IMG/VR virus record: IMGVR_UViG_3300023443_000216
Span: 1-55,748 of that record
Length of the DNA: 55,748 bases
Strand: one strand, 5' to 3'
Origin: a virus
Shown: positions 1-55,748 of the stretch, in pieces
Layout: every line of letters starts with the position of its first letter
How positions within the stretch are numbered: position 1 is the stretch's first letter
Program-made: the position numbers and the translations under genes
The notes under the pieces: generated by a model
What the model was told of the DNA's origin: nothing
Seen by the model: only the letters and a program-made list of their open reading frames with translations
Databases searched by the model: none

Positions 1-102
1 CAACTGACGGATTCTCTCTCTGGTGAGTCCTAGATAATCTCCTATTTGTTGTAATGTTAGTGAATATTGATTTCTTTTTTTCATCATAAATTCATTGTAC
101 AC
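1..102 (-). CDS. 5' fragment of a second HTH-HNH gene copy (runs off the edge)
   Basis: Because of the inverted repeat, the minus strand from 102 to 1 encodes the same first 34 residues as the plus-strand HNH gene at 246, including most of its helix-turn-helix. The rest is outside the window. If the repeat is an assembly artefact, this fragment is not a real gene. The upstream -35 hexamer of the plus copy lies outside the repeat and is not duplicated. Confidence 0.35.
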   Translation of the reverse strand, partial: MYNEFMMKKRNQYSLTLQQIGDYLGLTRERIRQL

Positions 103-103
103 A
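1..103. repeat. Left arm of a 103-bp inverted repeat
   Basis: Bases 1-103 are the exact reverse complement of 245-347, with about 141 bp between the arms. The match fails from base 104 inward. The left arm may extend past the window edge. It contains the 5' end of the HNH gene at 246-776 in opposite orientation. It could be a second divergent gene copy, a terminal inverted repeat, or an assembly or amplification chimera at a contig end. Confidence 0.95.
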
Positions 104-226
104 AGCATTATCGGCAATGCCGCGTTCTTCAGAACGAAAAATCGGGATATGGTCCTATTGGCAAAGCATACACCTCTAGTAACCAAAGCCTTCTAGTCTA
201 AGGTAATCATAGATATCTGTCAAGAC

Positions 227-254
227 TTGACAATAAGGTATAACTGTGTACAAT
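227..254 (+). promoter_or_regulatory. Candidate sigma-70-type promoter for the HNH gene
   Basis: A perfect TTGACA at 227-232 is followed after 16 bp by TACAAT at 249-254. Initiation would then fall near 261, on the in-frame ATG ATG at 261-266, giving a leaderless message. A competing reading is translation from GTG 246 with AAGG at 235-238, which needs a promoter further upstream. Motif inspection only. Confidence 0.35.
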
Positions 255-347
255 GAATTTATGATGAAAAAAAGAAATCAATATTCACTAACATTACAAC
301 AAATAGGAGATTATCTAGGACTCACCAGAGAGAGAATCCGTCAGTTG
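245..347. repeat. Right arm of the 103-bp inverted repeat
   Basis: Exact reverse complement of 1-103. This arm contains the start and HTH-coding part of the HNH gene 246-776. The intervening 104-244 has no convincing ORF. It holds two short dyads, GGCAATGCC and CGTTCT-TC-AGAACG. Confidence 0.95.
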
Positions 348-776
348 GAAACCCAAAATCATCCAAGGTATCTAAATGCATGTGAATCATTAAAAGATCT
401 GAACAAAGAGAAAATAGCAATCAGAAACTATATAACTTGGAAAAAAGCCAACCCCGAATTGGAATACAAACAAAGATTCTATAATCGTACTACCCAAGTT
501 TTACATAGAAATGATTTAGGATATTGTTGGGTATGGGATGGTTGTATACACCAAAATGGTTATGCGAGAGTTTCGTTTAAAGGCCGTAGTACATGGGCAC
601 ACCAGACTAGCTATATTATAAGTCGTGGTCCCATTCCACCTTCTTTATGTGTCTTGCATCACTGTGATATTCGTGCTTGTGTCAATCCTGAACATCTGTA
701 TATTGGTACCTATAAAGATAATGCAAGGGATAGAGATACAAGAGGTAGAGGCAGATGGAAAAATAAAGTGCAATAA
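246..776 (+). CDS. HTH-HNH homing endonuclease (HNH_3 type)
   Basis: A 176-aa protein. Residues about 14-36 form a sigma-70 region 4-like helix-turn-helix (LQQIGDYLGLTRERIRQLE), a domain often joined to phage homing nucleases for DNA recognition. The C-terminal third is an HNH module with 'CVLHHCD', 'CVNPEHL' and 'GTYKDNARD', typical of HNH_3 enzymes. It likely makes site-specific nicks or breaks that promote its own spread. GTG 246 has AAGG 7 nt upstream, but ATG 261 or 264 is also possible. It opposes the minus-strand operon and ends in the T-tract of that operon's terminator. Function by family; target unknown. Confidence 0.8.
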   Translation: MYNEFMMKKRNQYSLTLQQIGDYLGLTRERIRQLETQNHPRYLNACESLKDLNKEKIAIRNYITWKKANPELEYKQRFYNRTTQVLHRNDLGYCWVWDGCIHQNGYARVSFKGRSTWAHQTSYIISRGPIPPSLCVLHHCDIRACVNPEHLYIGTYKDNARDRDTRGRGRWKNKVQ

Positions 777-801
777 AAAAAGGAAGCCATTTCTGACTCC
801 C
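775..801 (-). terminator. Intrinsic terminator of the sugar operon
   Basis: On the minus strand a 7-bp stem (GGGAGTC with GGCTTCC, two G-U pairs) and a 6-nt loop are followed directly by seven T. It lies about 35 bp beyond the last minus-strand gene (837-1067), where the left operon should end. It also abuts the stop of the plus-strand HNH gene. Confidence 0.75.
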
Positions 802-836
802 TCTAAAGGACCGAGTACCGCTTTACCGAAGCTACA

Positions 837-1067
837 TTAACACTCTATCGTCACCATATCTGGTCTATTGGCAAGTAAGCACTTAGTACCATCACTCATA
901 GTAATCTCATAAAGGTCTACTAGCTTAACACTGGATTTGAATTCAACAGAAAAAGGAACTACTTCTTCTACAACTGATTGTCGTGTTGGTAAAAGACCAA
1001 ATAATAATCCAGACATACTAGCTACAAGTAACACACCGATCAATGTTATTATTAACGTTTTTGCCAT
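837..1067 (-). CDS. Small single-pass membrane protein
   Basis: A 76-aa protein starting MAKTLIITLIGV. Residues 4-27 form one hydrophobic helix; the rest is polar and probably outside the membrane, with two cysteines near the C-terminus. The ATG at 1067 overlaps the upstream stop as TAATG, so it is preferred over an in-frame TTG at 1088. It is the last gene of the operon. No family recognised; a membrane-anchored accessory protein is the most that can be said. Confidence 0.6.
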   Translation of the reverse strand: MAKTLIITLIGVLLVASMSGLLFGLLPTRQSVVEEVVPFSVEFKSSVKLVDLYEITMSDGTKCLLANRPDMVTIEC

Positions 1068-1252
1068 TATGCCGTAAACTGTCTCCAATAAAGATCCGCT
1101 ACATCACGTGCTGGTATGGCTATATGGTCACAAGAATATAACTGTTCTTTGTCATTGTAGTTCCATCTGCATTCTCTTTCCGGACTGTGCATCTCTCTGT
1201 GTAATCGTTTGAGTATAGCATGTATTTGTTTATCGGTAGTACACTGCGCCAC
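1067..1252 (-). CDS. Hypothetical protein
   Basis: A 61-aa polar protein starting at GTG 1252, which overlaps the upstream stop as TAGTG, and ending in a TAATG overlap with the next gene. It has two cysteines (C4, C28) and 'RLHREMHSPERECRW'. No membrane segment and no recognised domain. Support is mainly the overlap on both sides. Confidence 0.55.
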   Translation of the reverse strand: MAQCTTDKQIHAILKRLHREMHSPERECRWNYNDKEQLYSCDHIAIPARDVADLYWRQFTA

Positions 1253-1530
1253 TATCTATGATACCTCGGACAATCACACAACTTACATTTTCCAATAACA
1301 CTACCGCGAATATATCTCAATCCTAGCGTAACAACTACATGATCATTTTTATGGTGTTCACAGCAAGCATTTTTGTTGTTACGCTCAATCCAATCATCGT
1401 CTTTAGTCAATGTACGCTCTCTACGTATGAACTCAGCTACTACAACAGTGCCTATCAGGAATATCAAAACCCAAAAAGAAAACAAAAATACAGTACCTAA
1501 TTGCACAAGTAGATTAAGTTGTGTCTCCAT
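1252..1530 (-). CDS. Membrane-anchored small zinc-binding-like protein
   Basis: A 92-aa protein. Residues about 8-33 are a transmembrane helix near the N-terminus. A cytoplasmic-looking tail follows with 'CCEHH' and 'CKLCDC', a pattern suited to binding one zinc ion. Its start overlaps the end of the methyltransferase gene by 17 bp. Unknown function. Confidence 0.6.
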   Translation of the reverse strand: METQLNLLVQLGTVFLFSFWVLIFLIGTVVVAEFIRRERTLTKDDDWIERNNKNACCEHHKNDHVVVTLGLRYIRGSVIGKCKLCDCPRYHR

Positions 1531-2203
1531 CCCTTATTTCCTCTCTAAGATCCCAACACAGCATTATATTATCAAATAGTGGTGCATCACCAAATACAAC
1601 TAAAGCCCAACCACGCCACCCAAATTTAGGTTCATAATTGGGATAGATAAGCTGCTTAACTCTAGGCATCAACTCCTCTGGTATATCCTCTACAATCTTT
1701 TCCCAACTTAGCTTACCATAAGACTCATACCAATCATAACCAAAATCTGGACGTTCTGGCACAAGGAAGTCATCAAAGAGTATATACCCACCGCTCCAAC
1801 GTTCTAAGATTATAGCAGTCTCTTCCCCTAGATCGCAACCCCAACCATGACTATGTGCATCAAGCCAGAAAAGTGTAGGCAAACTATATGGGGTAATTTC
1901 TTTCAAAAAATCTAAGCTGTGTTTATTATATGGTTGTATGTTGTTATGATTAGCAAAATTCTTACATGCGGTTTCTAGTGTCTTAAAATCGGTTTCAGCA
2001 GTAAAACATTCTACATGTGGATACATCCTAGCAAAATAACCTACAGTACTACCAGCCTCTGTACCAGTCTCTACAAATTGATTTACATGTTCAGCAAGTG
2101 TATCAACTACCTGCAAAAGATAAGGGTCACCGTGAAATCCAGTAGGACAGTAGATATTTATACGCCTTGCATTATCGTCTATTTCATTTTTTACCGTTGA
2201 CAT
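1514..2203 (-). CDS. Class I SAM-dependent methyltransferase
   Basis: A 229-aa protein. The SAM-binding motif I is 'FVETGTEAGSTVGYFA' (about residues 43-58), followed by the acidic end of strand 2 in 'CFTAETD' and by 'FWLDAHSHGWG', as in the Methyltransf_24-type Rossmann methyltransferases common in glycan clusters. In context it probably O-methylates a sugar made or transferred by this operon. The exact acceptor cannot be read from sequence. It follows the glycosyltransferase gene after about 80 bp with no convincing ORF. Confidence 0.75.
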   Translation of the reverse strand: MSTVKNEIDDNARRINIYCPTGFHGDPYLLQVVDTLAEHVNQFVETGTEAGSTVGYFARMYPHVECFTAETDFKTLETACKNFANHNNIQPYNKHSLDFLKEITPYSLPTLFWLDAHSHGWGCDLGEETAIILERWSGGYILFDDFLVPERPDFGYDWYESYGKLSWEKIVEDIPEELMPRVKQLIYPNYEPKFGWRGWALVVFGDAPLFDNIMLCWDLREEIRDGDTT

Positions 2204-2283
2204 CTAGCTCACCAATTCCCTAATGAAAATCACAAACATCATAGTCGTAATACCTAAACCAAACCCGAATATAACCTGGTGAC

Positions 2284-3462
2284 CTATGGACATACTTCCT
2301 CCAACTTATCCACAACTCTACCAGCACTCTTAGCTGTACAAAACTTACTCTCAAACGTCTCCCTTGCTGCATGTCCCATTTCCAATCTTTTATCTGGTGA
2401 TGCTGATAGATACCTAATTGATGCTGCAATATCCCAACCATTATCCAAAAGTGCGACATTTACTCCATTCTCAAACTCAGGTTGTCCTAGACCATTGGCA
2501 CTGTGAGCTACAATACAAGATCCAAGAGACATAGCCTCTACCAACCGTGTACGCACTCCTACAGTAATAGCAGTAGGGCATAAGAATATATCAGCCTGCA
2601 ACATTTCTTTGCGTATGTCTTCTACATAACCTACAAACTCTATCTGAGGATACTGTTGAAATCTATTCTTCAAATCTGACATGAGAATATCACCACCACA
2701 GATACGCCATTCATAATCATCTATGTCGTCCATACACGGTAGTATATTTTCGACCAAATAGTACAAACTAGACAGTGTAGCCATACCTGTAAGGTGACCT
2801 GCTAGAAGTATACGTGGTTTGGAATTATTAGGCATATCCTCCTTACGCCTACGCCAACCAGGAAAAACAGAATCAGGAACAGGCATGGGTAGATATTCCA
2901 TTTGAAGTCCTATACTTTGAAACCATTTAGCACTCTGTTCAGCAGTACAAAAAGCATAATCACAAGATTGAACCAAAGGCAGATATGCTTGTTTTTTTGA
3001 TATACTACGATTGTGTATCTGTACAATTTCGTTGTAGTTCAACACCCTATCCCTGTGTTCATATTGCATACGGTAACAATCTATCAGGTGTTCAGGATCA
3101 CCCACTAAAACAACACGAGGTACAGATTGGTCATAAGCAGCACACCATGCCATATGCCAAGACCCTAAACTGGTGATAACATCCGGTTGGATCTGTGCCA
3201 ACATTTCTGAAATGGCCATAGGATGAAGACCACGCTTGAAATCCATTGCAACAACCTGCACACCTCTAGCACGTAGTGCGGCAATACCATATTGATCTTC
3301 TTGTGATAAATTACCTTCACTATCTACTGAGCCTGTAATATAGAGAACAAATATTTGATGGCCACGCGCACGCAACTCTTCAGTGATAGCCCATTGATTA
3401 AGCTTGGGACCACCTCCTGTAGACATAGGTAAATTACGTTCACATACCATTACTACTTTCAT
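2284..3462 (-). CDS. GT4-family (group 1) glycosyltransferase
   Basis: A 392-aa retaining glycosyltransferase of GT-B fold. The N-terminal Rossmann domain begins MKVVMVCERNLP with 'GGGPKLNQWAITEEL'. The C-terminal donor-binding domain has 'RILLAGHLTG' and the signature 'TRLVEAMSLGSCIVAHS', whose glutamate contacts the nucleotide-sugar ribose. ATG 3462 is chosen because GGAGG lies 9 nt upstream; GTG 3468 is too close to it. It overlaps the preceding methyltransferase by 23 bp. Likely transfers one of the sugars made by this operon to a surface glycan; donor and acceptor are unknown. Confidence 0.85.
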   Translation of the reverse strand: MKVVMVCERNLPMSTGGGPKLNQWAITEELRARGHQIFVLYITGSVDSEGNLSQEDQYGIAALRARGVQVVAMDFKRGLHPMAISEMLAQIQPDVITSLGSWHMAWCAAYDQSVPRVVLVGDPEHLIDCYRMQYEHRDRVLNYNEIVQIHNRSISKKQAYLPLVQSCDYAFCTAEQSAKWFQSIGLQMEYLPMPVPDSVFPGWRRRKEDMPNNSKPRILLAGHLTGMATLSSLYYLVENILPCMDDIDDYEWRICGGDILMSDLKNRFQQYPQIEFVGYVEDIRKEMLQADIFLCPTAITVGVRTRLVEAMSLGSCIVAHSANGLGQPEFENGVNVALLDNGWDIAASIRYLSASPDKRLEMGHAARETFESKFCTAKSAGRVVDKLEEVCP

Positions 3463-4303
3463 TATCACGTTCCTCCATTATCACATCTGTTAAACCGTGT
3501 CTTAAAATATTTAGCCCTACCTGCTCTATCGCTATTTCTCTAGATAGCCATTCTATTTTGTCATACTTAAGATATGGATAATTTTTAAAGTAATCATTGT
3601 TCCATCTTGTAGCTTGGAGCATATTATAGGTTTCTGCCCACTTACGAAATTCACCTGGATCTTCAGCAATATTATTTAGATACCAAAATTGTTCAGCCAA
3701 TAGTGATCCAGCTTTTTGGTATTTACTTCTGATAGTGATATCATCTTCCATCTTCACTCGCATATAGTGTTGATAACATGCGTCAACATCAGACAAAGAC
3801 AACCGGCGATTAACTTTAGCAACTAATACTTTATGAAAACGTTCTATTTGGGTTAACATACCATTAGCTAGTAATGCATCTAAACATATAGTTACAGCCA
3901 GATTTGCAATATCTCCCCTTATAGAAGTTTCGTAATCATCAAAAATTACAATCCCTTCTTCAGATAAGTGTGGTATCCATACATCTATGTCTGTTATGAT
4001 GCTCTTGAAATCGTGACCACCATCAACAAAAAGTAAATCTATCGTACCATTGTTCCATTCATTAGCAGCAGTCTGAGAGTCTATACCTAAAAAATTAACA
4101 CCTAAACTGGTTAATACATCATCAATCCCAGAGTATGGATATGGATCAATCGTGTACACAGTAGCGTTAGATGTACTCTTTAATAACCAAGCAGTACCGC
4201 CAAGTCCTGTACCTATCTCTACTACTATCCCTGTTTGTGGAACATTAACAGCATATTTACGTATTTGCTCCCATTCCCTATCCGTAAAATCTGTATGAAG
4301 CAC
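3440..4303 (-). CDS. Class I SAM-dependent methyltransferase
   Basis: A 287-aa protein with motif I 'VVEIGTGLGGTAWLL' (about residues 28-42), acidic motif 'VYTIDPYPY', and 'IDLLFVDGGHDF' plus 'GIVIFDDYE', the pattern of Methyltransf_24/cephalosporin-hydroxylase-like methyltransferases. The C-terminal third is unassigned and contains aromatic residues that may form the acceptor site. It starts one base into the stop of the aldo-keto reductase gene. Probably acts on a sugar or glycan, with the other methyltransferase at 1514-2203. Confidence 0.75.
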   Translation of the reverse strand: MLHTDFTDREWEQIRKYAVNVPQTGIVVEIGTGLGGTAWLLKSTSNATVYTIDPYPYSGIDDVLTSLGVNFLGIDSQTAANEWNNGTIDLLFVDGGHDFKSIITDIDVWIPHLSEEGIVIFDDYETSIRGDIANLAVTICLDALLANGMLTQIERFHKVLVAKVNRRLSLSDVDACYQHYMRVKMEDDITIRSKYQKAGSLLAEQFWYLNNIAEDPGEFRKWAETYNMLQATRWNNDYFKNYPYLKYDKIEWLSREIAIEQVGLNILRHGLTDVIMEERDNESSNGM

Positions 4304-5232
4304 TAAGTACTCCCTAAAAAGAATTCATGCTGGTTGTATATCTCTCGTATCTCTTCCACTTCATCATCTGACAAGGCAACAGATCTTATATTCTCCAACA
4401 CTTCTTCAACATGCATCATGCCTGGTATCGTAGTAGATATAGCATCATGTGCAAGAACAAATCCTAAAGCTAACTGTGCTGCTGTTCTATTACCCTCAAG
4501 GTGTTCAAACAACATAGGTGCATCAGCCCATACTTTTATTTGGCGATTAGACCAATGCCTTCTGTGATCATCCTTCCCCATGCTACCTATGTAACCTTTA
4601 AGCACATTTGATAGAAACCCAAAACACAAAGGCGTACGTGCTATGACCCCAATTCCCAAATGAACAGCTTTATCAAATAATTCATTGTCTCTAGCACGTT
4701 GATCAATCATTGAGAAATTAGTTTGTATGACTTCTATGCAATCTACAAAGCGAAAATCATACGGTGAATCTAGTGATATGCCAATAGATCTAATCTTCCC
4801 CTCATCCTTAAAAGTCATCATCAGTGATAAAGCACTAGCAACCATTTCTACGGGTGGGCTATGCAACTGGTATACATCTATGTAATCTGTCCTAAGACGC
4901 CTTAAACTGGCTTCTAGTGCACTCCTGAGATGTTCTGGTGAGAAGTCCTGGGGTGCAGGAGGTGTAGTGTGATATAAGCTCCCGCCTTTAGTGGCTATGA
5001 CAACCTCATGCCGGACTTTCTCAAACACTTTACCTATAAGTTCTTCACTGTGCCCATCGCCATAGATATCAGCAGTATCATAGAAATTGATACCATTTGC
5101 ATAAGCTGCTTCTAGTGTTCGTTTGGATTCTTTGTCTTTTGTTGGACCATAAGCATCTCCCCCTATGCCCCATGCACCAAACCCAATTTCCGAGACTTCA
5201 ATACCTGTGTTACCTAATTGTCTATATTTCAT
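4303..5232 (-). CDS. Aldo/keto reductase
   Basis: A 309-aa NAD(P)H-dependent oxidoreductase of the AKR TIM-barrel family and of normal length. It shows N-terminal 'LGNTGIEVSEIGFGAWGIGG' and the catalytic tetrad in 'FYDTADIYG' (Asp, Tyr), 'IATKGG' (Lys) and 'YQLHSP' (His). It reduces a carbonyl on a sugar or sugar-nucleotide. Similar genes sit in deoxysugar and capsule clusters. Substrate not deducible. Start overlaps the upstream zinc-protein gene by 4 bp (ATGA). Confidence 0.85.
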   Translation of the reverse strand: MKYRQLGNTGIEVSEIGFGAWGIGGDAYGPTKDKESKRTLEAAYANGINFYDTADIYGDGHSEELIGKVFEKVRHEVVIATKGGSLYHTTPPAPQDFSPEHLRSALEASLRRLRTDYIDVYQLHSPPVEMVASALSLMMTFKDEGKIRSIGISLDSPYDFRFVDCIEVIQTNFSMIDQRARDNELFDKAVHLGIGVIARTPLCFGFLSNVLKGYIGSMGKDDHRRHWSNRQIKVWADAPMLFEHLEGNRTAAQLALGFVLAHDAISTTIPGMMHVEEVLENIRSVALSDDEVEEIREIYNQHEFFLGST

Positions 5233-5501
5233 AATTTCAAATTGGGATATCTATCTAAAATCAATTGACGCAATACATCAGTATCCTTCCGCCTGACAAA
5301 TGATTTATTCTCTGAACGTAAATAGATTAAAGTAGCACGAAAACTATCCTCCAATCTACGCATACAGGTATCACAAAACCAAACCTCTTCTATATCCCCA
5401 TGTTCACGGACACTCTGATTAGGAATATACCTGTAATCATCATTACCTGCCAGTAAAATTGAGAAAATACCTTCTTGAAAACATCCATTACAATTATTCA
5501 T
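5229..5501 (-). CDS. Small CxxC/CxxC zinc-binding-like protein
   Basis: A 90-aa protein with C4-x2-C7 and C43-x2-C46, a four-cysteine arrangement fitting one zinc ion. The C-terminal half is helical and charged. It is embedded in the sugar operon with overlaps on both sides (8 bp and 4 bp), but nothing suggests an enzymatic role. No family recognised. Confidence 0.6.
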   Translation of the reverse strand: MNNCNGCFQEGIFSILLAGNDDYRYIPNQSVREHGDIEEVWFCDTCMRRLEDSFRATLIYLRSENKSFVRRKDTDVLRQLILDRYPNLKL

Positions 5502-6468
5502 TATTTCTTATCTTACTTCCTGTCCGTATCTTCTCTGGATCTGTTTCCATCATGTTCTTGTACCATAGTATAGTCTGTTGGAGTGCTACTTTAAAGGGGG
5601 TATACTCGAAATTAGATAGATTGATGAAGCGTGAATTGTCTGTACTCTTGTGGTAGGGTCCACTGGGTTTACTGGTATCCCATTTAATGCGTTCTGGATC
5701 AACGTCCATTTCTTCAGCAATCATAAGGGCGATAGCACTAACACTATTCTCTTCAGTGGTTCCTACATTTAATATCTGTTCTTCGTCATAGTTCTCAAGA
5801 CACCACATGTATGCCCTAGCTAAATCCTGAGCATAGGTTATCTCTCGTAATGGTGTACCATCTCCCCACAACTCTATATCGGGCCATTGATAACGATCTC
5901 CCCACCACGCTTTGTAGAACTTCCCGATAAGTGCAGCAGTCATGTTGCTGTCTTCAGGACCAAAATAATCATTCTCACCAAAGATACCATTAGGAACAAG
6001 ACCTATAACATTAATACCATATTCCTGCCGGTAGGCTCTAATCATAGGATCAATCAAACGTTTAGCAGAAGCATAGGCGTAGTTGGATTTATCTGGTCGC
6101 CCATAATATATATGATATTCTATCCGTGGATCTATATCATTAGGAGGATACATACCAGAAGATAAGGTCATAATAACCTTTTTAACACCACACAACCTAG
6201 CTGCTTCCAAGACATTCAAATCCATACGCACGTTGTCCCTGAGAAGCGTAGCAGGATGATCAGCACTTATACCCACACCCCCACTAACAGCAGCACAGTG
6301 GATAACATAATCTGGATTAATGGTTCTCATTTCTGAAACAGTGTTTAGTGCTAATCGTAAATCGTGCTTAGAATCCCAATAGAAAAACTTATACCATTGA
6401 TGATTATCCTCAATAGCCTTAAATGCAGAACCTAGAACACCATTACCGCCAGTTATTAAGATTCTCAT
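5494..6468 (-). CDS. GDP-L-fucose synthase-like epimerase/reductase (SDR)
   Basis: A 324-aa extended short-chain dehydrogenase. NAD(P)-binding 'GGNGVLGSAF' is at residues 7-16, and the catalytic Tyr-Lys pair is in 'YAYASAK' (about 128-134). 'VPNGIFGENDYF' matches the substrate loop of GDP-fucose synthases (Fcl/WcaG). In Campylobacter capsule clusters a paralogue of this enzyme reduces keto-GDP-heptose. With gmhA and hddA in the same operon, a GDP-heptose intermediate is the likely substrate. Fucose synthesis is less likely because no GDP-mannose 4,6-dehydratase is visible. Confidence 0.8.
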   Translation of the reverse strand: MRILITGGNGVLGSAFKAIEDNHQWYKFFYWDSKHDLRLALNTVSEMRTINPDYVIHCAAVSGGVGISADHPATLLRDNVRMDLNVLEAARLCGVKKVIMTLSSGMYPPNDIDPRIEYHIYYGRPDKSNYAYASAKRLIDPMIRAYRQEYGINVIGLVPNGIFGENDYFGPEDSNMTAALIGKFYKAWWGDRYQWPDIELWGDGTPLREITYAQDLARAYMWCLENYDEEQILNVGTTEENSVSAIALMIAEEMDVDPERIKWDTSKPSGPYHKSTDNSRFINLSNFEYTPFKVALQQTILWYKNMMETDPEKIRTGSKIRNNE

Positions 6469-7406
6469 ACACTCCTTACTGGTCCCATACTACTACAAAC
6501 ATTCATCACAGTTTTAACGATACCATCCACATCACACCCCCATTCTTTGTGCAACTCCTCTCGTGTGTGTACACCTATTACAAGTTCATCTGGTGGTCCT
6601 AATCGTAGAAGTTTTGGGGGATCAGCATGATCAGCATAGTACGAAGCAATAGAACTAAATAACCCCCCAATAGGGCTGTGTTCTTCCACCACAACAATCA
6701 TACCCGCTTCATCATATGCAAGATAATCTAACAGTCCAACATCCAAGGGTTTTATAGTGTGCATTTGATATGCTTCTATGCCAATATAATGTTTTTCTTC
6801 TAGTTTGAAGGCTGCTGCTATAGTATGCGTCGCCATATCCCCAGTACTAATGAATACAACCTCACTACCATTGTGTATCCTCCTTGCCTTACCTATTGTA
6901 ATTTCTTCTCCACAATAGTTGAGTTCACCATAACGTCCTATACGCATGTAAGAAGGACCATCTACAGCAAGTAGTTGTGGCAAGAGTGCTGATACTTCCT
7001 CTGGTGATCCTGGTGCAGTTACAATCATACCAGGCAACATGGACATCAACCCTAAGTCTTCAGCAGCGTGATGTGTGGGGCCAGCAGAAGCATAAGTATA
7101 TCCACCTCCAGCACCTATAAGAACAACAGGAAGCTTTTGGTAATTGACAGCAACACGTATCTGCTCGAAAGCACGTCCTGTTAAAAAAGAAGCGATACTG
7201 TATACAATAGGACGATAACCTTCCATAGCCAACCCTGCTGCAACATCTACCAAAGCTGCTTCAGCTATACCAACATTTATATACCTGTCTGGGAACTTTT
7301 CTTTATAGGAATCAAATACACCAAAGCCTAGATCTCCAACAAGGAGTATTACACGTTCATCATCTGTAGCAAGTTGTAAAAGTGTATCAGCTAAAGCTTT
7401 TCTCAT
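6465..7406 (-). CDS. Transketolase C-terminal subunit
   Basis: A 313-aa protein containing the transketolase pyrimidine-binding domain (residues about 1-165; 'YINVGIAEAALVDVAAGLA' holds the glutamate that activates thiamine diphosphate) and the C-terminal domain (about 180-300). With the N-terminal subunit encoded just upstream it forms a split transketolase, as in archaea and many capsule clusters. It overlaps the upstream gene by 4 bp. Probably makes sedoheptulose 7-phosphate for GmhA in this operon (inference). Confidence 0.88.
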   Translation of the reverse strand: MRKALADTLLQLATDDERVILLVGDLGFGVFDSYKEKFPDRYINVGIAEAALVDVAAGLAMEGYRPIVYSIASFLTGRAFEQIRVAVNYQKLPVVLIGAGGGYTYASAGPTHHAAEDLGLMSMLPGMIVTAPGSPEEVSALLPQLLAVDGPSYMRIGRYGELNYCGEEITIGKARRIHNGSEVVFISTGDMATHTIAAAFKLEEKHYIGIEAYQMHTIKPLDVGLLDYLAYDEAGMIVVVEEHSPIGGLFSSIASYYADHADPPKLLRLGPPDELVIGVHTREELHKEWGCDVDGIVKTVMNVCSSMGPVRSV

Positions 7407-8185
7407 GATTCCAACTCTATTAATGCATTAACTACTTCCTGAAAAGAGGGAACCCTGTAATGCCACAATACATCATCTTCCATAAAAGACACACCCTTAC
7501 CTGAAACTGTATTAGCAATCATAGCAAAAGGTAATTCTGCAGGATAGGGATTAATGGTCAGTTTATTAATAATTTCTTGAAAGTTATGTCCATCCACTCC
7601 AGCAGATTCCCATCCAAAAGCTCTAAACTTATTAACCAGCCAAGTTTCACCAGAGATATCGTCTGTCCTACCAACTGACTGTATTTTATTATAATCAACA
7701 ATAACTATGAGGTTATCAAGATTCTGTGCTCCAGCAAACTGTGCCGATTCCCAAACTGAGCCTTCATTGCACTCACCATCCCCCATAAGGACAACACAGC
7801 GTGCAGGAGAGTCTATCATCTTCAGTGCATAAGCAGCACCAGCAGCAATACCCAATCCATGACCAAGACTACCGGCAGACATACCTAAAAGTGGAAGTGT
7901 GTGTATATCAGGATGTGGCGTAAGTGGTGAACCAGGTGTAGCATATGAGTCTAGCCAGTCTTTGGGTATATAGCCCATCTCAGCATAGGTAGCGTAAAGT
8001 GCAGAACAAGCATGGCCCTTGCTGAAGTAGAACCTGTCAGATGGTCTGAGAAATCTTTTGTGGAGTGCCACTAGAATATCAACACAGGACAACGCACCAT
8101 TAAGATGCCCTTCACCACTATCATGAGACATCTGGACACACTTGGCACGTATACGCTTGGCACACTCTTCTAAGTCTTGGTACAT
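7403..8185 (-). CDS. Transketolase N-terminal subunit (thiamine diphosphate-binding)
   Basis: A 260-aa protein carrying the thiamine diphosphate and magnesium motif 'MGDGECNEGSVWESAQFA' through 'VDYNKIQ', plus 'SKGHACSALYA' and 'MSAGSLGHGLGIAAGAA', all typical of transketolase domain 1. With the 6465-7406 product it would move two-carbon units between sugar phosphates. The operon's gmhA needs sedoheptulose 7-phosphate, a transketolase product, which gives this host-like enzyme a clear local purpose. Confidence 0.9.
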   Translation of the reverse strand: MYQDLEECAKRIRAKCVQMSHDSGEGHLNGALSCVDILVALHKRFLRPSDRFYFSKGHACSALYATYAEMGYIPKDWLDSYATPGSPLTPHPDIHTLPLLGMSAGSLGHGLGIAAGAAYALKMIDSPARCVVLMGDGECNEGSVWESAQFAGAQNLDNLIVIVDYNKIQSVGRTDDISGETWLVNKFRAFGWESAGVDGHNFQEIINKLTINPYPAELPFAMIANTVSGKGVSFMEDDVLWHYRVPSFQEVVNALIELES

Positions 8186-8313
8186 ACTCTCTCGTTAATC
8201 TGTTTTAGAATTTGGTCTATTTTCGTACGATTACCTTTAGCTATTACTTTTCTCAATCTACGTCTTTCTCTGGGAGTTAGTTGCAGTTGAAGGGGATTTA
8301 TCTGAACATCCAT
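8170..8313 (-). CDS. Very small basic protein
   Basis: A 47-aa ORF, ATG 8313 to TAG 8170, filling the space between its neighbours with 16-bp overlaps on each side. The sequence (LTPRERRRLRKVIAKGN) is a basic, helical stretch. No family. Support is its tight placement and plausible composition; the ribosome site is weak. Confidence 0.4.
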   Translation of the reverse strand: MDVQINPLQLQLTPRERRRLRKVIAKGNRTKIDQILKQINERVCTKT

Positions 8314-8486
8314 GCCGTTTCTTTTCTAGCTTTCTTTCGACATTCTGGATAATCTTTATAATGCATCAGTATACGTTTTGTCCATACAGCAACAGGTTCT
8401 ATCCATATCTCATCTTCGCACATTGGACAAGTACAATAGATACTATGCTGTAAGCGAATCAAACAATTACAGATACTAATGTGCAT
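8298..8486 (-). CDS. Small cysteine-rich protein
   Basis: A 62-aa protein from ATG 8486, which overlaps the end of the RmlC-like gene by 11 bp. It has 'CNC', 'CTCPMC' and a later cysteine in 'YPECRKK', a likely zinc site. An in-frame TTG at 8510 would add 8 residues but lies deeper in the upstream gene. Unknown function. Confidence 0.5.
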   Translation of the reverse strand: MHISICNCLIRLQHSIYCTCPMCEDEIWIEPVAVWTKRILMHYKDYPECRKKARKETAWMFR

Positions 8487-9027
8487 CCCGTTCAGATAGT
8501 ATAGGTCCAAGTAATGGTGTGTTACCGCCTGGAATATACCCTATAGGCCAATCAATAGCTAATTCTGGATCATTCCATTTGAGTGTAAACTGAGATTCAG
8601 GATCGTAGTAGGTTGATTGCTTGTAATGGAATACGGCTTTATCACTTAACACGTAGTGACCATTACCAAAACCTGGTGGTATCAAAACTTGTTGGTGGTT
8701 CTGATCTGACAGTATGAATTGTGTATGTTCATAATACTGAAGTGTATCCAACATGTTATTAACTACTACTAGATGGATAGTACCGCTCAAGCAGGATACC
8801 AGTTTCCAAGTCTTATAATCGCCATGTATGCCACGTAGGACATTGTAGTATGAAACAGATATATCATCTTGAACAAAATCTATATCCATACCATGATCAT
8901 AAAACCCATTCTTGATATTACGATATGTGTATTCATTGTATGTCTCTGCATATTCACCACGATGATCCTTGAACACATCTGGAGTTATGAGAAGGACACC
9001 ATCAAGTTTAGTCTTTTCTACTTTCAT
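8476..9027 (-). CDS. RmlC-type nucleotide-sugar 3,5-epimerase
   Basis: A 183-aa cupin of the dTDP-4-dehydrorhamnose 3,5-epimerase family and of normal length. Hallmarks are 'FVQDDISVSYYNVLRGIHGD' (the catalytic His follows LRGI), 'IPPGFGNGHYVLS' and 'LKWNDPELAIDWP'. The usual LRGxHYQ tyrosine-glutamine pair is replaced by GD, as expected for a divergent subfamily. Beside gmhA and hddA, the closest functional parallel is the C3/C5 epimerase acting on 4-keto GDP-heptose in Campylobacter capsule synthesis. A rhamnose role is less likely because the other rml genes are absent. Confidence 0.82.
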   Translation of the reverse strand: MKVEKTKLDGVLLITPDVFKDHRGEYAETYNEYTYRNIKNGFYDHGMDIDFVQDDISVSYYNVLRGIHGDYKTWKLVSCLSGTIHLVVVNNMLDTLQYYEHTQFILSDQNHQQVLIPPGFGNGHYVLSDKAVFHYKQSTYYDPESQFTLKWNDPELAIDWPIGYIPGGNTPLLGPILSERDAH

Positions 9028-10013
9028 GAGATAATCTTACTCCCTTCAGACTCGAATTTAAATGGTACATGTACTAAATTGGATAACCTTTGGAGAACAT
9101 CTGGTTGATATTGAGGTTCACAGAAGATGAGCATGAAACCACCACCACCAGATCCTAGAAGTTTACCACCTAGCGCACCAGCAGATAAAGCAGAAGTATA
9201 GATATCGTCAATGTAAAAGTTGGTGACATTAGATACTGAATCCTTCTTAAGTTGCCAAGCCTCATCAAGTAATAACCCAAAATCTGTAATAGCATAATTA
9301 CTAGTTAGAATAGATACACCATCTTTGACCATACTAGCCATACGTCTTAAAACAGTCATTTGATTTTGGGTGTAGTGTTGATGATTAATATCTACATATC
9401 CTGGCTGTCTAGGGGCTGTATAAAACAGCATAAGATGCGATTGGAATTCTTCTAACCTGTCTGGTTCCAACTCTATAGGGAGTACAGCATTGGTACCAGT
9501 GGGATGCCAAACAATCTGATTGAGTCCACCATACGCGCACAGTATCTGATCTTGTGATCCTACATTTTCTTTAAGTATGTCATGTTCAACTTGAGTGGCA
9601 GATCTAGCTAACATCTCTTTGTATGATTCGTCTTGAGGTTTCCAATTACAAAAAGGCTCAGGAGCTAAACCATTTAACAATCCCACAACAAAAGCAGAGG
9701 AAGACCCTATACCGCTCTGTGCGGGTAAATCACGAGCATAGTAGACCTCAGCACCATCATCAATCCCAAGGTACCCCAGTGTGGCTCTCACGGCCTTGTG
9801 GCGTATCTCCTCTAACGTAGCACACTCCTCAAGCTCAGAATACAAAATGCGAAAGTTGTGAGTAGTGAATGGTGATTTAGGACCTACAGTAAGATAAACG
9901 TATTTGTCGATAGTTGCGCCTAGCACCATACCTATATGATGGTTGTACCAGCTGCTATAATCCGTTCCGCCTCCTAAAAACGATATCCTAAATGGAGTAC
10001 GACTTATAATCAA
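9024..10013 (-). CDS. hddA: GHMP kinase, D-glycero-D-manno-heptose 7-phosphate kinase-like
   Basis: A 329-aa GHMP-superfamily kinase. The ATP-binding loop 'LPAQSGIGSSSAF' is near residues 96-108 and the C-terminal glycine motif 'GGKLLGSGGGG' near 283-293. The N-terminal 'PFRISFLGGGTDY' is typical of HddA-type kinases that phosphorylate C1 of heptose 7-phosphate. The start is taken as TTG 10013, which overlaps the HNH stop (TTGA) and gives the same N-terminus (IISRTPFRIS) as is encoded at the start of the HNH ORF. TTG 10025 would add GCK-type residues and is less likely. See the paired repeats at 9981-10013 and 10466-10498. Confidence 0.88.
   Translation of the reverse strand: MIISRTPFRISFLGGGTDYSSWYNHHIGMVLGATIDKYVYLTVGPKSPFTTHNFRILYSELEECATLEEIRHKAVRATLGYLGIDDGAEVYYARDLPAQSGIGSSSAFVVGLLNGLAPEPFCNWKPQDESYKEMLARSATQVEHDILKENVGSQDQILCAYGGLNQIVWHPTGTNAVLPIELEPDRLEEFQSHLMLFYTAPRQPGYVDINHQHYTQNQMTVLRRMASMVKDGVSILTSNYAITDFGLLLDEAWQLKKDSVSNVTNFYIDDIYTSALSAGALGGKLLGSGGGGFMLIFCEPQYQPDVLQRLSNLVHVPFKFESEGSKIIS
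9981..10013 (-). repeat. Recoded copy of the first 11 hddA codons
   Basis: These 33 bp encode the start plus IISRTPFRIS, the same residues encoded at 10466-10498. The DNA is 24/33 identical and every difference outside the start codon is synonymous. It lies at the junction between the HNH stop and the kinase body, so it looks like a replacement 5' end carried by the inserted element. Confidence 0.9.
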
Positions 10014-10498
10014 TTTACACCCCAATGGATACCACAGATTATGCTAGATATAGTTTGTTGGGATACTCCAAATTGTTTAGCTAATATTCTACCATTCCCG
10101 CGTGCATATAACTCCTGAATTTGTTGAACCTCAAATAATGAAAGTTTGCGATTACTATGATTGTGTGGTGGATTAACAAATCTCCCTTTAGCAATACAGT
10201 CTTGAGTGTTATCTTTGTGTGTTCCCAAAAATAGATGTTCTGGATTAACGCAAATCCGATTATCACACCTATGAAGAACACATAACTTAGAAGATATAAC
10301 TCCATAAAATAATTCCCACGATACTCTATGTGCCATTTCAGTACGCTTCTGTCCTCTATTACGAGTAACTAAAAAACTACCGTAACCAGAACCATTACGC
10401 GGTCCTTTAAAAATCCAACAAGTATTAGTCTTTTCAACCTTAGACATAAACCGACCATATACTGAAGATATACGAAAGGGTGTTCTACTTATTATCAT
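10010..10498 (-). CDS. HNH homing endonuclease fused to the original hddA start
   Basis: A 162-aa protein. Residues 1-11 copy the N-terminus of the kinase encoded just downstream. From about residue 14 a standard HNH_3 protein follows: 'GRFMSKVEKTNTCWIFKG', the nuclease core 'CVLHRCDNRICVNPEHLFLGTHKDNTQD', then a C-terminal helix-turn-helix (about 122-155). Its ATG sits in the last codons of gmhA (14-bp overlap), exactly where hddA would be expected to start. It may also be translated from the internal ATG at 10447. The target is probably the hddA 5' end itself. Confidence 0.88.
   Translation of the reverse strand: MIISRTPFRISSVYGRFMSKVEKTNTCWIFKGPRNGSGYGSFLVTRNRGQKRTEMAHRVSWELFYGVISSKLCVLHRCDNRICVNPEHLFLGTHKDNTQDCIAKGRFVNPPHNHSNRKLSLFEVQQIQELYARGNGRILAKQFGVSQQTISSIICGIHWGVN
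10466..10498 (-). repeat. Original hddA 5' end, now the start of the HNH ORF
   Basis: These 33 bp give M-IISRTPFRIS and overlap the gmhA stop, an arrangement matching the other tightly coupled genes of the operon. They are the counterpart of the recoded copy at 9981-10013. Confidence 0.88.
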
Positions 10499-11078
10499 CT
10501 AAGCCGTCAGGATTAAACATAGCCTGTTCCACAAGATCGGCAAGGATGTGCTCAATCATCGCATGACTCTCCTGTATATACTGAACATTAGAACTAGGTA
10601 CAGCAATCCGAACATCTGCATCAATCCTAACCTGTACCACCATGTCACCAGTTAACAAAATAACGCGCATGTCTTTCTTCAAAGCAGCCAGTATAGCAAA
10701 AATAACATTGATAGATTTCCCACTTGTACTAATAGCAACTAAGACATCACCAGACTTACCCAATGCTTCAACTTGACGTTTAAAAATATTCTCAAATCCA
10801 ACATCATTACTGTGGGCTGTAAGAAAAGAAGTATCTGTAGTTAATGCGATTGCTGGTAAGCCTGGACGTTCCATAGACAGCTTAGAAACAAATTCAGTAG
10901 CCATGTGCTGACAGTCTGCGGCACTACCCCCATTTCCACATAGAAGTACTTTGTTGCCGTCTTTGAACGCCTGTATAAGTATCTCAGCAGCCTCAATTAT
11001 AGAATCTATACACTGCTCATAGACTTTGTACTTAGTTTCATTACTTTCTAGTATGTATTTTTGGACTCTTTCTTTCAT
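10485..11078 (-). CDS. gmhA: Phosphoheptose isomerase (sedoheptulose 7-phosphate isomerase)
   Basis: A 197-aa SIS-domain protein of GmhA type and length. It shows 'LLCGNGGSAADCQHMATEFVSK', 'PAIALTTDTSFLTAHSND' and 'AISTSGKS' for phosphosugar binding, and 'ESHAMIEHILADLVE' with the catalytic Glu/His helix. It converts sedoheptulose 7-phosphate to D-glycero-D-manno-heptose 7-phosphate. ATG 11078 overlaps the preceding small ORF (ATGA); GTG 11084 is an alternative. The downstream partner hddA is displaced by the HNH insertion but still present. Confidence 0.93.
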   Translation of the reverse strand: MKERVQKYILESNETKYKVYEQCIDSIIEAAEILIQAFKDGNKVLLCGNGGSAADCQHMATEFVSKLSMERPGLPAIALTTDTSFLTAHSNDVGFENIFKRQVEALGKSGDVLVAISTSGKSINVIFAILAALKKDMRVILLTGDMVVQVRIDADVRIAVPSSNVQYIQESHAMIEHILADLVEQAMFNPDGLDDNK

Positions 11079-11197
11079 TTCCACACCAATCTAATATACC
11101 AAAGACCACAAGCAATCAACAAACTTTTACGTTTACCTGAATAGGCAAATCCTACATCAAATGTACCATGTGGTTTATATGCATCTACCTTAAGCAT
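11075..11197 (-). CDS. Very small hypothetical protein
   Basis: A 40-aa ORF from ATG 11197 (8-bp overlap with the upstream epimerase gene) to TGA 11075 (ATGA overlap with gmhA). It fills an otherwise empty 105-bp interval and contains one hydrophobic patch (LLIACGLWYI). No family. Confidence 0.45.
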   Translation of the reverse strand: MLKVDAYKPHGTFDVGFAYSGKRKSLLIACGLWYIRLVWK

Positions 11198-12122
11198 TCC
11201 TATATACTCCCACTGGCGTCATCTTATAGCCCTTGATAAGTTCTTCTATACCTTGACTTAGCGACGTATTAGCGACGTAACCTGCATCCCTCAACCGTTG
11301 GTTAGATACAATATAATCACGCTTGTCTGGATCACTACCATATTCTGAAATACAAATTTCCAAAGTGGGTATGTGTTCCTTGATAGCATTTGCTAAATTT
11401 AGTTTGGTAGTATTCAAGAAATCATTGCCAACGTTGTAAGCACGTCCTACCATGCCTTCGGCGTTCTCAATACAGTGTATGAAACAATCAGCAACATCGC
11501 GTATGTGCACAAAGTTACGTCTAAAGTATGGCTCAAACAAGACAAGGTATCCATCAGTCACGGCCTTGTAGACAAAATCATTGACCAGAAGATCAATACG
11601 CATACGAGAAGACATACCAAAAACTGTAGCAAGGCGTAAAGCTATGGTATCGTGGTGATATCTAAATAACCATTCTTCAGCTTGTCGTTTAGACTCTCCA
11701 TAAATGGATATAGGAGTTAGCGGTGTATCTTCTGTACAAATTTCATTAGGAGCAGTAGAACCATAGCCACTATTGGTATTTGGGTAGATAACTAATTTAT
11801 CCTTTAACCCAGCCAAGTGTCCAGACAGGTGTGTATTGATATCATTAACATCACGCCTAAGATAATTACTACAAGCTGGAGCACCTACAATAGCAGCAAG
11901 CGGTATTATAATATCTGATTGAGTGACTAGATCCTGTAATGGTTGATAGTTAACCACATTACCGTAAACAAAGTGGAACTTAGGATTAGACGCAAGATGA
12001 AAGAGACTGGTTTGACCATACATTAAGTTATCCAGAACTGTTACATCATAGCCAGCATCTAGAAGGTGTTCACACAAAACTGATCCGATGTAACCCGCTC
12101 CACCAGTAACTAAGACTTTCAT
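11190..12122 (-). CDS. NAD-dependent nucleotide-sugar epimerase/dehydratase
   Basis: A 310-aa extended SDR with the NAD-binding motif 'VTGGAGYIGSVLCEHL' (residues 4-19), substrate loop 'YPNTNSGYG' and catalytic 'YGESK' with Tyr and Lys. 'RRNFVHIRDVADCF' is the usual C-terminal motif. It oxidises C4 of a sugar nucleotide. In the Campylobacter heptose pathway a relative oxidises GDP-D-glycero-heptose at C4 before the RmlC-like and Fcl-like steps, and all three types are present here. First clearly metabolic gene of the left operon. Confidence 0.82.
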   Translation of the reverse strand: MKVLVTGGAGYIGSVLCEHLLDAGYDVTVLDNLMYGQTSLFHLASNPKFHFVYGNVVNYQPLQDLVTQSDIIIPLAAIVGAPACSNYLRRDVNDINTHLSGHLAGLKDKLVIYPNTNSGYGSTAPNEICTEDTPLTPISIYGESKRQAEEWLFRYHHDTIALRLATVFGMSSRMRIDLLVNDFVYKAVTDGYLVLFEPYFRRNFVHIRDVADCFIHCIENAEGMVGRAYNVGNDFLNTTKLNLANAIKEHIPTLEICISEYGSDPDKRDYIVSNQRLRDAGYVANTSLSQGIEELIKGYKMTPVGVYRNA

Positions 12123-12307
12123 AGTAAGGCCAATTTAGCTTCCATTTCTTCTTGGATAGTTTGTAGTCGCTGTTCTATGTCGATAGGAGTATTTAACATT
12201 TCATTCCATCTTTCCATTTCGCGTCTAGCTCCTAGAAGATAGTTGTGCATGGCAAAAGGATTATCAACAAAGAATATCTGAAGAAATTCGGTTTCTAAAT
12301 CAGTCAT
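12119..12307 (-). CDS. Small hypothetical protein
   Basis: A 62-aa acidic helical protein (WNEMLNTPIDIEQRLQTIQEEMEAKLALL) with GAGG 4 nt before its ATG and a 4-bp overlap with the epimerase gene. No cysteine clusters or membrane segments and no recognised family. Confidence 0.6.
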   Translation of the reverse strand: MTDLETEFLQIFFVDNPFAMHNYLLGARREMERWNEMLNTPIDIEQRLQTIQEEMEAKLALL

Positions 12308-12457
12308 ATAACCTCAAGCGTAAAAATACCCCCATCAAGCTCCGTGTCGATCCAGAACTATCAGGGGGCAAAGATCCCCACCACACCCTACACAACTATT
12401 GGATAGAACAAACCCCTACCACATAATTACATTAACAGATTACAAAGGTGGATGCAA
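12308..12457. other. Non-coding gap with a weak terminator candidate
   Basis: No ORF of convincing quality on either strand. On the minus strand CCCCC (12368-12364) can pair with GGGGG (12333-12329) ahead of TATTTTT, but the loop is about 30 nt, so it is a poor terminator. The gap separates the structural genes from the sugar operon and is a likely site for an operon promoter, although no clear -35/-10 pair was found. Confidence 0.4.
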
Positions 12458-12607
12458 CTATTCTAATCCTGCGCGTATACGCCTAGCACGTTCATCTATT
12501 TCTTTCCTTCGAACACGCCTTTCAATCATTCTATTCTCAGCTTGATGTATTCTATCACGATGAATAGCAATTATTTTACGTATATCTTCTTTATTAATCA
12601 GTATCAT
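12458..12607 (-). CDS. Small highly charged helical protein
   Basis: A 49-aa ORF whose ATG at 12607 lies in the 3' end of the holin-like gene (14-bp overlap). The sequence is almost wholly charged helix (RMIERRVRRKEIDERARRIR) with about one third Arg/Lys. Could bind nucleic acid or assist assembly; nothing decides. Confidence 0.5.
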   Translation of the reverse strand: MILINKEDIRKIIAIHRDRIHQAENRMIERRVRRKEIDERARRIRAGLE

Positions 12608-12836
12608 CATCTCCATTATCGGGATTACGTGCTATAGCCCTAGACACAATAACCAAAGCTGAAATCAACCCTAAAGTAATACCACCCATCACAGTCCATG
12701 CCTCACCAGGTACACCAGCCAGTGCTTCACTCTCATACAGCAATGTTAGTATTACCACAGTTACTGCCAATACAATAGTGGTACCTAGTAGATACCTAGC
12801 CCATAAACGCCAAAACTTTAGATTCTTAACCATCAT
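12594..12836 (-). CDS. Two-helix small membrane protein, holin-like
   Basis: An 80-aa protein with a basic N-terminus (KNLKFWRLWARY), two hydrophobic helices (about 15-34 and 48-67) and an acidic tail (NPDNGDDDTD). This size and topology fit a class II phage holin, but no endolysin is adjacent or elsewhere in the window, so the call rests on topology alone. It follows the portal gene by 26 bp. Confidence 0.5.
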   Translation of the reverse strand: MMVKNLKFWRLWARYLLGTTIVLAVTVVILTLLYESEALAGVPGEAWTVMGGITLGLISALVIVSRAIARNPDNGDDDTD

Positions 12837-12862
12837 TTGGATAAATCATTATTATATATTCC

Positions 12863-14980
12863 TTATGGCACGAATTCAGGAATACCTCTTTCCCAAACGT
12901 TACTTCCTGGTGAAGTTTCTGCCTCAAGAACACATCTGCAATTTCCACGACATTGTGTTTCGCCTGCTGGAACAGTGGGGAGTTCTTGCCAAGAATCATA
13001 TATACCAGCTAAGTCAGGACACCCAAATTTACCCCCACCACCAACACAGTGTTCGGCTGCATCATTTAAATTCCATCTAACCCTTTGTGTTCTACCTGTC
13101 TGGGATTCCTGCTCCCTACCAGCAGCAAGTAGTGCTACGAACAATCCATTCCAAGCAACACCAGCAGAAGAAGCTACAGAAGCACGTGCTGTATCGAATA
13201 TCCCCTTAAGACCACTACGGTCAAAAGCAACGCTGTCGCCAGACAACTCAGAGGCATCTTGGAGCTTACTGGTCAATCTATCCCTTATACTGTCTATCAA
13301 GCCTGTACGTAGTCCCTGTGCAGCTGTAGCGGTCATCGCAAGCACTACGTTTCTCACACTAGGAGTACTTAGTAATCTAGCAGTAACTGCCAACCCTATA
13401 GCAGCATTAATACCTTCTTGTTGGGCAGATACTAGACTTGTTTCAAGCTCTGATAATCTTCCATTAACAATTGCTGTAAATCCCTGTTGGCCTATACCTC
13501 TATCTTGGGCATCAACAATTAGGTTACGAGTTTCTACTGCCCATGCATCATAGATATTAACAAGTCTTTGCTGTGTGCGGTTTGTACTGTCCTCAAAGTC
13601 TCCACCACCAGATCTAAGATTAGGATCATCTTCTGTAAATCCAAACCAGGGGGGTTTCTTAGGTTTAGACGGTAAAACAAGTGGTTCACTAAATCTAGAT
13701 GCAGGCTCTGGTATATTCCTAGGTCCTTCTCCAACACCTTCAGGTAAGTCTGGTAAATCCATAATGGCACGCCAGTGTTCTTCATCCTCTCGTGTAGGCG
13801 TTATAACCATCGCAGTCTTGGCAGTATTATAAGCAGTTAGCATAGACTCAACATCTACCTTACCTGGTGTATCCCAATTGATACGTGGCAAGCCTGTCAT
13901 ACCTGGAAACCTGTTGAACCTAAATAGATAAGGCACAAGCTGCTGATTCCAAGTTTCCAAAAACTCTTGTTGTATAGCCTCTAACCCCAATGTAAAGAAG
14001 TCCTGAGAACCTTTGACAAGAGCCTGTGTACCGACATTGTTCATACCTAGTGTAATAAACTGAGCAAAGCCGCGCATGAGTATTTCTTTCTGTTTGCGTA
14101 CAATAACAATATTAAGAGGTCCTGTATTCATACTAGCAGAATAGGGAGATACATCTAGACCATCAGGTACAATAAGATACATCTCTTCATCCATACGCAA
14201 GTTACGTAAGGAGTTTTGTAATGCTGTTAGGTCTGCTTCATCCAAGGGTTCATCTGGTAATGTAGCAACAGGCATACCGCCAACACTACGCTCAAGACCA
14301 ATACCCTCAAAGTTCTCTAAGTCTTTAGTAAATCGCCACGTACGCCAGAGATCTCGCAACAATGCTTTACCCTGAGGGTTACCTTTCCTACCCCTGAAGG
14401 TCATATGTACCGTTTTTTCTATTGGTATCAAAACTATCTTACCGGTATCTGGATCACGTTGCCAGAATCCTACAGTATCATCTTTGCTCTCATCATTAAA
14501 TTCCCATCTATGCAACGTTTCTTGACCACGTGGGTCTATGTTCCTTAAATATATGTGACCATCAGCACGCTTCTCCATGACCATCTCACCGATGGACCAA
14601 CCAAAATCTATAGACTCAAGTGCATCTGCAACATGGGACCGCCAAGACTGACGATTCATAGTCATCATGTTATCCCACAAAAAGTCTTTAGCAGCTATAT
14701 CGGCAGGTAAATCAGAAAAAGGTTCAACATCAAAATCAGCAGATAGAAGAGGTAGTTTAATAGCGTCTAAGAGTGTAGCAACAGTAACATCATCTTTCAT
14801 TTCCAAGTAGACTCTGACTGCCTTTTCCCAAGGCTTGAGACCAGTGTCGTACTCTTCTTGGATTCGACCACCTAAATTCTTAAGCCCAGGTGTACCTAAA
14901 ACTTTGGCAGCATGAGCAGCACCAGGGGTTACCCTGATTTGGACACCATGTTGATCGTAGAGTATAGGCTTACTAACCAT
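12863..14980 (-). CDS. Portal protein fused to a MuF-like head morphogenesis domain
   Basis: A 705-aa protein. Residues about 30-430 resemble Mu gp29-like/DUF935 portals ('SIDFGWSIGEMVM', 'RDLWRTWRFTKDLENFEG', 'EFLETWNQQLVPYLFRFN'). The portal ring carries DNA through the capsid vertex. Residues about 470-690 resemble MuF, ending with the cysteine signature 'CVGGGGKFGCPDL' ... 'CRGNCRCVLE', which probably binds zinc. Fusion of these normally adjacent genes gives a protein longer than usual portals. Start ATG 14980 overlaps the zinc-ribbon ORF by 8 bp. Confidence 0.85.
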   Translation of the reverse strand: MVSKPILYDQHGVQIRVTPGAAHAAKVLGTPGLKNLGGRIQEEYDTGLKPWEKAVRVYLEMKDDVTVATLLDAIKLPLLSADFDVEPFSDLPADIAAKDFLWDNMMTMNRQSWRSHVADALESIDFGWSIGEMVMEKRADGHIYLRNIDPRGQETLHRWEFNDESKDDTVGFWQRDPDTGKIVLIPIEKTVHMTFRGRKGNPQGKALLRDLWRTWRFTKDLENFEGIGLERSVGGMPVATLPDEPLDEADLTALQNSLRNLRMDEEMYLIVPDGLDVSPYSASMNTGPLNIVIVRKQKEILMRGFAQFITLGMNNVGTQALVKGSQDFFTLGLEAIQQEFLETWNQQLVPYLFRFNRFPGMTGLPRINWDTPGKVDVESMLTAYNTAKTAMVITPTREDEEHWRAIMDLPDLPEGVGEGPRNIPEPASRFSEPLVLPSKPKKPPWFGFTEDDPNLRSGGGDFEDSTNRTQQRLVNIYDAWAVETRNLIVDAQDRGIGQQGFTAIVNGRLSELETSLVSAQQEGINAAIGLAVTARLLSTPSVRNVVLAMTATAAQGLRTGLIDSIRDRLTSKLQDASELSGDSVAFDRSGLKGIFDTARASVASSAGVAWNGLFVALLAAGREQESQTGRTQRVRWNLNDAAEHCVGGGGKFGCPDLAGIYDSWQELPTVPAGETQCRGNCRCVLEAETSPGSNVWERGIPEFVP

Positions 14981-15131
14981 TCAACCCCTCATCTGAGGTC
15001 CAAGCATCACAAGCTTTACAATATCCCCAAGTCTCTCCAGTACAATCCTCACCACCTTGAAAATCATAGTCAGTGAAATCTACATCATGCCCACAGTCCA
15101 TACAAATCATGATATCATCATTATCAACCAT
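14973..15131 (-). CDS. Zinc-ribbon mini-protein
   Basis: A 52-aa ORF from ATG 15131 to TAG 14973, overlapping both neighbours by 8 bp. Two CxxC pairs (C10/C13 and C38/C41) separated by 24 residues give a rubredoxin-like zinc ribbon. No enzymatic domain. One of several 52-59-aa genes in this window. Confidence 0.65.
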   Translation of the reverse strand: MVDNDDIMICMDCGHDVDFTDYDFQGGEDCTGETWGYCKACDAWTSDEGLNG

Positions 15132-15405
15132 TATCACAATTATCTACCTTAACAAATTGGACCCTACGCTTCATAGCTTCGTGGTTATAAGCATCGCAGA
15201 CAATCGATAAGACTATATCCTGACCCATCTCTGTTTGAACAACTGCACCATCATCCAATAGCTTATTACGTACATATAGATAATCCATAGTCATCTGTAC
15301 AACAGAAGGAGAGAGTTTCATTTGTTCAAGTGCTGGGCCGCCTGGCGTACTAGGTCCATTGTTGCTATCATTATGGAGGTATAGATAATTAGGATCAAGA
15401 CTCAT
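15124..15405 (-). CDS. Hypothetical protein
   Basis: A 93-aa protein from ATG 15405, which has AGGAG 8 nt upstream; an in-frame GTG at 15414 is too close to it. The N-terminus is Asn/Pro/Gly-rich, followed by a helical region. It is the first gene after the extended -10 promoter at 15441-15449 and leads into the zinc-ribbon and portal genes, so it may be a head-associated protein. Unrecognised. Confidence 0.6.
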   Translation of the reverse strand: MSLDPNYLYLHNDSNNGPSTPGGPALEQMKLSPSVVQMTMDYLYVRNKLLDDGAVVQTEMGQDIVLSIVCDAYNHEAMKRRVQFVKVDNCDNG

Positions 15406-15440
15406 AGCACACACTCCTAGAGATGAAGTTGTAGCCTTAT

Positions 15441-15449
15441 ACTATATCA
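15441..15449 (-). promoter_or_regulatory. Extended -10 promoter candidate
   Basis: On the minus strand TGATATAGT is an extended -10 element (TG-n-TATAGT). It lies directly downstream of a strong terminator and about 35 bp ahead of the ribosome-binding site of 15124-15405, so it could restart transcription for the portal transcript. No good -35 was seen, as is usual for extended -10 promoters. Confidence 0.45.
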
Positions 15450-15456
15450 CACCCAC

Positions 15457-15483
15457 AAAAAAAGGGCCAGCCTAAGCCAGCCC
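15457..15483 (-). terminator. Strong intrinsic terminator
   Basis: On the minus strand an 8-bp stem (GGGCTGGC with GCTGGCCC, two G-U pairs) with TTAG loop is followed at once by seven T. It ends the transcript that includes 15505-15729 and upstream genes. Best terminator seen in the window. Confidence 0.9.
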
Positions 15484-15504
15484 CAACACAGACTAGATAA
15501 TAAC

Positions 15505-15729
15505 TTAATCTACTACTAGATATTCATTTTTATTTAAGAGATCAGCAATTAGTTCAGCATCTACTAGTCGATAAGCTCCAGCAATAGGATCACTCTGTGT
15601 ATATGGAAATGCCTTCATATCATAAATTCTCCATCTGGGAGATCCATAACTCTCATCAACATAAAACCTATCCTGCGGTATATTCCATTTTCTAGCCATT
15701 TTAGATACCAAACTCCCTAACGGCAACAT
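15505..15729 (-). CDS. Small hypothetical protein
   Basis: A 74-aa protein beginning MLPLGSLVSKMARKW. ATG 15729 has GGAAG 4 nt upstream; a shorter start at ATG 15699 lies 1 bp after the upstream stop but has poor spacing. Last gene before the terminator. No recognised domain. Confidence 0.5.
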   Translation of the reverse strand: MLPLGSLVSKMARKWNIPQDRFYVDESYGSPRWRIYDMKAFPYTQSDPIAGAYRLVDAELIADLLNKNEYLVVD

Positions 15730-15940
15730 CACACTTCCGTGTAGATAAACTGGTGAATACTCCTGAGTCGTGTATTGATTTGAAAAATAGGGTGCTGTAA
15801 CTGTCAGTTATATCATCAAATTCTGCCATCACATCCATTAATTGATTTAAAGCATTCTGAACTTCCGATGACGGATGCACAAATATCCCACACCTAGTAA
15901 CTTGGCTACACTCGCAGTAATGGGGTTTATCTGACTCCAT
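15701..15940 (-). CDS. Small hypothetical protein with N-terminal cysteines
   Basis: A 79-aa protein from ATG 15940 with 'HYCECSQVTRCGIFVHP' near the N-terminus, a possible zinc site, then a helical acidic region. It overlaps the deaminase gene by 14 bp and the next gene by up to 29 bp. Function unknown. Confidence 0.5.
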   Translation of the reverse strand: MESDKPHYCECSQVTRCGIFVHPSSEVQNALNQLMDVMAEFDDITDSYSTLFFKSIHDSGVFTSLSTRKCDVAVREFGI

Positions 15941-16448
15941 CAAACTCTCTAACTCCTACTCCACATTCCCTAAGTATTATCTCCCCAGTAAACCCTTCTT
16001 GTGGATAAGCCTCTAGTTTGCTCACAACAACCTCTGTGATACCGGCAGCAACTATAGAGTAGGTACAATCCAGGCAAGGTATAGGAGCATTTAAATACAG
16101 TGTACAACCCTCTGTAGCATGCCCCATCTTGGCTGCTTGGGCTATAGCGTTACGTTCAGCGTGTGCACAAGGACACATAGACAGTCTTTCACCAGATTCT
16201 ATACCCAGTATTTTTCTAGGACATGCACCAGCCCTACTTGCCGAATAAGCACCCGTGAGGGGGGAAGCAATATCCCAAAAACTTGAACTACTAGGATGTG
16301 GAAAGCCACTAGGAACGCCGTTATAACCCGTAGACACTACAGAATGGCCCTTACCAATCACCACACCTATAGATCGTGATGGACAGACAACGTTGGCACT
16401 AACGGCTTCACACAGACCTAGCATGTAGGAATCCCATCTATTTACCAT
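15927..16448 (-). CDS. Deoxycytidylate (dCMP) deaminase
   Basis: A 173-aa zinc deaminase. Zinc ligands and the proton-shuttling Glu are in 'CAHAERNAI' and 'IPCLDCTYSI' (HAE plus PCxxC). 'GVVIGKGHSVVSTGYNGVPSG' is the phosphate/substrate loop of dCMP deaminases. It makes dUMP from dCMP, feeding thymidylate synthesis during phage replication. The insertion 'HPSSSSFWDIASPL' before the zinc motif is longer than in minimal enzymes. Confidence 0.88.
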   Translation of the reverse strand: MVNRWDSYMLGLCEAVSANVVCPSRSIGVVIGKGHSVVSTGYNGVPSGFPHPSSSSFWDIASPLTGAYSASRAGACPRKILGIESGERLSMCPCAHAERNAIAQAAKMGHATEGCTLYLNAPIPCLDCTYSIVAAGITEVVVSKLEAYPQEGFTGEIILRECGVGVREFDGVR

Positions 16449-16477
16449 GACGTACTATACACTGTTTGCCATGTTGC

Positions 16478-16669
16478 TTAATCAAAATCGTGTTGTCCAA
16501 GTTCGGGATGGCGGCCAATAGCTGGTTCAAGATTACTGAGAATATAGACATAAGCTTCAGGAAGAATGGGTTCACTAGGACTAATGCTCCAACAAGCTTT
16601 ACAAATAATACTGGCTACAGGAAGAATACAAAATACTGGATTGTTGCAATTAGCACAGTTGATAATCAT
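16478..16669 (-). CDS. Small zinc-ribbon-like protein
   Basis: A 63-aa protein with C5-x2-C8 ('CANCNNP') and C23-x2-C26 ('ICKACWS'), arranged as a zinc ribbon in the N-terminal half. The C-terminal half is short and unassigned. A 29-bp gap separates it from the deaminase gene. Confidence 0.55.
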   Translation of the reverse strand: MIINCANCNNPVFCILPVASIICKACWSISPSEPILPEAYVYILSNLEPAIGRHPELGQHDFD

Positions 16670-16896
16670 TTTCGTTTCCTCCTGTTTAGTATTAAAGGTG
16701 GTTTTGTTTGGAGATCCACCAACTCCTAGGGGCTATTGTCCTGGATCTATCAGGTCTGTCCAGCGGCCCCCACTGAATCAGCAAGAGTGTCAATAACTAG
16801 TGCTAGCATTGATCTAGTCTCTTCACTCCACAATAGGATCTTACATTACAACTACATTGAATACAAGAGGTTTTTGGTAACAATTTGATAACGATT
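16670..16896. other. Non-coding gap with nested dyad structure
   Basis: There is no convincing gene in these 227 bp, which follow the terL nuclease ORF in transcription order. Nested stems are visible: GGGGC (16729-16733) with GCCCC (16766-16770), enclosing CTGGA (16741-16745) with TCCAG (16759-16763). A GGAG/CTCC pair at 16710-16726 is adjacent. No T-tract follows, so it is not a standard terminator. It could be an RNA element or a packaging-related site. Confidence 0.4.
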
Positions 16897-17487
16897 CTAA
16901 CGCCATGAACTACGCTTGCTACCACCTATAATCTTAGAACTAGTAACTTCTTCTCGCTGTATATCTCTACTAGGTTCATGATCCTCTTTTCTCTCACCAC
17001 TTATGACCCTACCAGCAGAGCGTTTGTAATAAGACATGAGCATACTAAAAGCATCAACAATGTCATCATGGGGTGATTCTGGGAAGTCTGCCAACTCTTC
17101 TATGAAATCATCAACCCAAGGCTCACCTAAAGGCAGATGGACCATACCAGCTTCTACCATGCCTGTCACAGCACTAGCACGTCTATACTTATCGCCATCT
17201 GGATTGCTGGCCAACACCGGAATACCTTTGGTCTTTAGTTCCTGTATGAGGCTCTGACCACTAGCTTTGTTCTCGATTATGACACGTCCAGGGTTCCACA
17301 TCTTATATAGTTCTTCAGATTTCTTGACCAACTCAGGCCATTCCACACGCTGCCTGAACATATCCATCAAGAAAATCCTGTGGTCTTTGCCTCTACCAGC
17401 AGTTAGACATACACTGTAATCAGCACTAGTCTTGGCCTGAAATGCGGTATCCCAACTAGATACTATGTCACTAATTTGGTCCTTCAA
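16897..17487 (-). CDS. terL: Terminase large subunit, nuclease domain ORF
   Basis: A 196-aa protein equal to the C-terminal RNase H-fold nuclease of TerL. Acidic metal ligands are in 'SWDTAFQAKTSADYSV' (first Asp), 'VIIENKASGQSL' (Glu) and 'SPHDDIVDAFSML' (Asp pair). It cuts concatemeric DNA during packaging. It has no ATPase domain; that is encoded separately at 19154-19933, 1.67 kb upstream. Translation would start at TTG 17487, overlapping the preceding stop as TTGA. The C-terminal tail is basic. Confidence 0.85.
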   Translation of the reverse strand: MKDQISDIVSSWDTAFQAKTSADYSVCLTAGRGKDHRIFLMDMFRQRVEWPELVKKSEELYKMWNPGRVIIENKASGQSLIQELKTKGIPVLASNPDGDKYRRASAVTGMVEAGMVHLPLGEPWVDDFIEELADFPESPHDDIVDAFSMLMSYYKRSAGRVISGERKEDHEPSRDIQREEVTSSKIIGGSKRSSWR

Positions 17488-17882
17488 AAAGTAGCCCGAT
17501 ATCCATCATGCCAGTTATCTTCAGCTATGATTCTGGTTCTACGCTCATTGGCTATTTTAATGGCGTGTTGTTCATCATCAACTTCTACATACGCCCACAT
17601 ACCATTATGCAAAATATTAGTATACCCAGCCATGTTATCAGGATTGGATACCTTATATCTTTTTATCCAACTAACATCACCATCTTTCTCCATTGATATT
17701 TTATATTGTACTATAAATTCAAATGGCTCATTTAACTGATATTCCTCAACACTACCACCACCATACCCATCTTCTATTTCAGATTCAGTAAGGTATATAT
17801 TAGCTCGCTCTTCTGTGCTAAAGATTGCCGCAATACCATAATCACTGTAGCAACCACTAGTAACCACATATACAGTTGTCAT
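17484..17882 (-). CDS. Hypothetical protein between terL halves
   Basis: A 132-aa protein beginning TTVYVVTSGCYSDYGIAAIFST, a pattern I associate with small phage proteins of unknown function ('YSDY..A.FST.E.A'). It is acidic and alpha/beta. It begins right after the stop of the preceding gene and overlaps the terL nuclease start by 4 bp. No nuclease motif, so it does not by itself explain the terL split. Confidence 0.65.
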   Translation of the reverse strand: MTTVYVVTSGCYSDYGIAAIFSTEERANIYLTESEIEDGYGGGSVEEYQLNEPFEFIVQYKISMEKDGDVSWIKRYKVSNPDNMAGYTNILHNGMWAYVEVDDEQHAIKIANERRTRIIAEDNWHDGYRATF

Positions 17883-18104
17883 CTAACAATCTCCATAGCT
17901 GCCCCAAGTTTGGTCTGGATTACCCGCTAACCCTGTAGTAACCTTATTCAAACAATGTCTAGATATTAACCATTTACGATCTAAGTACCAACGCTTGTCT
18001 TGCTCAGTTAATGCTCTAGTATGATAATGTTGGTTGTTCTCTTTAAAGTAAACACAGTGTCCACCACCATCTAGATTCTTAAGTAACTCCCACGCTTTTG
18101 GCAT
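17883..18104 (-). CDS. Small hypothetical protein
   Basis: A 73-aa protein. ATG 18104 is chosen because GGAGG lies 4 nt upstream; longer in-frame starts would run into the upstream gene. It contains His, Trp and Tyr clusters (NNQHYHTRAL). No family recognised. Confidence 0.55.
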   Translation of the reverse strand: MPKAWELLKNLDGGGHCVYFKENNQHYHTRALTEQDKRWYLDRKWLISRHCLNKVTTGLAGNPDQTWGSYGDC

Positions 18105-18135
18105 ACGACCTCCGTCGTGAACGTATTCGTTATGT

Positions 18136-18336
18136 CTACCTCTCACAAATCCATTGATCTCCCCACATCGTGTGTCCATGCCCATCAAGAGTCCAGCAAC
18201 CATCCGGTCCTCTCATATTCTTAAACAACTCAGCCAATTCCTCTTTGATTTCCTCACGGATTATCCTACGAATTTGGTCAAAATTGTCTTGGCCTAGAGA
18301 GAATCCAAGCTCACCCATCTTTCTATCCTGCATCAT
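18136..18336 (-). CDS. Small hypothetical protein with charged helix
   Basis: A 66-aa protein with an amphipathic charged helix (IREEIKEELAELFKNM, about residues 25-40) and a Trp/His/Gly-rich C-terminus. It is joined to the upstream zinc-ribbon gene by an ATGA overlap. Confidence 0.55.
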   Translation of the reverse strand: MMQDRKMGELGFSLGQDNFDQIRRIIREEIKEELAELFKNMRGPDGCWTLDGHGHTMWGDQWICER

Positions 18337-18491
18337 TTCTTCCCCTTCTTCTTCTGCCCTTTACTCTGTTTCTTAGACCCTCGGGTCTCTTTCTTCTGCT
18401 TCTTAACTTTAGGTGGAGGACACACAGCACAAGTACCAGGCTTGAAATAATGAAATCCACACTTGGGGCATTTGACACGATTATCTGGCAT
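18333..18491 (-). CDS. Zinc-ribbon mini-protein with lysine-rich tail
   Basis: A 52-aa ORF, ATG 18491 to TGA 18333, with C8-x2-C11 and C21-x2-C24 and a tail that is over 40% Lys/Arg (KKQKKETRGSKKQ). The layout suggests a nucleic-acid-binding zinc knuckle. It overlaps the upstream gene by 11 bp and the downstream one by ATGA, and it displaces a longer overlapping frame of poor composition. Confidence 0.65.
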   Translation of the reverse strand: MPDNRVKCPKCGFHYFKPGTCAVCPPPKVKKQKKETRGSKKQSKGQKKKGKK

Positions 18492-18804
18492 ACTGCTCCA
18501 ATGGTTTGAGTATAGTGTATGGACCCGCCCATTTATTGTGCCAATTATGCATTAACATACCATCATCCCTCAATCCAAATTCATCATCCGACAATACCCT
18601 AATCTCACCAGTCTCAACAAACTTGATGCCACCAAACTCATGTATAACAGGAACAGGATGGACTATAGCATATTCCTCTGTGTCTATACCTACAATTTCT
18701 TGCTCTACCTCTCCCCTAATATTTAATAGATACTCTCCCTGCTGTGGCCTACCATACTGTCCCCTGAATTCAAACTCTTTGCCTTCATATGTAAAGCGTA
18801 TCAT
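18481..18804 (-). CDS. Hypothetical protein
   Basis: A 107-aa acidic, beta-rich protein starting MIRFTYEGKEFEFRG with GGAG 7 nt upstream of ATG 18804. No recognised domain. It is the first gene after the 104-bp non-coding stretch within the terL split. Confidence 0.6.
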   Translation of the reverse strand: MIRFTYEGKEFEFRGQYGRPQQGEYLLNIRGEVEQEIVGIDTEEYAIVHPVPVIHEFGGIKFVETGEIRVLSDDEFGLRDDGMLMHNWHNKWAGPYTILKPLEQYAR

Positions 18805-18908
18805 GTTTTAACTCCACAAATAGAATACCTATAGCATATCAGAACAAGGTAACAAACTTGGTTTAATTTTCAGTAACAGTTTCAACAGTCCAGTTACCTT
18901 GACTATGT
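18805..18908. other. Non-coding gap within the split terL
   Basis: The gap contains a second copy of a terL linker segment (18877-18898, 21/22 identical to 19159-19180). A 22-bp spacer at 18899-18920 divides this copy from the other half at 18921-18932. The ACATAGTC in the spacer recalls a group I intron P7 strand, but no partner was found. Confidence 0.6.
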
Positions 18909-18932
18909 CTAGCTATCGCTTTCATCCATAAC
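18877..18932 (-). repeat. Second, interrupted copy of the terL linker segment
   Basis: 18877-18898 matches 19159-19180 at 21 of 22 bases, and 18921-18932 matches 19181-19192 exactly. In terL the two parts are contiguous and encode VMDEGNWTAET. Here they are separated by 22 bp, so the frame is broken, and the first part gives the C-terminal 'QLVMDE' of the 18909-19157 ORF. Confidence 0.85.
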
Positions 18933-19157
18933 AAGCTGCTTCTGTCCATAGAACTCCCCTAAAAGTAATGTTTGATATCCATCTGAATAACTCAACTCAA
19001 TCTCTCTAACACTAATATCAAACTTCTCTGGCTCCCAAGACCAAAAGGCATCTCTAATCAACAGGTACTCAGCAAAGTTAGAGTGGTGGGCTATCCAATG
19101 TAATTCTATCCAATTGTGACCATCTTGTTCTGCCATGATCTTAGTAATTACATTCAT
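18909..19157 (-). CDS. Small protein ending in a terL-like tail
   Basis: An 82-aa protein whose ATG overlaps the stop of the terL ATPase ORF (ATGA). The body (EQDGHNWIELHWIAHHSNFAEYL) is unrecognised. Its last residues 'QKQLVMDESDS' repeat the 'YQLVMDE' found at the end of the terL ATPase ORF, so the gene lies between two copies of that segment. It may have entered with, or been created by, that duplication. Confidence 0.55.
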   Translation of the reverse strand: MNVITKIMAEQDGHNWIELHWIAHHSNFAEYLLIRDAFWSWEPEKFDISVREIELSYSDGYQTLLLGEFYGQKQLVMDESDS

Positions 19158-19933
19158 TCAGTTTCAGCAGTCCAGTTACCTTCATCCATAACCAATTGAT
19201 ACTCCCGCCACCACTCACGGTGATATAGATTTCCTCCAGCTTTCTCAGCTAACTCTCCCTCATATAGTCTCCTATACTCCCAAACAGGTAATGTACGCCT
19301 GGCTTCCTCCATAGATGTCTGTGTATAAGTGGGATTGGCTGTAGACTTAAACTTAACAAACTCAACATCATAATTAGGAGATGGTTTTTCTGGTGTACCT
19401 AATTCCTGCTTAATCCACCTAACATTACGTGGTGTACCTGTGAGAAGCACTTGACCCATCATAAGGCTATATTGATCCCTCTGTCCTGCGTAGTAGCGTG
19501 TACGTTCCATAGCTCTTCTAAACGCACCTAAAGGACATTCATCAAACTCATCTATCCAACAACCAGCTACGTGCGCTCCTTCCCAATGAGTTAAACTTTC
19601 TGCACTCGCAAATAATATATTACCACTCTTACACTCAATACGCCTATGCTGTATACGTAATTCAGGTTCCTCCCCTAAACCTTCAAGAAACTGCACTACG
19701 GTCAACCTTTTAGGATCAATAGGATCAATAACTACACGGTCTAAAAGAGCATAGGTGGGAAAACCAATAAGCCATGAAAAACCTGGATGCTTCTGCATAC
19801 GAGTATAGAGCCACTGATAAGCACCTGAAGTCTTACCACCACCTTGACCAGCCGTTACAGCAGTTACACGAGCACCAGAGGTTATGAACTCTAACTGACC
19901 CTCATGTAGGGATGTGGTCTTGAGTATAGCCAC
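19154..19933 (-). CDS. terL: Terminase large subunit, ATPase domain ORF
   Basis: A 259-aa ORF holding the packaging ATPase of TerL. Walker A is 'TAGQGGGKTSGAY' (about residues 27-39), Walker B with catalytic Glu is 'GCWIDEFDE' (about 124-132), and the coupling motif is 'VLLTGTPRN' (about 161-169). It stops after 'QLVMDEGNWTAETE' with no nuclease domain. Intact TerL proteins are usually 400-600 aa, so this is half a gene; the other half is 16897-17487. The two products may assemble in trans, or the split may need splicing. Confidence 0.88.
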   Translation of the reverse strand: MAILKTTSLHEGQLEFITSGARVTAVTAGQGGGKTSGAYQWLYTRMQKHPGFSWLIGFPTYALLDRVVIDPIDPKRLTVVQFLEGLGEEPELRIQHRRIECKSGNILFASAESLTHWEGAHVAGCWIDEFDECPLGAFRRAMERTRYYAGQRDQYSLMMGQVLLTGTPRNVRWIKQELGTPEKPSPNYDVEFVKFKSTANPTYTQTSMEEARRTLPVWEYRRLYEGELAEKAGGNLYHREWWREYQLVMDEGNWTAETE

Positions 19934-20185
19934 TTAAACAGTTTCAGTCCAACTCAACTGTATATCATTCGGCAAAGTACTTGTACCACCACTAAAATCA
20001 GTATTATCCGGCTTAACCTTTTCAACAGTCATATCAATAGTAACACCCTTCTTCATAGATATATGATAATCCCTTAATGCAACATGTACATCACTAGCAA
20101 ACTTCTGGGCGTCATACAATGTCTCACCCTCACAGGTTATAGTGAATATGATCTTATGCAAACTAGCCGGTTTCTGTTGTACCAT
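19934..20185 (-). CDS. Small hypothetical protein
   Basis: An 83-aa protein with a plausible ferredoxin-like beta-alpha-beta pattern (IIFTITCEGETLYDAQKFASDVHVAL). ATG 20185 overlaps the stop of the HTH gene and its stop abuts terL. Unknown function. Confidence 0.55.
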   Translation of the reverse strand: MVQQKPASLHKIIFTITCEGETLYDAQKFASDVHVALRDYHISMKKGVTIDMTVEKVKPDNTDFSGGTSTLPNDIQLSWTETV

Positions 20186-20409
20186 TACTCCACCTCCTTA
20201 CATACTAATACTCCATTGTGCCTACACTCATAAACATCCCACAAGCCAACACCGAGAGCTTCTATAATCTTCTTAGCTGTCTTAGGATAAGCTACCACTG
20301 TCCTACCCTTTTCTTGATACTGTATAGTCTTAGGCTCCACATCAGCAGCATTAGCAAGTTGGTTGATGGACATACCTAACTCAAGCCTAAATTTAGTCAA
20401 TGCTAGCAA
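20185..20409 (-). CDS. HTH (XRE-family) DNA-binding protein
   Basis: A 74-aa protein with a Cro/C1-type helix-turn-helix, 'FRLELGMSINQLANAADVEPKTIQYQEKG' region (residues about 6-35), then a helix. Probably a small transcriptional regulator of neighbouring genes. No operator identified. It overlaps the preceding gene by 7 bp. Confidence 0.75.
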   Translation of the reverse strand: MLALTKFRLELGMSINQLANAADVEPKTIQYQEKGRTVVAYPKTAKKIIEALGVGLWDVYECRHNGVLVCKEVE

Positions 20410-20630
20410 TACAAATCCCTCTCAAGTGCCAAATCTACCATTTCCTCTTTATATTCCTCATATTCTTTCTTAAGCTCTGTATAAGCTATCTGGACACCCA
20501 CTATTAACTTCAGCAATCGAGGTACGTCTTCTATATATGCACGTCCATACGCGTGAGGACTAATCACCATAAGCTTCTCTATAATGCGCACCATAGCTCG
20601 TATCTCTGCCAGCCACTGCTCAGTTGCCAC
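20403..20630 (-). CDS. Small helical hypothetical protein
   Basis: A 75-aa protein starting at GTG 20630, which overlaps the upstream TAG. The C-terminal half is a charged coiled-coil-like helix (YTELKKEYEEYKEEMVDLALE). The start junction is the same 15-bp sequence as at 20818-20832. Confidence 0.55.
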   Translation of the reverse strand: MATEQWLAEIRAMVRIIEKLMVISPHAYGRAYIEDVPRLLKLIVGVQIAYTELKKEYEEYKEEMVDLALERDLYC

Positions 20631-20821
20631 TATTCAACTCCTGCGCGCATAAAACAAAGACACGCTTCCATTTCTATATCACCTGGCTTGACCAACATAA
20701 AATCCCAGTCATTACAATAATGATACTCATTCCTGTCTTTAAATAACATATGACATTTCACACAATAATAAGGCATCTTAGCTACCCATACATGATCACA
20801 GAACTCCATAGGTCTAACCAC
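20630..20821 (-). CDS. Small cysteine/histidine zinc-binding-like protein
   Basis: A 63-aa protein with 'CDHVW', 'YYCVKCHMLF', 'HYCND' and 'CLCFM', enough ligands for one zinc. It starts at GTG 20821, overlapping the terS stop as TAGTG; ATG 20809 is an alternative. Confidence 0.55.
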   Translation of the reverse strand: MVRPMEFCDHVWVAKMPYYCVKCHMLFKDRNEYHYCNDWDFMLVKPGDIEMEACLCFMRAGVE

Positions 20822-21383
20822 TATTCAACTCCTTTTGGTGTACAGTCCGGTCTACCCACTGAGGCCAATCCTCTTCTTTACCATTAATATATATCGTAAC
20901 AACAGACCTATTATCTTGGTTAATAACACCACCTGCTATTTCAGTTTCTACCTTTTCAAAGCCTAACCACTTAGCCCGATCTCTCTTTACCTGAAGACGC
21001 TTATCTATCCACTCAGTAACATTATCACTTAAAGCTTTGATTTCCTTAGCTTGCGAATTTGGATCTTTCAAACACAACTCCAGATGTTTAACATTCTTAT
21101 CTATCAGTTTAATAAACAAGGCTTCCATTTCATCTAACTCAGCCAACTCACGCTGCTTACGGCCTATAATATCAGCCTTATGTACTCCTAGACTTGCCTT
21201 ATCGATAGCTCTAATGTCTTTCTCAATAGTAGAGGTTTTTACATCTAATTTAACTGCTATTTCATGATAAGTAAGATGTTGTCTAAGATAGAGCTTTACT
21301 AGATCACGTCTAGCTTCTACACCCTGCTTACCGGCTAATGCTTTAGTTTCCTTCTTTTGTAATTGGCTTTTAGGTCTAGGCAT
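20814..21383 (-). CDS. terS: Terminase small subunit-like HTH protein
   Basis: A 189-aa protein. The N-terminal basic region is followed by a helix-turn-helix ('LRQHLTYHEIAVKLDVKTSTIEKDI', about residues 32-56), then long helices (about 60-150) suited to oligomerisation and a short beta tail. It is upstream of terL, as terS usually is. It would recognise phage DNA and start packaging. The call rests on architecture and position; a DNA-binding regulator is possible. Confidence 0.65.
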   Translation of the reverse strand: MPRPKSQLQKKETKALAGKQGVEARRDLVKLYLRQHLTYHEIAVKLDVKTSTIEKDIRAIDKASLGVHKADIIGRKQRELAELDEMEALFIKLIDKNVKHLELCLKDPNSQAKEIKALSDNVTEWIDKRLQVKRDRAKWLGFEKVETEIAGGVINQDNRSVVTIYINGKEEDWPQWVDRTVHQKELNSG

Positions 21384-21581
21384 CTAATCTTCATCCAGTA
21401 CACCACACCCACAGGCACAGAACCGTTTTGGTTTTTGGAATAGTCTGTTGGGATGGATATTCGGGTTGTAATATTTTCGTGCGTAACGACCTTCTTCACG
21501 TGCTCTTGACCACACATATAAAACCATACCTAACATAAAAACTGCAAAAAGACCAATACCAATCAAATCACCCAGAGTCAT
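21384..21581 (-). CDS. Small membrane protein with C-terminal cysteine motif
   Basis: A 65-aa protein with one transmembrane helix (about residues 6-25) and a cytoplasmic tail ending 'FCACGCGVLDED', a likely metal-binding knot. It sits directly upstream of terS. Confidence 0.55.
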   Translation of the reverse strand: MTLGDLIGIGLFAVFMLGMVLYVWSRAREEGRYARKYYNPNIHPNRLFQKPKRFCACGCGVLDED

Positions 21582-21629
21582 ACATCTTCTCTCTTGACCA
21601 CGATTTGCTACGCAGTTTATAAGTATACA

Positions 21630-21731
21630 TTATTTTTTATGTTTATGGTAATCTGCATGGAATGTTAACACTAATACAAACACTGCCAAAACACCAATAA
21701 CAATCCATTGCCAAATATCATGCTCACTCAT
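21630..21731 (-). CDS. Very small single-pass membrane protein
   Basis: A 33-aa ORF from ATG 21731 to TAA 21630. A hydrophobic helix (WIVIGVLAVFVLVLTF) is followed by a His/Lys tail. A further 20-codon ORF starts in its stop (TAATG) and leads to the next gene. Its clear membrane pattern argues against chance. Confidence 0.5.
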   Translation of the reverse strand: MSEHDIWQWIVIGVLAVFVLVLTFHADYHKHKK

Positions 21732-21769
21732 TTTCTATTACACAAACCACATAGTTGTTCAACCATAAT

Positions 21770-22129
21770 TTATATAACCTCACTGTAATATTCAACTGGT
21801 ATACCTAAAGACTCTGCATACTCTATCTCACTACGTGTACTGGGTCCTATATAGCCATCCACATCAACGACAAACACAGAATCAGCTAAATCTATCTTAC
21901 GCTTATGTAGTTCATCCAAAGCTTCTTTTACTTCTGGTTGGTCAAACTGAGGGTCTATATCACCATCATAAGTAACAACCTCTGGTCTAAGCACAATATA
22001 TCCAGCCAAAGTCTTGGAGATGGCGATCTCGTTGAAAACTTGTGCAAATCTGGTAGAGCCACACAAACAGATAATTCGTGGATTACCTCCCCACATCTCT
22101 TGTGATATAGTCTCATATATATTACTCAT
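21770..22129 (-). CDS. Nucleoside 2-deoxyribosyltransferase-like protein
   Basis: A 119-aa Rossmann-like protein with 'ICLCGSTRFAQVFNE', 'LHKRKIDLADSVFVVDVDGYIG' and 'STRSEIEYAESLGIPVEYY', the pattern of the nucleoside 2-deoxyribosyltransferase/DUF4406 group common in phages. It may process nucleosides or nucleotides. ATG 22129 lies 1 bp after the upstream stop; GTG 22138 is an alternative. Confidence 0.75.
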   Translation of the reverse strand: MSNIYETISQEMWGGNPRIICLCGSTRFAQVFNEIAISKTLAGYIVLRPEVVTYDGDIDPQFDQPEVKEALDELHKRKIDLADSVFVVDVDGYIGPSTRSEIEYAESLGIPVEYYSEVI

Positions 22130-22130
22130 A

Positions 22131-22466
22131 TTAATCACTGCGCTTAAACGTCAATCTACGACTCTGTGTCACCTCAGTGGCATACAACAGCACCTCAAGG
22201 CTTACACCCCTCTCTATGAGCTTCTCACGACTGATAGACCTACGTTCTGTTGGAGTGTACTTAACTAAATACATAGGATCATGAGTTCCAGATTCTGCAT
22301 GTGACATATTACCAACTTCAACTTCCCTATCATCATAGTCACTAAATTTCATATCCAATTCTTCACGCAGTTTCTTTTCCTTTTTCTCAAAATATAATCT
22401 ATCGGCTTTAATTTCCTCATACTCTTGTAATGTAGCAAACAGTTGGTCATCTAAGATTTTAGGCAT
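22131..22466 (-). CDS. Hypothetical protein with N-terminal coiled coil
   Basis: A 111-aa protein. Residues about 8-42 are a charged helix (EIKADRLYFEKKEKKLREEL). The C-terminal half is mixed and ends 'SRRLTFKRSD'. It lies downstream of polA in a tight run (1-bp overlap with its neighbour). Confidence 0.6.
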   Translation of the reverse strand: MPKILDDQLFATLQEYEEIKADRLYFEKKEKKLREELDMKFSDYDDREVEVGNMSHAESGTHDPMYLVKYTPTERRSISREKLIERGVSLEVLLYATEVTQSRRLTFKRSD

Positions 22467-22657
22467 TACTCAACCTCCTTAGCTCTTATTTTCTCCGATT
22501 CATCCAATTTATGCTTAATAGAATATAAATGCCCCACAGTAGTTTGAGATTCATCTCTAAGAAACTTTGAACCATAATAACTATCAACAGACAACATCAT
22601 ATTTAAATGATTCTTTAACTTCTCTGCCTCAATCTCTGTTAGTATAATACTTCTCAC
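22466..22657 (-). CDS. Small hypothetical protein
   Basis: A 63-aa charged helical protein joined to polA by an ATGA overlap and to the next gene by one base. No domain recognised. Confidence 0.55.
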   Translation of the reverse strand: MRSIILTEIEAEKLKNHLNMMLSVDSYYGSKFLRDESQTTVGHLYSIKHKLDESEKIRAKEVE

Positions 22658-25600
22658 AACGTCAACTCCTGTGTATTAGCCCACGAAAGACCAGATTTAG
22701 CTTCAGCCAGTACCGGCACACTCAGAGACACTGCACTACACAACGCATCAATAACAACCATAGCTACAGGTATAACATCATCTATGGGTACCTCTCCACC
22801 TAATTCATCATGGAATTGACCTATAAGATCTAGTGGTATATTTTGTCTATCACGTTCCCTAACCAAATTAGCTGTGCCTATCTTCAACAATCCTGCTGCT
22901 CCACCCTGAATGGGTTGATTACCTGCTTTACGCTCACCTGCTTCTCTAATCCACTGATGGGGGGAACTAAGCTCTGGTATATAACACCTTCTACCCCACA
23001 TGTCTATAGCGTAACCATTCTGATAACTAAGTTCAATAGTATGGCGTGTGTATTCCTGAACCTCTGGATACAACTTAAAGTAATCCTCAATCAAGTCTTG
23101 ACAGTCTCTAAGACTCCATCCTTTTACCTCATTTTCTATCATAAGATCTAAGAGTCCTTGTGCACTGATCCCATAGACAACCCCGAAATTAACATTCTTA
23201 ATGGGTTTCCTGTACCTATCTTCTTTTGCAATCTCTCTATCAACATTAAAAACTCTGCAAGCAGTATCAGTATGAACATCACCACCCATCCTAAACAATG
23301 CAATAAGATTACTACAACCTGAAGCATGAGCTAACACCCTCATCTCTATCTGACTATTATGCGTATAAACCCCACAAGATAATGCGAACAAATGTGAGTC
23401 TGATTCCACTTCAATATCTACAGTTTGCTTTTCCCCAACATATTCTATCAATACAACCTTGTGATTATGTCCTTCCCTACGTGCACTCCAATAACAATTC
23501 GTTGAACAATACTTCTGCTGCTTACATGGTGGCACATAAAATTCCACATTACAATATAAACACTCTAACTGTGGTCCCTTCCTATACCCATATCTAGGAT
23601 TTAAATCTCCACGGTAATCACGCCCAGTACTAAGTGCTTCCCTCAACTTTTCTAACCTGAGTGTATGATCTTGTCTAGCATAGCTACGTGGACTATCCTT
23701 AGCACGATGCTCAGATTGTAATAGATACTGCAAATTCTTGGGGGTATCATTCCCTGGATTACCATCAATATGGTCTACCTCATATCCTTCCGGCCTATCC
23801 CCATATACCAATTGAGCCACAGTCAGAGCTTCTTTTGTATATTCAATAGCCTTATGCGCATACATGTGTGATCTATAATTAGCATACACCCGCTTTAAAG
23901 GCAACAATCTATCTCCAACTCCAATATCTGAAATAGAAACTAATTCATAATCATCGTTCTGATAATAATATAGCCTTGGAACTTTGTGATTAGCAGTAGC
24001 TGTAAAAGATTCACCATTATCTAAAGTAATTTTCCAACATTTTTGTATACCACTATATCTACGACCTTTCACATAAGCAGCCTTGGGACGCCTATCCCCA
24101 TATGAATAGATAATATCCCCTTTCTTCAGATCCTCTATAGCTACATCACCATAAGGGGTATCAACTAAAGTACCTTCAGCTAAACACAAATCTACAAACA
24201 ACAATTGTTTACCAGGACGTGCTATGAATGCATCACGTACTTCTCTACCCAACTCTGTCCTAACTGGTATGGTTTGAAGTGGTGGATCACTTACTTTGAG
24301 ACGCCCAGTATCAGTACCAGCAAGACGAATGGCAGGGTGTACAACAAAACAACTACTGTCCAGAATATCAACGGACGTGAATCTAGGAAGCTTTTCAGCA
24401 TAACTACTCCTGACCTTTAGTATCTTTCTATATTCCAGTATGGGTTTGATCACTGGATGCTTTATCTTGCTAAGTTCTTTATCATTGGTACTGGCTTTCT
24501 TAGCTTTCTTGGTCTTCTTAGTTACATCATATCCTAGTTCTTCATACACCAACTGGCGTACCTGATCATGACTATTGGGATTGAAACCATATCCAGCAAT
24601 GTCTTTACATATCTCTGCCTGTTCCTGCATCAGTACTATACATTTCTCAGACAATGCGTGTAACTTACCCACATCAACAGCCATACCATTCTGCATCATC
24701 TCAAGACACACAGGAAGCATAGACATTTCCATCTTGAATACATCTTCAAGTCCTGCGTCTCTCAGCATAGGCATAAGTTTCTGACACACACGCCAGGTAG
24801 CATCAGAATCACGACTAGAATAGTACACAGCTTCTTCATGTGGTACATCATGCAAACCCGCATCACGCATAGGACCAAGCACGTCTTCCACACACCTACG
24901 CTCACGTTCATCTATATCATACCAAGCCTTGTAAACGTCAAAGTCTGGATTACCTTCTGCTTTCTTAATCCTAGCTCGTATCTTTGTGCCTATGTTCTGA
25001 GGATTTTTAGTTAATTGAGCCAACTCACCTTTATAATTGGACCATTCCCAATCTAGTAATTCTGGTGGATCAGACCACTCACTGTCCGCTGCGTTTAGAT
25101 ACTCTAAAGCTACTTCACGTCTGTAAGGCTGAACATACTCCATGTAATCATGCATCTCCATACCACACAAGACATAGGCCAGTGTCTTTAATCCCATAGG
25201 TATCTGCAAGATCCAAGCAGCAATCATATTATCTATTGGGTTGAGTATATCTATGAACTTGGCATCATACAGATAGTTATGGACTATAACTTTTGAGTCT
25301 CTGTGTATTCTGATAGCAAGACTGTTTGCATGAAGGACACTAGTTTGCCCCCACAATCTGATAGGAATAAAGTATCCATACCCTGGTCTGTCTGTAATTT
25401 GTATACTCCATAACTCGGACCTGCCATTAACCTCAATAGTTTCTGTATCAAGCGCAAACAAAGGGAGTGATAAAAGTCTCTCAGCTTCTTCAACACTGGT
25501 TACCTCTTCATAAATAGGATCTGGGTATTCATCAACTTGAGTAGTGGGGTAGTCATTAGAGCCACTAGCGTTAGCTACCCTTGGGAAACGTATAGGACAA

Positions 25601-25698
25601 GTATATAATCCTGTCTTCTCGTTCCTCTCTACAGCGTCTGTGCATCCCAAGTAGGGCATCTTACACAGATCACATGCTATGTTATTTTCGTGAAACAT
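22654..25698 (-). CDS. polA: Family A DNA polymerase containing an intein
   Basis: A 1014-aa precursor; about 737 aa after intein removal. The 3'-5' exonuclease has 'LDTETIEV' (D84, E86), 'HNYLYD' (about 140-145) and 'YSSRDSD' (about 293-299). Polymerase motif A is split by the intein: 'LLFVDL' (499-504) then 'SQIEMR' (782-787). Motif B is 'RKPIKNVNFGVVYG' (about 830-843), with Phe at the E. coli F762 position. Motif C is 'FHDE' (962-965). The N-terminus has four cysteines (9, 12, 19, 34) that may bind zinc. It is the likely replicative polymerase and is inactive until the intein splices. Confidence 0.95.
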   Translation of the reverse strand: MFHENNIACDLCKMPYLGCTDAVERNEKTGLYTCPIRFPRVANASGSNDYPTTQVDEYPDPIYEEVTSVEEAERLLSLPLFALDTETIEVNGRSELWSIQITDRPGYGYFIPIRLWGQTSVLHANSLAIRIHRDSKVIVHNYLYDAKFIDILNPIDNMIAAWILQIPMGLKTLAYVLCGMEMHDYMEYVQPYRREVALEYLNAADSEWSDPPELLDWEWSNYKGELAQLTKNPQNIGTKIRARIKKAEGNPDFDVYKAWYDIDERERRCVEDVLGPMRDAGLHDVPHEEAVYYSSRDSDATWRVCQKLMPMLRDAGLEDVFKMEMSMLPVCLEMMQNGMAVDVGKLHALSEKCIVLMQEQAEICKDIAGYGFNPNSHDQVRQLVYEELGYDVTKKTKKAKKASTNDKELSKIKHPVIKPILEYRKILKVRSSYAEKLPRFTSVDILDSSCFVVHPAIRLAGTDTGRLKVSDPPLQTIPVRTELGREVRDAFIARPGKQLLFVDLCLAEGTLVDTPYGDVAIEDLKKGDIIYSYGDRRPKAAYVKGRRYSGIQKCWKITLDNGESFTATANHKVPRLYYYQNDDYELVSISDIGVGDRLLPLKRVYANYRSHMYAHKAIEYTKEALTVAQLVYGDRPEGYEVDHIDGNPGNDTPKNLQYLLQSEHRAKDSPRSYARQDHTLRLEKLREALSTGRDYRGDLNPRYGYRKGPQLECLYCNVEFYVPPCKQQKYCSTNCYWSARREGHNHKVVLIEYVGEKQTVDIEVESDSHLFALSCGVYTHNSQIEMRVLAHASGCSNLIALFRMGGDVHTDTACRVFNVDREIAKEDRYRKPIKNVNFGVVYGISAQGLLDLMIENEVKGWSLRDCQDLIEDYFKLYPEVQEYTRHTIELSYQNGYAIDMWGRRCYIPELSSPHQWIREAGERKAGNQPIQGGAAGLLKIGTANLVRERDRQNIPLDLIGQFHDELGGEVPIDDVIPVAMVVIDALCSAVSLSVPVLAEAKSGLSWANTQELTL
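23356..24186 (-). mobile_element. Intein with HNH endonuclease in polA motif A
   Basis: A 277-aa intein, precursor residues 505-781. Block A is 'CLAEGTLVDTPYGDVAIED' with Cys1. Block B is 'TATANHKV'. Blocks F/G are 'VDIEVESDSHLFAL' and 'GVYTHN' before the +1 Ser of the C-extein. All class 1 splicing residues are present. The insert carries an HNH_3 nuclease ('YEVDHIDGNPGNDTPKNLQYL') and a four-cysteine finger ('CLYCNVEF' ... 'CSTNCYW'). It interrupts the catalytic Asp motif (DL/SQIE), a site that cannot tolerate imprecise loss. Confidence 0.95.
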
Positions 25699-25840
25699 AC
25701 TTACACCCTACATGAAACCAACCCTTAGCAGATATAAAAACTGAACCCATCTCTAAAGGATAGATTTCTCTACCACAATATATACAACCTCCAGTTGTGA
25801 GCGTATTACCAGGCTGCGGACTGGTTGACTTAGTAGTCAT
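25682..25840 (-). CDS. Zinc-ribbon mini-protein
   Basis: A 52-aa ORF from ATG 25840 to TAA 25682, overlapping the polA start by 17 bp. It shows C19-x2-C22 and H43-x2-C46 ('GCIYCGRE', 'WFHVGCKYV'), a CCHC-type site. It fills what would otherwise be a 150-bp gap. Confidence 0.6.
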   Translation of the reverse strand: MTTKSTSPQPGNTLTTGGCIYCGREIYPLEMGSVFISAKGWFHVGCKYVSRK

Positions 25841-25852
25841 TCGCTATACACA

Positions 25853-26152
25853 CTATAAATTCTCATGAGCTAGACGAATCGCCGCAACTATATCAAAAGG
25901 TTCCTCGTGGTCCCAATTGTGTATAACTTCATCAAAGTCTGATGGCATACCGTTGTCCTCAAGCATAGCCAGTGTTGTACACATACCAACTAAATACAAA
26001 CGCAATAGATCCACATCTTGATCCAACGCATGAAAAAATATCACCATCATCTGTTCGTGGTGTTTGAACATATAAGAAGCCACACTAGACCATTCATTGC
26101 CCGATGGTTCAGATCGAGGTGACATATTGCTAAAAGGCTTACTAGTCATCAT
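25853..26152 (-). CDS. Hypothetical protein
   Basis: A 99-aa helical acidic protein (FFHALDQDVDLLRLYLVGMC). It starts at ATG 26152 or 26149 behind GGAGG and overlaps the upstream stop. No family recognised. Confidence 0.55.
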   Translation of the reverse strand: MMTSKPFSNMSPRSEPSGNEWSSVASYMFKHHEQMMVIFFHALDQDVDLLRLYLVGMCTTLAMLEDNGMPSDFDEVIHNWDHEEPFDIVAAIRLAHENL

Positions 26153-26445
26153 CCACCTCCATAACTAGATGGATCACCATGAGACTCCCCCCTTGGCATC
26201 TGGTGTGCCTCCAACTCGTGCATCCGCTTGTGTAACTGTAGGTTTTCTAGATACAAAGCATCATAGTATTCAAGAACAGCAGCTTTCCCTATCTGCAAAG
26301 AGTCTACCAACTCCAACAACCACAGTGATTGCTCTGCAATATCAATAGCTATTTGCTTCCGTTCATCAAGTGTAGAAGACAAGCGGTATCGCTTCACCAA
26401 TGTTTGTATTACATTTAGCCATTTCTCCATGTTCTCAGTTGTCAT
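26149..26445 (-). CDS. Hypothetical helical protein
   Basis: A 98-aa mostly helical protein with a Gly/Ser tail (ESHGDPSSYGGG). It is joined by ATGA overlaps to both neighbours. Unknown function within the replication/repair run. Confidence 0.55.
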   Translation of the reverse strand: MTTENMEKWLNVIQTLVKRYRLSSTLDERKQIAIDIAEQSLWLLELVDSLQIGKAAVLEYYDALYLENLQLHKRMHELEAHQMPRGESHGDPSSYGGG

Positions 26446-27038
26446 GTATTCTTCTCCAAATATTCCCTAGTATCCACAATTAATTTCCAGGTAGCATCTA
26501 GTTCTTCTTGCTCAAACTCCAACACATCAACATAGAATTTTGCTACAGGTCTGCCCTTTTTTTCTGGATGTGGAATATGCAGTATAAGTATCCAGAATTC
26601 CTTCACACTCTCTGAATAACAGTATGCCTTAAACTGGTGCATATTCTGGTGTTTCTGAGTAAAGTCTGGGTTACCTGTGGTGAATTTCATGTCAACAATT
26701 GCTACCAATCGTTCACCATCCCACACCTTGGCATCTAAATTACCTAGTATGTCCCCAATCCATACTTCTAGTGGTTTATCCTGAGTAGCATACTCAACTG
26801 TGTAACCAAGATAGCTAGCATATTCAGTAAGCCAAGGTCTAGCTGATGGTTCCCATATCCTACCCATAGCCATGAGTCCACTATCATCACCAGTATATAG
26901 AGCAGCACGCTTGCCTTGTGATATAGCTAATCCTTCCGCTATGAGGTTGGTCACATGCCAAGTGTCTTTACGAATCTGTGGGGGATCTAGACTATCAGCG
27001 ACAACTGACAAGGGGTATTCTTTACGTGTTATTTTCAT
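26442..27038 (-). CDS. PD-(D/E)XK nuclease (RecB/Cas4-like)
   Basis: A 198-aa protein. Core motifs are 'GNLDAKVWDGERLVAIVDMKFTTG' region (the Asp and the D-x-K at about residues 121-141) and 'HQNMHQFKAYCY' (the QxxxY helix). Such nucleases process DNA ends in phage recombination. ATG 27038 overlaps the Dam gene by 17 bp; an ATG at 27074 would add 12 residues at the cost of a larger overlap. Confidence 0.75.
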   Translation of the reverse strand: MKITRKEYPLSVVADSLDPPQIRKDTWHVTNLIAEGLAISQGKRAALYTGDDSGLMAMGRIWEPSARPWLTEYASYLGYTVEYATQDKPLEVWIGDILGNLDAKVWDGERLVAIVDMKFTTGNPDFTQKHQNMHQFKAYCYSESVKEFWILILHIPHPEKKGRPVAKFYVDVLEFEQEELDATWKLIVDTREYLEKNT

Positions 27039-27723
27039 GTCTAAATAACCTTTCAATTCTAGATATTTTTTCATTGTTTTTGTTGCCTATATCAGTCTTA
27101 GTTGATATTTCTAAAACACACTCAAAATCATCCGGTGCAACATATTCAGATATCACAACAGTATTATTTTGTGACCACTCACGCATTGTATCCCAAAATT
27201 CTATATGATTAAATCCCTTAAGTGCATCAAATCCGGTTGTATTTTCGTAGGGGGGATCGCAGTATATCAAAGCATCAAATGGTTCCCAATATCTATAGTC
27301 ATTAGGATAAAACAGTACACCATCAATACGTGGTTTCAATTTTAACAATGAATTATATCCATTAAGCGCATAGTTTCTATCTGACTTAGGATCTCTGGCA
27401 TATCCACCAAACCACTTACCGCTGAAACTGCAGGCTACGGCTATGAATGCTCGTAATGCCGGATCTATAGACTTATCTCTTTTAGCATCTTTGTATTCAT
27501 TTTCTGTAACTTGTTGTGGTGGTAACCAGCCATCTTGTAATGCTCTATACATTGCAATTAGATCAGTATTAGCATCAGATGCAATTCTAAATCCATTCAT
27601 TCTACTAATAATATTGGCACCACCAACAAATGGTTCCAAAAATATCTGTTCTGATATACGAATTGATTCAAGATAACCCACTACTTTCTTAGCTACCCTA
27701 AATTTTCCTCCTAGATAATGCAT
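27022..27723 (-). CDS. dam: D12-class N6-adenine DNA methyltransferase (Dam-like)
   Basis: A 233-aa protein with 'YLGGKFRVAKKV' and 'FLEPFVGGANII' (SAM binding, motifs X and I) and catalytic 'IYCDPPY' (motif IV, about residues 152-158). It methylates adenine in a short DNA target, probably to protect phage DNA from host restriction. No cognate restriction enzyme is adjacent. It overlaps both neighbours. Confidence 0.9.
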   Translation of the reverse strand: MHYLGGKFRVAKKVVGYLESIRISEQIFLEPFVGGANIISRMNGFRIASDANTDLIAMYRALQDGWLPPQQVTENEYKDAKRDKSIDPALRAFIAVACSFSGKWFGGYARDPKSDRNYALNGYNSLLKLKPRIDGVLFYPNDYRYWEPFDALIYCDPPYENTTGFDALKGFNHIEFWDTMREWSQNNTVVISEYVAPDDFECVLEISTKTDIGNKNNEKISRIERLFRHENNT

Positions 27724-27914
27724 TTTTGTACCAACCTGCTATATATCTCATAACCATTTTCAGTTAAGTTCTCTGGTCCACTTAACATAAGTGATGGTTT
27801 AAATCCTATCCTGTCTAACCTACCAAATATCTCATATTCTTTAGACCACTGCCCTTTATGCCATAACATAGCATACACATAGTAAGCTTCACATATATCA
27901 AATCTATCAAACAT
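27711..27914 (-). CDS. Conserved small phage protein of unknown function
   Basis: A 67-aa protein 'DICEAYYVYAMLWHKGQWSK' through 'GRLDRIGFKPS' and 'ENGYEIYSRLV', a pattern I recall from many phage genomes without assigned function. It overlaps dam by 13 bp and the resolvase gene by 8 bp. Confidence 0.7.
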   Translation of the reverse strand: MFDRFDICEAYYVYAMLWHKGQWSKEYEIFGRLDRIGFKPSLMLSGPENLTENGYEIYSRLVQKCII

Positions 27915-28359
27915 GTAAGTAACACCATCCTATCGCAATTGCATCTTGAATATCTTGTTGTGTATCCTGGTACTCTGGATAATGATAAGCAACACCTTCT
28001 CTGATGGCCAACTTCCTGGCTTCTCTACGCTGTCTACCTTTACCATCCAAAGATATAGCCTTGACCACTGAGGATGCATGTATCTCAACAGGTTCACAAT
28101 TGTACATCTTGGCCAACTGGCGTAAGCAACGCAACAATACTTGTAGTTCCGGATTCCTAGGACCACGCCATGATTCCCACACCAGCACATCAGCATCACG
28201 CAACAAATGTTTGATACTCTCTATAATATTAGCAATACGTTCATAACTCAACCAATTTTCTGGGGGTGATACAACATCAGCATAGATCAAATGATTGTCA
28301 TCAAAGAATGCATATCCAGTGTGGTAAGTTCCTCCATCGATTGCTAATATTTTGACCAT
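27907..28359 (-). CDS. RuvC-like Holliday junction resolvase
   Basis: A 150-aa RNase H-fold nuclease. The first catalytic Asp is in 'ILAIDGGTYHTGYAFF', the middle Glu in 'VLVWESWRGP', and the closing Asp pair in 'DTQQDIQDAIAIG'. It resolves branched DNA during replication and packaging. ATG 28359 is chosen because GGAGAGGG lies 8 nt upstream; longer starts read into the control region. Confidence 0.78.
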   Translation of the reverse strand: MVKILAIDGGTYHTGYAFFDDNHLIYADVVSPPENWLSYERIANIIESIKHLLRDADVLVWESWRGPRNPELQVLLRCLRQLAKMYNCEPVEIHASSVVKAISLDGKGRQRREARKLAIREGVAYHYPEYQDTQQDIQDAIAIGWCYLHV

Positions 28360-28603
28360 AACTTTTACCCTCTCCATGCGACCTTGGGCACCCGCGCGTA
28401 AGCGCATTGGGTGACTGATGAGCATGCTCCATTTTATTAAGATCAATTAGTAATATATAGTATGCCCATCAAAAAGGCTCTAATTACTTTATTTTATATC
28501 TAATATGTATAATATTTCCTTATGGGCATTTTTCTAAGTATAGGTTTGCCCATCGCCCATCGACTTGTGGGCATCATTCGCCCATACCATGCCCATCGAA
28601 TAT
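28360..28603. other. Repeat-rich non-coding region: candidate origin or operator
   Basis: This is the longest gap in the replication module. It holds seven copies of GCCCAT or its complement between 28464 and 28597 (28464, 28522, 28548, 28555, 28569, 28580, 28591). Two are in tandem with a 7-bp period, and several read TGCCCATCG. An AT-rich stretch (28471-28520) and dyads at 28390-28412 and 28420-28429 (GAGCATGCTC) are nearby. It lies just past the primase-helicase gene. Confidence 0.75.
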
Positions 28604-30655
28604 TCAAATTAATTTAAACCCATATTTTGCAGGGTCAGCATTACTTGTATACTCATGAGTTGTAATGATTATCTGTGATGCTTTTATAAAAGCTGCTACC
28701 GTTCTCCTAGAAATTCCTGTATTGGCAACAATTTCTTTAACAGTAGCCTCACCATCTCGCAAGTATTCCAAGATAGCTGTACCGTTATTCTGACTCTTGG
28801 ATGCTATCTCTAGTTCAATAAACATATTAATGTTGGTAGTATTAATGTCTATTAATCCCGTTTCATCAAATCCAATATCTACCTTCATCTGTTTGGGTTT
28901 AGCTATATCATTAGCTTTAGTTACTGTTAGCCCTATGCCTAGATGGTTAGGTATATTGTCATCACTAGTCAATTGAATAATCACATCAGCAGCAGCATCA
29001 AACATCTGGCTACCATAAATGTGACTAGCATCTGCTCTAGGTGAGTGGGCCAATCCTAACCACGCTATCTCTAGTCCATTAAGTAAATCCATTATCCTGT
29101 TAGCAAATGTGTTCTCTGTAAGGCTCCCAGAGGCTCCTGCCCTGCTTATGGAGTCTACTAGTACTAACTTCACTCCATACGTCTCTATGGCCTTTAGAAT
29201 CGCTTCGTGTACATCTTCTAGTGTTCTCCCACGTCCATTGATTGTAAGTAGTGGACGATCTACAGGTAGACCAAGTGCTTGGTTGACTTGAGCTATACGT
29301 CTACCCACTGAATAACCAGACCTTTCTAGGTTTAAGAATAGTACTTTTTCTGCTCTTGGTATATTCCATATAGTGTTGTTACCTGAATCTAAACAGATAG
29401 CCATAGCTATACCTGTCCAACTCTTACCTTGTCCTGGTGGAGCAAAGATAATGGTACCGGCTTCTGGCATAACATATGGTTTGATTAGAAATACTTGTTC
29501 CTTTATTTCAGTAATTACATGATCCATTGCTTCCAATTGACCTAGATATAAATCCCATAAGACAGCAGTAAATTCATCCAGCCACTGTTTCATCACACGC
29601 TTATCTATTTGCTTTTCCCAGTTATCTGGTAATTTACTATAAGCAGAATTGTTTAGCGTAACCCGTTCTGAATCTCTTTCAATATTGAAATTAGTCCATG
29701 CTAAAATTAACCCATTAAAAATTATCTCAATACGTGCATGTATTCCTGTTTTTTCTTTGCGTATATTGGTAGCTTTAAGGGTTAATTCTATATCGTCATT
29801 AAGTTGTTCTGTATAGGTTATTATTTCACCACGATTTTCCCTCGGTATGTTTACCTTACTAACATCTATCTTGTACTTGTCAGGTGATAGTTCTGTTGGC
29901 ATTTGAGTTGGGTATTTCTGCGCACTGTTGATAGTGGTTTCTAATTCATCCAAATCCATAGGTGGATCACAGCGTTCAGCATAATCAGCTAAGATAGCAC
30001 TGACAAATTCAGGAGGGATGTTTCTGGTTCGGAAGAAACTGGCCAATTGGTGAGCTGTGTTATTACGTTCTCCTTCTCCAGCCCCATCATTGTATGCATT
30101 AACAAGCCATTGTAAATAAGATCCATCTCCAATTGGACCATTAGTTTCAGATACTCCAGTTCTTCTGTTGTAAAGTATATCGGGTGGTAAATCAAATCTT
30201 GCGAAGACATCACTGTTAGCTTCAACTTTATATTCTTCCCCATCAACTATACTAGGGGGCATGACAGCAATACCCCCATCATTACGTACATCTATACCAG
30301 GTAGGAAATTAGCACCTGTGTACAACAGAGACTGGTATTGATATAGGTGATGTGTACCGTGGGGGGTTTTGTGCTTGCGTGTGTCTGGGAGAGGCTCAGG
30401 TAACATTGTGAGCGATTCTATGCCCTTGCTGCCATCTATGTCTATCAGTGTTATGCCTGATATTTCACCTGTGACTATGGCAACATTAGCATCTGGCCAT
30501 TTAGACCACCACTCTTTTATCTGTTCCTTAGTTGTTCTATTCTCTTGATACTTCTTCCAGTCCACAGCAGGTACTTTGGTTCCAGGTTTACAGGGTATGA
30601 CACACCATCCGCGCTCAAAATACACGAGCGCAGCTTGCAGAAACCTATTATCCAT
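28604..30655 (-). CDS. Primase-polymerase / RepA-type helicase fusion
   Basis: A 683-aa protein. Residues about 5-165 are an archaeo-eukaryotic primase-type (Prim-Pol) domain with 'TLIDIDGSKG' (D72, D74), 'TPHGTHHLY' and 'IDVRNDGGIAVMPPS'. Residues about 395-600 are a RecA-fold ATPase with Walker A 'FAPPGQGKSW' and Walker B 'LVLVDSISRAG'. A winged-helix domain (about 625-665, 'VKEIVANTGISRRTVAAFIKAS') ends it. It would prime and unwind DNA for the PolA enzyme, and the C-terminal domain may bind the adjacent repeat region. Confidence 0.88.
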   Translation of the reverse strand: MDNRFLQAALVYFERGWCVIPCKPGTKVPAVDWKKYQENRTTKEQIKEWWSKWPDANVAIVTGEISGITLIDIDGSKGIESLTMLPEPLPDTRKHKTPHGTHHLYQYQSLLYTGANFLPGIDVRNDGGIAVMPPSIVDGEEYKVEANSDVFARFDLPPDILYNRRTGVSETNGPIGDGSYLQWLVNAYNDGAGEGERNNTAHQLASFFRTRNIPPEFVSAILADYAERCDPPMDLDELETTINSAQKYPTQMPTELSPDKYKIDVSKVNIPRENRGEIITYTEQLNDDIELTLKATNIRKEKTGIHARIEIIFNGLILAWTNFNIERDSERVTLNNSAYSKLPDNWEKQIDKRVMKQWLDEFTAVLWDLYLGQLEAMDHVITEIKEQVFLIKPYVMPEAGTIIFAPPGQGKSWTGIAMAICLDSGNNTIWNIPRAEKVLFLNLERSGYSVGRRIAQVNQALGLPVDRPLLTINGRGRTLEDVHEAILKAIETYGVKLVLVDSISRAGASGSLTENTFANRIMDLLNGLEIAWLGLAHSPRADASHIYGSQMFDAAADVIIQLTSDDNIPNHLGIGLTVTKANDIAKPKQMKVDIGFDETGLIDINTTNINMFIELEIASKSQNNGTAILEYLRDGEATVKEIVANTGISRRTVAAFIKASQIIITTHEYTSNADPAKYGFKLI

Positions 30656-30666
30656 TAGACTAGCCC

Positions 30667-30870
30667 CTAATTTTCTTTTAAAAATTCTTTTTCGTAGTCG
30701 TCTAAAGCTTTCCAGACTTTGTCATAGGTTCTGATCCCTGAAGTAATATCTGCTTCTAGTTTACTTATTTGTTGTTGACTAACTTCAGCCTTTTGTGCCA
30801 ACGTCTTCTGATCTAGGTCCAGTTCTATTCTCTTTAGCTTTATTAACTTTCCATCAGAATGGTAAATCAT
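30667..30870 (-). CDS. HTH (XRE-family) DNA-binding protein
   Basis: A 67-aa Cro-like protein with 'QKTLAQKAEVSQQQISKLE' (helices 2 and 3). Likely a repressor of nearby genes. ATG 30870 overlaps the ssb end by 17 bp, so it is translated with ssb. Confidence 0.8.
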   Translation of the reverse strand: MIYHSDGKLIKLKRIELDLDQKTLAQKAEVSQQQISKLEADITSGIRTYDKVWKALDDYEKEFLKEN

Positions 30871-31267
30871 CTACGCCATCTACATACGTTTGTGATACTT
30901 CATCAGATGAAAGTGCTTTATCATAGACTTTAACGTCTCTAATTTCCCCGTCAAGTTGGTTTCCACTGCTCAAGAATTGCACAATATTTACATTTACATC
31001 TAAGCTAGAACGTTTTTCACCATCTCTGGTTTCATACTCCCTCTTGGTTAGTAGACCCTCTACGTAGACCTGTGAACCTTTGGTTAGATACTGTTCACAT
31101 ATATCTGCTAACTTACCCCAAGCAGAACAGTTGAACCATTCAGTATTGTCTTCGCCATTACGTTTGTTGTCACTAGCTAATGAGAAGGATGTAACAGCAT
31201 TACCATTGGGTGTATACCTCATAGTTGGGTCTTGTCCTAATCGTCCGATAATAATTGCTTTATGCAT
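30854..31267 (-). CDS. ssb: Single-stranded DNA-binding protein with LamG-like linker
   Basis: A 137-aa protein. Residues 1-104 are a bacterial-type OB fold ('AIIIGRLGQDPTMRYTPNG', 'TEWFNCSAWGKLADI'). The end 'DDLPF' is the acidic tip that recruits partner proteins. Between them, 105-130 ('LDGEIRDVKVYDKALSSDEV' and on to 'YVD') is not a usual disordered linker. It matches the terminal motif of LamG/concanavalin folds and aligns with the LamG protein at 51777-52688. AAGGAG lies 7 nt before ATG 31267. Confidence 0.9.
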   Translation of the reverse strand: MHKAIIIGRLGQDPTMRYTPNGNAVTSFSLASDNKRNGEDNTEWFNCSAWGKLADICEQYLTKGSQVYVEGLLTKREYETRDGEKRSSLDVNVNIVQFLSSGNQLDGEIRDVKVYDKALSSDEVSQTYVDGVDDLPF

Positions 31268-31293
31268 TAGTTTTCTCCTTCAGTCCTTAACGA

Positions 31294-32055
31294 TTACGTT
31301 TGGTTCTCAATATGTCTGATAACATCCCCAAGTTGTACTTCTGATAATTTCCTCACTGTGTCTACCTTATATGTCTTTTCTATGTATTCGTTTACATCCT
31401 CCATACTCATATCTGCTGCAACTCTGGCATCATTGAAAGCCGTGAGCAGTGCAAAGTCTGCTGTTGCATTGGTAGTTTCTGGTGCCTGTACAGCTTTCTT
31501 AGGTCTACCACGTGGTGTCTTGCTAACGCTAGTTGCACTTGTGGGTGTCTCAACCGTTGCAGGGGTCTCTACGGGCTTCTCAAGAGCTTGTAGAGTATCT
31601 CTAGTGATATCAATACCTTCCAATTTAGCGTAGAAAAATGTAACCCAATTACCTATATCCTGAAAGATTTTCCATTGTTCCACTTCCACCACAACAGTGG
31701 GAGCAACCATCCTAGTAGCCATGTGGTAGGCTTCAGTCCAACGCACTTCTTCTTTACTACGTCTAAATTCACCTTGACCATCAACAACTGGTGTAGACAT
31801 ACTCAGACCATGTTCATCAGCATCTACAGTCATCCAAGTAGATAGGTTCTTGTAATCACCATTCACTTCATATGCAAACTCATATGCTTGGCCTACTTCA
31901 ACTTCTCTAGCTGATTGATCAAAACAAGAATACCAAGACTCAACACCTCTAGCATCCTTGAGTTGGAAAGCATACCTGGTCCATTTACCCTTACCATCTT
32001 TCCTATCACCTTGTTTGGTTTCTGAGTTTGTGACTATACCAATTATGTTATCCAA
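31294..32055 (-). CDS. OB-fold-like protein with AT-hook
   Basis: A 253-aa protein upstream of ssb. The N-terminal region about 1-110 is beta-rich ('GKWTRYAFQLKDARGVESWYS') and may be an OB fold. A linker rich in Thr/Pro/Val carries the AT-hook-like 'TPRGRPKKAV' (about residue 180), followed by a helical C-terminus. Probably a DNA-binding replication accessory protein; no exact family recognised. Confidence 0.65.
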   Translation of the reverse strand: MDNIIGIVTNSETKQGDRKDGKGKWTRYAFQLKDARGVESWYSCFDQSAREVEVGQAYEFAYEVNGDYKNLSTWMTVDADEHGLSMSTPVVDGQGEFRRSKEEVRWTEAYHMATRMVAPTVVVEVEQWKIFQDIGNWVTFFYAKLEGIDITRDTLQALEKPVETPATVETPTSATSVSKTPRGRPKKAVQAPETTNATADFALLTAFNDARVAADMSMEDVNEYIEKTYKVDTVRKLSEVQLGDVIRHIENQT

Positions 32056-32344
32056 TTCCTAATACCTCCAGTTCTGCTTCTTGTAACATTTTGATAACAG
32101 GTTCAGATGTTTCTTGTCTGTCATTCCAACTAGCTACCCCACCATTTATATGTTGAATTAAATAATTATATATGATATTTTTTTGTACCATAGTAATGGT
32201 TCCATCAGATTCAGATACCCTAATTGCCCCTAAAATACACCACATACATGCATCAGGACTATCTGTTGCAACAAACTCACTATATTTATCTCTAGCTGAT
32301 ACTTCTATAGTCCAACCTTTTTGTACATATTCACTTGGTAACAT
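32048..32344 (-). CDS. DUF6197-like phage protein
   Basis: A 98-aa protein with 'VQKGWTIEVSARDKYSE', 'SPDACMWCILGAI' and 'SWNDRQETSEPVIKML', matching my recollection of the DUF6197 pattern (GWT..ARD, P.A..WC..GA). ATG 32344 overlaps the phosphoesterase stop as ATGA and is preferred over a start 69 bp upstream. Function unknown. Confidence 0.65.
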   Translation of the reverse strand: MLPSEYVQKGWTIEVSARDKYSEFVATDSPDACMWCILGAIRVSESDGTITMVQKNIIYNYLIQHINGGVASWNDRQETSEPVIKMLQEAELEVLGIG

Positions 32345-33195
32345 CAGATAATTACCTCCTGTTCTATCCAATTTACTCTGTGGCCACGCTTGGGTATGAG
32401 ATGTATACGACAACCTCCAATTGATACCGGTGTTAACATCCGCTGTTCTGGATAATGTCCTCCAGCCCTGTTACCAAATCTACTACCCTGCATATAACCT
32501 TGCAACCATCCTCCTGTACATGTCATACTACGATCTTTGTGTGTCAATTCAGGGGTATCATAAGCACCATTCAGGTAAAGAAAAGGCTTTTTTGCGGTAA
32601 CGGCTTTGTGTTGATGAGCCATAAGGAAACAATCGGCATCGAATGTCTTAAGTTTATCCTCTAGTTTGTTTAAAGGTGCACCAGAATTTTGACCACCACC
32701 CTCACCATGATGTGCCCAGATCTTAAATGTAACAACATTACCATAACTATTAGTAAAGAGTAGATTGAACATAGTGCTATCACCCAGGAATCTAGTTTCT
32801 AATCTATCAGCTATTTTAGTATCACTAGTCTCCCCATTACCATAATCAAAATAGTGGTGTCCCTCTAGCATACCAAGCCATTTACCTTCAGTACCTTCTA
32901 CTAATTTGAGGAATCCATTGATATGATTGTTGATCTCCTTCCCTATACCTTTAACAAAATGTTCATCTTCATTAAGATCAGAAGCAGCATACTTCTTACG
33001 TAGAGAGGGACGTATGGAATCAGTATAATCACCTAGACCTAGAAATAAAATCTGCCAATCTTCATACTCTTTTAATAGACGCTTGATAGATCTACGAAAG
33101 GCATCAGCAGAGCAAGCATCAGATCCAAACTGTACATCACTAACAGGTATCAAAACTGTGGGTTTCCACTCTACCCGTTGACTAAAAACTTCCAC
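32344..33195 (-). CDS. Calcineurin-like metallophosphoesterase
   Basis: A 283-aa protein with the metal-binding series 'VSDVQFG' (Asp), 'LGLGDYTD' (GD), 'MLEGHHYFD' (GNH/E variant, GHH), 'WAHHGEGGG' and 'MAHQHKAV' (HxH). It would hydrolyse phosphodiesters or phosphomonoesters; phage relatives are proposed to act on nucleotides or DNA ends. It overlaps the upstream gene by 14 bp. Confidence 0.78.
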   Translation of the reverse strand: MEVFSQRVEWKPTVLIPVSDVQFGSDACSADAFRRSIKRLLKEYEDWQILFLGLGDYTDSIRPSLRKKYAASDLNEDEHFVKGIGKEINNHINGFLKLVEGTEGKWLGMLEGHHYFDYGNGETSDTKIADRLETRFLGDSTMFNLLFTNSYGNVVTFKIWAHHGEGGGQNSGAPLNKLEDKLKTFDADCFLMAHQHKAVTAKKPFLYLNGAYDTPELTHKDRSMTCTGGWLQGYMQGSRFGNRAGGHYPEQRMLTPVSIGGCRIHLIPKRGHRVNWIEQEVII

Positions 33196-33469
33196 AACTA
33201 CACTCTCCTATCTGTTTAGAATATAATTCATAAAGATGCCATACAAAAGGTGGACTCATCCAAGTACCAATATAACCATACCTAGAATCTATATTCTGCC
33301 CAGTACCATAAATAATAAAATATCTCTCTTCTAATCCTTCTTCAGTATTCACTTCTGCCCATAACATTGGTTCTCCATTCTGCTCAGATACATGCACTAC
33401 CATAGCATCTTTTGGCATTAAAACAATCCCAGACGTAAAAGGTAGAGGATACTTATAAACAGTTTTCAT
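33182..33469 (-). CDS. DUF7352-like phage protein
   Basis: A 95-aa beta-rich protein starting MKTVYKYPLP, with 'LMPKDAMVVHVSEQNGEPMLWA' region and 'YIIYGTG'-like and 'YIGTWMSPPFVWHLYE' motifs, a pattern I recall from many phages without known role. ATG 33469 has GGGAGAA just upstream. Confidence 0.68.
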   Translation of the reverse strand: MKTVYKYPLPFTSGIVLMPKDAMVVHVSEQNGEPMLWAEVNTEEGLEERYFIIYGTGQNIDSRYGYIGTWMSPPFVWHLYELYSKQIGECSCGSF

Positions 33470-33490
33470 ATATTCTCCCACTATGTGCCT

Positions 33491-33934
33491 TTAACTCGAA
33501 TATTTACCCCTGTTAGAATATGTCTTGGGTGGTGCATCATAAGCGTAGTGTTCAGTACCACATTGTCTACACCTGTAAGATTCCATGCCATCTGTAAAAT
33601 CGTGAAAGAAGTTGTGTACTCCTATGGCTCTGCATTTCCTACATTCTTGTGGTGATTCCATACCCTTCCTTAGAGGATTTACTATCTCTGGTACTCTGAT
33701 TCCCCATTTAGCAATACCTTTAATTTCTGTAGGAGTTAGAATTCTGCATTTTATACATTGATTACTCCCACATCTACATTTTCTATAAAAATTAGAATTT
33801 TCACAAACTTTACAGTGTCTAATTTTACGCCCATGTCTACCCATAGACCATCTGGTATTTTTCTCATCAAATGGATGGTCACGCATACAGTGTGTTTTAG
33901 CTTCATTTTTTGCCGACATGCCTTGTAATGGCAT
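33491..33934 (-). CDS. Zinc-finger protein related to HNH-associated fingers
   Basis: A 147-aa protein with at least five CxxC or CxC pairs: 'CKVC', 'CRCGSNQCIKC', 'CRKC', 'CRQCGTEH'. 'CMRDHPFDEKNTRWSMGRHGRK' recalls the small zinc module that accompanies HNH nucleases, but no HNH catalytic motif is visible. Probably DNA- or RNA-binding. Confidence 0.6.
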   Translation of the reverse strand: MPLQGMSAKNEAKTHCMRDHPFDEKNTRWSMGRHGRKIRHCKVCENSNFYRKCRCGSNQCIKCRILTPTEIKGIAKWGIRVPEIVNPLRKGMESPQECRKCRAIGVHNFFHDFTDGMESYRCRQCGTEHYAYDAPPKTYSNRGKYSS

Positions 33935-33936
33935 AT

Positions 33937-34170
33937 TTAATTATCCTCGAATTTCTCAATGGTCAACAGTAGTTTCATACGTGTTTCTTGATACACTACA
34001 CTGCCGATAGTTTGTGGTGAGGCTATAAAGGGGAGATTATAGAAAGCTAACTCTGCTGCTTCAAGAAGAGTAGGGAAAGCGTCTAGTTTTTTACGTAGGA
34101 GTTTGCAAGGATCACACGCTGTAGCACCAAATATGGGTGTCTCACAAAAATCACAAACTAGTAATTCCAT
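33937..34170 (-). CDS. Small zinc-knuckle protein
   Basis: A 77-aa protein with 'CDFCETP' and 'CDPCKLL' (two CxxC pairs, residues 6-22) followed by a helical body. ATG 34170 overlaps the upstream stop (TAATG). Confidence 0.6.
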   Translation of the reverse strand: MELLVCDFCETPIFGATACDPCKLLRKKLDAFPTLLEAAELAFYNLPFIASPQTIGSVVYQETRMKLLLTIEKFEDN

Positions 34171-34349
34171 TATTCCTCTTCATCATACTTTTTAATAATT
34201 TCTGTAACATCCACAACAGGTTCCCAATAATCTAATGCAGGAAGTGCTCCATGCCCAATACCAGCCTTATTAAAAGCATCAGCGATGTCATAACCTTCTA
34301 CAATTTGGTCCTTCATTCCACCACGCCAATGTAATATAAACGTTTTCAT
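34170..34349 (-). CDS. Small acidic hypothetical protein
   Basis: A 59-aa ORF from ATG 34349 to TAA 34170. The sequence is well formed and acidic (DIADAFNKAG, VTEIIKKYDEEE). It begins 1 bp after the upstream stop and ends in a TAATG overlap, so the spacing supports a real gene. No family. Confidence 0.6.
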   Translation of the reverse strand: MKTFILHWRGGMKDQIVEGYDIADAFNKAGIGHGALPALDYWEPVVDVTEIIKKYDEEE

Positions 34350-34350
34350 T

Positions 34351-34524
34351 TTAATACAACTCCTTTAACTTTTCCTCTAGTTCTTCACCTGTAGGTTTAC
34401 TCTCTTCCCATTCTTTGGTTGGTACAAAGTGACCCCATCGTATCATTTCTTCTCTAGCATTAGCACATTCTGGACATTCACATAATACAGAACCATCACA
34501 TTCATCTAGACATTCTGTGGTCAT
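34351..34524 (-). CDS. Small cysteine-rich acidic protein
   Basis: A 57-aa protein starting MTTECLDECDGSVLCECPEC, with six cysteines in the first half. ATG 34524 has AGGAGA 7 nt upstream, which decides against the longer in-frame start at 34569. First gene of the minus-strand replication unit in this window. Confidence 0.65.
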   Translation of the reverse strand: MTTECLDECDGSVLCECPECANAREEMIRWGHFVPTKEWEESKPTGEELEEKLKELY

Positions 34525-34642
34525 TATTAATTCTCCTGTAAAATAATATACTGCTTTCCAGCCTATCACCTCTTTGGTAAAGATTCAATTAAATTTAGTA
34601 ACGGTTTGGTTAAGACTATTGTATTTCCTTGATGCTAGTGCT

Positions 34643-34657
34643 ACTATTTATAATAGT
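34643..34657 (+). promoter_or_regulatory. TATAAT inside a dyad, just before neuC
   Basis: The palindrome ACTATT-TAT-AATAGT covers 34643-34657 and ends one base before ATG 34658. It contains a perfect TATAAT at 34649-34654; a weak TTGATG at 34629 is only 14 bp upstream of it. If used as a -10, transcription would start on the neuC ATG (leaderless). A repressor could bind the dyad. No Shine-Dalgarno is visible. Confidence 0.35.
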
Positions 34658-35752
34658 ATGAGAAAGATTTCAATTGTGGTAGATTCTAGAACTAACTGGA
34701 CTAAGGCAAGGTCAGTATGTGAAGCTGTATCTGCCCATGATGATCTGACATTATCTCTTGCTGTCTGTGGTCCTATGTCTAACCTATGGCGTGAGTATCT
34801 AGATGGTTGGACACCTGATAATGTTCTAGATACCTATTATGGTCAACAAGGATCTATGCTTGATCAATCAATAAATCTATTAACAGCATTGAGATCATAC
34901 TTAAACCACACCCAACCCGATATAGTCATAGCCCTAACAGATAGGTATGAAACACTAGCTATTGCCCAGGCTGCTACCTTGATGAACATACACATAGCCC
35001 ATATTCAAGGTGGTGAAGTTACTGGCAATATAGATGAAAGTATCAGACACGCAGTAACTAAACTATCACACATACATTTTCCTGCAACGGCACGTAGTGC
35101 CAAGAGAATTATCAAAATGGGGGAAGATCCTAAATATGTACGAACTGTTGGGTGTCCTAGCATTGATCTGCTTAGCCGTGTGGATACTACGGAGAGGCTG
35201 GTAGAGGAGCCTTACATACTTTTCCTTATGCATCCAGTCACAACTGAGTTAGAGGCTGTGTATGAGGCTACCAGAGCCACGATAGAGGGTATACGTCAAG
35301 CATGGACCGGTAAGATTATTACTATTGGACCTAACCATGATGCAGGATATCAAGAAGTTTGGAGAGCTATTAAAGACGAAAAGTATGCTATAAAAAATAC
35401 TAATTTAATTTATAGTAATGTAACTAATGAAACCTTCACTTTGTTAATGGCACATGCTGAAGTCATGGTAGGTAATAGTAGTGCTGGTATACATGAAGCT
35501 GGGTATTTTGGTACACCTGTTGTAGATGTAGGTATTAGGCAGCAATATAGGGAAAGAGGAACCAATGTTAATCGTAAAAAACCTATATTAAAATCAAACG
35601 CACATCCAATTTCAATGGCAGTTGACATGCAATTATGTCATGGTAAATATGAACCTGAACAAATCTATGGTAATGGTCAAGCCGGTATGGCTATAGCAGA
35701 TATATTGGCTACCATTGATCTACCACCTATACAGAAGAAGATAGTGTATTAA
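34658..35752 (+). CDS. neuC: UDP-GlcNAc 2-epimerase, hydrolysing (NeuC-like)
   Basis: A 364-aa protein of the UDP-GlcNAc 2-epimerase family. Signatures are 'ALTDRYETLAIAQAA', 'HIQGGEVTGNIDESIRHAVTKLSHIHF' region and 'GNSSAGIHEAGYFGTPVVD'. The hydrolysing branch releases ManNAc or a related sugar for NeuB. ATG 34658 gives the usual MRKISIVVDSRTN start; upstream in-frame codons read through the promoter region. First step of the nonulosonic acid route; partners neuB and neuA are on the opposite strand. Confidence 0.88.
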   Translation: MRKISIVVDSRTNWTKARSVCEAVSAHDDLTLSLAVCGPMSNLWREYLDGWTPDNVLDTYYGQQGSMLDQSINLLTALRSYLNHTQPDIVIALTDRYETLAIAQAATLMNIHIAHIQGGEVTGNIDESIRHAVTKLSHIHFPATARSAKRIIKMGEDPKYVRTVGCPSIDLLSRVDTTERLVEEPYILFLMHPVTTELEAVYEATRATIEGIRQAWTGKIITIGPNHDAGYQEVWRAIKDEKYAIKNTNLIYSNVTNETFTLLMAHAEVMVGNSSAGIHEAGYFGTPVVDVGIRQQYRERGTNVNRKKPILKSNAHPISMAVDMQLCHGKYEPEQIYGNGQAGMAIADILATIDLPPIQKKIVY

Positions 35753-35757
35753 TAAAC

Positions 35758-35871
35758 ATGTTGAGTAAATGTAAACATAGCATTTGTTATTCCAAATGGT
35801 CGCCATTGGCACATCTTTTAGCTTATTTATCTACATGGAGAATTCCTCCTAGAGATTGGGACTTTTATTGA
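35758..35871 (+). CDS. Very small hypothetical protein
   Basis: A 37-aa ORF five bases after the neuC stop and three bases before the next gene. It reads MLSKCKHSICYSKWSPLAHLLA and ends RIPPRDWDFY. Aromatic-rich. Exact fit between two genes is the main support. Confidence 0.4.
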   Translation: MLSKCKHSICYSKWSPLAHLLAYLSTWRIPPRDWDFY

Positions 35872-35874
35872 AAA

Positions 35875-36804
35875 ATGAGAATACTTATTACAGGAAGTAA
35901 AGGATTTATAGGACGCTACCTATGTGCACGTCTGGCTAAAGAAGATGGTTTAACTACTCAAGGAATAGATCTACACAGCATCTTACAATCTTCTTGTGAC
36001 TCCTTTAGGATACGAGATATCAGGGATAGAGATGGTTTAGCTTTAGAGTTCGATATTTTCAGGCCCCATGTTGTTATGCATTTAGCAGCAACTCTAGGCG
36101 TTCAAAATGTTATGGATAATCCTGGTGCAACTATACGCGACAATGTTGTAGGAGCCATGAACATTATTGACCTTGCCCAATCCTATGGCGCCCATGTTTT
36201 CTTTGCATCCACATCAGATATTTATGGCCACAACACAGATTTACCTTTTAAGGAAGATTCCTATTCTGTTATTGGTCCTGCCCATGAACCTAGGTGGTCT
36301 TATGCTATCAGTAAATTAGCTGGTGAACATCTAACCCAAGCAGCAAATGGAACTACGATACGTTTCTTTAACATCACGGGCCCTGGACAGTCTGATTCCT
36401 ATGTTCTACCACACTTTATAAAGACGGCACTACAGGGTAAGAATATCCGAGTCTATGGGGATGGTAGTCAAACTAGATGTTTTACTGATGTGCGTGATGT
36501 GGCTAGTGCACTTGTAGGATTCATAGATCTATGTGTTGCTGATGAACAAGAGCGTATAGAAGGGGAGACTTACAACCTAGGTAGTACACATGAAGTAACC
36601 ATGTTGGAATTAGCCTACCTTGTACGTGAAATTGTAAATCCTTCTGTAAATATTAGCTTACTACAACCTCCACATTTATATACAGAGATGCCACACAGGA
36701 AACCGGATACTGCTAAGGTCAAAGAACTGTTAGGATGGAGACCAAGGATCACGTTACGTAGAACTATCGAGGATACTGCTTCTTACTGGAGAAATATACT
36801 ATGA
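35875..36804 (+). CDS. NAD-dependent sugar-nucleotide epimerase/dehydratase (SDR)
   Basis: A 309-aa extended SDR with 'ITGSKGFIGRYLCARL' (NAD binding), 'FFASTSDIYG' (catalytic Ser/Thr region), 'WSYAISK' (catalytic Tyr and Lys) and 'RCFTDVRDVASALVGF'. It resembles UDP-glucose/GlcNAc 4-epimerases and dehydratases and probably prepares or modifies the sugar nucleotide used by NeuC. Two genes downstream of the dyad promoter in the same transcript. Confidence 0.82.
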   Translation: MRILITGSKGFIGRYLCARLAKEDGLTTQGIDLHSILQSSCDSFRIRDIRDRDGLALEFDIFRPHVVMHLAATLGVQNVMDNPGATIRDNVVGAMNIIDLAQSYGAHVFFASTSDIYGHNTDLPFKEDSYSVIGPAHEPRWSYAISKLAGEHLTQAANGTTIRFFNITGPGQSDSYVLPHFIKTALQGKNIRVYGDGSQTRCFTDVRDVASALVGFIDLCVADEQERIEGETYNLGSTHEVTMLELAYLVREIVNPSVNISLLQPPHLYTEMPHRKPDTAKVKELLGWRPRITLRRTIEDTASYWRNIL

Positions 36805-36995
36805 GTAAGTATGGAACCGCATTTGTAGAAAGTGAGCTTTTTTTAGCTGCTACAGAACAAGACCGTACAGAAATTAAAAATTTACTGGTTGATATGACAG
36901 ATGGTGAATTACACAAATTGTATCTTGCTTGTAATTTTCTAAGTGGTGTAGTACTTGTATTTAAAGAGGATCACCATGATCGTAGATCTTACTAG
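36801..36995 (+). CDS. Small hypothetical protein
   Basis: A 64-aa protein joined to the epimerase gene by ATGA. It is acidic and helical (ATEQDRTEIKNLLVDMTDGEL), ending 'KEDHHDRRSY'. It overlaps the convergent minus-strand gene by 35 bp. Confidence 0.55.
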   Translation: MSKYGTAFVESELFLAATEQDRTEIKNLLVDMTDGELHKLYLACNFLSGVVLVFKEDHHDRRSY

Positions 36996-37209
36996 GTCCA
37001 GTAATATTACCTACCTCTATATCCCTACCACAAATTTCCAGATCCCCAATTATCATCCTTTGACTATAGGGACCACCACCATCAACAGTAACATAACCAG
37101 ACATACACGCCATTGGAGACTGGCTAGGATTTCCAATAATCGCAAACAGTGATACCCATAGCATAGTAGCTATTACTGAACCTAATAAAATCCATCTAAC
37201 TTTAAACAA
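36961..37209 (-). CDS. Small exported or membrane-anchored protein
   Basis: An 82-aa protein with a basic N-terminus and a hydrophobic stretch (about residues 6-26, WILLGSVIATMLWVSLFAII), either signal peptide or anchor, followed by a polar domain with two cysteines. It starts at TTG 37209, supported by GGAGGGAGGG 7 nt upstream, which shows that TTG starts are used in this genome. Last gene of the neuAB transcript. Confidence 0.65.
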   Translation of the reverse strand: MFKVRWILLGSVIATMLWVSLFAIIGNPSQSPMACMSGYVTVDGGGPYSQRMIIGDLEICGRDIEVGNITGPSKIYDHGDPL

Positions 37210-37257
37210 ACTAAGTCCCTCCCTCCAACCGCTCTTTACTTACAACCTTTGAGCTTT

Positions 37258-38256
37258 TTATAATAACACATCAGCATCATAATCCCTAGAAGCGTCTGTA
37301 CCTAAAAGTTGTTCATACTCTGAAGCCGGTATACCTGTACCTGGGCGCTTGATTCCTATATTCTCTCTGGTTAGTGGATCGCCTACTGTGATTGGTTTGA
37401 GAGTTACCACACTATGATTGGCAATATCCCTTAATTCTTGTTCCCCTTCTATCAGAGTTTCCATACCTGTAGCTTGATACTGTAATCCTTCCCAAATTTC
37501 CATACCCATATCTACCATCTGCTTGAATTCACTGGGCAGTAGGGATACTTTATGATCAGGTCCATCAGCACTTTTATCTAGCGTCACATGTTTTTCTATA
37601 GCAACGGCACCTCTAGCAATAGCCCCTAAAGCAGTTGATATAGTGGGTGTATGATCTGATTGTCCTACTGGAACATTGAAGGTAGACCTAAGCCAATCTA
37701 TCCTGTGTAGTCGTGTTTGTTCTGGTGTTGAAGGATAATTACTAGTGCAGTTCATCAGTATGATTTGTGTGTTTATTTTACGTACAGCGTCTATAGAAGC
37801 TATCAACTCCTCTCGTGTAATCATACCAGTAGAGATGATCATAGGCTTACCCTTGCTAGCTACATGTTCTAAAAAAGGAATATTATTGGCTTCACCACTA
37901 CCGGTCTTAAAAGCACTAACATCTATTTTATCTAATTGATCAGCAGCTTCTCTACAGAAAGGTGTGCATAAAAATCCAGCACCAGCATTTTCTACATATT
38001 CTTTAAGAGCAGCTAATTGATCTATAGAAATTTTACATCTCTGCATCAAATCATACCAAAGATGTGTAGGCAGCATTTCATAATCAGGTAGGTGTAGTTG
38101 AGTTTTGATAATATCTGCACCAGCTTCAGCACACTGCATAGCCAATTCACCAGCTTCAGACAAGCTACCATTATGATTGATCCCTAATTCTGCGATAAAT
38201 ACAGGCTTGAATCTACCACCCACAGGTAAACCATTTATGTTAATTGTCTTAACCAT
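37258..38256 (-). CDS. neuB: N-acetylneuraminate (nonulosonate) synthase
   Basis: A 332-aa protein. The TIM barrel (about 1-265) shows 'FIAELGINHNGSLSEAGELA', 'KTGSGEANNIPFLEH' and 'GQSDHTPTISTALGAIARGA'. The C-terminal SAF domain ('VTLKPITVGDPLTRENIGIK') closes the active site of the partner subunit. It condenses phosphoenolpyruvate with ManNAc or a related six-carbon sugar. Legionaminate or pseudaminate-type products cannot be excluded. It overlaps neuA by 8 bp. Confidence 0.92.
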   Translation of the reverse strand: MVKTININGLPVGGRFKPVFIAELGINHNGSLSEAGELAMQCAEAGADIIKTQLHLPDYEMLPTHLWYDLMQRCKISIDQLAALKEYVENAGAGFLCTPFCREAADQLDKIDVSAFKTGSGEANNIPFLEHVASKGKPMIISTGMITREELIASIDAVRKINTQIILMNCTSNYPSTPEQTRLHRIDWLRSTFNVPVGQSDHTPTISTALGAIARGAVAIEKHVTLDKSADGPDHKVSLLPSEFKQMVDMGMEIWEGLQYQATGMETLIEGEQELRDIANHSVVTLKPITVGDPLTRENIGIKRPGTGIPASEYEQLLGTDASRDYDADVLL

Positions 38257-38950
38257 TAAAAAATCTCCTACGAGTCTCTAAGTCTCGAAACATATCCTGA
38301 TACCCCATAGTGTAGTAGAAGTGTTCCATCAAATCCCAAGTAAACTGATCATCAACATTCGCTAGAGACTGATCTTTAGGTGTTTGTACTGGCACCATCC
38401 TGTAGGTAAAAGGGAAACCATGTAATACATTTTCAGTTTTAAAAACATAGAGTACACCATTTTCACGCATTAGTGGCTGTAGCAGAGCCTTTGGTGTCAT
38501 AGGTATGTATGTTGGAGCATAAAGATTACCAGCACGTGAACCAATCTTATAACTATCTAGATCAACAGACACCACACCATCAACATCCTTGCCCTCTATC
38601 TCTCTTATCCATTTATCAACAAGACTGGGTTGGCGTAAGGGGCAAGTTGGTTGAAGTAATACTACCCAATCATATTTAAAATCTTCCATCACACATTGAA
38701 GTGTTTCTGTTAAAGGTGCAGAATCTGTAGTAAATTTATCGGGTATTTGAACTGTTTCATCTGTATATAGTCTAGCGGCTTCTAATATTTCAGAACTATC
38801 ACTAACCACAACAACACGATCAATAGTGTTACAAGCCTGTGCAACAAGACAAGAGTATGCAATCAGAGGTCTATTGTCTAGAATCTTCACATTTTTCTGG
38901 GGTAAGCGTTTCGAGTTACCACGTGCTGGTATGACTGCGACTACTGACAC
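38249..38950 (-). CDS. neuA: CMP-nonulosonate cytidylyltransferase
   Basis: A 233-aa nucleotidyltransferase. 'VAVIPARGNSKRLPQKNVKIL' region is the CTP-binding loop and 'VVVVSDSSEI' and 'WVVLLQPTCPLRQP' are conserved NeuA motifs. It activates the NeuB product as its CMP-sugar. It overlaps its neighbours by 8 and 10 bp. Length is normal for a single-domain NeuA. Confidence 0.92.
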   Translation of the reverse strand: MSVVAVIPARGNSKRLPQKNVKILDNRPLIAYSCLVAQACNTIDRVVVVSDSSEILEAARLYTDETVQIPDKFTTDSAPLTETLQCVMEDFKYDWVVLLQPTCPLRQPSLVDKWIREIEGKDVDGVVSVDLDSYKIGSRAGNLYAPTYIPMTPKALLQPLMRENGVLYVFKTENVLHGFPFTYRMVPVQTPKDQSLANVDDQFTWDLMEHFYYTMGYQDMFRDLETRRRFFNG

Positions 38951-39927
38951 GATCTCAATTCCTCCACGACTTTCAAGACTTCAATACCGTCATCAATTGT
39001 TGCCAGGTTTGGATGTAGTGTCTTGGTTTGTACAGATTCTATAAAAGCTTTCATTTCTTCTTCAAACTGTACGTTGCGATCTTTATCATATGAATACACA
39101 ATAGGAACATTAAAGTTAGTACTCTTTGGATAGAGATATACATCATCTCCCCATTCCCATTTAATAGTACCTTCTGTGCCGACAATGCGTAACCCACGGT
39201 TGTATGAACGATCCAGCAAATCCATATGTACACTAACCTGTACACCATTAACCCAAGGATTGGGGGTTACACGTGCTGTAAAATCAGCCAGATCATCACT
39301 GTCTATGTCCAAGTCTGATACTTTACCCACAAACCCTTTAACGTCTCTCATATGCCCACCAAGTAGATGTTGCAAGTAATCTATCTCATGGCTCAAATCC
39401 AATAGTGCACCACCTCCTTGATCTGCATGAGCCATGTACCACTGCGTATAGTCTTCACCAGGGTGCCAATCAGGGAGGTACTGTCCTACTGCAGCACGTG
39501 CATATAGTGGCTTGCCTACCCTTGGTAGGAGTTCATCACGTATGAGTTGTATAGCTGGATGGAAGCGCATAGAGTAACCCACACAGGCCATAGTCCTAAA
39601 TGCATTAACAAGATCTTTTATGGCTTTCCCTTCAAATAACGTATGTGCTAGGGGTTTTTCAATTAATACAGGTATACCAGCAGATATAAAATTTACAGCA
39701 ATTGAGTCATGTGTAGCAGGAGGTGTAGATATGATAGCAGCTTGGGGGTTGTTTTCTAATGCTCTTTCAACGCTTGAATATGTACGTAGGTTATCTACTT
39801 GGTCACGTGCATCTGTGAGTCTAGCAGCACTGGTATCAACTGCTATAAGGTTCTCCTGGCCCATCATCATAAAATTGCGTAGGTGCCTGCATCCGATACT
39901 CCCACAACCAATTACAGCAATTAACAT
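38941..39927 (-). CDS. Gfo/Idh/MocA-family oxidoreductase
   Basis: A 328-aa NAD(P)-dependent oxidoreductase. N-terminal Rossmann motif 'IAVIGCGSIGCRHLRNF' and the active-site 'VLIEKPLAHT' (Lys) are clear. The C-terminal domain is the usual beta-sheet dimer domain. Relatives beside neuA/neuB oxidise or reduce sugar nucleotides or nonulosonate precursors. First gene of the minus transcript, with GGGAG 4 nt before ATG 39927. Confidence 0.85.
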   Translation of the reverse strand: MLIAVIGCGSIGCRHLRNFMMMGQENLIAVDTSAARLTDARDQVDNLRTYSSVERALENNPQAAIISTPPATHDSIAVNFISAGIPVLIEKPLAHTLFEGKAIKDLVNAFRTMACVGYSMRFHPAIQLIRDELLPRVGKPLYARAAVGQYLPDWHPGEDYTQWYMAHADQGGGALLDLSHEIDYLQHLLGGHMRDVKGFVGKVSDLDIDSDDLADFTARVTPNPWVNGVQVSVHMDLLDRSYNRGLRIVGTEGTIKWEWGDDVYLYPKSTNFNVPIVYSYDKDRNVQFEEEMKAFIESVQTKTLHPNLATIDDGIEVLKVVEELRSCQ

Positions 39928-39956
39928 AATACTCCCAAAATGTTACCAAAAATGGC

Positions 39957-39996
39957 TTGTATTTCTATTATAACTGTGTATACTTGGGTAAATCAA
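39957..39996. promoter_or_regulatory. Overlapping divergent promoters
   Basis: Minus strand: TTGATT (39996-39991), 18 bp, TATAAT (39972-39967), leading into the Gfo-neuA-neuB transcript. Plus strand: TTGTAT (39957-39962), 16 bp, TATACT (39979-39984), leading into 40019-40228. The two sets overlap, so the two directions should compete for RNA polymerase. Motif inspection only. Confidence 0.5.
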
Positions 39997-40018
39997 GTAA
40001 GGAGTGAGGAACAAAAAC

Positions 40019-40228
40019 ATGACAGATTTAATGAAGGCATTACTAAAGGAAGTGTTATGGGATTATATCAATAGTGATTATCAGGAATTGGATGAAGAAT
40101 GTGCCAAGGGAAATCACATTGAACCCGTAAAGTACAAAAACTATCCGATATGTCGGAATTGCGGGATTCTAGAAACAAAGCCTATACAGTCAGAGTATTA
40201 TGTAAAAATGGAAGAATATAGTGTTTAA
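40019..40228 (+). CDS. Small cysteine-containing protein
   Basis: A 69-aa protein from ATG 40019 with GAGGA 8 nt upstream; GTG 40004 is an alternative. It contains 'CAKGNH' and 'CRNCGIL' (CxxC), a likely zinc site. First plus-strand gene from the divergent promoters. Confidence 0.55.
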   Translation: MTDLMKALLKEVLWDYINSDYQELDEECAKGNHIEPVKYKNYPICRNCGILETKPIQSEYYVKMEEYSV

Positions 40229-40400
40229 TTCTACAGTACCAACCATTAGAACAGTCAAACAGAGTTGTAAGTTAGCAGTTATGTTGATGCCAGATGGTGA
40301 TAACTGGTTGTATGATGTGAGAAAGACTGACAACCGAGAACTGGATAGAGCTATAATCTTCATATACAATGGGAAGGATACATTCTTGGGATACATATAA
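40221..40400 (+). CDS. Small hypothetical protein
   Basis: A 59-aa ORF from GTG 40221, with GGAAG 6 nt upstream, to TAA 40400. It overlaps the upstream gene by 8 bp. The sequence is well formed (MLMPDGDNWLYDVRKTDNRE, IIFIYNGKDTFLGYI) and beta-rich. No family. Confidence 0.5.
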   Translation: MFNSTVPTIRTVKQSCKLAVMLMPDGDNWLYDVRKTDNRELDRAIIFIYNGKDTFLGYI

Positions 40401-40419
40401 AAGAAAAGTGTGACAAGCT

Positions 40420-40635
40420 TTGCCACGTATCAATTGGGATAATAGCAAATTTCGTACATATTATGTATTGAACCAAGTTTCAATAGTGGATAGAATTTGT
40501 CGATGTGGCCATTACTGGTTTGAGGATATTGAAGATGGATATCAAATATGTGAATATTGTTCAACTGTTCATATTATGAAAAATGGGGAAATCTGTACTT
40601 GTAAACTTTGTAGCGAAAAGTTAGCGACTAAGTAA
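40420..40635 (+). CDS. Small multi-cysteine zinc protein
   Basis: A 71-aa protein with 'CRCGHYWF', 'CEYCSTVH' and 'CTCKLCSEK', seven cysteines and two histidines. A stop lies shortly upstream in frame, and TTG 40420 is the only early start. No obvious ribosome site, so the start is uncertain. Confidence 0.5.
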   Translation: MPRINWDNSKFRTYYVLNQVSIVDRICRCGHYWFEDIEDGYQICEYCSTVHIMKNGEICTCKLCSEKLATK

Positions 40636-40659
40636 TTCCTTTAACTGTTGTTCAATAAC

Positions 40660-41133
40660 ATGAGTGAAATAATTTCTAGATCTGGCACAATTATTTTGGT
40701 AGATAAATCAGATTTACCATTACTCACACTGTACAAATGGCGTACATATCCCCATCACAATACTTGGTATGCAGAAACAAGAATCAATAAGACTAATGTA
40801 TACATGCATCGTATGATTCTAGGGCTACGGCCAAATGATGGGATTCAAGTAGATCATATAAATGGTAATGGATTAGACAATCGTCACCAAAATTTACGGA
40901 TGGCTACTCCTGCACAAAACCAACATAATCAGAAGAAACTGAGGGGAGGAACATCTAAATATAAAGGAGTCGACTGGGATACAACATATGGGAAATGGCA
41001 CGCAAGGATCAAATACAATAAAAGAAGAATACACTTAGGATATTTCACTAACGAAATAGAAGCAGCAAAATGTTATGATCGGAGTGCCAAAGAACTATTT
41101 GGCGAATTTGCGCATCCTAATTTCCTTGGTTAA
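40660..41133 (+). CDS. HNH endonuclease with AP2 domain
   Basis: A 157-aa protein. The N-terminal half has an HNH nuclease ('YMHRMILGL', 'VDHINGNGLDNRHQNLRMAT') and the C-terminal part an AP2 DNA-binding domain ('YKGVDWDTTYGKWHARIKYN', 'HLGYFTNEIEAAKCYDRSA'), a common free-standing homing enzyme in phages. It is on plus at the border of the tail genes and overlaps the convergent membrane-protein gene by 39 bp. ATG 40660 is preferred to TTG 40648. Confidence 0.9.
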   Translation: MSEIISRSGTIILVDKSDLPLLTLYKWRTYPHHNTWYAETRINKTNVYMHRMILGLRPNDGIQVDHINGNGLDNRHQNLRMATPAQNQHNQKKLRGGTSKYKGVDWDTTYGKWHARIKYNKRRIHLGYFTNEIEAAKCYDRSAKELFGEFAHPNFLG

Positions 41134-41337
41134 TTCTTCCAATTGTTGCTGTATAACATCTATCTTATAGTATTCCAACTGTACCTGTTCAATTTTCTGT
41201 TCTATCACTACTTGGCGTTGTTCTATGCGGGTGATATCTTGTTGGATCATGCCAAATAGTGTAGACGATAAACTCATAGTAACGACAAGTAATGCTCCAA
41301 GAATCCACCAAATTAGTTTTTGTGTGTTACCGTTCAT
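41095..41337 (-). CDS. Small membrane protein with coiled coil
   Basis: An 80-aa protein. One transmembrane helix (about residues 7-29, LIWWILGALLVVTMSLSSTLFG) precedes a long coiled coil (about 32-72, IEQRQVVIEQKIEQVQLEYY). It follows the tail gene by 5 bp. The topology suits a holin or spanin-type accessory protein, but evidence is only structural. ATG 41337 is chosen over ATG 41367, which would overlap the tail gene. Confidence 0.6.
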   Translation of the reverse strand: MNGNTQKLIWWILGALLVVTMSLSSTLFGMIQQDITRIEQRQVVIEQKIEQVQLEYYKIDVIQQQLEELTKEIRMRKFAK

Positions 41338-41342
41338 TGGGT

Positions 41343-42914
41343 CTACGTAGCTTCCTGTAATGTCCAATCTACTAATATATGTCCACCATCTTGTATGCTC
41401 CAGTCACCACGTGTTATGTAAAAATCTGTGTTAGTTATGCCTAAGTTACCTGTACTATTGATGGTAATACGTTCATTTAAATCTCTAATCAGTACTTGTA
41501 CTATCGAATTGCTATCACTACCTTCTAAATGGAAAGTGATATTACTGGCATGGGCAGTGCTATTATTCCTTACCAAATCTTGTGCTAAATTATCGTTTTT
41601 TGTTAAATTAGTATCCCCAAAAAATGGGAAATCCACTACTTCTGCTCTACGATTATATACACCAATAGAAGCAGCATCAGTGTTACATGATGTAATTGGT
41701 TGGTCTTGGAAAACAAACCCACGCATGGCTATATTATTTTGATCTATTGCAGTTTCAGGTGCATCTACAAGCACAGATTCTCCAACATTATTAGTGATGA
41801 CTATTCTTGCAGCAGAAGCACCAAAAAATTCAGCCTGTATCAGTTTATCATTATCAGCAGATGCATAAGAGGTGACACCAGGTGGTGCTGATATTATTGA
41901 GAATCCAGCCGTTGAATCTTTATTTGCTTCTGGAATAATGGCATTTTGTACTGGTGGTTTATCAAGACGTATTATAAATGCAAAAGTATCACCATTTGCT
42001 ATAATGTGGGGAGATAGTGGTATAGCTGCTATAATATCTAATGTGGAATCAGCACGTATGTGAGAAGTAACTTCCCCAACATTAACAACATTCTTGGCAG
42101 ACATCTCATAAGCTATAGACTGAAATAACAAACCATCAGCAGAACCAAAACCAAAACTTGCTACCGATGCCGAACCTTCACGATGCGTACTTGAATGAAA
42201 TTCCACAGAACCAGAACTGTTTATGAATATCATAGATTTCTGGCCTTCGTGACGTTCTATTTCTTTTAAGGCAGCCCTGGCCGACACCCCATAAGTCCAC
42301 CAGAATTCGGCAGTTGATCCTGTCTGTGCAATTGTGCGTTTAGTTGATGAAAAGGAGGATTCGTCTAGTATATTTTTTATAGCTCCATCAGAGGTACTAC
42401 CAAATGTTAAATCAGCAACCCCACTAAGTAGGAGTTTGCCTAAATTATCATCAGCAGATGTTAACCCTAAATTTGGATGTGAAATTATCTTATTATCAAG
42501 AAGCTCCATCTCGTCTACAAAGAATAATGTAGTTCTTTGATCATTACCAGGTCGGATATCTGGAGTTAGACGTTGTAGACGTTGGTCAAAAAGATGGTAT
42601 GTTGTATCTTTATAAACAGAAATAGCCTGGACCCTGCGATTCATGGTTACATTACCTGCCCCCCAAAAGTCACTGGCTGGAGCATAATTACCACTTGGAT
42701 CACTGACTATAATAGTAGCAAAACCTGCTGGTGTATTCTCTTCTTCAGGATCTCTACCTCTTCCCCAATCTACAGAAAGAACATCACCAGTTATCTCTTC
42801 AGATGAAGAAAATACATCGTCATTATTCCAGTCCACAATGATGGTGTAATCTGGAAACCCAGAAAAAGCACCGCCAGTAAGTATCTGGAAACTACCAGCA
42901 TCTATAATTGCCAT
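41343..42914 (-). CDS. Tail tip/baseplate protein
   Basis: A 523-aa protein. The start 'DYTIIVDWNNDDVFSSSEEI' with 'VSVDWGRGRDPEEENTPAGF'-type pattern recurs at the N-terminus of large siphophage tail proteins (paraphrased, not exact). 'AGFATIIVSDPSGNYAP' and beta-rich repeats follow. It is the last large gene of the tail operon, where central tail or baseplate genes usually lie. Exact role not assigned. Confidence 0.6.
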   Translation of the reverse strand: MAIIDAGSFQILTGGAFSGFPDYTIIVDWNNDDVFSSSEEITGDVLSVDWGRGRDPEEENTPAGFATIIVSDPSGNYAPASDFWGAGNVTMNRRVQAISVYKDTTYHLFDQRLQRLTPDIRPGNDQRTTLFFVDEMELLDNKIISHPNLGLTSADDNLGKLLLSGVADLTFGSTSDGAIKNILDESSFSSTKRTIAQTGSTAEFWWTYGVSARAALKEIERHEGQKSMIFINSSGSVEFHSSTHREGSASVASFGFGSADGLLFQSIAYEMSAKNVVNVGEVTSHIRADSTLDIIAAIPLSPHIIANGDTFAFIIRLDKPPVQNAIIPEANKDSTAGFSIISAPPGVTSYASADNDKLIQAEFFGASAARIVITNNVGESVLVDAPETAIDQNNIAMRGFVFQDQPITSCNTDAASIGVYNRRAEVVDFPFFGDTNLTKNDNLAQDLVRNNSTAHASNITFHLEGSDSNSIVQVLIRDLNERITINSTGNLGITNTDFYITRGDWSIQDGGHILVDWTLQEAT

Positions 42915-42920
42915 TAATTA

Positions 42921-43589
42921 CTAAGTAGTAAATGCTGGAGATGTAAAGGTATAAGTTACTTTCAGTTGTCCACCAGCAGGAACAGGTAACGTAGTAGATA
43001 GAGCATCACGACAAACCATAACTTCAATTTGATTTGGGATATCCATTTGTGAAACCATACCAATTTCTGCAATCGTTATAGATGCAGTAGTATTATTATT
43101 AAAAAATCTAGCATAATCAACACTAAATCTATCAGTAGTTGTACTAAAACTTATAACTGCATTTTCACCAGAACTATAGCCCATTTCACCAGCAGCAGAA
43201 CCACTAACGATAGGTGTCCCCAATTGAAAATCTTCAAAAGTGAATCCAGATGTTCCAGTACCTATTACAATACCGTGCGTAGAATCTCCTACAGGTCCTT
43301 TGTATCCACCACCAATATTATCCCCTGGTCCAATATCATAAGGTGAAGTCTGACTGTTGTTGGTAGTACCTATAACATCTACAAGAGCTAATGATCCCTC
43401 ACCAAAGCCCGCTGTACTGGTAACATCAGCATCTATATCTAAAATCTGAGAAGCTGCAATGTTGTGGATATTTCGATTGAAAGAGTGTGCTTCACCGTTT
43501 TTATACCATATCTCATTACCATCATCATCCCATATCTGAGTTTTCAGCCTCAATATGCTACTTCCCAAACTAGGTAAAAGTCCAGACAT
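42921..43589 (-). CDS. Tail-associated structural protein
   Basis: A 222-aa beta-rich protein ('LRLKTQIWDDDGNEIWYKNG', 'TYTFTSPAFTT') with Gly/Ser/Thr-rich middle. It lies between tail genes with a 6-bp gap. Probably a minor tail protein; no specific family. Confidence 0.55.
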   Translation of the reverse strand: MSGLLPSLGSSILRLKTQIWDDDGNEIWYKNGEAHSFNRNIHNIAASQILDIDADVTSTAGFGEGSLALVDVIGTTNNSQTSPYDIGPGDNIGGGYKGPVGDSTHGIVIGTGTSGFTFEDFQLGTPIVSGSAAGEMGYSSGENAVISFSTTTDRFSVDYARFFNNNTTASITIAEIGMVSQMDIPNQIEVMVCRDALSTTLPVPAGGQLKVTYTFTSPAFTT

Positions 43590-43599
43590 TATATTCCTC

Positions 43600-44208
43600 C
43601 TAAGATGTTGATGTTACAAAAGTAACTGTGCCCATCGCTGTAAAATTTTGTGTGAATGTGCTACTTAACGCTGCTGGTGATTGTGTGCTAGTGGCAGCAA
43701 TACATGATCCCATAGTAGAAAAATCTTGTACTCCAATATTGGTTGATGTATTTGTTAATGGTGTTGGTGATTGTGTGCTATTAATTTGCGTACATGCACC
43801 CATAGTAGAAAAATCCTGTACACCAGGTCCAGCATCAGCACCAGGATGTATTTCTTGCTCAGGATTTTGTGCATCATCTGGTATAATAACTGATATAGTT
43901 TCAGTACGTGTAATATCATAAGTTGAAAAAGCGTCTAGTGTTATGATTATCAGACGGTCTGAACTACGCACTACACCACCAACAGTCTGACCAGGTAATA
44001 TAATAGCATTCCAACCTGTTGGTTCATCATCGGTAGACCTATTAGAAGTCATCCCATCAATGATACCTTGGCGTTGGGCATCAAATTCTGTACCACCAGC
44101 AACCCAAAAAGCAGCACCAGATAAAGTAATTTCTAGTGTCTCACCACCCCCAGGTATAGAGGCTTCTGGTTCATTGGGATGTAGTGTTCCACCAAGTGAT
44201 GCGGGCAT
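43600..44208 (-). CDS. Tail protein with C-terminal tandem repeats
   Basis: A 202-aa protein. The last 75 residues contain a repeat of about 30 aa, 'VQDFSTMGACTQINSTQSP' and 'VQDFSTMGSCIAATSTQSP', and a third shortened 'TQNFTAMGTVTFVTSTS'. The repeats are Ser/Thr-rich with one cysteine in each full copy. The N-terminal region is beta-rich. It follows the tape-measure candidate directly. Confidence 0.6.
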   Translation of the reverse strand: MPASLGGTLHPNEPEASIPGGGETLEITLSGAAFWVAGGTEFDAQRQGIIDGMTSNRSTDDEPTGWNAIILPGQTVGGVVRSSDRLIIITLDAFSTYDITRTETISVIIPDDAQNPEQEIHPGADAGPGVQDFSTMGACTQINSTQSPTPLTNTSTNIGVQDFSTMGSCIAATSTQSPAALSSTFTQNFTAMGTVTFVTSTS

Positions 44209-45006
44209 TTATTTTGTTATACCTCTAGCACGTTCATCTTCTTTACGTACACGCCGTAATCTGGTTTCAAGGCTACGTATGCCATTTTCATCGGCAATTA
44301 TAGTACCGTTGTTAATGATGACAGGTTGGCCTCCTCCACCTCCACCACCCCTAGGACCAAATCCACCCAATCCAATCCGTAGCAAATTACGATTAATGAA
44401 TTCAACTGAATCTCTTAATTCTTGAAGATCTACTGCACCAGCAGTCAACCCAGTTACAGCAGCTCCACCTAATCTACCTGCTCCAGTAGGTGCTTCTCCT
44501 GGTCTATCAAAGGTTGGTAATCGAACACCAAATAACTTTTCTATAGTTGTTAAATTAGCAGGATCATTTAGCAATTGGAATGCAGTAACTAAAGTAGTAA
44601 CAATACCTAAAACGACCGCTGCCCAAGAAGCAAAGAGTATTAACGCAGTAGTTCCTTTGAGAATAGATGCAGTAGTTCCTCCCAGTGTCTGTGTCAATTG
44701 TGCTAAAACCGCAGCAGTACCTAATACCACGGCAGTAACCTGGAATGCTGTATTTAAAAAGTCTCCTTGTTTTTCAGTTAATAATCCAAATTTAACCCCC
44801 AGTTGTGATGCTTGTGCTCCTATTGAAGATAAAGCTAGAGCGGCAGTCAAAAATGTTGCTGTATTCGCGGCAAGAACTTTACCCACACTGGCAGCAGCAG
44901 AACTAAGTCTTGAAAGATTACCACCTAAACGCTGTATAGCAGGACTGGCATTATCTCTTGCTGTAAACGTTAGTGCTATACTGGCATCTTGACCAGGAGT
45001 TACCAT
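44209..45006 (-). CDS. Short tape-measure-like protein
   Basis: A 265-aa protein with an N-terminal 'LTFTARDNASPAIQRLGGNLSRL' typical of tape-measure starts, three hydrophobic Ala-rich helices (about 48-68, 88-108, 117-145), a Gly-rich tract and a charged C-terminus (RLRRVRKEDERARG). Position after the chaperone genes supports the call. It is far shorter than most (600-2000 aa). Confidence 0.62.
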   Translation of the reverse strand: MVTPGQDASIALTFTARDNASPAIQRLGGNLSRLSSAAASVGKVLAANTATFLTAALALSSIGAQASQLGVKFGLLTEKQGDFLNTAFQVTAVVLGTAAVLAQLTQTLGGTTASILKGTTALILFASWAAVVLGIVTTLVTAFQLLNDPANLTTIEKLFGVRLPTFDRPGEAPTGAGRLGGAAVTGLTAGAVDLQELRDSVEFINRNLLRIGLGGFGPRGGGGGGGQPVIINNGTIIADENGIRSLETRLRRVRKEDERARGITK

Positions 45007-45031
45007 GTGAGTTCCTCACAATCTACGATCA

Positions 45032-45175
45032 TTAAATATCCAATTCTCCACCAAATTCTGCCACTTGTTTTACCTGTTTGAACAGAAGAAACCTCCGTAA
45101 TCTCTCAACATCAGCATCATCTATCTGATCAAAAGTCCATCCTGTTATCTCAGCAATATTGGCATCTTGAAACAT
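45032..45175 (-). CDS. Second tail-assembly chaperone-like ORF
   Basis: A 47-aa ORF from ATG 45175, which overlaps the stop of the 45175-45585 gene as TAATG and lies in its -1 frame. The frame stays open upstream to 45274. In many siphophages the second chaperone is made by a -1 frameshift, but no classical slippery heptamer was found, so reinitiation at TAATG is preferred. Confidence 0.55.
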   Translation of the reverse strand: MFQDANIAEITGWTFDQIDDADVERLRRFLLFKQVKQVAEFGGELDI

Positions 45176-45585
45176 TATTGGGACACTTCCTTTTGATTTG
45201 AAAGCAATGAATAGGCTTCTAGTCCCCTCTCGATACTCTGCAATACTAAAGGGCCGTAGGTTTCTCCAATCCACTGAGCTACTTGTGAGTAGTGATGACC
45301 AGGAACAACGCTATAAAAAGTATCCATATCTACAGGACCATATGACCACGATATTGTAGACTTAACAACCATTTCATCCATACGTTTAGCCAAGGACATG
45401 ATCAAATCCATATCTGGTTCAGGATTATCTTCTGTAGGTATAGTAGCCTGTGCATCTACAGCATGTTGGATAAAATCGCGTTCTAGTGAGACAGGTAGAT
45501 AGGCCCTCAACTCCCACCAATCGCCAGAGGCGCACGTAGCGTGATCTTCACCATCATCAAATCGTATAGTTTTTGTCCTAGGCAT
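45175..45585 (-). CDS. Tail-assembly chaperone-like protein
   Basis: A 136-aa helical protein ('LIMSLAKRMDEMVVKSTISW') between the tail-tube gene and the tape-measure candidate, the classical position of tail-assembly chaperones. It would bind the tape measure during assembly. Assignment by position and size. Confidence 0.6.
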   Translation of the reverse strand: MPRTKTIRFDDGEDHATCASGDWWELRAYLPVSLERDFIQHAVDAQATIPTEDNPEPDMDLIMSLAKRMDEMVVKSTISWSYGPVDMDTFYSVVPGHHYSQVAQWIGETYGPLVLQSIERGLEAYSLLSNQKEVSQ

Positions 45586-45593
45586 AAAGACTC

Positions 45594-46049
45594 CTAAGTA
45601 AATGTGCCAATTGTTAGAGTCCCTTCAACTTGTCCTTCTGCTCTAAAACTCACAGCACTAGCTACACGCCCTGTATTTGTATTTGACTTAATCCAACAAG
45701 CCCCAGAATATTGCCTACTGACAGGTGTTTGATCGCTAGTATTACCAGCTGGACCATATGAAAATGTAGTAGCTGTAGACATGGCTAGAATATTATCTAG
45801 TACAATACTTGGACCACCTGATGCAGTATTATCATAATATCCTTCAAGAACAAAAGTAGCGTTAACAAGGCTTGGTGTCCATGTTCTACCACTATCTGTA
45901 ATCTTTGATGTGTCTAGCAATTCACGTGCACCAGGTAAACCATCAACACCAGTTAAAAATGCAGATAACTCACGTGTAGTAGTACCGTCACTGTCTACTA
46001 TGGAAAAGAATTCAAATTTTGCATCAAATGGCGGGTTACCATCAGCCAT
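45594..46049 (-). CDS. Major tail (tube) protein-like
   Basis: A 151-aa protein with N-terminal 'FDAKFEFFSIVDSDGTTTRELSAFLTGVDGLPGARELLDT' (split: 'FDAKFEFFSIVDSDG', 'LPGARELLDTSKITDSG') and a beta-rich body ending in 'VEGTLTIGTFT'. Ser/Thr/Gly-rich beta proteins at this position are tail-tube subunits. Next gene is the chaperone. Confidence 0.65.
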   Translation of the reverse strand: MADGNPPFDAKFEFFSIVDSDGTTTRELSAFLTGVDGLPGARELLDTSKITDSGRTWTPSLVNATFVLEGYYDNTASGGPSIVLDNILAMSTATTFSYGPAGNTSDQTPVSRQYSGACWIKSNTNTGRVASAVSFRAEGQVEGTLTIGTFT

Positions 46050-46053
46050 AGCT

Positions 46054-46584
46054 TTACCTCCCTCTTACTGTCCTGAATTTCTCAGTTAATCTACTTATCA
46101 TCCTATTGATTATGGCCTGTATTTGAGGTTGCAATGTGTTTAATGTCCTTATGTGATACTTATTTGGTTTTGTACCTGGGTGTTCTACCTGAGAAGCAAA
46201 AAACACATTATTACCTATTTCAAACCTTAGTACACTCTTTAGTCGTGGTCTGATAGTATGCTTCTTAGTTCCACCACGCACAAATCCACCGTAGAACTTA
46301 CTACCATATTCCTGTGGTGTCCTAGCTGGTTGTTTCACTACTAATATTTGGTTAAAACCTAATTGCATAACCTCAAAGAAAGTAGATCTAGCCAATTTAC
46401 CTGTTTTGCGTGGTGTGGCTTGTGCCAATGGACCAGATCCTTTAGCTGGCACTATTAATCTACCCATACTTCGTAGGCCATCGTTAAGAACAGCAGTAGT
46501 AAAAGCAGGTGTCACACTACGTGCAGCCCTAATAGCTTCATCTAACCCAGAAACACGGAAGTCCATTGAAAATGTTTGAGCCAT
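46054..46584 (-). CDS. HK97 gp10-like tail completion/neck protein
   Basis: A 176-aa protein. N-terminal 'MDFRVSGLDEAIRAARSVTP', middle 'TPRKTGKLARSTFF' and 'FYGGFVRGGTKKHTIRP' with 'FFASQVEHPGTKPNKY' are the pattern of the HK97 gp10 family, which joins heads to tails. It overlaps the dehydrogenase-like gene by one base. Confidence 0.8.
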   Translation of the reverse strand: MAQTFSMDFRVSGLDEAIRAARSVTPAFTTAVLNDGLRSMGRLIVPAKGSGPLAQATPRKTGKLARSTFFEVMQLGFNQILVVKQPARTPQEYGSKFYGGFVRGGTKKHTIRPRLKSVLRFEIGNNVFFASQVEHPGTKPNKYHIRTLNTLQPQIQAIINRMISRLTEKFRTVRGR

Positions 46585-47291
46585 TACCTGTTCAATTCCA
46601 AAATTATTTCAGCCAATTTACTACCACTATCTGCCAATTTTTCTACACCTGGTATAATACAGTGTCCACCTATTGTACCTCCCATATGTTCAAGTACAGG
46701 ACGTTGTACGTTATTCATACCCATTCTAGCATAGCCGTCATTATAGGTATCGGTGAAGTGAGTATAAACCACATTGAAATCTAACTCATTTTCCAGACAG
46801 TATCTATGTATCTCTTTTTCTAGTAATATATTCATAGCATATGCAGCTAGTGACCATAGTTTACCGGCTTCTGTGTTACATGGATTCCCTACATGCTTAT
46901 AGACATACATACCTGCTTCATGAAAATAGGAAAGTAAAAATTCATTTGGTAAGGGGGCTAAGTATATAGTAAAATTCTTCATAGACTCTGCTAAGTGTGG
47001 ATGTATCCCTCTAACAGGACTGTGGTAGCATTCTAGGGCCTTTGATGTACCTACAGGTACTGTAGAGTGGATAACAGTGTAACTTGGCTGTACGTGTTCC
47101 TGATAACTCTGTATGGCCGATTCAAACTGATCAGAGTATGGAAAGCATATATGAAGTACATCTACTTTTAGGTCTTCTCTTAAAGGGAATTTCCAAGATG
47201 AATCATAGGCATGCATAGAGTGTACTGTAGATAGTACTTCACACAAAGCCTTACCAACTTCACCCATACCTACTATTAGTCCAATCACCAC
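46584..47291 (-). CDS. Truncated UDP-glucose/GDP-mannose dehydrogenase-like protein
   Basis: A 235-aa protein with NAD-binding 'IGLIVGMGEVGKAL' (residues 3-16), 'HSTVPVGTSKAL' and 'GGTIGGHCIIPG' near the C-terminus, matching the nucleotide-sugar dehydrogenase family. It lacks the C-terminal sugar-nucleotide domain (family usually about 430 aa), so full activity is doubtful. Odd location between neck and tail genes. It may act on a sugar or use the fold for another purpose. Confidence 0.7.
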   Translation of the reverse strand: MVIGLIVGMGEVGKALCEVLSTVHSMHAYDSSWKFPLREDLKVDVLHICFPYSDQFESAIQSYQEHVQPSYTVIHSTVPVGTSKALECYHSPVRGIHPHLAESMKNFTIYLAPLPNEFLLSYFHEAGMYVYKHVGNPCNTEAGKLWSLAAYAMNILLEKEIHRYCLENELDFNVVYTHFTDTYNDGYARMGMNNVQRPVLEHMGGTIGGHCIIPGVEKLADSGSKLAEIILELNR

Positions 47292-47302
47292 TTCCCCCTA
47301 CC

Positions 47303-47755
47303 TTATGGCTCTGCTCTAGTCGTATTACAAAGTTCAGTAACAGATAGTACTATTTGCTGATGTAGAAATGCATTCCGAGATCCTGAACCTGGATCAAATG
47401 GTTCTACAGGAGATATCACAGCAATATTATGATCAGTTACACCAGTTGTATCATTTAAAAGTGGATATTGATTCAAAGTATCTATTATATTTTGCATATT
47501 GGTATGTGCATTATCTATAGCAGTAGCAATCTCACCAGTTCTCTGTGTATAAACATCAAGATTAACAAGCCATCTATTTTCAACTTGTCTGAAAGTAAAA
47601 TCCTCATTACTAAAACCACCAAAACTAGTTGCAACATACCTAGCATTACCAGCACCTAAACCACGAAAGTCATCAGCAAACACATTATCACAAGAGAAAT
47701 CTGCATGTGTTGTTAGCGTACGAGTTATACCATCTTGTACACTATTGAACGACAT
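47303..47755 (-). CDS. Tail terminator/connector-like protein
   Basis: A 150-aa protein starting MSFNSVQDGITRTLTTHADF. 'WLVNLDVYTQRTGEIATAID' and 'VLSVTELCNT' recall phage tail-terminator folds. ATG 47755 has GGAG 9 nt upstream. The start is overlapped by the end of the HNH gene (14 bp). Confidence 0.55.
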   Translation of the reverse strand: MSFNSVQDGITRTLTTHADFSCDNVFADDFRGLGAGNARYVATSFGGFSNEDFTFRQVENRWLVNLDVYTQRTGEIATAIDNAHTNMQNIIDTLNQYPLLNDTTGVTDHNIAVISPVEPFDPGSGSRNAFLHQQIVLSVTELCNTTRAEP

Positions 47756-48194
47756 GCCTATTTTCTCCATTAGACATACGTTTTATAAACTGGCAATTCA
47801 TACACAGAGTTTGAAATCCTGTCGGCCAATCATTTCCTTTAAGCCATGTATACAAGTTATTACCTATACCTGATTCACCCATTCTATGTTGATACCCACC
47901 TCCATTAATATGGTCTATTGATAAGCAATCAATCCTAGACTCAGCACAAACCACACAAGAAGGCATACTCCCACCGAAATAATGACCTAAAGTTTCTTGT
48001 TTTAGATTTATCCGCCTGATTTTTCTCTGTGACTTTAGTTTTTCTGGGTATAGTTTTCGATATTCACGCATATATTCATTGACTTTTTCTCGATTAGCAT
48101 CATGCCATTTTTTGAGTCTCAATCGTTCAGATTTTTGGTGACTCTTAGCCCACTCTCGTCTATATGCTGCCCGTTTTTCTAAATCCAGCGACAT
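47742..48194 (-). CDS. HNH homing endonuclease
   Basis: A 150-aa protein. The N-terminal half is a basic helical region ('AAYRREWAKSHQKSERLR') and the C-terminal half an HNH_7/recombination-endonuclease-VII-like core with 'CVVCAESRIDCLSIDHINGGG' (CxxC, DHI) and 'FQTLCMNCQF' (CxxC). It lies among neck genes and overlaps the next structural gene. Its first two codons (ATGTCG) equal those of that gene, a weak hint of insertion at its start. Confidence 0.85.
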   Translation of the reverse strand: MSLDLEKRAAYRREWAKSHQKSERLRLKKWHDANREKVNEYMREYRKLYPEKLKSQRKIRRINLKQETLGHYFGGSMPSCVVCAESRIDCLSIDHINGGGYQHRMGESGIGNNLYTWLKGNDWPTGFQTLCMNCQFIKRMSNGENRHVVQ

Positions 48195-48199
48195 ATAAA

Positions 48200-48250
48200 T
48201 TAACCAGCCTCATCATACCTACTTGGTTTAGGTCGAGATGGACCTACCAT
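48200..48250 (-). pseudogene. Possible truncated gene start beside the HNH gene
   Basis: A 16-codon ORF (MVGPSRPKPSRYDEAG) begins in the stop of the 48244-48417 gene (7-bp overlap) and stops 6 bp before the HNH gene. It may be the start of a neck gene cut by the HNH insertion, or a mere chance frame. Confidence 0.25.
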
Positions 48251-48417
48251 ATTTCCTCTAGTAGTTTCTTATACCTACGATTAATGATCACAGTTTTTAT
48301 TCCTGCACCATCTACTACCATCTTGGTTATGACTTTTTTATCCCTTTTTTTTTCTTTTTCAATGGTCTGTGTTTCGAGTTCTTCATAATAGTCCTCTATG
48401 TCTTCTATACTAACCAT
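48244..48417 (-). CDS. Small charged protein, neck region
   Basis: A 57-aa acidic-then-basic protein (MVSIEDIEDYYEELETQTIEKEKKR...). ATG 48417 lies 1 bp after the upstream stop; a longer in-frame start would overlap the upstream gene by over 150 bp. Unrecognised. Confidence 0.55.
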   Translation of the reverse strand: MVSIEDIEDYYEELETQTIEKEKKRDKKVITKMVVDGAGIKTVIINRRYKKLLEEIW

Positions 48418-48418
48418 T

Positions 48419-48934
48419 TTATTCTGTAAATGGTCTTGTGCTTGGGAAATTATCAGCATCCCTCTTAAATAATGGGAGTTTCCTGTTCCCATCAGTGTCA
48501 GATTGACTACCAGCCATAATAGCACCAAGTCTACCTCGTGGGGATTTAGATGCACGCACTTTCTTTTCATCTATACGTGTAATAGCTCGATTAAAAAAAG
48601 CTTGATATAACTCCATACGATTAGTACCAACATCTTCTAGACCTGGAGCTATAGCAGTCATTGGTAGCGTACCTAAAACAAGAGCAGCTGCACCAAAATT
48701 ATTAATTGCTTCAAGCCATCTATGTACTTGAGGATCAGAAGAAGTAGATACAGGCACACTATACCCATTAGCAGATAGAGCAACATTTAAATCAGCGCCT
48801 ATATCATCTATAGACAACTCTACTTGTAATAAAGTAGGCACTGTAGTAGTACTAAATGTTCTGCTTACAACAATATCTCCTACAAGACGCTCTACACCAG
48901 TTGTATTCCCATAACTATCAGAACTTGTAGCCAT
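48419..48934 (-). CDS. Head-tail connector-type structural protein
   Basis: A 171-aa protein ('LLQVELSIDDIGADLNVALS', 'PQVHRWLEAINNFGAAALVL', 'RMELYQAFFNRAITRID'). The helical middle and its position between the fibre-like gene and the neck genes suggest a connector. No exact family. Confidence 0.5.
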   Translation of the reverse strand: MATSSDSYGNTTGVERLVGDIVVSRTFSTTTVPTLLQVELSIDDIGADLNVALSANGYSVPVSTSSDPQVHRWLEAINNFGAAALVLGTLPMTAIAPGLEDVGTNRMELYQAFFNRAITRIDEKKVRASKSPRGRLGAIMAGSQSDTDGNRKLPLFKRDADNFPSTRPFTE

Positions 48935-48942
48935 TTCTTCCC

Positions 48943-49197
48943 CTAAATAAAACTATCGCCTGTTGAATCTGATACCCTTGTCCGAGTTTTGTACCTTATA
49001 TCAAATGGCACTGCATCAAAATACACTGTAGACGGAATCTCTACTGGCGGTAAACTAGGTGTTACACCCAGATATCCCCATCCTACTGATTGACGCCAAG
49101 CTACTGGTTTAAGTGTATCAGGTGTAACACCTACAATGGTTATTGCTGTATGTAGTGCACTTATATTTCTCCTTTTTTTTGCTGTATCTATAGCCAT
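48943..49197 (-). CDS. Small structural-region protein
   Basis: An 84-aa protein beginning AIDTAKKRRNISALHTAITIVGVTP, a pattern I have seen in small siphophage structural-region proteins. Beta-rich C-terminus. It has one base pair of spacing to the upstream large gene. Role unknown. Confidence 0.5.
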   Translation of the reverse strand: MAIDTAKKRRNISALHTAITIVGVTPDTLKPVAWRQSVGWGYLGVTPSLPPVEIPSTVYFDAVPFDIRYKTRTRVSDSTGDSFI

Positions 49198-49199
49198 AT

Positions 49200-51776
49200 T
49201 TAAGTTGTCGCAGCAGCCTCAGTATAGAGACCTGTATCTGTAAGCGTCTTTGTAAAGGATACCGCGCCGGCGGCTGTATAAATTGTCTTGGTATTAGTAC
49301 TTACATCCACACGATTGATAAATGCTGCTTGAAGTAATCCTAGTTTCTCCATAAGTGTTGCACTCACACCTGGGAAGGACGTAGACGTTATAGGTTCACC
49401 AAATACATCCACGGATACTACATCTACAACTTCAGCATTAACATCAGCCGCAGACAAATCATTGAGAGCTGTAATCTCTGCACTAAGGGCGTGAGCCTGT
49501 ACTTCATTACCAAACGTACCAGTCGTATTATGATCTCCCTTTACTTCATCCCAAACCGCATCAGCAGTTTTATCAAACACACCTTGATCAATATTTGCAG
49601 TGGAGAAAGCACCAGCACCAAAATCACCAGAAGAAAGAGTAAATCCTAAGGTTGTCAATGAACGTGTAGACTCATCCCATACCTTAGTGAATACACCATC
49701 GGCTATCTCGTCAGTTGTTAGTGCATTAGAAGCTATTTTGGCTGCTGTTATCGCATCGTCAGCAATTGCCGTAGAAGTTAAAACATCTGCCCTCATAGCC
49801 CCTACATCGGCATCCATACGTCCACCTACTAAGGCCGTAGGTACTAATGAAATAATATCACCTGTTCTATTAAGCGTAATAGTAGTAGACCCATTATTGG
49901 TAAAGGTAAAGACACCATTCAGATTAACAGTACCTGATACACAAGAAGTAGATAATGTTAGATTGGCACCCGCTCCATCAAAATGTAAAACATCTGTACC
50001 AGCCACACCTAGATTTTCAATTGTCAATCTACCAGCATAGTCATGCACATGAACTGTTTGATCACCTGCTGATGTACTAAAATCTATAATAGAAGTTGTA
50101 CCACCATGATTACAATGTATAAAGAAATAATCCCCAGAATCAGATAGCGTAATAGTTCCTGCTATATCACATTCATCTACGTGTGCTGTCCCTATGGTGC
50201 ACAAATCCATTTCACAATGATCAAAGTGAATTTCATCCGTTGCAGTGGCAATACCTGTTATATGAGCACCTTGGATGTGAGAACCGCTCAGTATTTGACC
50301 ACCTAATGCTAATTCCCAGTTCTCCCCTACAAATTCTTGATTTACTTGTGACGCTGCGAATGTAATATCTGAACCAGGTGCTATGGCAAATCTACTAAGT
50401 CCAACATTATCAGCAATGGTATTAGCATCAGCAATTGGAGCAACAGGAGCAGTTTCTACACCATCTTCAAAGCTGTCTGTACCAGTAGAACCATTTACAG
50501 TATCTATGAATACAAAACCATTAGAATAATTACCTGCTTCCTGTATCTGTCTAAGACGCCTACCAGCAGAATTAACTATATTATGTAGAGCACCTGATAA
50601 TACTCTATCCCATACAGTAGCAGCAGCCTCTTCCATTTGACCAGTGGATACAACACCAGAAGAAATAGCATTAGCAGCAAATTTAGCAGACGTTATAGCA
50701 GCATCTGCAATAGATGTACTTGTTATAAGGCCAACACCTAGTGTAGTAAGTGACCTAGTTGACTCTGACCAGAATTTAGTAAATACACCATCTGTAATTT
50801 CATCAGTGGTTAGTGCGTTAGAAGCTATAGCTGCTGCATCAATTGCACCTGCGGCAAACTTCTCTGCTAATATAGCTCCTGTATCAATAGCTGTCGAATT
50901 TAGTGCACCTGCTGCAAAAGCAGTAGATGTGATAGATCCAACTAACAAATCAGTAATAGACCTGGTTGACTCAGCCCATACCTTGGTAAACACACCATCT
51001 GTAATTTCATCAGTAGTGAAAGCATCTGTGGCTATCTTAGCGGCTGTTATAGCATCATCTGCTATAGAGGTACTTGTAATAATACCTACCCCGAGTGTAG
51101 TAAGAGAACGTGTAGATTCTGCCCAAACTTTAGTAAATACACCCGCATCTATCTGATCAGTAGTGAAAGCAGAATCAGCAATTTTAGCAGCCGTAATAGC
51201 ATCTGCACCAAGCTTATCAGCAGTAATTGCACTATCTACAATCGAGGTACTTGTAATAACTCCTATAGGTAAGAATGTGATACTACGGGTAGATTCTGCC
51301 CACACTTTTGTAAACACTCCTGCTGCTATCTCATCCGTGGTTAAAGCATTAGAAGCTATGGCAGCCGCATCAATAGCTCCCGAAGCGAATTTCTCGGCAA
51401 TAATCACACCGGTAGCTAGGGCAGTGGAGTTAATAGCACCTGCCCCATAAGAAGTTGAAGTTATACCTCCAACACCTACAGTACCTACTTGAACAACACT
51501 GGTATATAAAACTTGGGCTGCTGGCTTCACACCGGTAGATGTGGTCTCAATCTTGACCATAACTCTATCAGCATCCATTTCTGTAGATGACAGTACGAGA
51601 CTATAAAACCCATCAGTTTCATTAACAACAGAATTGGTACCAGAAGAGAAAGCAGCTTCGTCCTTTGAAAAAACAGAAGTTAAACCAGCAGCAGCAGTGG
51701 ATAGATCACCATCTGCATCACGGAATACAAAGTCCAGGGTGAATGCCCCTGCTTTTATTGGAGGCCAGCCAGCCAT
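49200..51776 (-). CDS. Large repeat-rich fibre/appendage protein
   Basis: An 858-aa protein. Residues 1-100 are a beta domain ('AFTLDFVFRDADGDLSTAAAG'). Residues about 103-390 and 690-760 hold degenerate repeats with 'ITSTSIADDAITAAKIA', 'TTDEITDGVFTKVW' and 'ESTRSLTTLGVG' (five VFTK-W-ESTRS copies). Residues about 420-680 look like a beta-helix ('VNGSTGTDSF', 'HIQGAHITGIATATDEIHFD'). Such layouts belong to tail fibres or capsid appendages that meet the host surface. It stands between capsid-like and connector genes rather than at the tail tip. Confidence 0.7.
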   Translation of the reverse strand: MAGWPPIKAGAFTLDFVFRDADGDLSTAAAGLTSVFSKDEAAFSSGTNSVVNETDGFYSLVLSSTEMDADRVMVKIETTSTGVKPAAQVLYTSVVQVGTVGVGGITSTSYGAGAINSTALATGVIIAEKFASGAIDAAAIASNALTTDEIAAGVFTKVWAESTRSITFLPIGVITSTSIVDSAITADKLGADAITAAKIADSAFTTDQIDAGVFTKVWAESTRSLTTLGVGIITSTSIADDAITAAKIATDAFTTDEITDGVFTKVWAESTRSITDLLVGSITSTAFAAGALNSTAIDTGAILAEKFAAGAIDAAAIASNALTTDEITDGVFTKFWSESTRSLTTLGVGLITSTSIADAAITSAKFAANAISSGVVSTGQMEEAAATVWDRVLSGALHNIVNSAGRRLRQIQEAGNYSNGFVFIDTVNGSTGTDSFEDGVETAPVAPIADANTIADNVGLSRFAIAPGSDITFAASQVNQEFVGENWELALGGQILSGSHIQGAHITGIATATDEIHFDHCEMDLCTIGTAHVDECDIAGTITLSDSGDYFFIHCNHGGTTSIIDFSTSAGDQTVHVHDYAGRLTIENLGVAGTDVLHFDGAGANLTLSTSCVSGTVNLNGVFTFTNNGSTTITLNRTGDIISLVPTALVGGRMDADVGAMRADVLTSTAIADDAITAAKIASNALTTDEIADGVFTKVWDESTRSLTTLGFTLSSGDFGAGAFSTANIDQGVFDKTADAVWDEVKGDHNTTGTFGNEVQAHALSAEITALNDLSAADVNAEVVDVVSVDVFGEPITSTSFPGVSATLMEKLGLLQAAFINRVDVSTNTKTIYTAAGAVSFTKTLTDTGLYTEAAATT
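49655..51450 (-). repeat. Degenerate repeats coding the fibre protein
   Basis: DNA units of about 150-210 bp (near 50760, 50966, 51113 and 51293, and one apart near 49665) share the segments for GVFTK-W-ESTRS and AITAAKIA. They are diverged at third positions, so they are old or selected as protein repeats. Copy loss or gain by recombination is likely. Confidence 0.75.
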
Positions 51777-52688
51777 CTAAATTTGCCTTATCGAAATAAA
51801 GTCTGGAAGATATCTGCCATCGAGTATATAAAAAGGTTGACCCACCACAGGTACACTTATAGCATCTTCAATACGAACAATTAATGGCCGCTTCTGCCGG
51901 ACAATACCATAGGGGTCAAAATACTGCTCCAACACCTCTGAGGGAGTTAGAACTCGGTTGTATATGCGAACTGGGCCAATACTCCCATCAAATTCCCCTG
52001 GAAAGGTGTCCAAATCATTCGTGTTACTAATGTAGAAAACATGTCGCGCAGTGTTAATGGAAGTAGTAGTACTATCTTCTACCGAAATTATCTCGGCATT
52101 TCCATCCATATAAAGAATAAGGACATCAGCCTCAACATCTCTAACTCCCACAATATGGTGCCAATTTCCATCATCATAGTTGAGAGTTGCAGTTGCTCTG
52201 GGTATATTTGTACCATCGAATATAACAAATTCTGGTGTGCGACTGCTAGCATCAGTTGCTGATATGGCGAGTAGCCGTCTGCCTTCTGCTCCTTGATCCG
52301 TGTTGTTATCTCGCGTAACAATCTGCATAAAAGCTTTGCTTGTGTTAGAAGTTTTGAACCACGCGCTGAGGGTAAAGCTACCATCTCCCAAGCCAGGAAG
52401 CGGCCCGTTGTCTCCCATTTTTACATTATTATCGGTGGCATCATAGTTCAACACATACCCGAGTTCTCCATCAAGAACCCAGTCAGTGGCTTCAACCATG
52501 CTTACCAAACTCCCATGGTTTCCATATCCAGACCAATCTCTAAGCGTTAACCCACTGGGACCAAGCGTTGGCAACCACAGTCCAACCAATCCATCCCAAT
52601 CCAGAGACCTTGCCGATTCAGCAGCACTATGAGCAAACCCAATATTGTGGTAGGAAGGCTGTATAAAATGTTTAGATAGTACAGGCAT
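51777..52688 (-). CDS. LamG/concanavalin-like lectin domain protein
   Basis: A 303-aa protein with a LamG-type jelly roll (residues about 35-265): 'LTLRDWSGYGNHGSL', 'GDGSFTLSAWFKTS', 'NWHHIVGVRDVEADVLILYMDG' and 'FDGSIGPVRIYNRVLTPSEV'. It likely binds surface glycans. Next to the fibre-like gene, so probably a virion decoration or receptor-binding protein. Its last motif resembles the SSB linker at residues 105-130. Confidence 0.82.
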   Translation of the reverse strand: MPVLSKHFIQPSYHNIGFAHSAAESARSLDWDGLVGLWLPTLGPSGLTLRDWSGYGNHGSLVSMVEATDWVLDGELGYVLNYDATDNNVKMGDNGPLPGLGDGSFTLSAWFKTSNTSKAFMQIVTRDNNTDQGAEGRRLLAISATDASSRTPEFVIFDGTNIPRATATLNYDDGNWHHIVGVRDVEADVLILYMDGNAEIISVEDSTTTSINTARHVFYISNTNDLDTFPGEFDGSIGPVRIYNRVLTPSEVLEQYFDPYGIVRQKRPLIVRIEDAISVPVVGQPFYILDGRYLPDFISIRQI

Positions 52689-52690
52689 AT

Positions 52691-53248
52691 TTAAGTTTGA
52701 ACTTCGGTAATAATTGGGTTAATACGCACATATAGATTAGCACCATTATCGGCAAAAGAAACAGTTGTATTATTGTCTACTACTATAACTCCAAATTGTT
52801 CACTAGCATTGAAAAATCCTATTCTCTGATTCTGCTGTGTACCTGTAGTGTCTGATGTAGCTATTAGTGAACCTATATAATTCAATTGTCTGAGAGAGTC
52901 GTCTAAAGAATCACCAGCAGTACCTGCATAAGAAGAGTCAGAACCTGTTAATCCAGCCGGACGCACACTTGTAGTTGGACTTAAACCTATATAGTAATCA
53001 ATCACAGTGCCACTTACAGCAGCTACCAGTTCAACACCAGCATATACCGAATGTAAATCTGCTCTACGTGTACCAAAATCTACACCATCACTCTGACGTG
53101 CTGTTCCTGCACCAAGAGCAGCTAAATCTATTTGGTCTGTTCTAGTACCTGCTGCTGTACTAGTATATGTGTCATCAGCAATAACAACTAACTGATTACC
53201 TGCTGTAGAATCTTTGATAAGGATTTCGGCTGGTGATGTACTTGCCAT
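52691..53248 (-). CDS. Structural protein, beta-rich
   Basis: A 185-aa Ser/Thr/Ala/Gly-rich protein, 'IGLSPTTSVRPAGLTGSDSS' and 'SFADNGANLYVRINP'. It shares a loose plan with 54083-54592 (DS-Y-G motif, then a 'LDD.L..L' loop, then beta strands), so the two may be distant paralogues. Probably a virion protein. Confidence 0.55.
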   Translation of the reverse strand: MASTSPAEILIKDSTAGNQLVVIADDTYTSTAAGTRTDQIDLAALGAGTARQSDGVDFGTRRADLHSVYAGVELVAAVSGTVIDYYIGLSPTTSVRPAGLTGSDSSYAGTAGDSLDDSLRQLNYIGSLIATSDTTGTQQNQRIGFFNASEQFGVIVVDNNTTVSFADNGANLYVRINPIITEVQT

Positions 53249-53670
53249 TAGAGCAGCAAAGCCTCCTCAACTAGATGATCTGATATAGTAGTACCTTCAC
53301 CAAATAAAACTTCAGCACGACTACCGATCCGTGTTTGCAATGTGGCTAAATTGGATCTAGTTGCAGTACCAGCACCCCATATAGCTAGTATTTGATTTCG
53401 TAATGCTGTATTACTTACATCTATACCGTGTGAAGCAGCAACTATAAGAATAGCGTTCCAACCCATACGAGCTACATCAGTCAAAGTGGTATATTCAGCT
53501 ATAATAATTGATATTTGCAACTCTTCAGCACTAATAGTTTTCCTAGTCACTACTTCAGTTACACGTATAAGATTTAAAGCATTTGATATCTGTAAGTTAC
53601 TACCCGTGTAACCATAACCCTGTGGGTCTGTTTGAATTTCTGTTTTCAAGGATGCTAGATCTATGGCCAA
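53248..53670 (-). CDS. Conserved structural-region protein
   Basis: A 140-aa protein starting AIDLASLKTEIQTDPQGYGY, a start I recall in many siphophage proteins near the fibre genes. The middle is helical ('WNAILIVAASHGIDVSN'). Role unknown. It overlaps its upstream mini-ORF by 10 bp. Confidence 0.6.
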   Translation of the reverse strand: MAIDLASLKTEIQTDPQGYGYTGSNLQISNALNLIRVTEVVTRKTISAEELQISIIIAEYTTLTDVARMGWNAILIVAASHGIDVSNTALRNQILAIWGAGTATRSNLATLQTRIGSRAEVLFGEGTTISDHLVEEALLL

Positions 53671-53780
53671 CTTTTTCTATCTCCTACGAAAAAGATATTT
53701 GGGCTATCTACACCGTCCGCATCAGTTTTTTTAATGACCTGAATATTCACATCGCTATAAGTTAGGATAAATCCAGCCAT
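53661..53780 (-). CDS. Small hypothetical protein
   Basis: A 39-aa ORF from ATG 53780 to TAG 53661 ('AGFILTYSDVNIQVIKKTDA', ends 'IFFVGDRKSWP'). It abuts the upstream stop and overlaps the next gene by 10 bp, filling the only gap here. Confidence 0.5.
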   Translation of the reverse strand: MAGFILTYSDVNIQVIKKTDADGVDSPNIFFVGDRKSWP

Positions 53781-54074
53781 CTACCCACCCATTTTGTGCT
53801 TATAAGAATCAACAGCCTGAAGTTTCCACAATTTTGCTAAGTCTTCTAATTCTTTTAATTGATTAACACGCTGTATAGTTCCTGGTTCTGATAATCCTTC
53901 AATGGTTGGGTTTTTACCTTCACCAAATCCTTTTGGACTACCAGCAAGCTTTATAGCCCCCATAGCAATTGATATAGCCTCTTCCGGCATATGTTCCATA
54001 TCTTCTTGGATACGTTGTCTACGTATTTCACTCTCTATACGTTCTTTTTTCCGAAATAAGTCCTTTAACTTCAT
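53781..54074 (-). CDS. Small charged hypothetical protein
   Basis: A 97-aa protein with a strongly charged N-terminal helix (FRKKERIESEIRRQRIQEDM) and a coiled-coil-like C-terminus (QRVNQLKELEDLAKLWKLQA). It could be a capsid-assembly or internal virion protein. No family. Confidence 0.5.
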   Translation of the reverse strand: MKLKDLFRKKERIESEIRRQRIQEDMEHMPEEAISIAMGAIKLAGSPKGFGEGKNPTIEGLSEPGTIQRVNQLKELEDLAKLWKLQAVDSYKHKMGG

Positions 54075-54082
54075 AATAATTT

Positions 54083-54592
54083 TTATGGCTCTGACGTAAA
54101 TTCAATATAGCCATTCAGTGTATTAGCACCCGTAGAAGTAATAGCAAATCCAAAGGATTCAGCACTGCTCTCTAGTACGAATAATCCAATACCACGATCA
54201 TCACCGTAATGTTCATTCATAATATCTGTAGTATCTAAGTCTATTTCTTGCAATTGATCATCAAGTGTACCTGTAGAGGCATCTGGACTAGATTGGTACA
54301 AGCGAACAATTCCGCCATACGTAGAATCTGTACCACGTGCTCTAACGGGGGATACAATGGTTTGTCCAGTACTGCCAGTTGAACCAATGGTGTATTTATT
54401 AAGCTGAAATGGCGTTATAGCAATACTGGGTTTAGACATCTGCAAATGTACAAGTTTGACTTCCTTGTTTGCTATACCAAAAAGTTCAAAGGCTATCTTT
54501 GCACCAGCACCAGTATCTGTAGCCAAGTCTGACAATGCAACACGATATTTTGGTATTTGTGTTCTAAGGTAATGATCAAGTCTAGCTGACAT
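54083..54592 (-). CDS. Structural protein, beta-rich
   Basis: A 169-aa protein ('KEVKLVHLQMSKPSIAITPF', 'RARGTDSTYGGIVRLYQSSP', 'IGLFVLESSAESFGFAITST'). Probably a minor virion protein, possibly paralogous to 52691-53248. Confidence 0.55.
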   Translation of the reverse strand: MSARLDHYLRTQIPKYRVALSDLATDTGAGAKIAFELFGIANKEVKLVHLQMSKPSIAITPFQLNKYTIGSTGSTGQTIVSPVRARGTDSTYGGIVRLYQSSPDASTGTLDDQLQEIDLDTTDIMNEHYGDDRGIGLFVLESSAESFGFAITSTGANTLNGYIEFTSEP

Positions 54593-54608
54593 TCTCTATC
54601 CCCTTTTT

Positions 54609-55559
54609 TTAATTGGCTAACCTAGCAGCCTCTGGTTCTTCATCTTCTGTTTGTGGTGCATTCAGTGCAACAATCCAATGCTGTGTTTCTCGCATCTGAC
54701 CTAGGGCACAATTTAATTCAGCACTCAAGTGTGTTTGCATTTGTATAGATTCTTTTTTTCTATCAGTAACCATCTTTTGAAACTTATCAGGATCAAATAT
54801 CTTTACTTCAGTACCATCATCACTAGTCTGTGATCCTACACATTGATTGAAAAGTTTACTAACAGTTGTGTTTTCGTCCAATGCACCAGATACAGCATTT
54901 AAATTAGCATTCAACTGTGACTGTTTCTTCTTATGTTCTTGTAACCTTTCCTTAGCTTGTGCCCACAACAAACGCTCATCATGTACACCGTAGTCTGGTC
55001 CTTTTAATAAAGGCGATGCAGTGGGTATAACTACTTTTATACCAAGACCTTCAACAACACCAAGCCAGTAATTAACACACGGTAGTTGTTCACTATATTC
55101 ACTATAAGCACTCATATCTACGCCACAGATATGCAACTCCGTGATTGTTTTACCCTCTATTTTGTGTTCATAACAAGCATGCGCCAGCATGTGTGCTATT
55201 GATGTTCTGTAATAGTGTCTAAATCCTACTTTATCAAACACTCCTAGATCAAATTTAATTGCAGTTGGTACATCGGGATGTGGATGTTGCATGTATACAG
55301 GTTTATCAGTTTTCCTAAGCATATCTAGATATCCGTCTTCCCTTAATCCTGTTTTCCCTGTATACAAATCTTCCTCATGAACTTCATACCACCTATCCCA
55401 ATTCTTAAGGAATACATAACAACGATTCAGTGACCAGATTTCAAAACTAGTATCTAGATGATTAGCATAGTCTCTTGATGTTTCTGCAAAACCTGCTATA
55501 CATACATAACGTCCAGGCTGTTCTTCTGCTGTTTGGTTAGCTTTTTTCTCGGCTGGCAC
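54609..55559 (-). CDS. Rossmann-like protein, DUF115/MptE-like (tentative)
   Basis: A 316-aa protein. Residues about 15-185 are an alpha/beta domain ('RYVCIAGFAETSRDYANHL', 'IWSLNRCYVFLKNWDRWYEV', 'ELHICGVDMSAYSEYSEQLP', 'IKVVIPTASPLLKG') of a type common in siphophages and, as I recall, annotated as MptE/DUF115-like. Residues about 200-300 form a coiled coil. Such domains occur in glycan-transfer proteins. It starts at GTG 55559; an in-frame cysteine-rich stretch (NCGECDC) lies upstream but has no standard start. Confidence 0.5.
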   Translation of the reverse strand: MPAEKKANQTAEEQPGRYVCIAGFAETSRDYANHLDTSFEIWSLNRCYVFLKNWDRWYEVHEEDLYTGKTGLREDGYLDMLRKTDKPVYMQHPHPDVPTAIKFDLGVFDKVGFRHYYRTSIAHMLAHACYEHKIEGKTITELHICGVDMSAYSEYSEQLPCVNYWLGVVEGLGIKVVIPTASPLLKGPDYGVHDERLLWAQAKERLQEHKKKQSQLNANLNAVSGALDENTTVSKLFNQCVGSQTSDDGTEVKIFDPDKFQKMVTDRKKESIQMQTHLSAELNCALGQMRETQHWIVALNAPQTEDEEPEAARLAN

Positions 55560-55637
55560 AATACAATCACACTCCCCACAGTTTTTAATAAAGCCTTCCA
55601 GCGTAACATACTAGCAACCTGGACGCAACAGATTTGA

Positions 55638-55733
55638 TTAAGTAAAGATAAGCGTAGATCCAGTAACAAGAGACCCATTCATTAAGGTTAGGAAAAGCCG
55701 AGCAGTGGACGTACCAGTACTTGTTATAACCAT
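55638..55733 (-). CDS. Very small protein at the right edge
   Basis: A 31-aa ORF from ATG 55733, with AGGAG 7 nt upstream, to TAA 55638 ('STGTSTARLFLTLMNGSL', ends 'GSTLIFT'). The frame stays open to the window edge, so it could be the end of a longer gene. Composition resembles the neighbouring virion proteins. Confidence 0.35.
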   Translation of the reverse strand: MVITSTGTSTARLFLTLMNGSLVTGSTLIFT

Positions 55734-55748
55734 TTCCCTACTCCTAGT

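Follow-up and report, generated by a model that had tools for sequence, protein, structure and literature searches.

In models of the large terminase (TerL), such as the electrostatic transmission model for T4, the ATPase and nuclease domains are coupled via a hinge within one chain. The terminase coding region of herpesvirus UL15 is interrupted by other genes and is turned into one chain by spliceosomal splicing, and packaging ATPases of the phi29 type have no nuclease domain. The isolated domains of T4 gp17 keep their activities, while translocation is lost without the hinge (PMC9958956), and the kcat of D6E TerL rises to 457.7 per min without the nuclease domain (PMC5727402). Introns have been found in terL as well: splicing of the KASIA terL intron was proved by cDNA (PMC8541194), terL introns are present in 5 of 52 Bastillevirinae (PMC11878797), and others were reported in Jug phages (PMC12363816). 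Our search of the literature found no description of an unspliced split TerL.

The window, by which we mean the whole 55,748-nucleotide stretch of viral DNA analysed here, encodes the two TerL domains in separate ORFs on the minus strand, 1.67 kb apart (Table 1). An earlier note on this sequence had described the two ORFs, the complete motifs in each and six small genes between them. All three observations hold: Pfam and PHROG identify both ORFs, each half retains the catalytic residues and is predicted to fold like a domain, and six minus-strand ORFs were counted in the gap.

Two TerL halves and their relatives

The ATPase ORF matched Pfam Terminase_6N at 5e-7 (above the cut-off) and phrog_2 at 7e-14. 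Its Walker A (GQGGGKT, residues 29–35), Walker B (IDE, 127–129) and motif III (GTP, 166–168) are invariant in the clade, and its predicted fold (mean pLDDT 72.5) lies nearest to the ATPase domains of P74-26 and D6E TerL, with P74-26 as the best PDB match. The nuclease ORF matched Terminase_6C at 2e-15 and phrog_38 at 1e-35. Alignment with relatives showed that the acidic triad (D13, E72 and D141/D142/D145) is kept. Structure prediction gave an RNase H fold that starts at the first beta strand and is complete (mean pLDDT about 91 over residues 1–159), matching the TerL nucleases of G20c, RB49 and T4. The window thus has what characterises the TerL family, namely an ATPase with Walker A, the catalytic Glu of Walker B and motif III, together with an RNase H-fold nuclease; it departs from the family in that the domains do not share one polypeptide, both here and in the related contig L001, where separate ORFs are likewise divided by in-frame stops.

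Table 1. Positions of the terL halves and of the features between them in the window
Feature	Position	Strand	Basis
TerL nuclease half, 196 aa, TTG start	16897..17487	−	Terminase_6C, phrog_38, residues, fold
ORF132, DUF7336	17484..17882	−	PF24024 2.4e-7
ORF106, function not assigned	17883..18203	−	ORF call
ORF66, function not assigned	18136..18336	−	ORF call; 4-nt overlap with ORF52
ORF52, zinc-ribbon-like by eye (CPKCGFHYFKPGTCAVC)	18333..18491	−	ORF call
ORF107	18481..18804	−	sole gap gene common to window and L001
Promoter-like element AAACCAAGTTTGTTACCTTGTTCTGATATGCTATAGG (extended −10 TGATATGCT)	18828..18864	−	motif repeated in L001
Second copy of ATPase 3′-end DNA	18877..18943	−	alignment to L001 ATPase tail
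ORF82	18909..19157	−	ATGA overlap with ATPase stop; imperfect direct repeats either side
TerL ATPase half, 259 aa, GTG start	19154..19933	−	Terminase_6N, phrog_2, motifs, fold

Relatives were collected by searches with the window nuclease, which returned L001 and many distant sequences, and with the ATPase alignment, which returned L085, L086/L087 and L088. L001 is split at the same position (ATPase 5366–6205, nuclease 7870–8475), and its halves share 64% (ATPase) and 68% (nuclease) protein identity with those of the window. The same split at these identities means that it is neither a chance event nor the product of one bad assembly. An assembly or sequencing artefact might be suspected from the metagenomic origin of the contigs and from the frameshift-type break in another terL (L115). 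However, the same junction occurs independently in L001 at about 68% DNA identity, and the operon is continuous, with overlapping start and stop codons. This reading is effectively refuted by L001, and we give it almost no credence.

The earlier note had proposed looking for the intact gene in close relatives, and terL proved to be unbroken across the split point in three members of the same clade. It is whole in L086 (484 aa) and L088 (460 aa), and in L085 it is continuous over the junction, without the C-terminal third. The gene order of L086 (TerS-like, terL, deaminase, portal) is that of the window. In trees calculated for each half, the window groups with L001, next to L085, L086 and L088. 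At 1992–2090 of L085, where the last third of TerL is missing, the sequence runs into convergent sugar-metabolism-like genes, possibly owing to a chimeric contig or a rearrangement. The portals of L086 (9366–12290) and L088 (4957–7431) are extended on the C-terminal side by large regions that the window portal lacks; judged by eye, these resemble an insertion of the ADP-ribosyltransferase type ahead of the minor head part. In L001 an orotidine 5′-phosphate decarboxylase gene (PF00215; 8466–9116) directly follows the nuclease half, and sugar-modification genes at 8476–12122 of the window include a dTDP-4-dehydrorhamnose 3,5-epimerase (PF00908) and a nucleotide-sugar epimerase (phrog_540).

The split is rare. 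Our survey set comprised 198 related nuclease-bearing loci, nearly all from IMG/VR, in 88 clusters at 90%. The nuclease is fused to at least 150 upstream residues in 183 of them; 12 are cut by a contig edge, and the three short ones are L001, the only linker split among the 198, L115 with its frameshift-like break, and L139 with an HNH ORF inside the ATPase domain. Four spot-checked records of annotated phages all have a single-ORF TerL, and no relatives of the nuclease or the portal were found in bacterial and archaeal genomes. Only two split genomes are known, one of them a 10.7-kb contig, which counts against the two-protein explanation developed below.

Both halves retain codon-position bias (0.30/0.25/0.56 and 0.30/0.22/0.55) and have diverged about as far as the portal (67% identity), with more divergence at third codon positions, and the C-terminal SxWR of the nuclease half is identical in the split proteins, L086 and L088. 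Third-position divergence, catalytic residues, portal-like divergence and the common SxWR all fit continued joint use of the halves. The record, which may be incomplete, was also searched for a second intact terL, a possibility raised in the earlier note; none was found, and no other TerL ATPase or nuclease is detectable in its 55,748 bases. This absence would suit a dead terL in a defective phage or in a satellite that borrows the packaging machinery of a helper. Against such a decayed gene, both frames are open in two lineages, the catalytic residues are all kept, the codon divergence is of the purifying type, and portal, neck, major tail and fibre genes are also present in the window, all of which makes it highly unlikely.

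The break point and the genes in the gap

The break falls in the interdomain linker. The linker of an intact relative, for example L086, reads REYWQYYQDLPKEMEQVVQFWDTA; the window ATPase terminates with REWWREYQLVMDEGNWTAETE and a stop codon, and the nuclease starts with LKDQISDIVSSWDTAF, so that both domains are covered by the halves, which tile the intact linker at YQ/LPKE with no catalytic region missing. Two distinct viruses have this gene structure, conserved in sequence and broken at the same position on a domain boundary. The C-terminal end of the window ATPase half is a 12-residue non-homologous tail, VMDEGNWTAETE, which has no significant similarity to the native linker (shuffle p 0.17–0.99) and is probably a new addition. 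Some similarity to the native linker was seen at the nuclease start: the best comparisons gave shuffle p values of 0.006 (window) and 0.052 (L001), and none of the others reached significance. The TTG codon of the nuclease sits at or near the position of the native linker Leu. A duplication of terL followed by complementary decay was rejected, as the ATPase tail is unlike the native linker and the nuclease start is partly similar to it.

The six ORFs of the gap (17488–19153; 1,666 nt) are 52–132 aa long, and most of them overlap or abut. The TGA stop of ORF132 overlaps the TTG start of the nuclease by 4 nt (TTGA). In L001, 8 nt separate the end of a conserved gene from the nuclease, whose GTG start has an in-frame TAA before it. 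The gap genes of L001 mostly differ from those of the window and include an HNH nuclease ORF; the gap DNA is not conserved between the two genomes, except for ORF107 and a promoter-like element. ORF107 is 44% identical to L001 7514–7861 and 39% identical to L087 5025–5345, where the homolog lies upstream of an intact terL and outside that gene. One L001 gap gene in turn has a homolog elsewhere in the window. Going by both cases, the gap behaves as a place where ordinary phage genes can land.

The promoter-like element comes after the ATPase end in each of the two split genomes. The window has a single copy with a score of 32.2, the next site scoring 12.8. In L001, the motif TAACC..TTTGTTACC..TG.TATACTATA stands directly after the ATPase stop and has five copies (6213, 6764, 7042, 9114 and 9684), three of them in the gap, each shortly 5′ of an ORF. 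Zero copies were present in the intact relatives checked. A sigma-70 consensus scan gave no more sites than in shuffles, and the promoter claim rests on the repeat in L001. The element combines an extended −10 with GTTAC/GTAAC repeats, as in a promoter or operator, and also occurs at 3100 on the minus strand of L089. L001 contains a second repeated element, leader-like, at 4791–4831, 7476–7516 and 9950–9990 (consensus about GATCG..CGCGTTTGCTGGAGGCAACGATG), which is hairpin-like with a Shine-Dalgarno sequence; the copy at 7476 lies immediately 5′ of a start codon.

The second ATPase 3′ end of the window, taken with the motif, aligns to the ATPase tail and motif of L001 at 167, against a shuffle maximum of 131. 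This copy is the probable original junction with the inserted cassette, and ORF82 probably a later insertion. The flanks of ORF82 (18877–18943 and 19159–19203) form an imperfect direct repeat of the ATPase 3′ end. The 83-aa gene ahead of the ATPase (19934–20185) has a similar terminal peptide, SWTETV.

Splicing and excision

The earlier note had offered a choice between assembly of the halves in trans and an unseen splicing event that joins them. Our analysis favours assembly in trans, as far as sequence can tell, and several independent lines disfavour the hidden splice. If the small genes belonged to a divergent self-splicing intron of group I or II, its removal from the mRNA would restore a single TerL chain, and such an origin is in keeping with terL as a known intron target and with the HNH ORF in the L001 gap. 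However, no group I or II intron was matched by Rfam at E ≤ 10 in the gap of the window or of L001, whereas the terL group I intron of Shewanella phage 1/4, our positive control, was detected at 2.8e-7. The sensitivity of Rfam is imperfect, as the HNH ORF in the terL ATPase domain of L139 gave no match at E ≤ 1. Coding genes abut the nuclease start in both genomes, so a ribozyme core would have to lie within coding sequence, and the abutting genes differ between the two. An intron with one endonuclease would not look like these six overlapping ORFs, the gap includes a promoter-like element, the remaining gap DNA apart from ORF107 is unconserved, and the gap gene common to both genomes also occurs outside terL in a relative. 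On this evidence the hidden splice is unlikely.

Other routes to a single chain were also considered. An intein or split intein at the break was rejected, since only the short window tail follows the linker and no intein-like sequence precedes the nuclease. An excisable element was likewise rejected: the two window junctions have no 8–14 nt word in common, and Pfam identified no recombinase among the gap ORFs. The L001 junctions share one 10-nt match. In L139 (1765–3671), the ATPase domain of terL is interrupted by an HNH-endonuclease-like ORF; rejoining would seem needed there, and the interruption is possibly an unrecognised intron type. The DNA polymerase A of the window (22654–25698) is intact and contains an intein with an HNH endonuclease domain at about residues 505–781.

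A proposed packaging motor of two proteins

We consider it likely that the insertion of a cassette split an ancestral terL and that two separate proteins, presumably assembling in trans, now take its place. The ancestor of the clade would have had an ordinary single-chain TerL. Several small accessory genes, together with a promoter of their own, would have been inserted as one block into the short ATPase–nuclease linker in the common ancestor of L001 and the window phage. The ATPase frame would then read on into the regulatory DNA of the insert and end after a few codons. Translation of the nuclease would begin with TTG or GTG in place of ATG, near or at the site of the linker Leu of the intact protein, and in the window it would be coupled to the preceding gene. 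ORF82 would have entered the window copy later, duplicating part of the terL 3′ end. Made separately, the two proteins would come together again at the portal through non-covalent contacts, forming a two-subunit motor whose ATPase ring translocates DNA and whose nuclease, with its conserved SxWR tail, cuts it. The TTG start and weak Shine-Dalgarno sequence of the window nuclease count against this two-protein explanation.

We infer that the halves assemble into one motor, which probably consists of two proteins, in contrast to the single protein of nearly all other phages. Removal of the hinge from T4 gp17 abolishes translocation (PMC9958956), and a motor assembled in trans is therefore not expected to work without adaptation. 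More tentatively, it may be an obligate two-subunit motor with separate promoters, a nuclease that is independently dosed or timed, and hinge-free pumping of DNA. Alternatively, the nuclease could act outside the translocating motor, as a free headful-cutting enzyme or in some other role, with the ATPase ring pumping alone as in the phi29 type. The activity of isolated ATPase domains and the nuclease's own promoter-like element agree with such a free enzyme, but no catalytic residue is missing from the nuclease half and its SxWR tail is that of the intact relatives, suggesting an unchanged docking partner, and we regard a nuclease outside the motor as quite unlikely.

A second enzyme of the clade has been divided in a comparable way. 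L087 has a whole terL, and its family A DNA polymerase (1317–4565) is broken at the boundary of the exonuclease and polymerase domains, giving a UDG and exonuclease ORF (1317–2804) and a polymerase ORF (3339–4565); an MT-A70 methyltransferase gene (2788–3351) divides these and overlaps both. The two parts tile the window polymerase at residues 326/327, and the split gave no Rfam intron signal. Domain-boundary fission by gene insertion therefore seems recurrent in the clade.

If the terL split is naturally fixed, TerL can do without the covalent link between its domains, or a non-covalent interface can stand in for it. A natural split would then be a ready system for domain coupling, stoichiometry and nuclease control, and terL searches that assume one ORF will misannotate phages of this kind.

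Compared with single-chain TerL (T4, P74-26 and D6E; Terminase_6N plus Terminase_6C), the window has the same domains, motifs, folds and neighbourhood, but two genes 1.67 kb apart and no covalent hinge. The coding region of herpesvirus UL15 is also separated by genes, and differs in being joined by eukaryotic splicing into one chain. Packaging ATPases of the phi29 type likewise lack a nuclease tether, whereas the window still encodes, nearby, a TerL nuclease with its catalytic residues. The terL genes with group I introns (KASIA, Shewanella phage 1/4, Bastillevirinae and Jug phages) also form two ORFs with ORFs between. Those introns are recognisable, and spliced where tested, whereas no intron was found in the gaps of the window and L001; the window gap instead holds a promoter-like element as well as six overlapping genes, and relatives differ in what the gap contains. 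The intein-bearing TerL genes of Mic1 and phiCbK (PMC7156551, PMC3556154) also carry mobile DNA within terL, but the window break has no intein or split-intein sequence, the intein of the window being in DNA polymerase and not in TerL. Split phage polymerases, namely the Pol III of jumbo phages (PMC7824862), the MEP401 DNAP (PMC10580990) and the Pol A of L087, are likewise two-domain core enzymes encoded as two genes, although in enzymes other than TerL.
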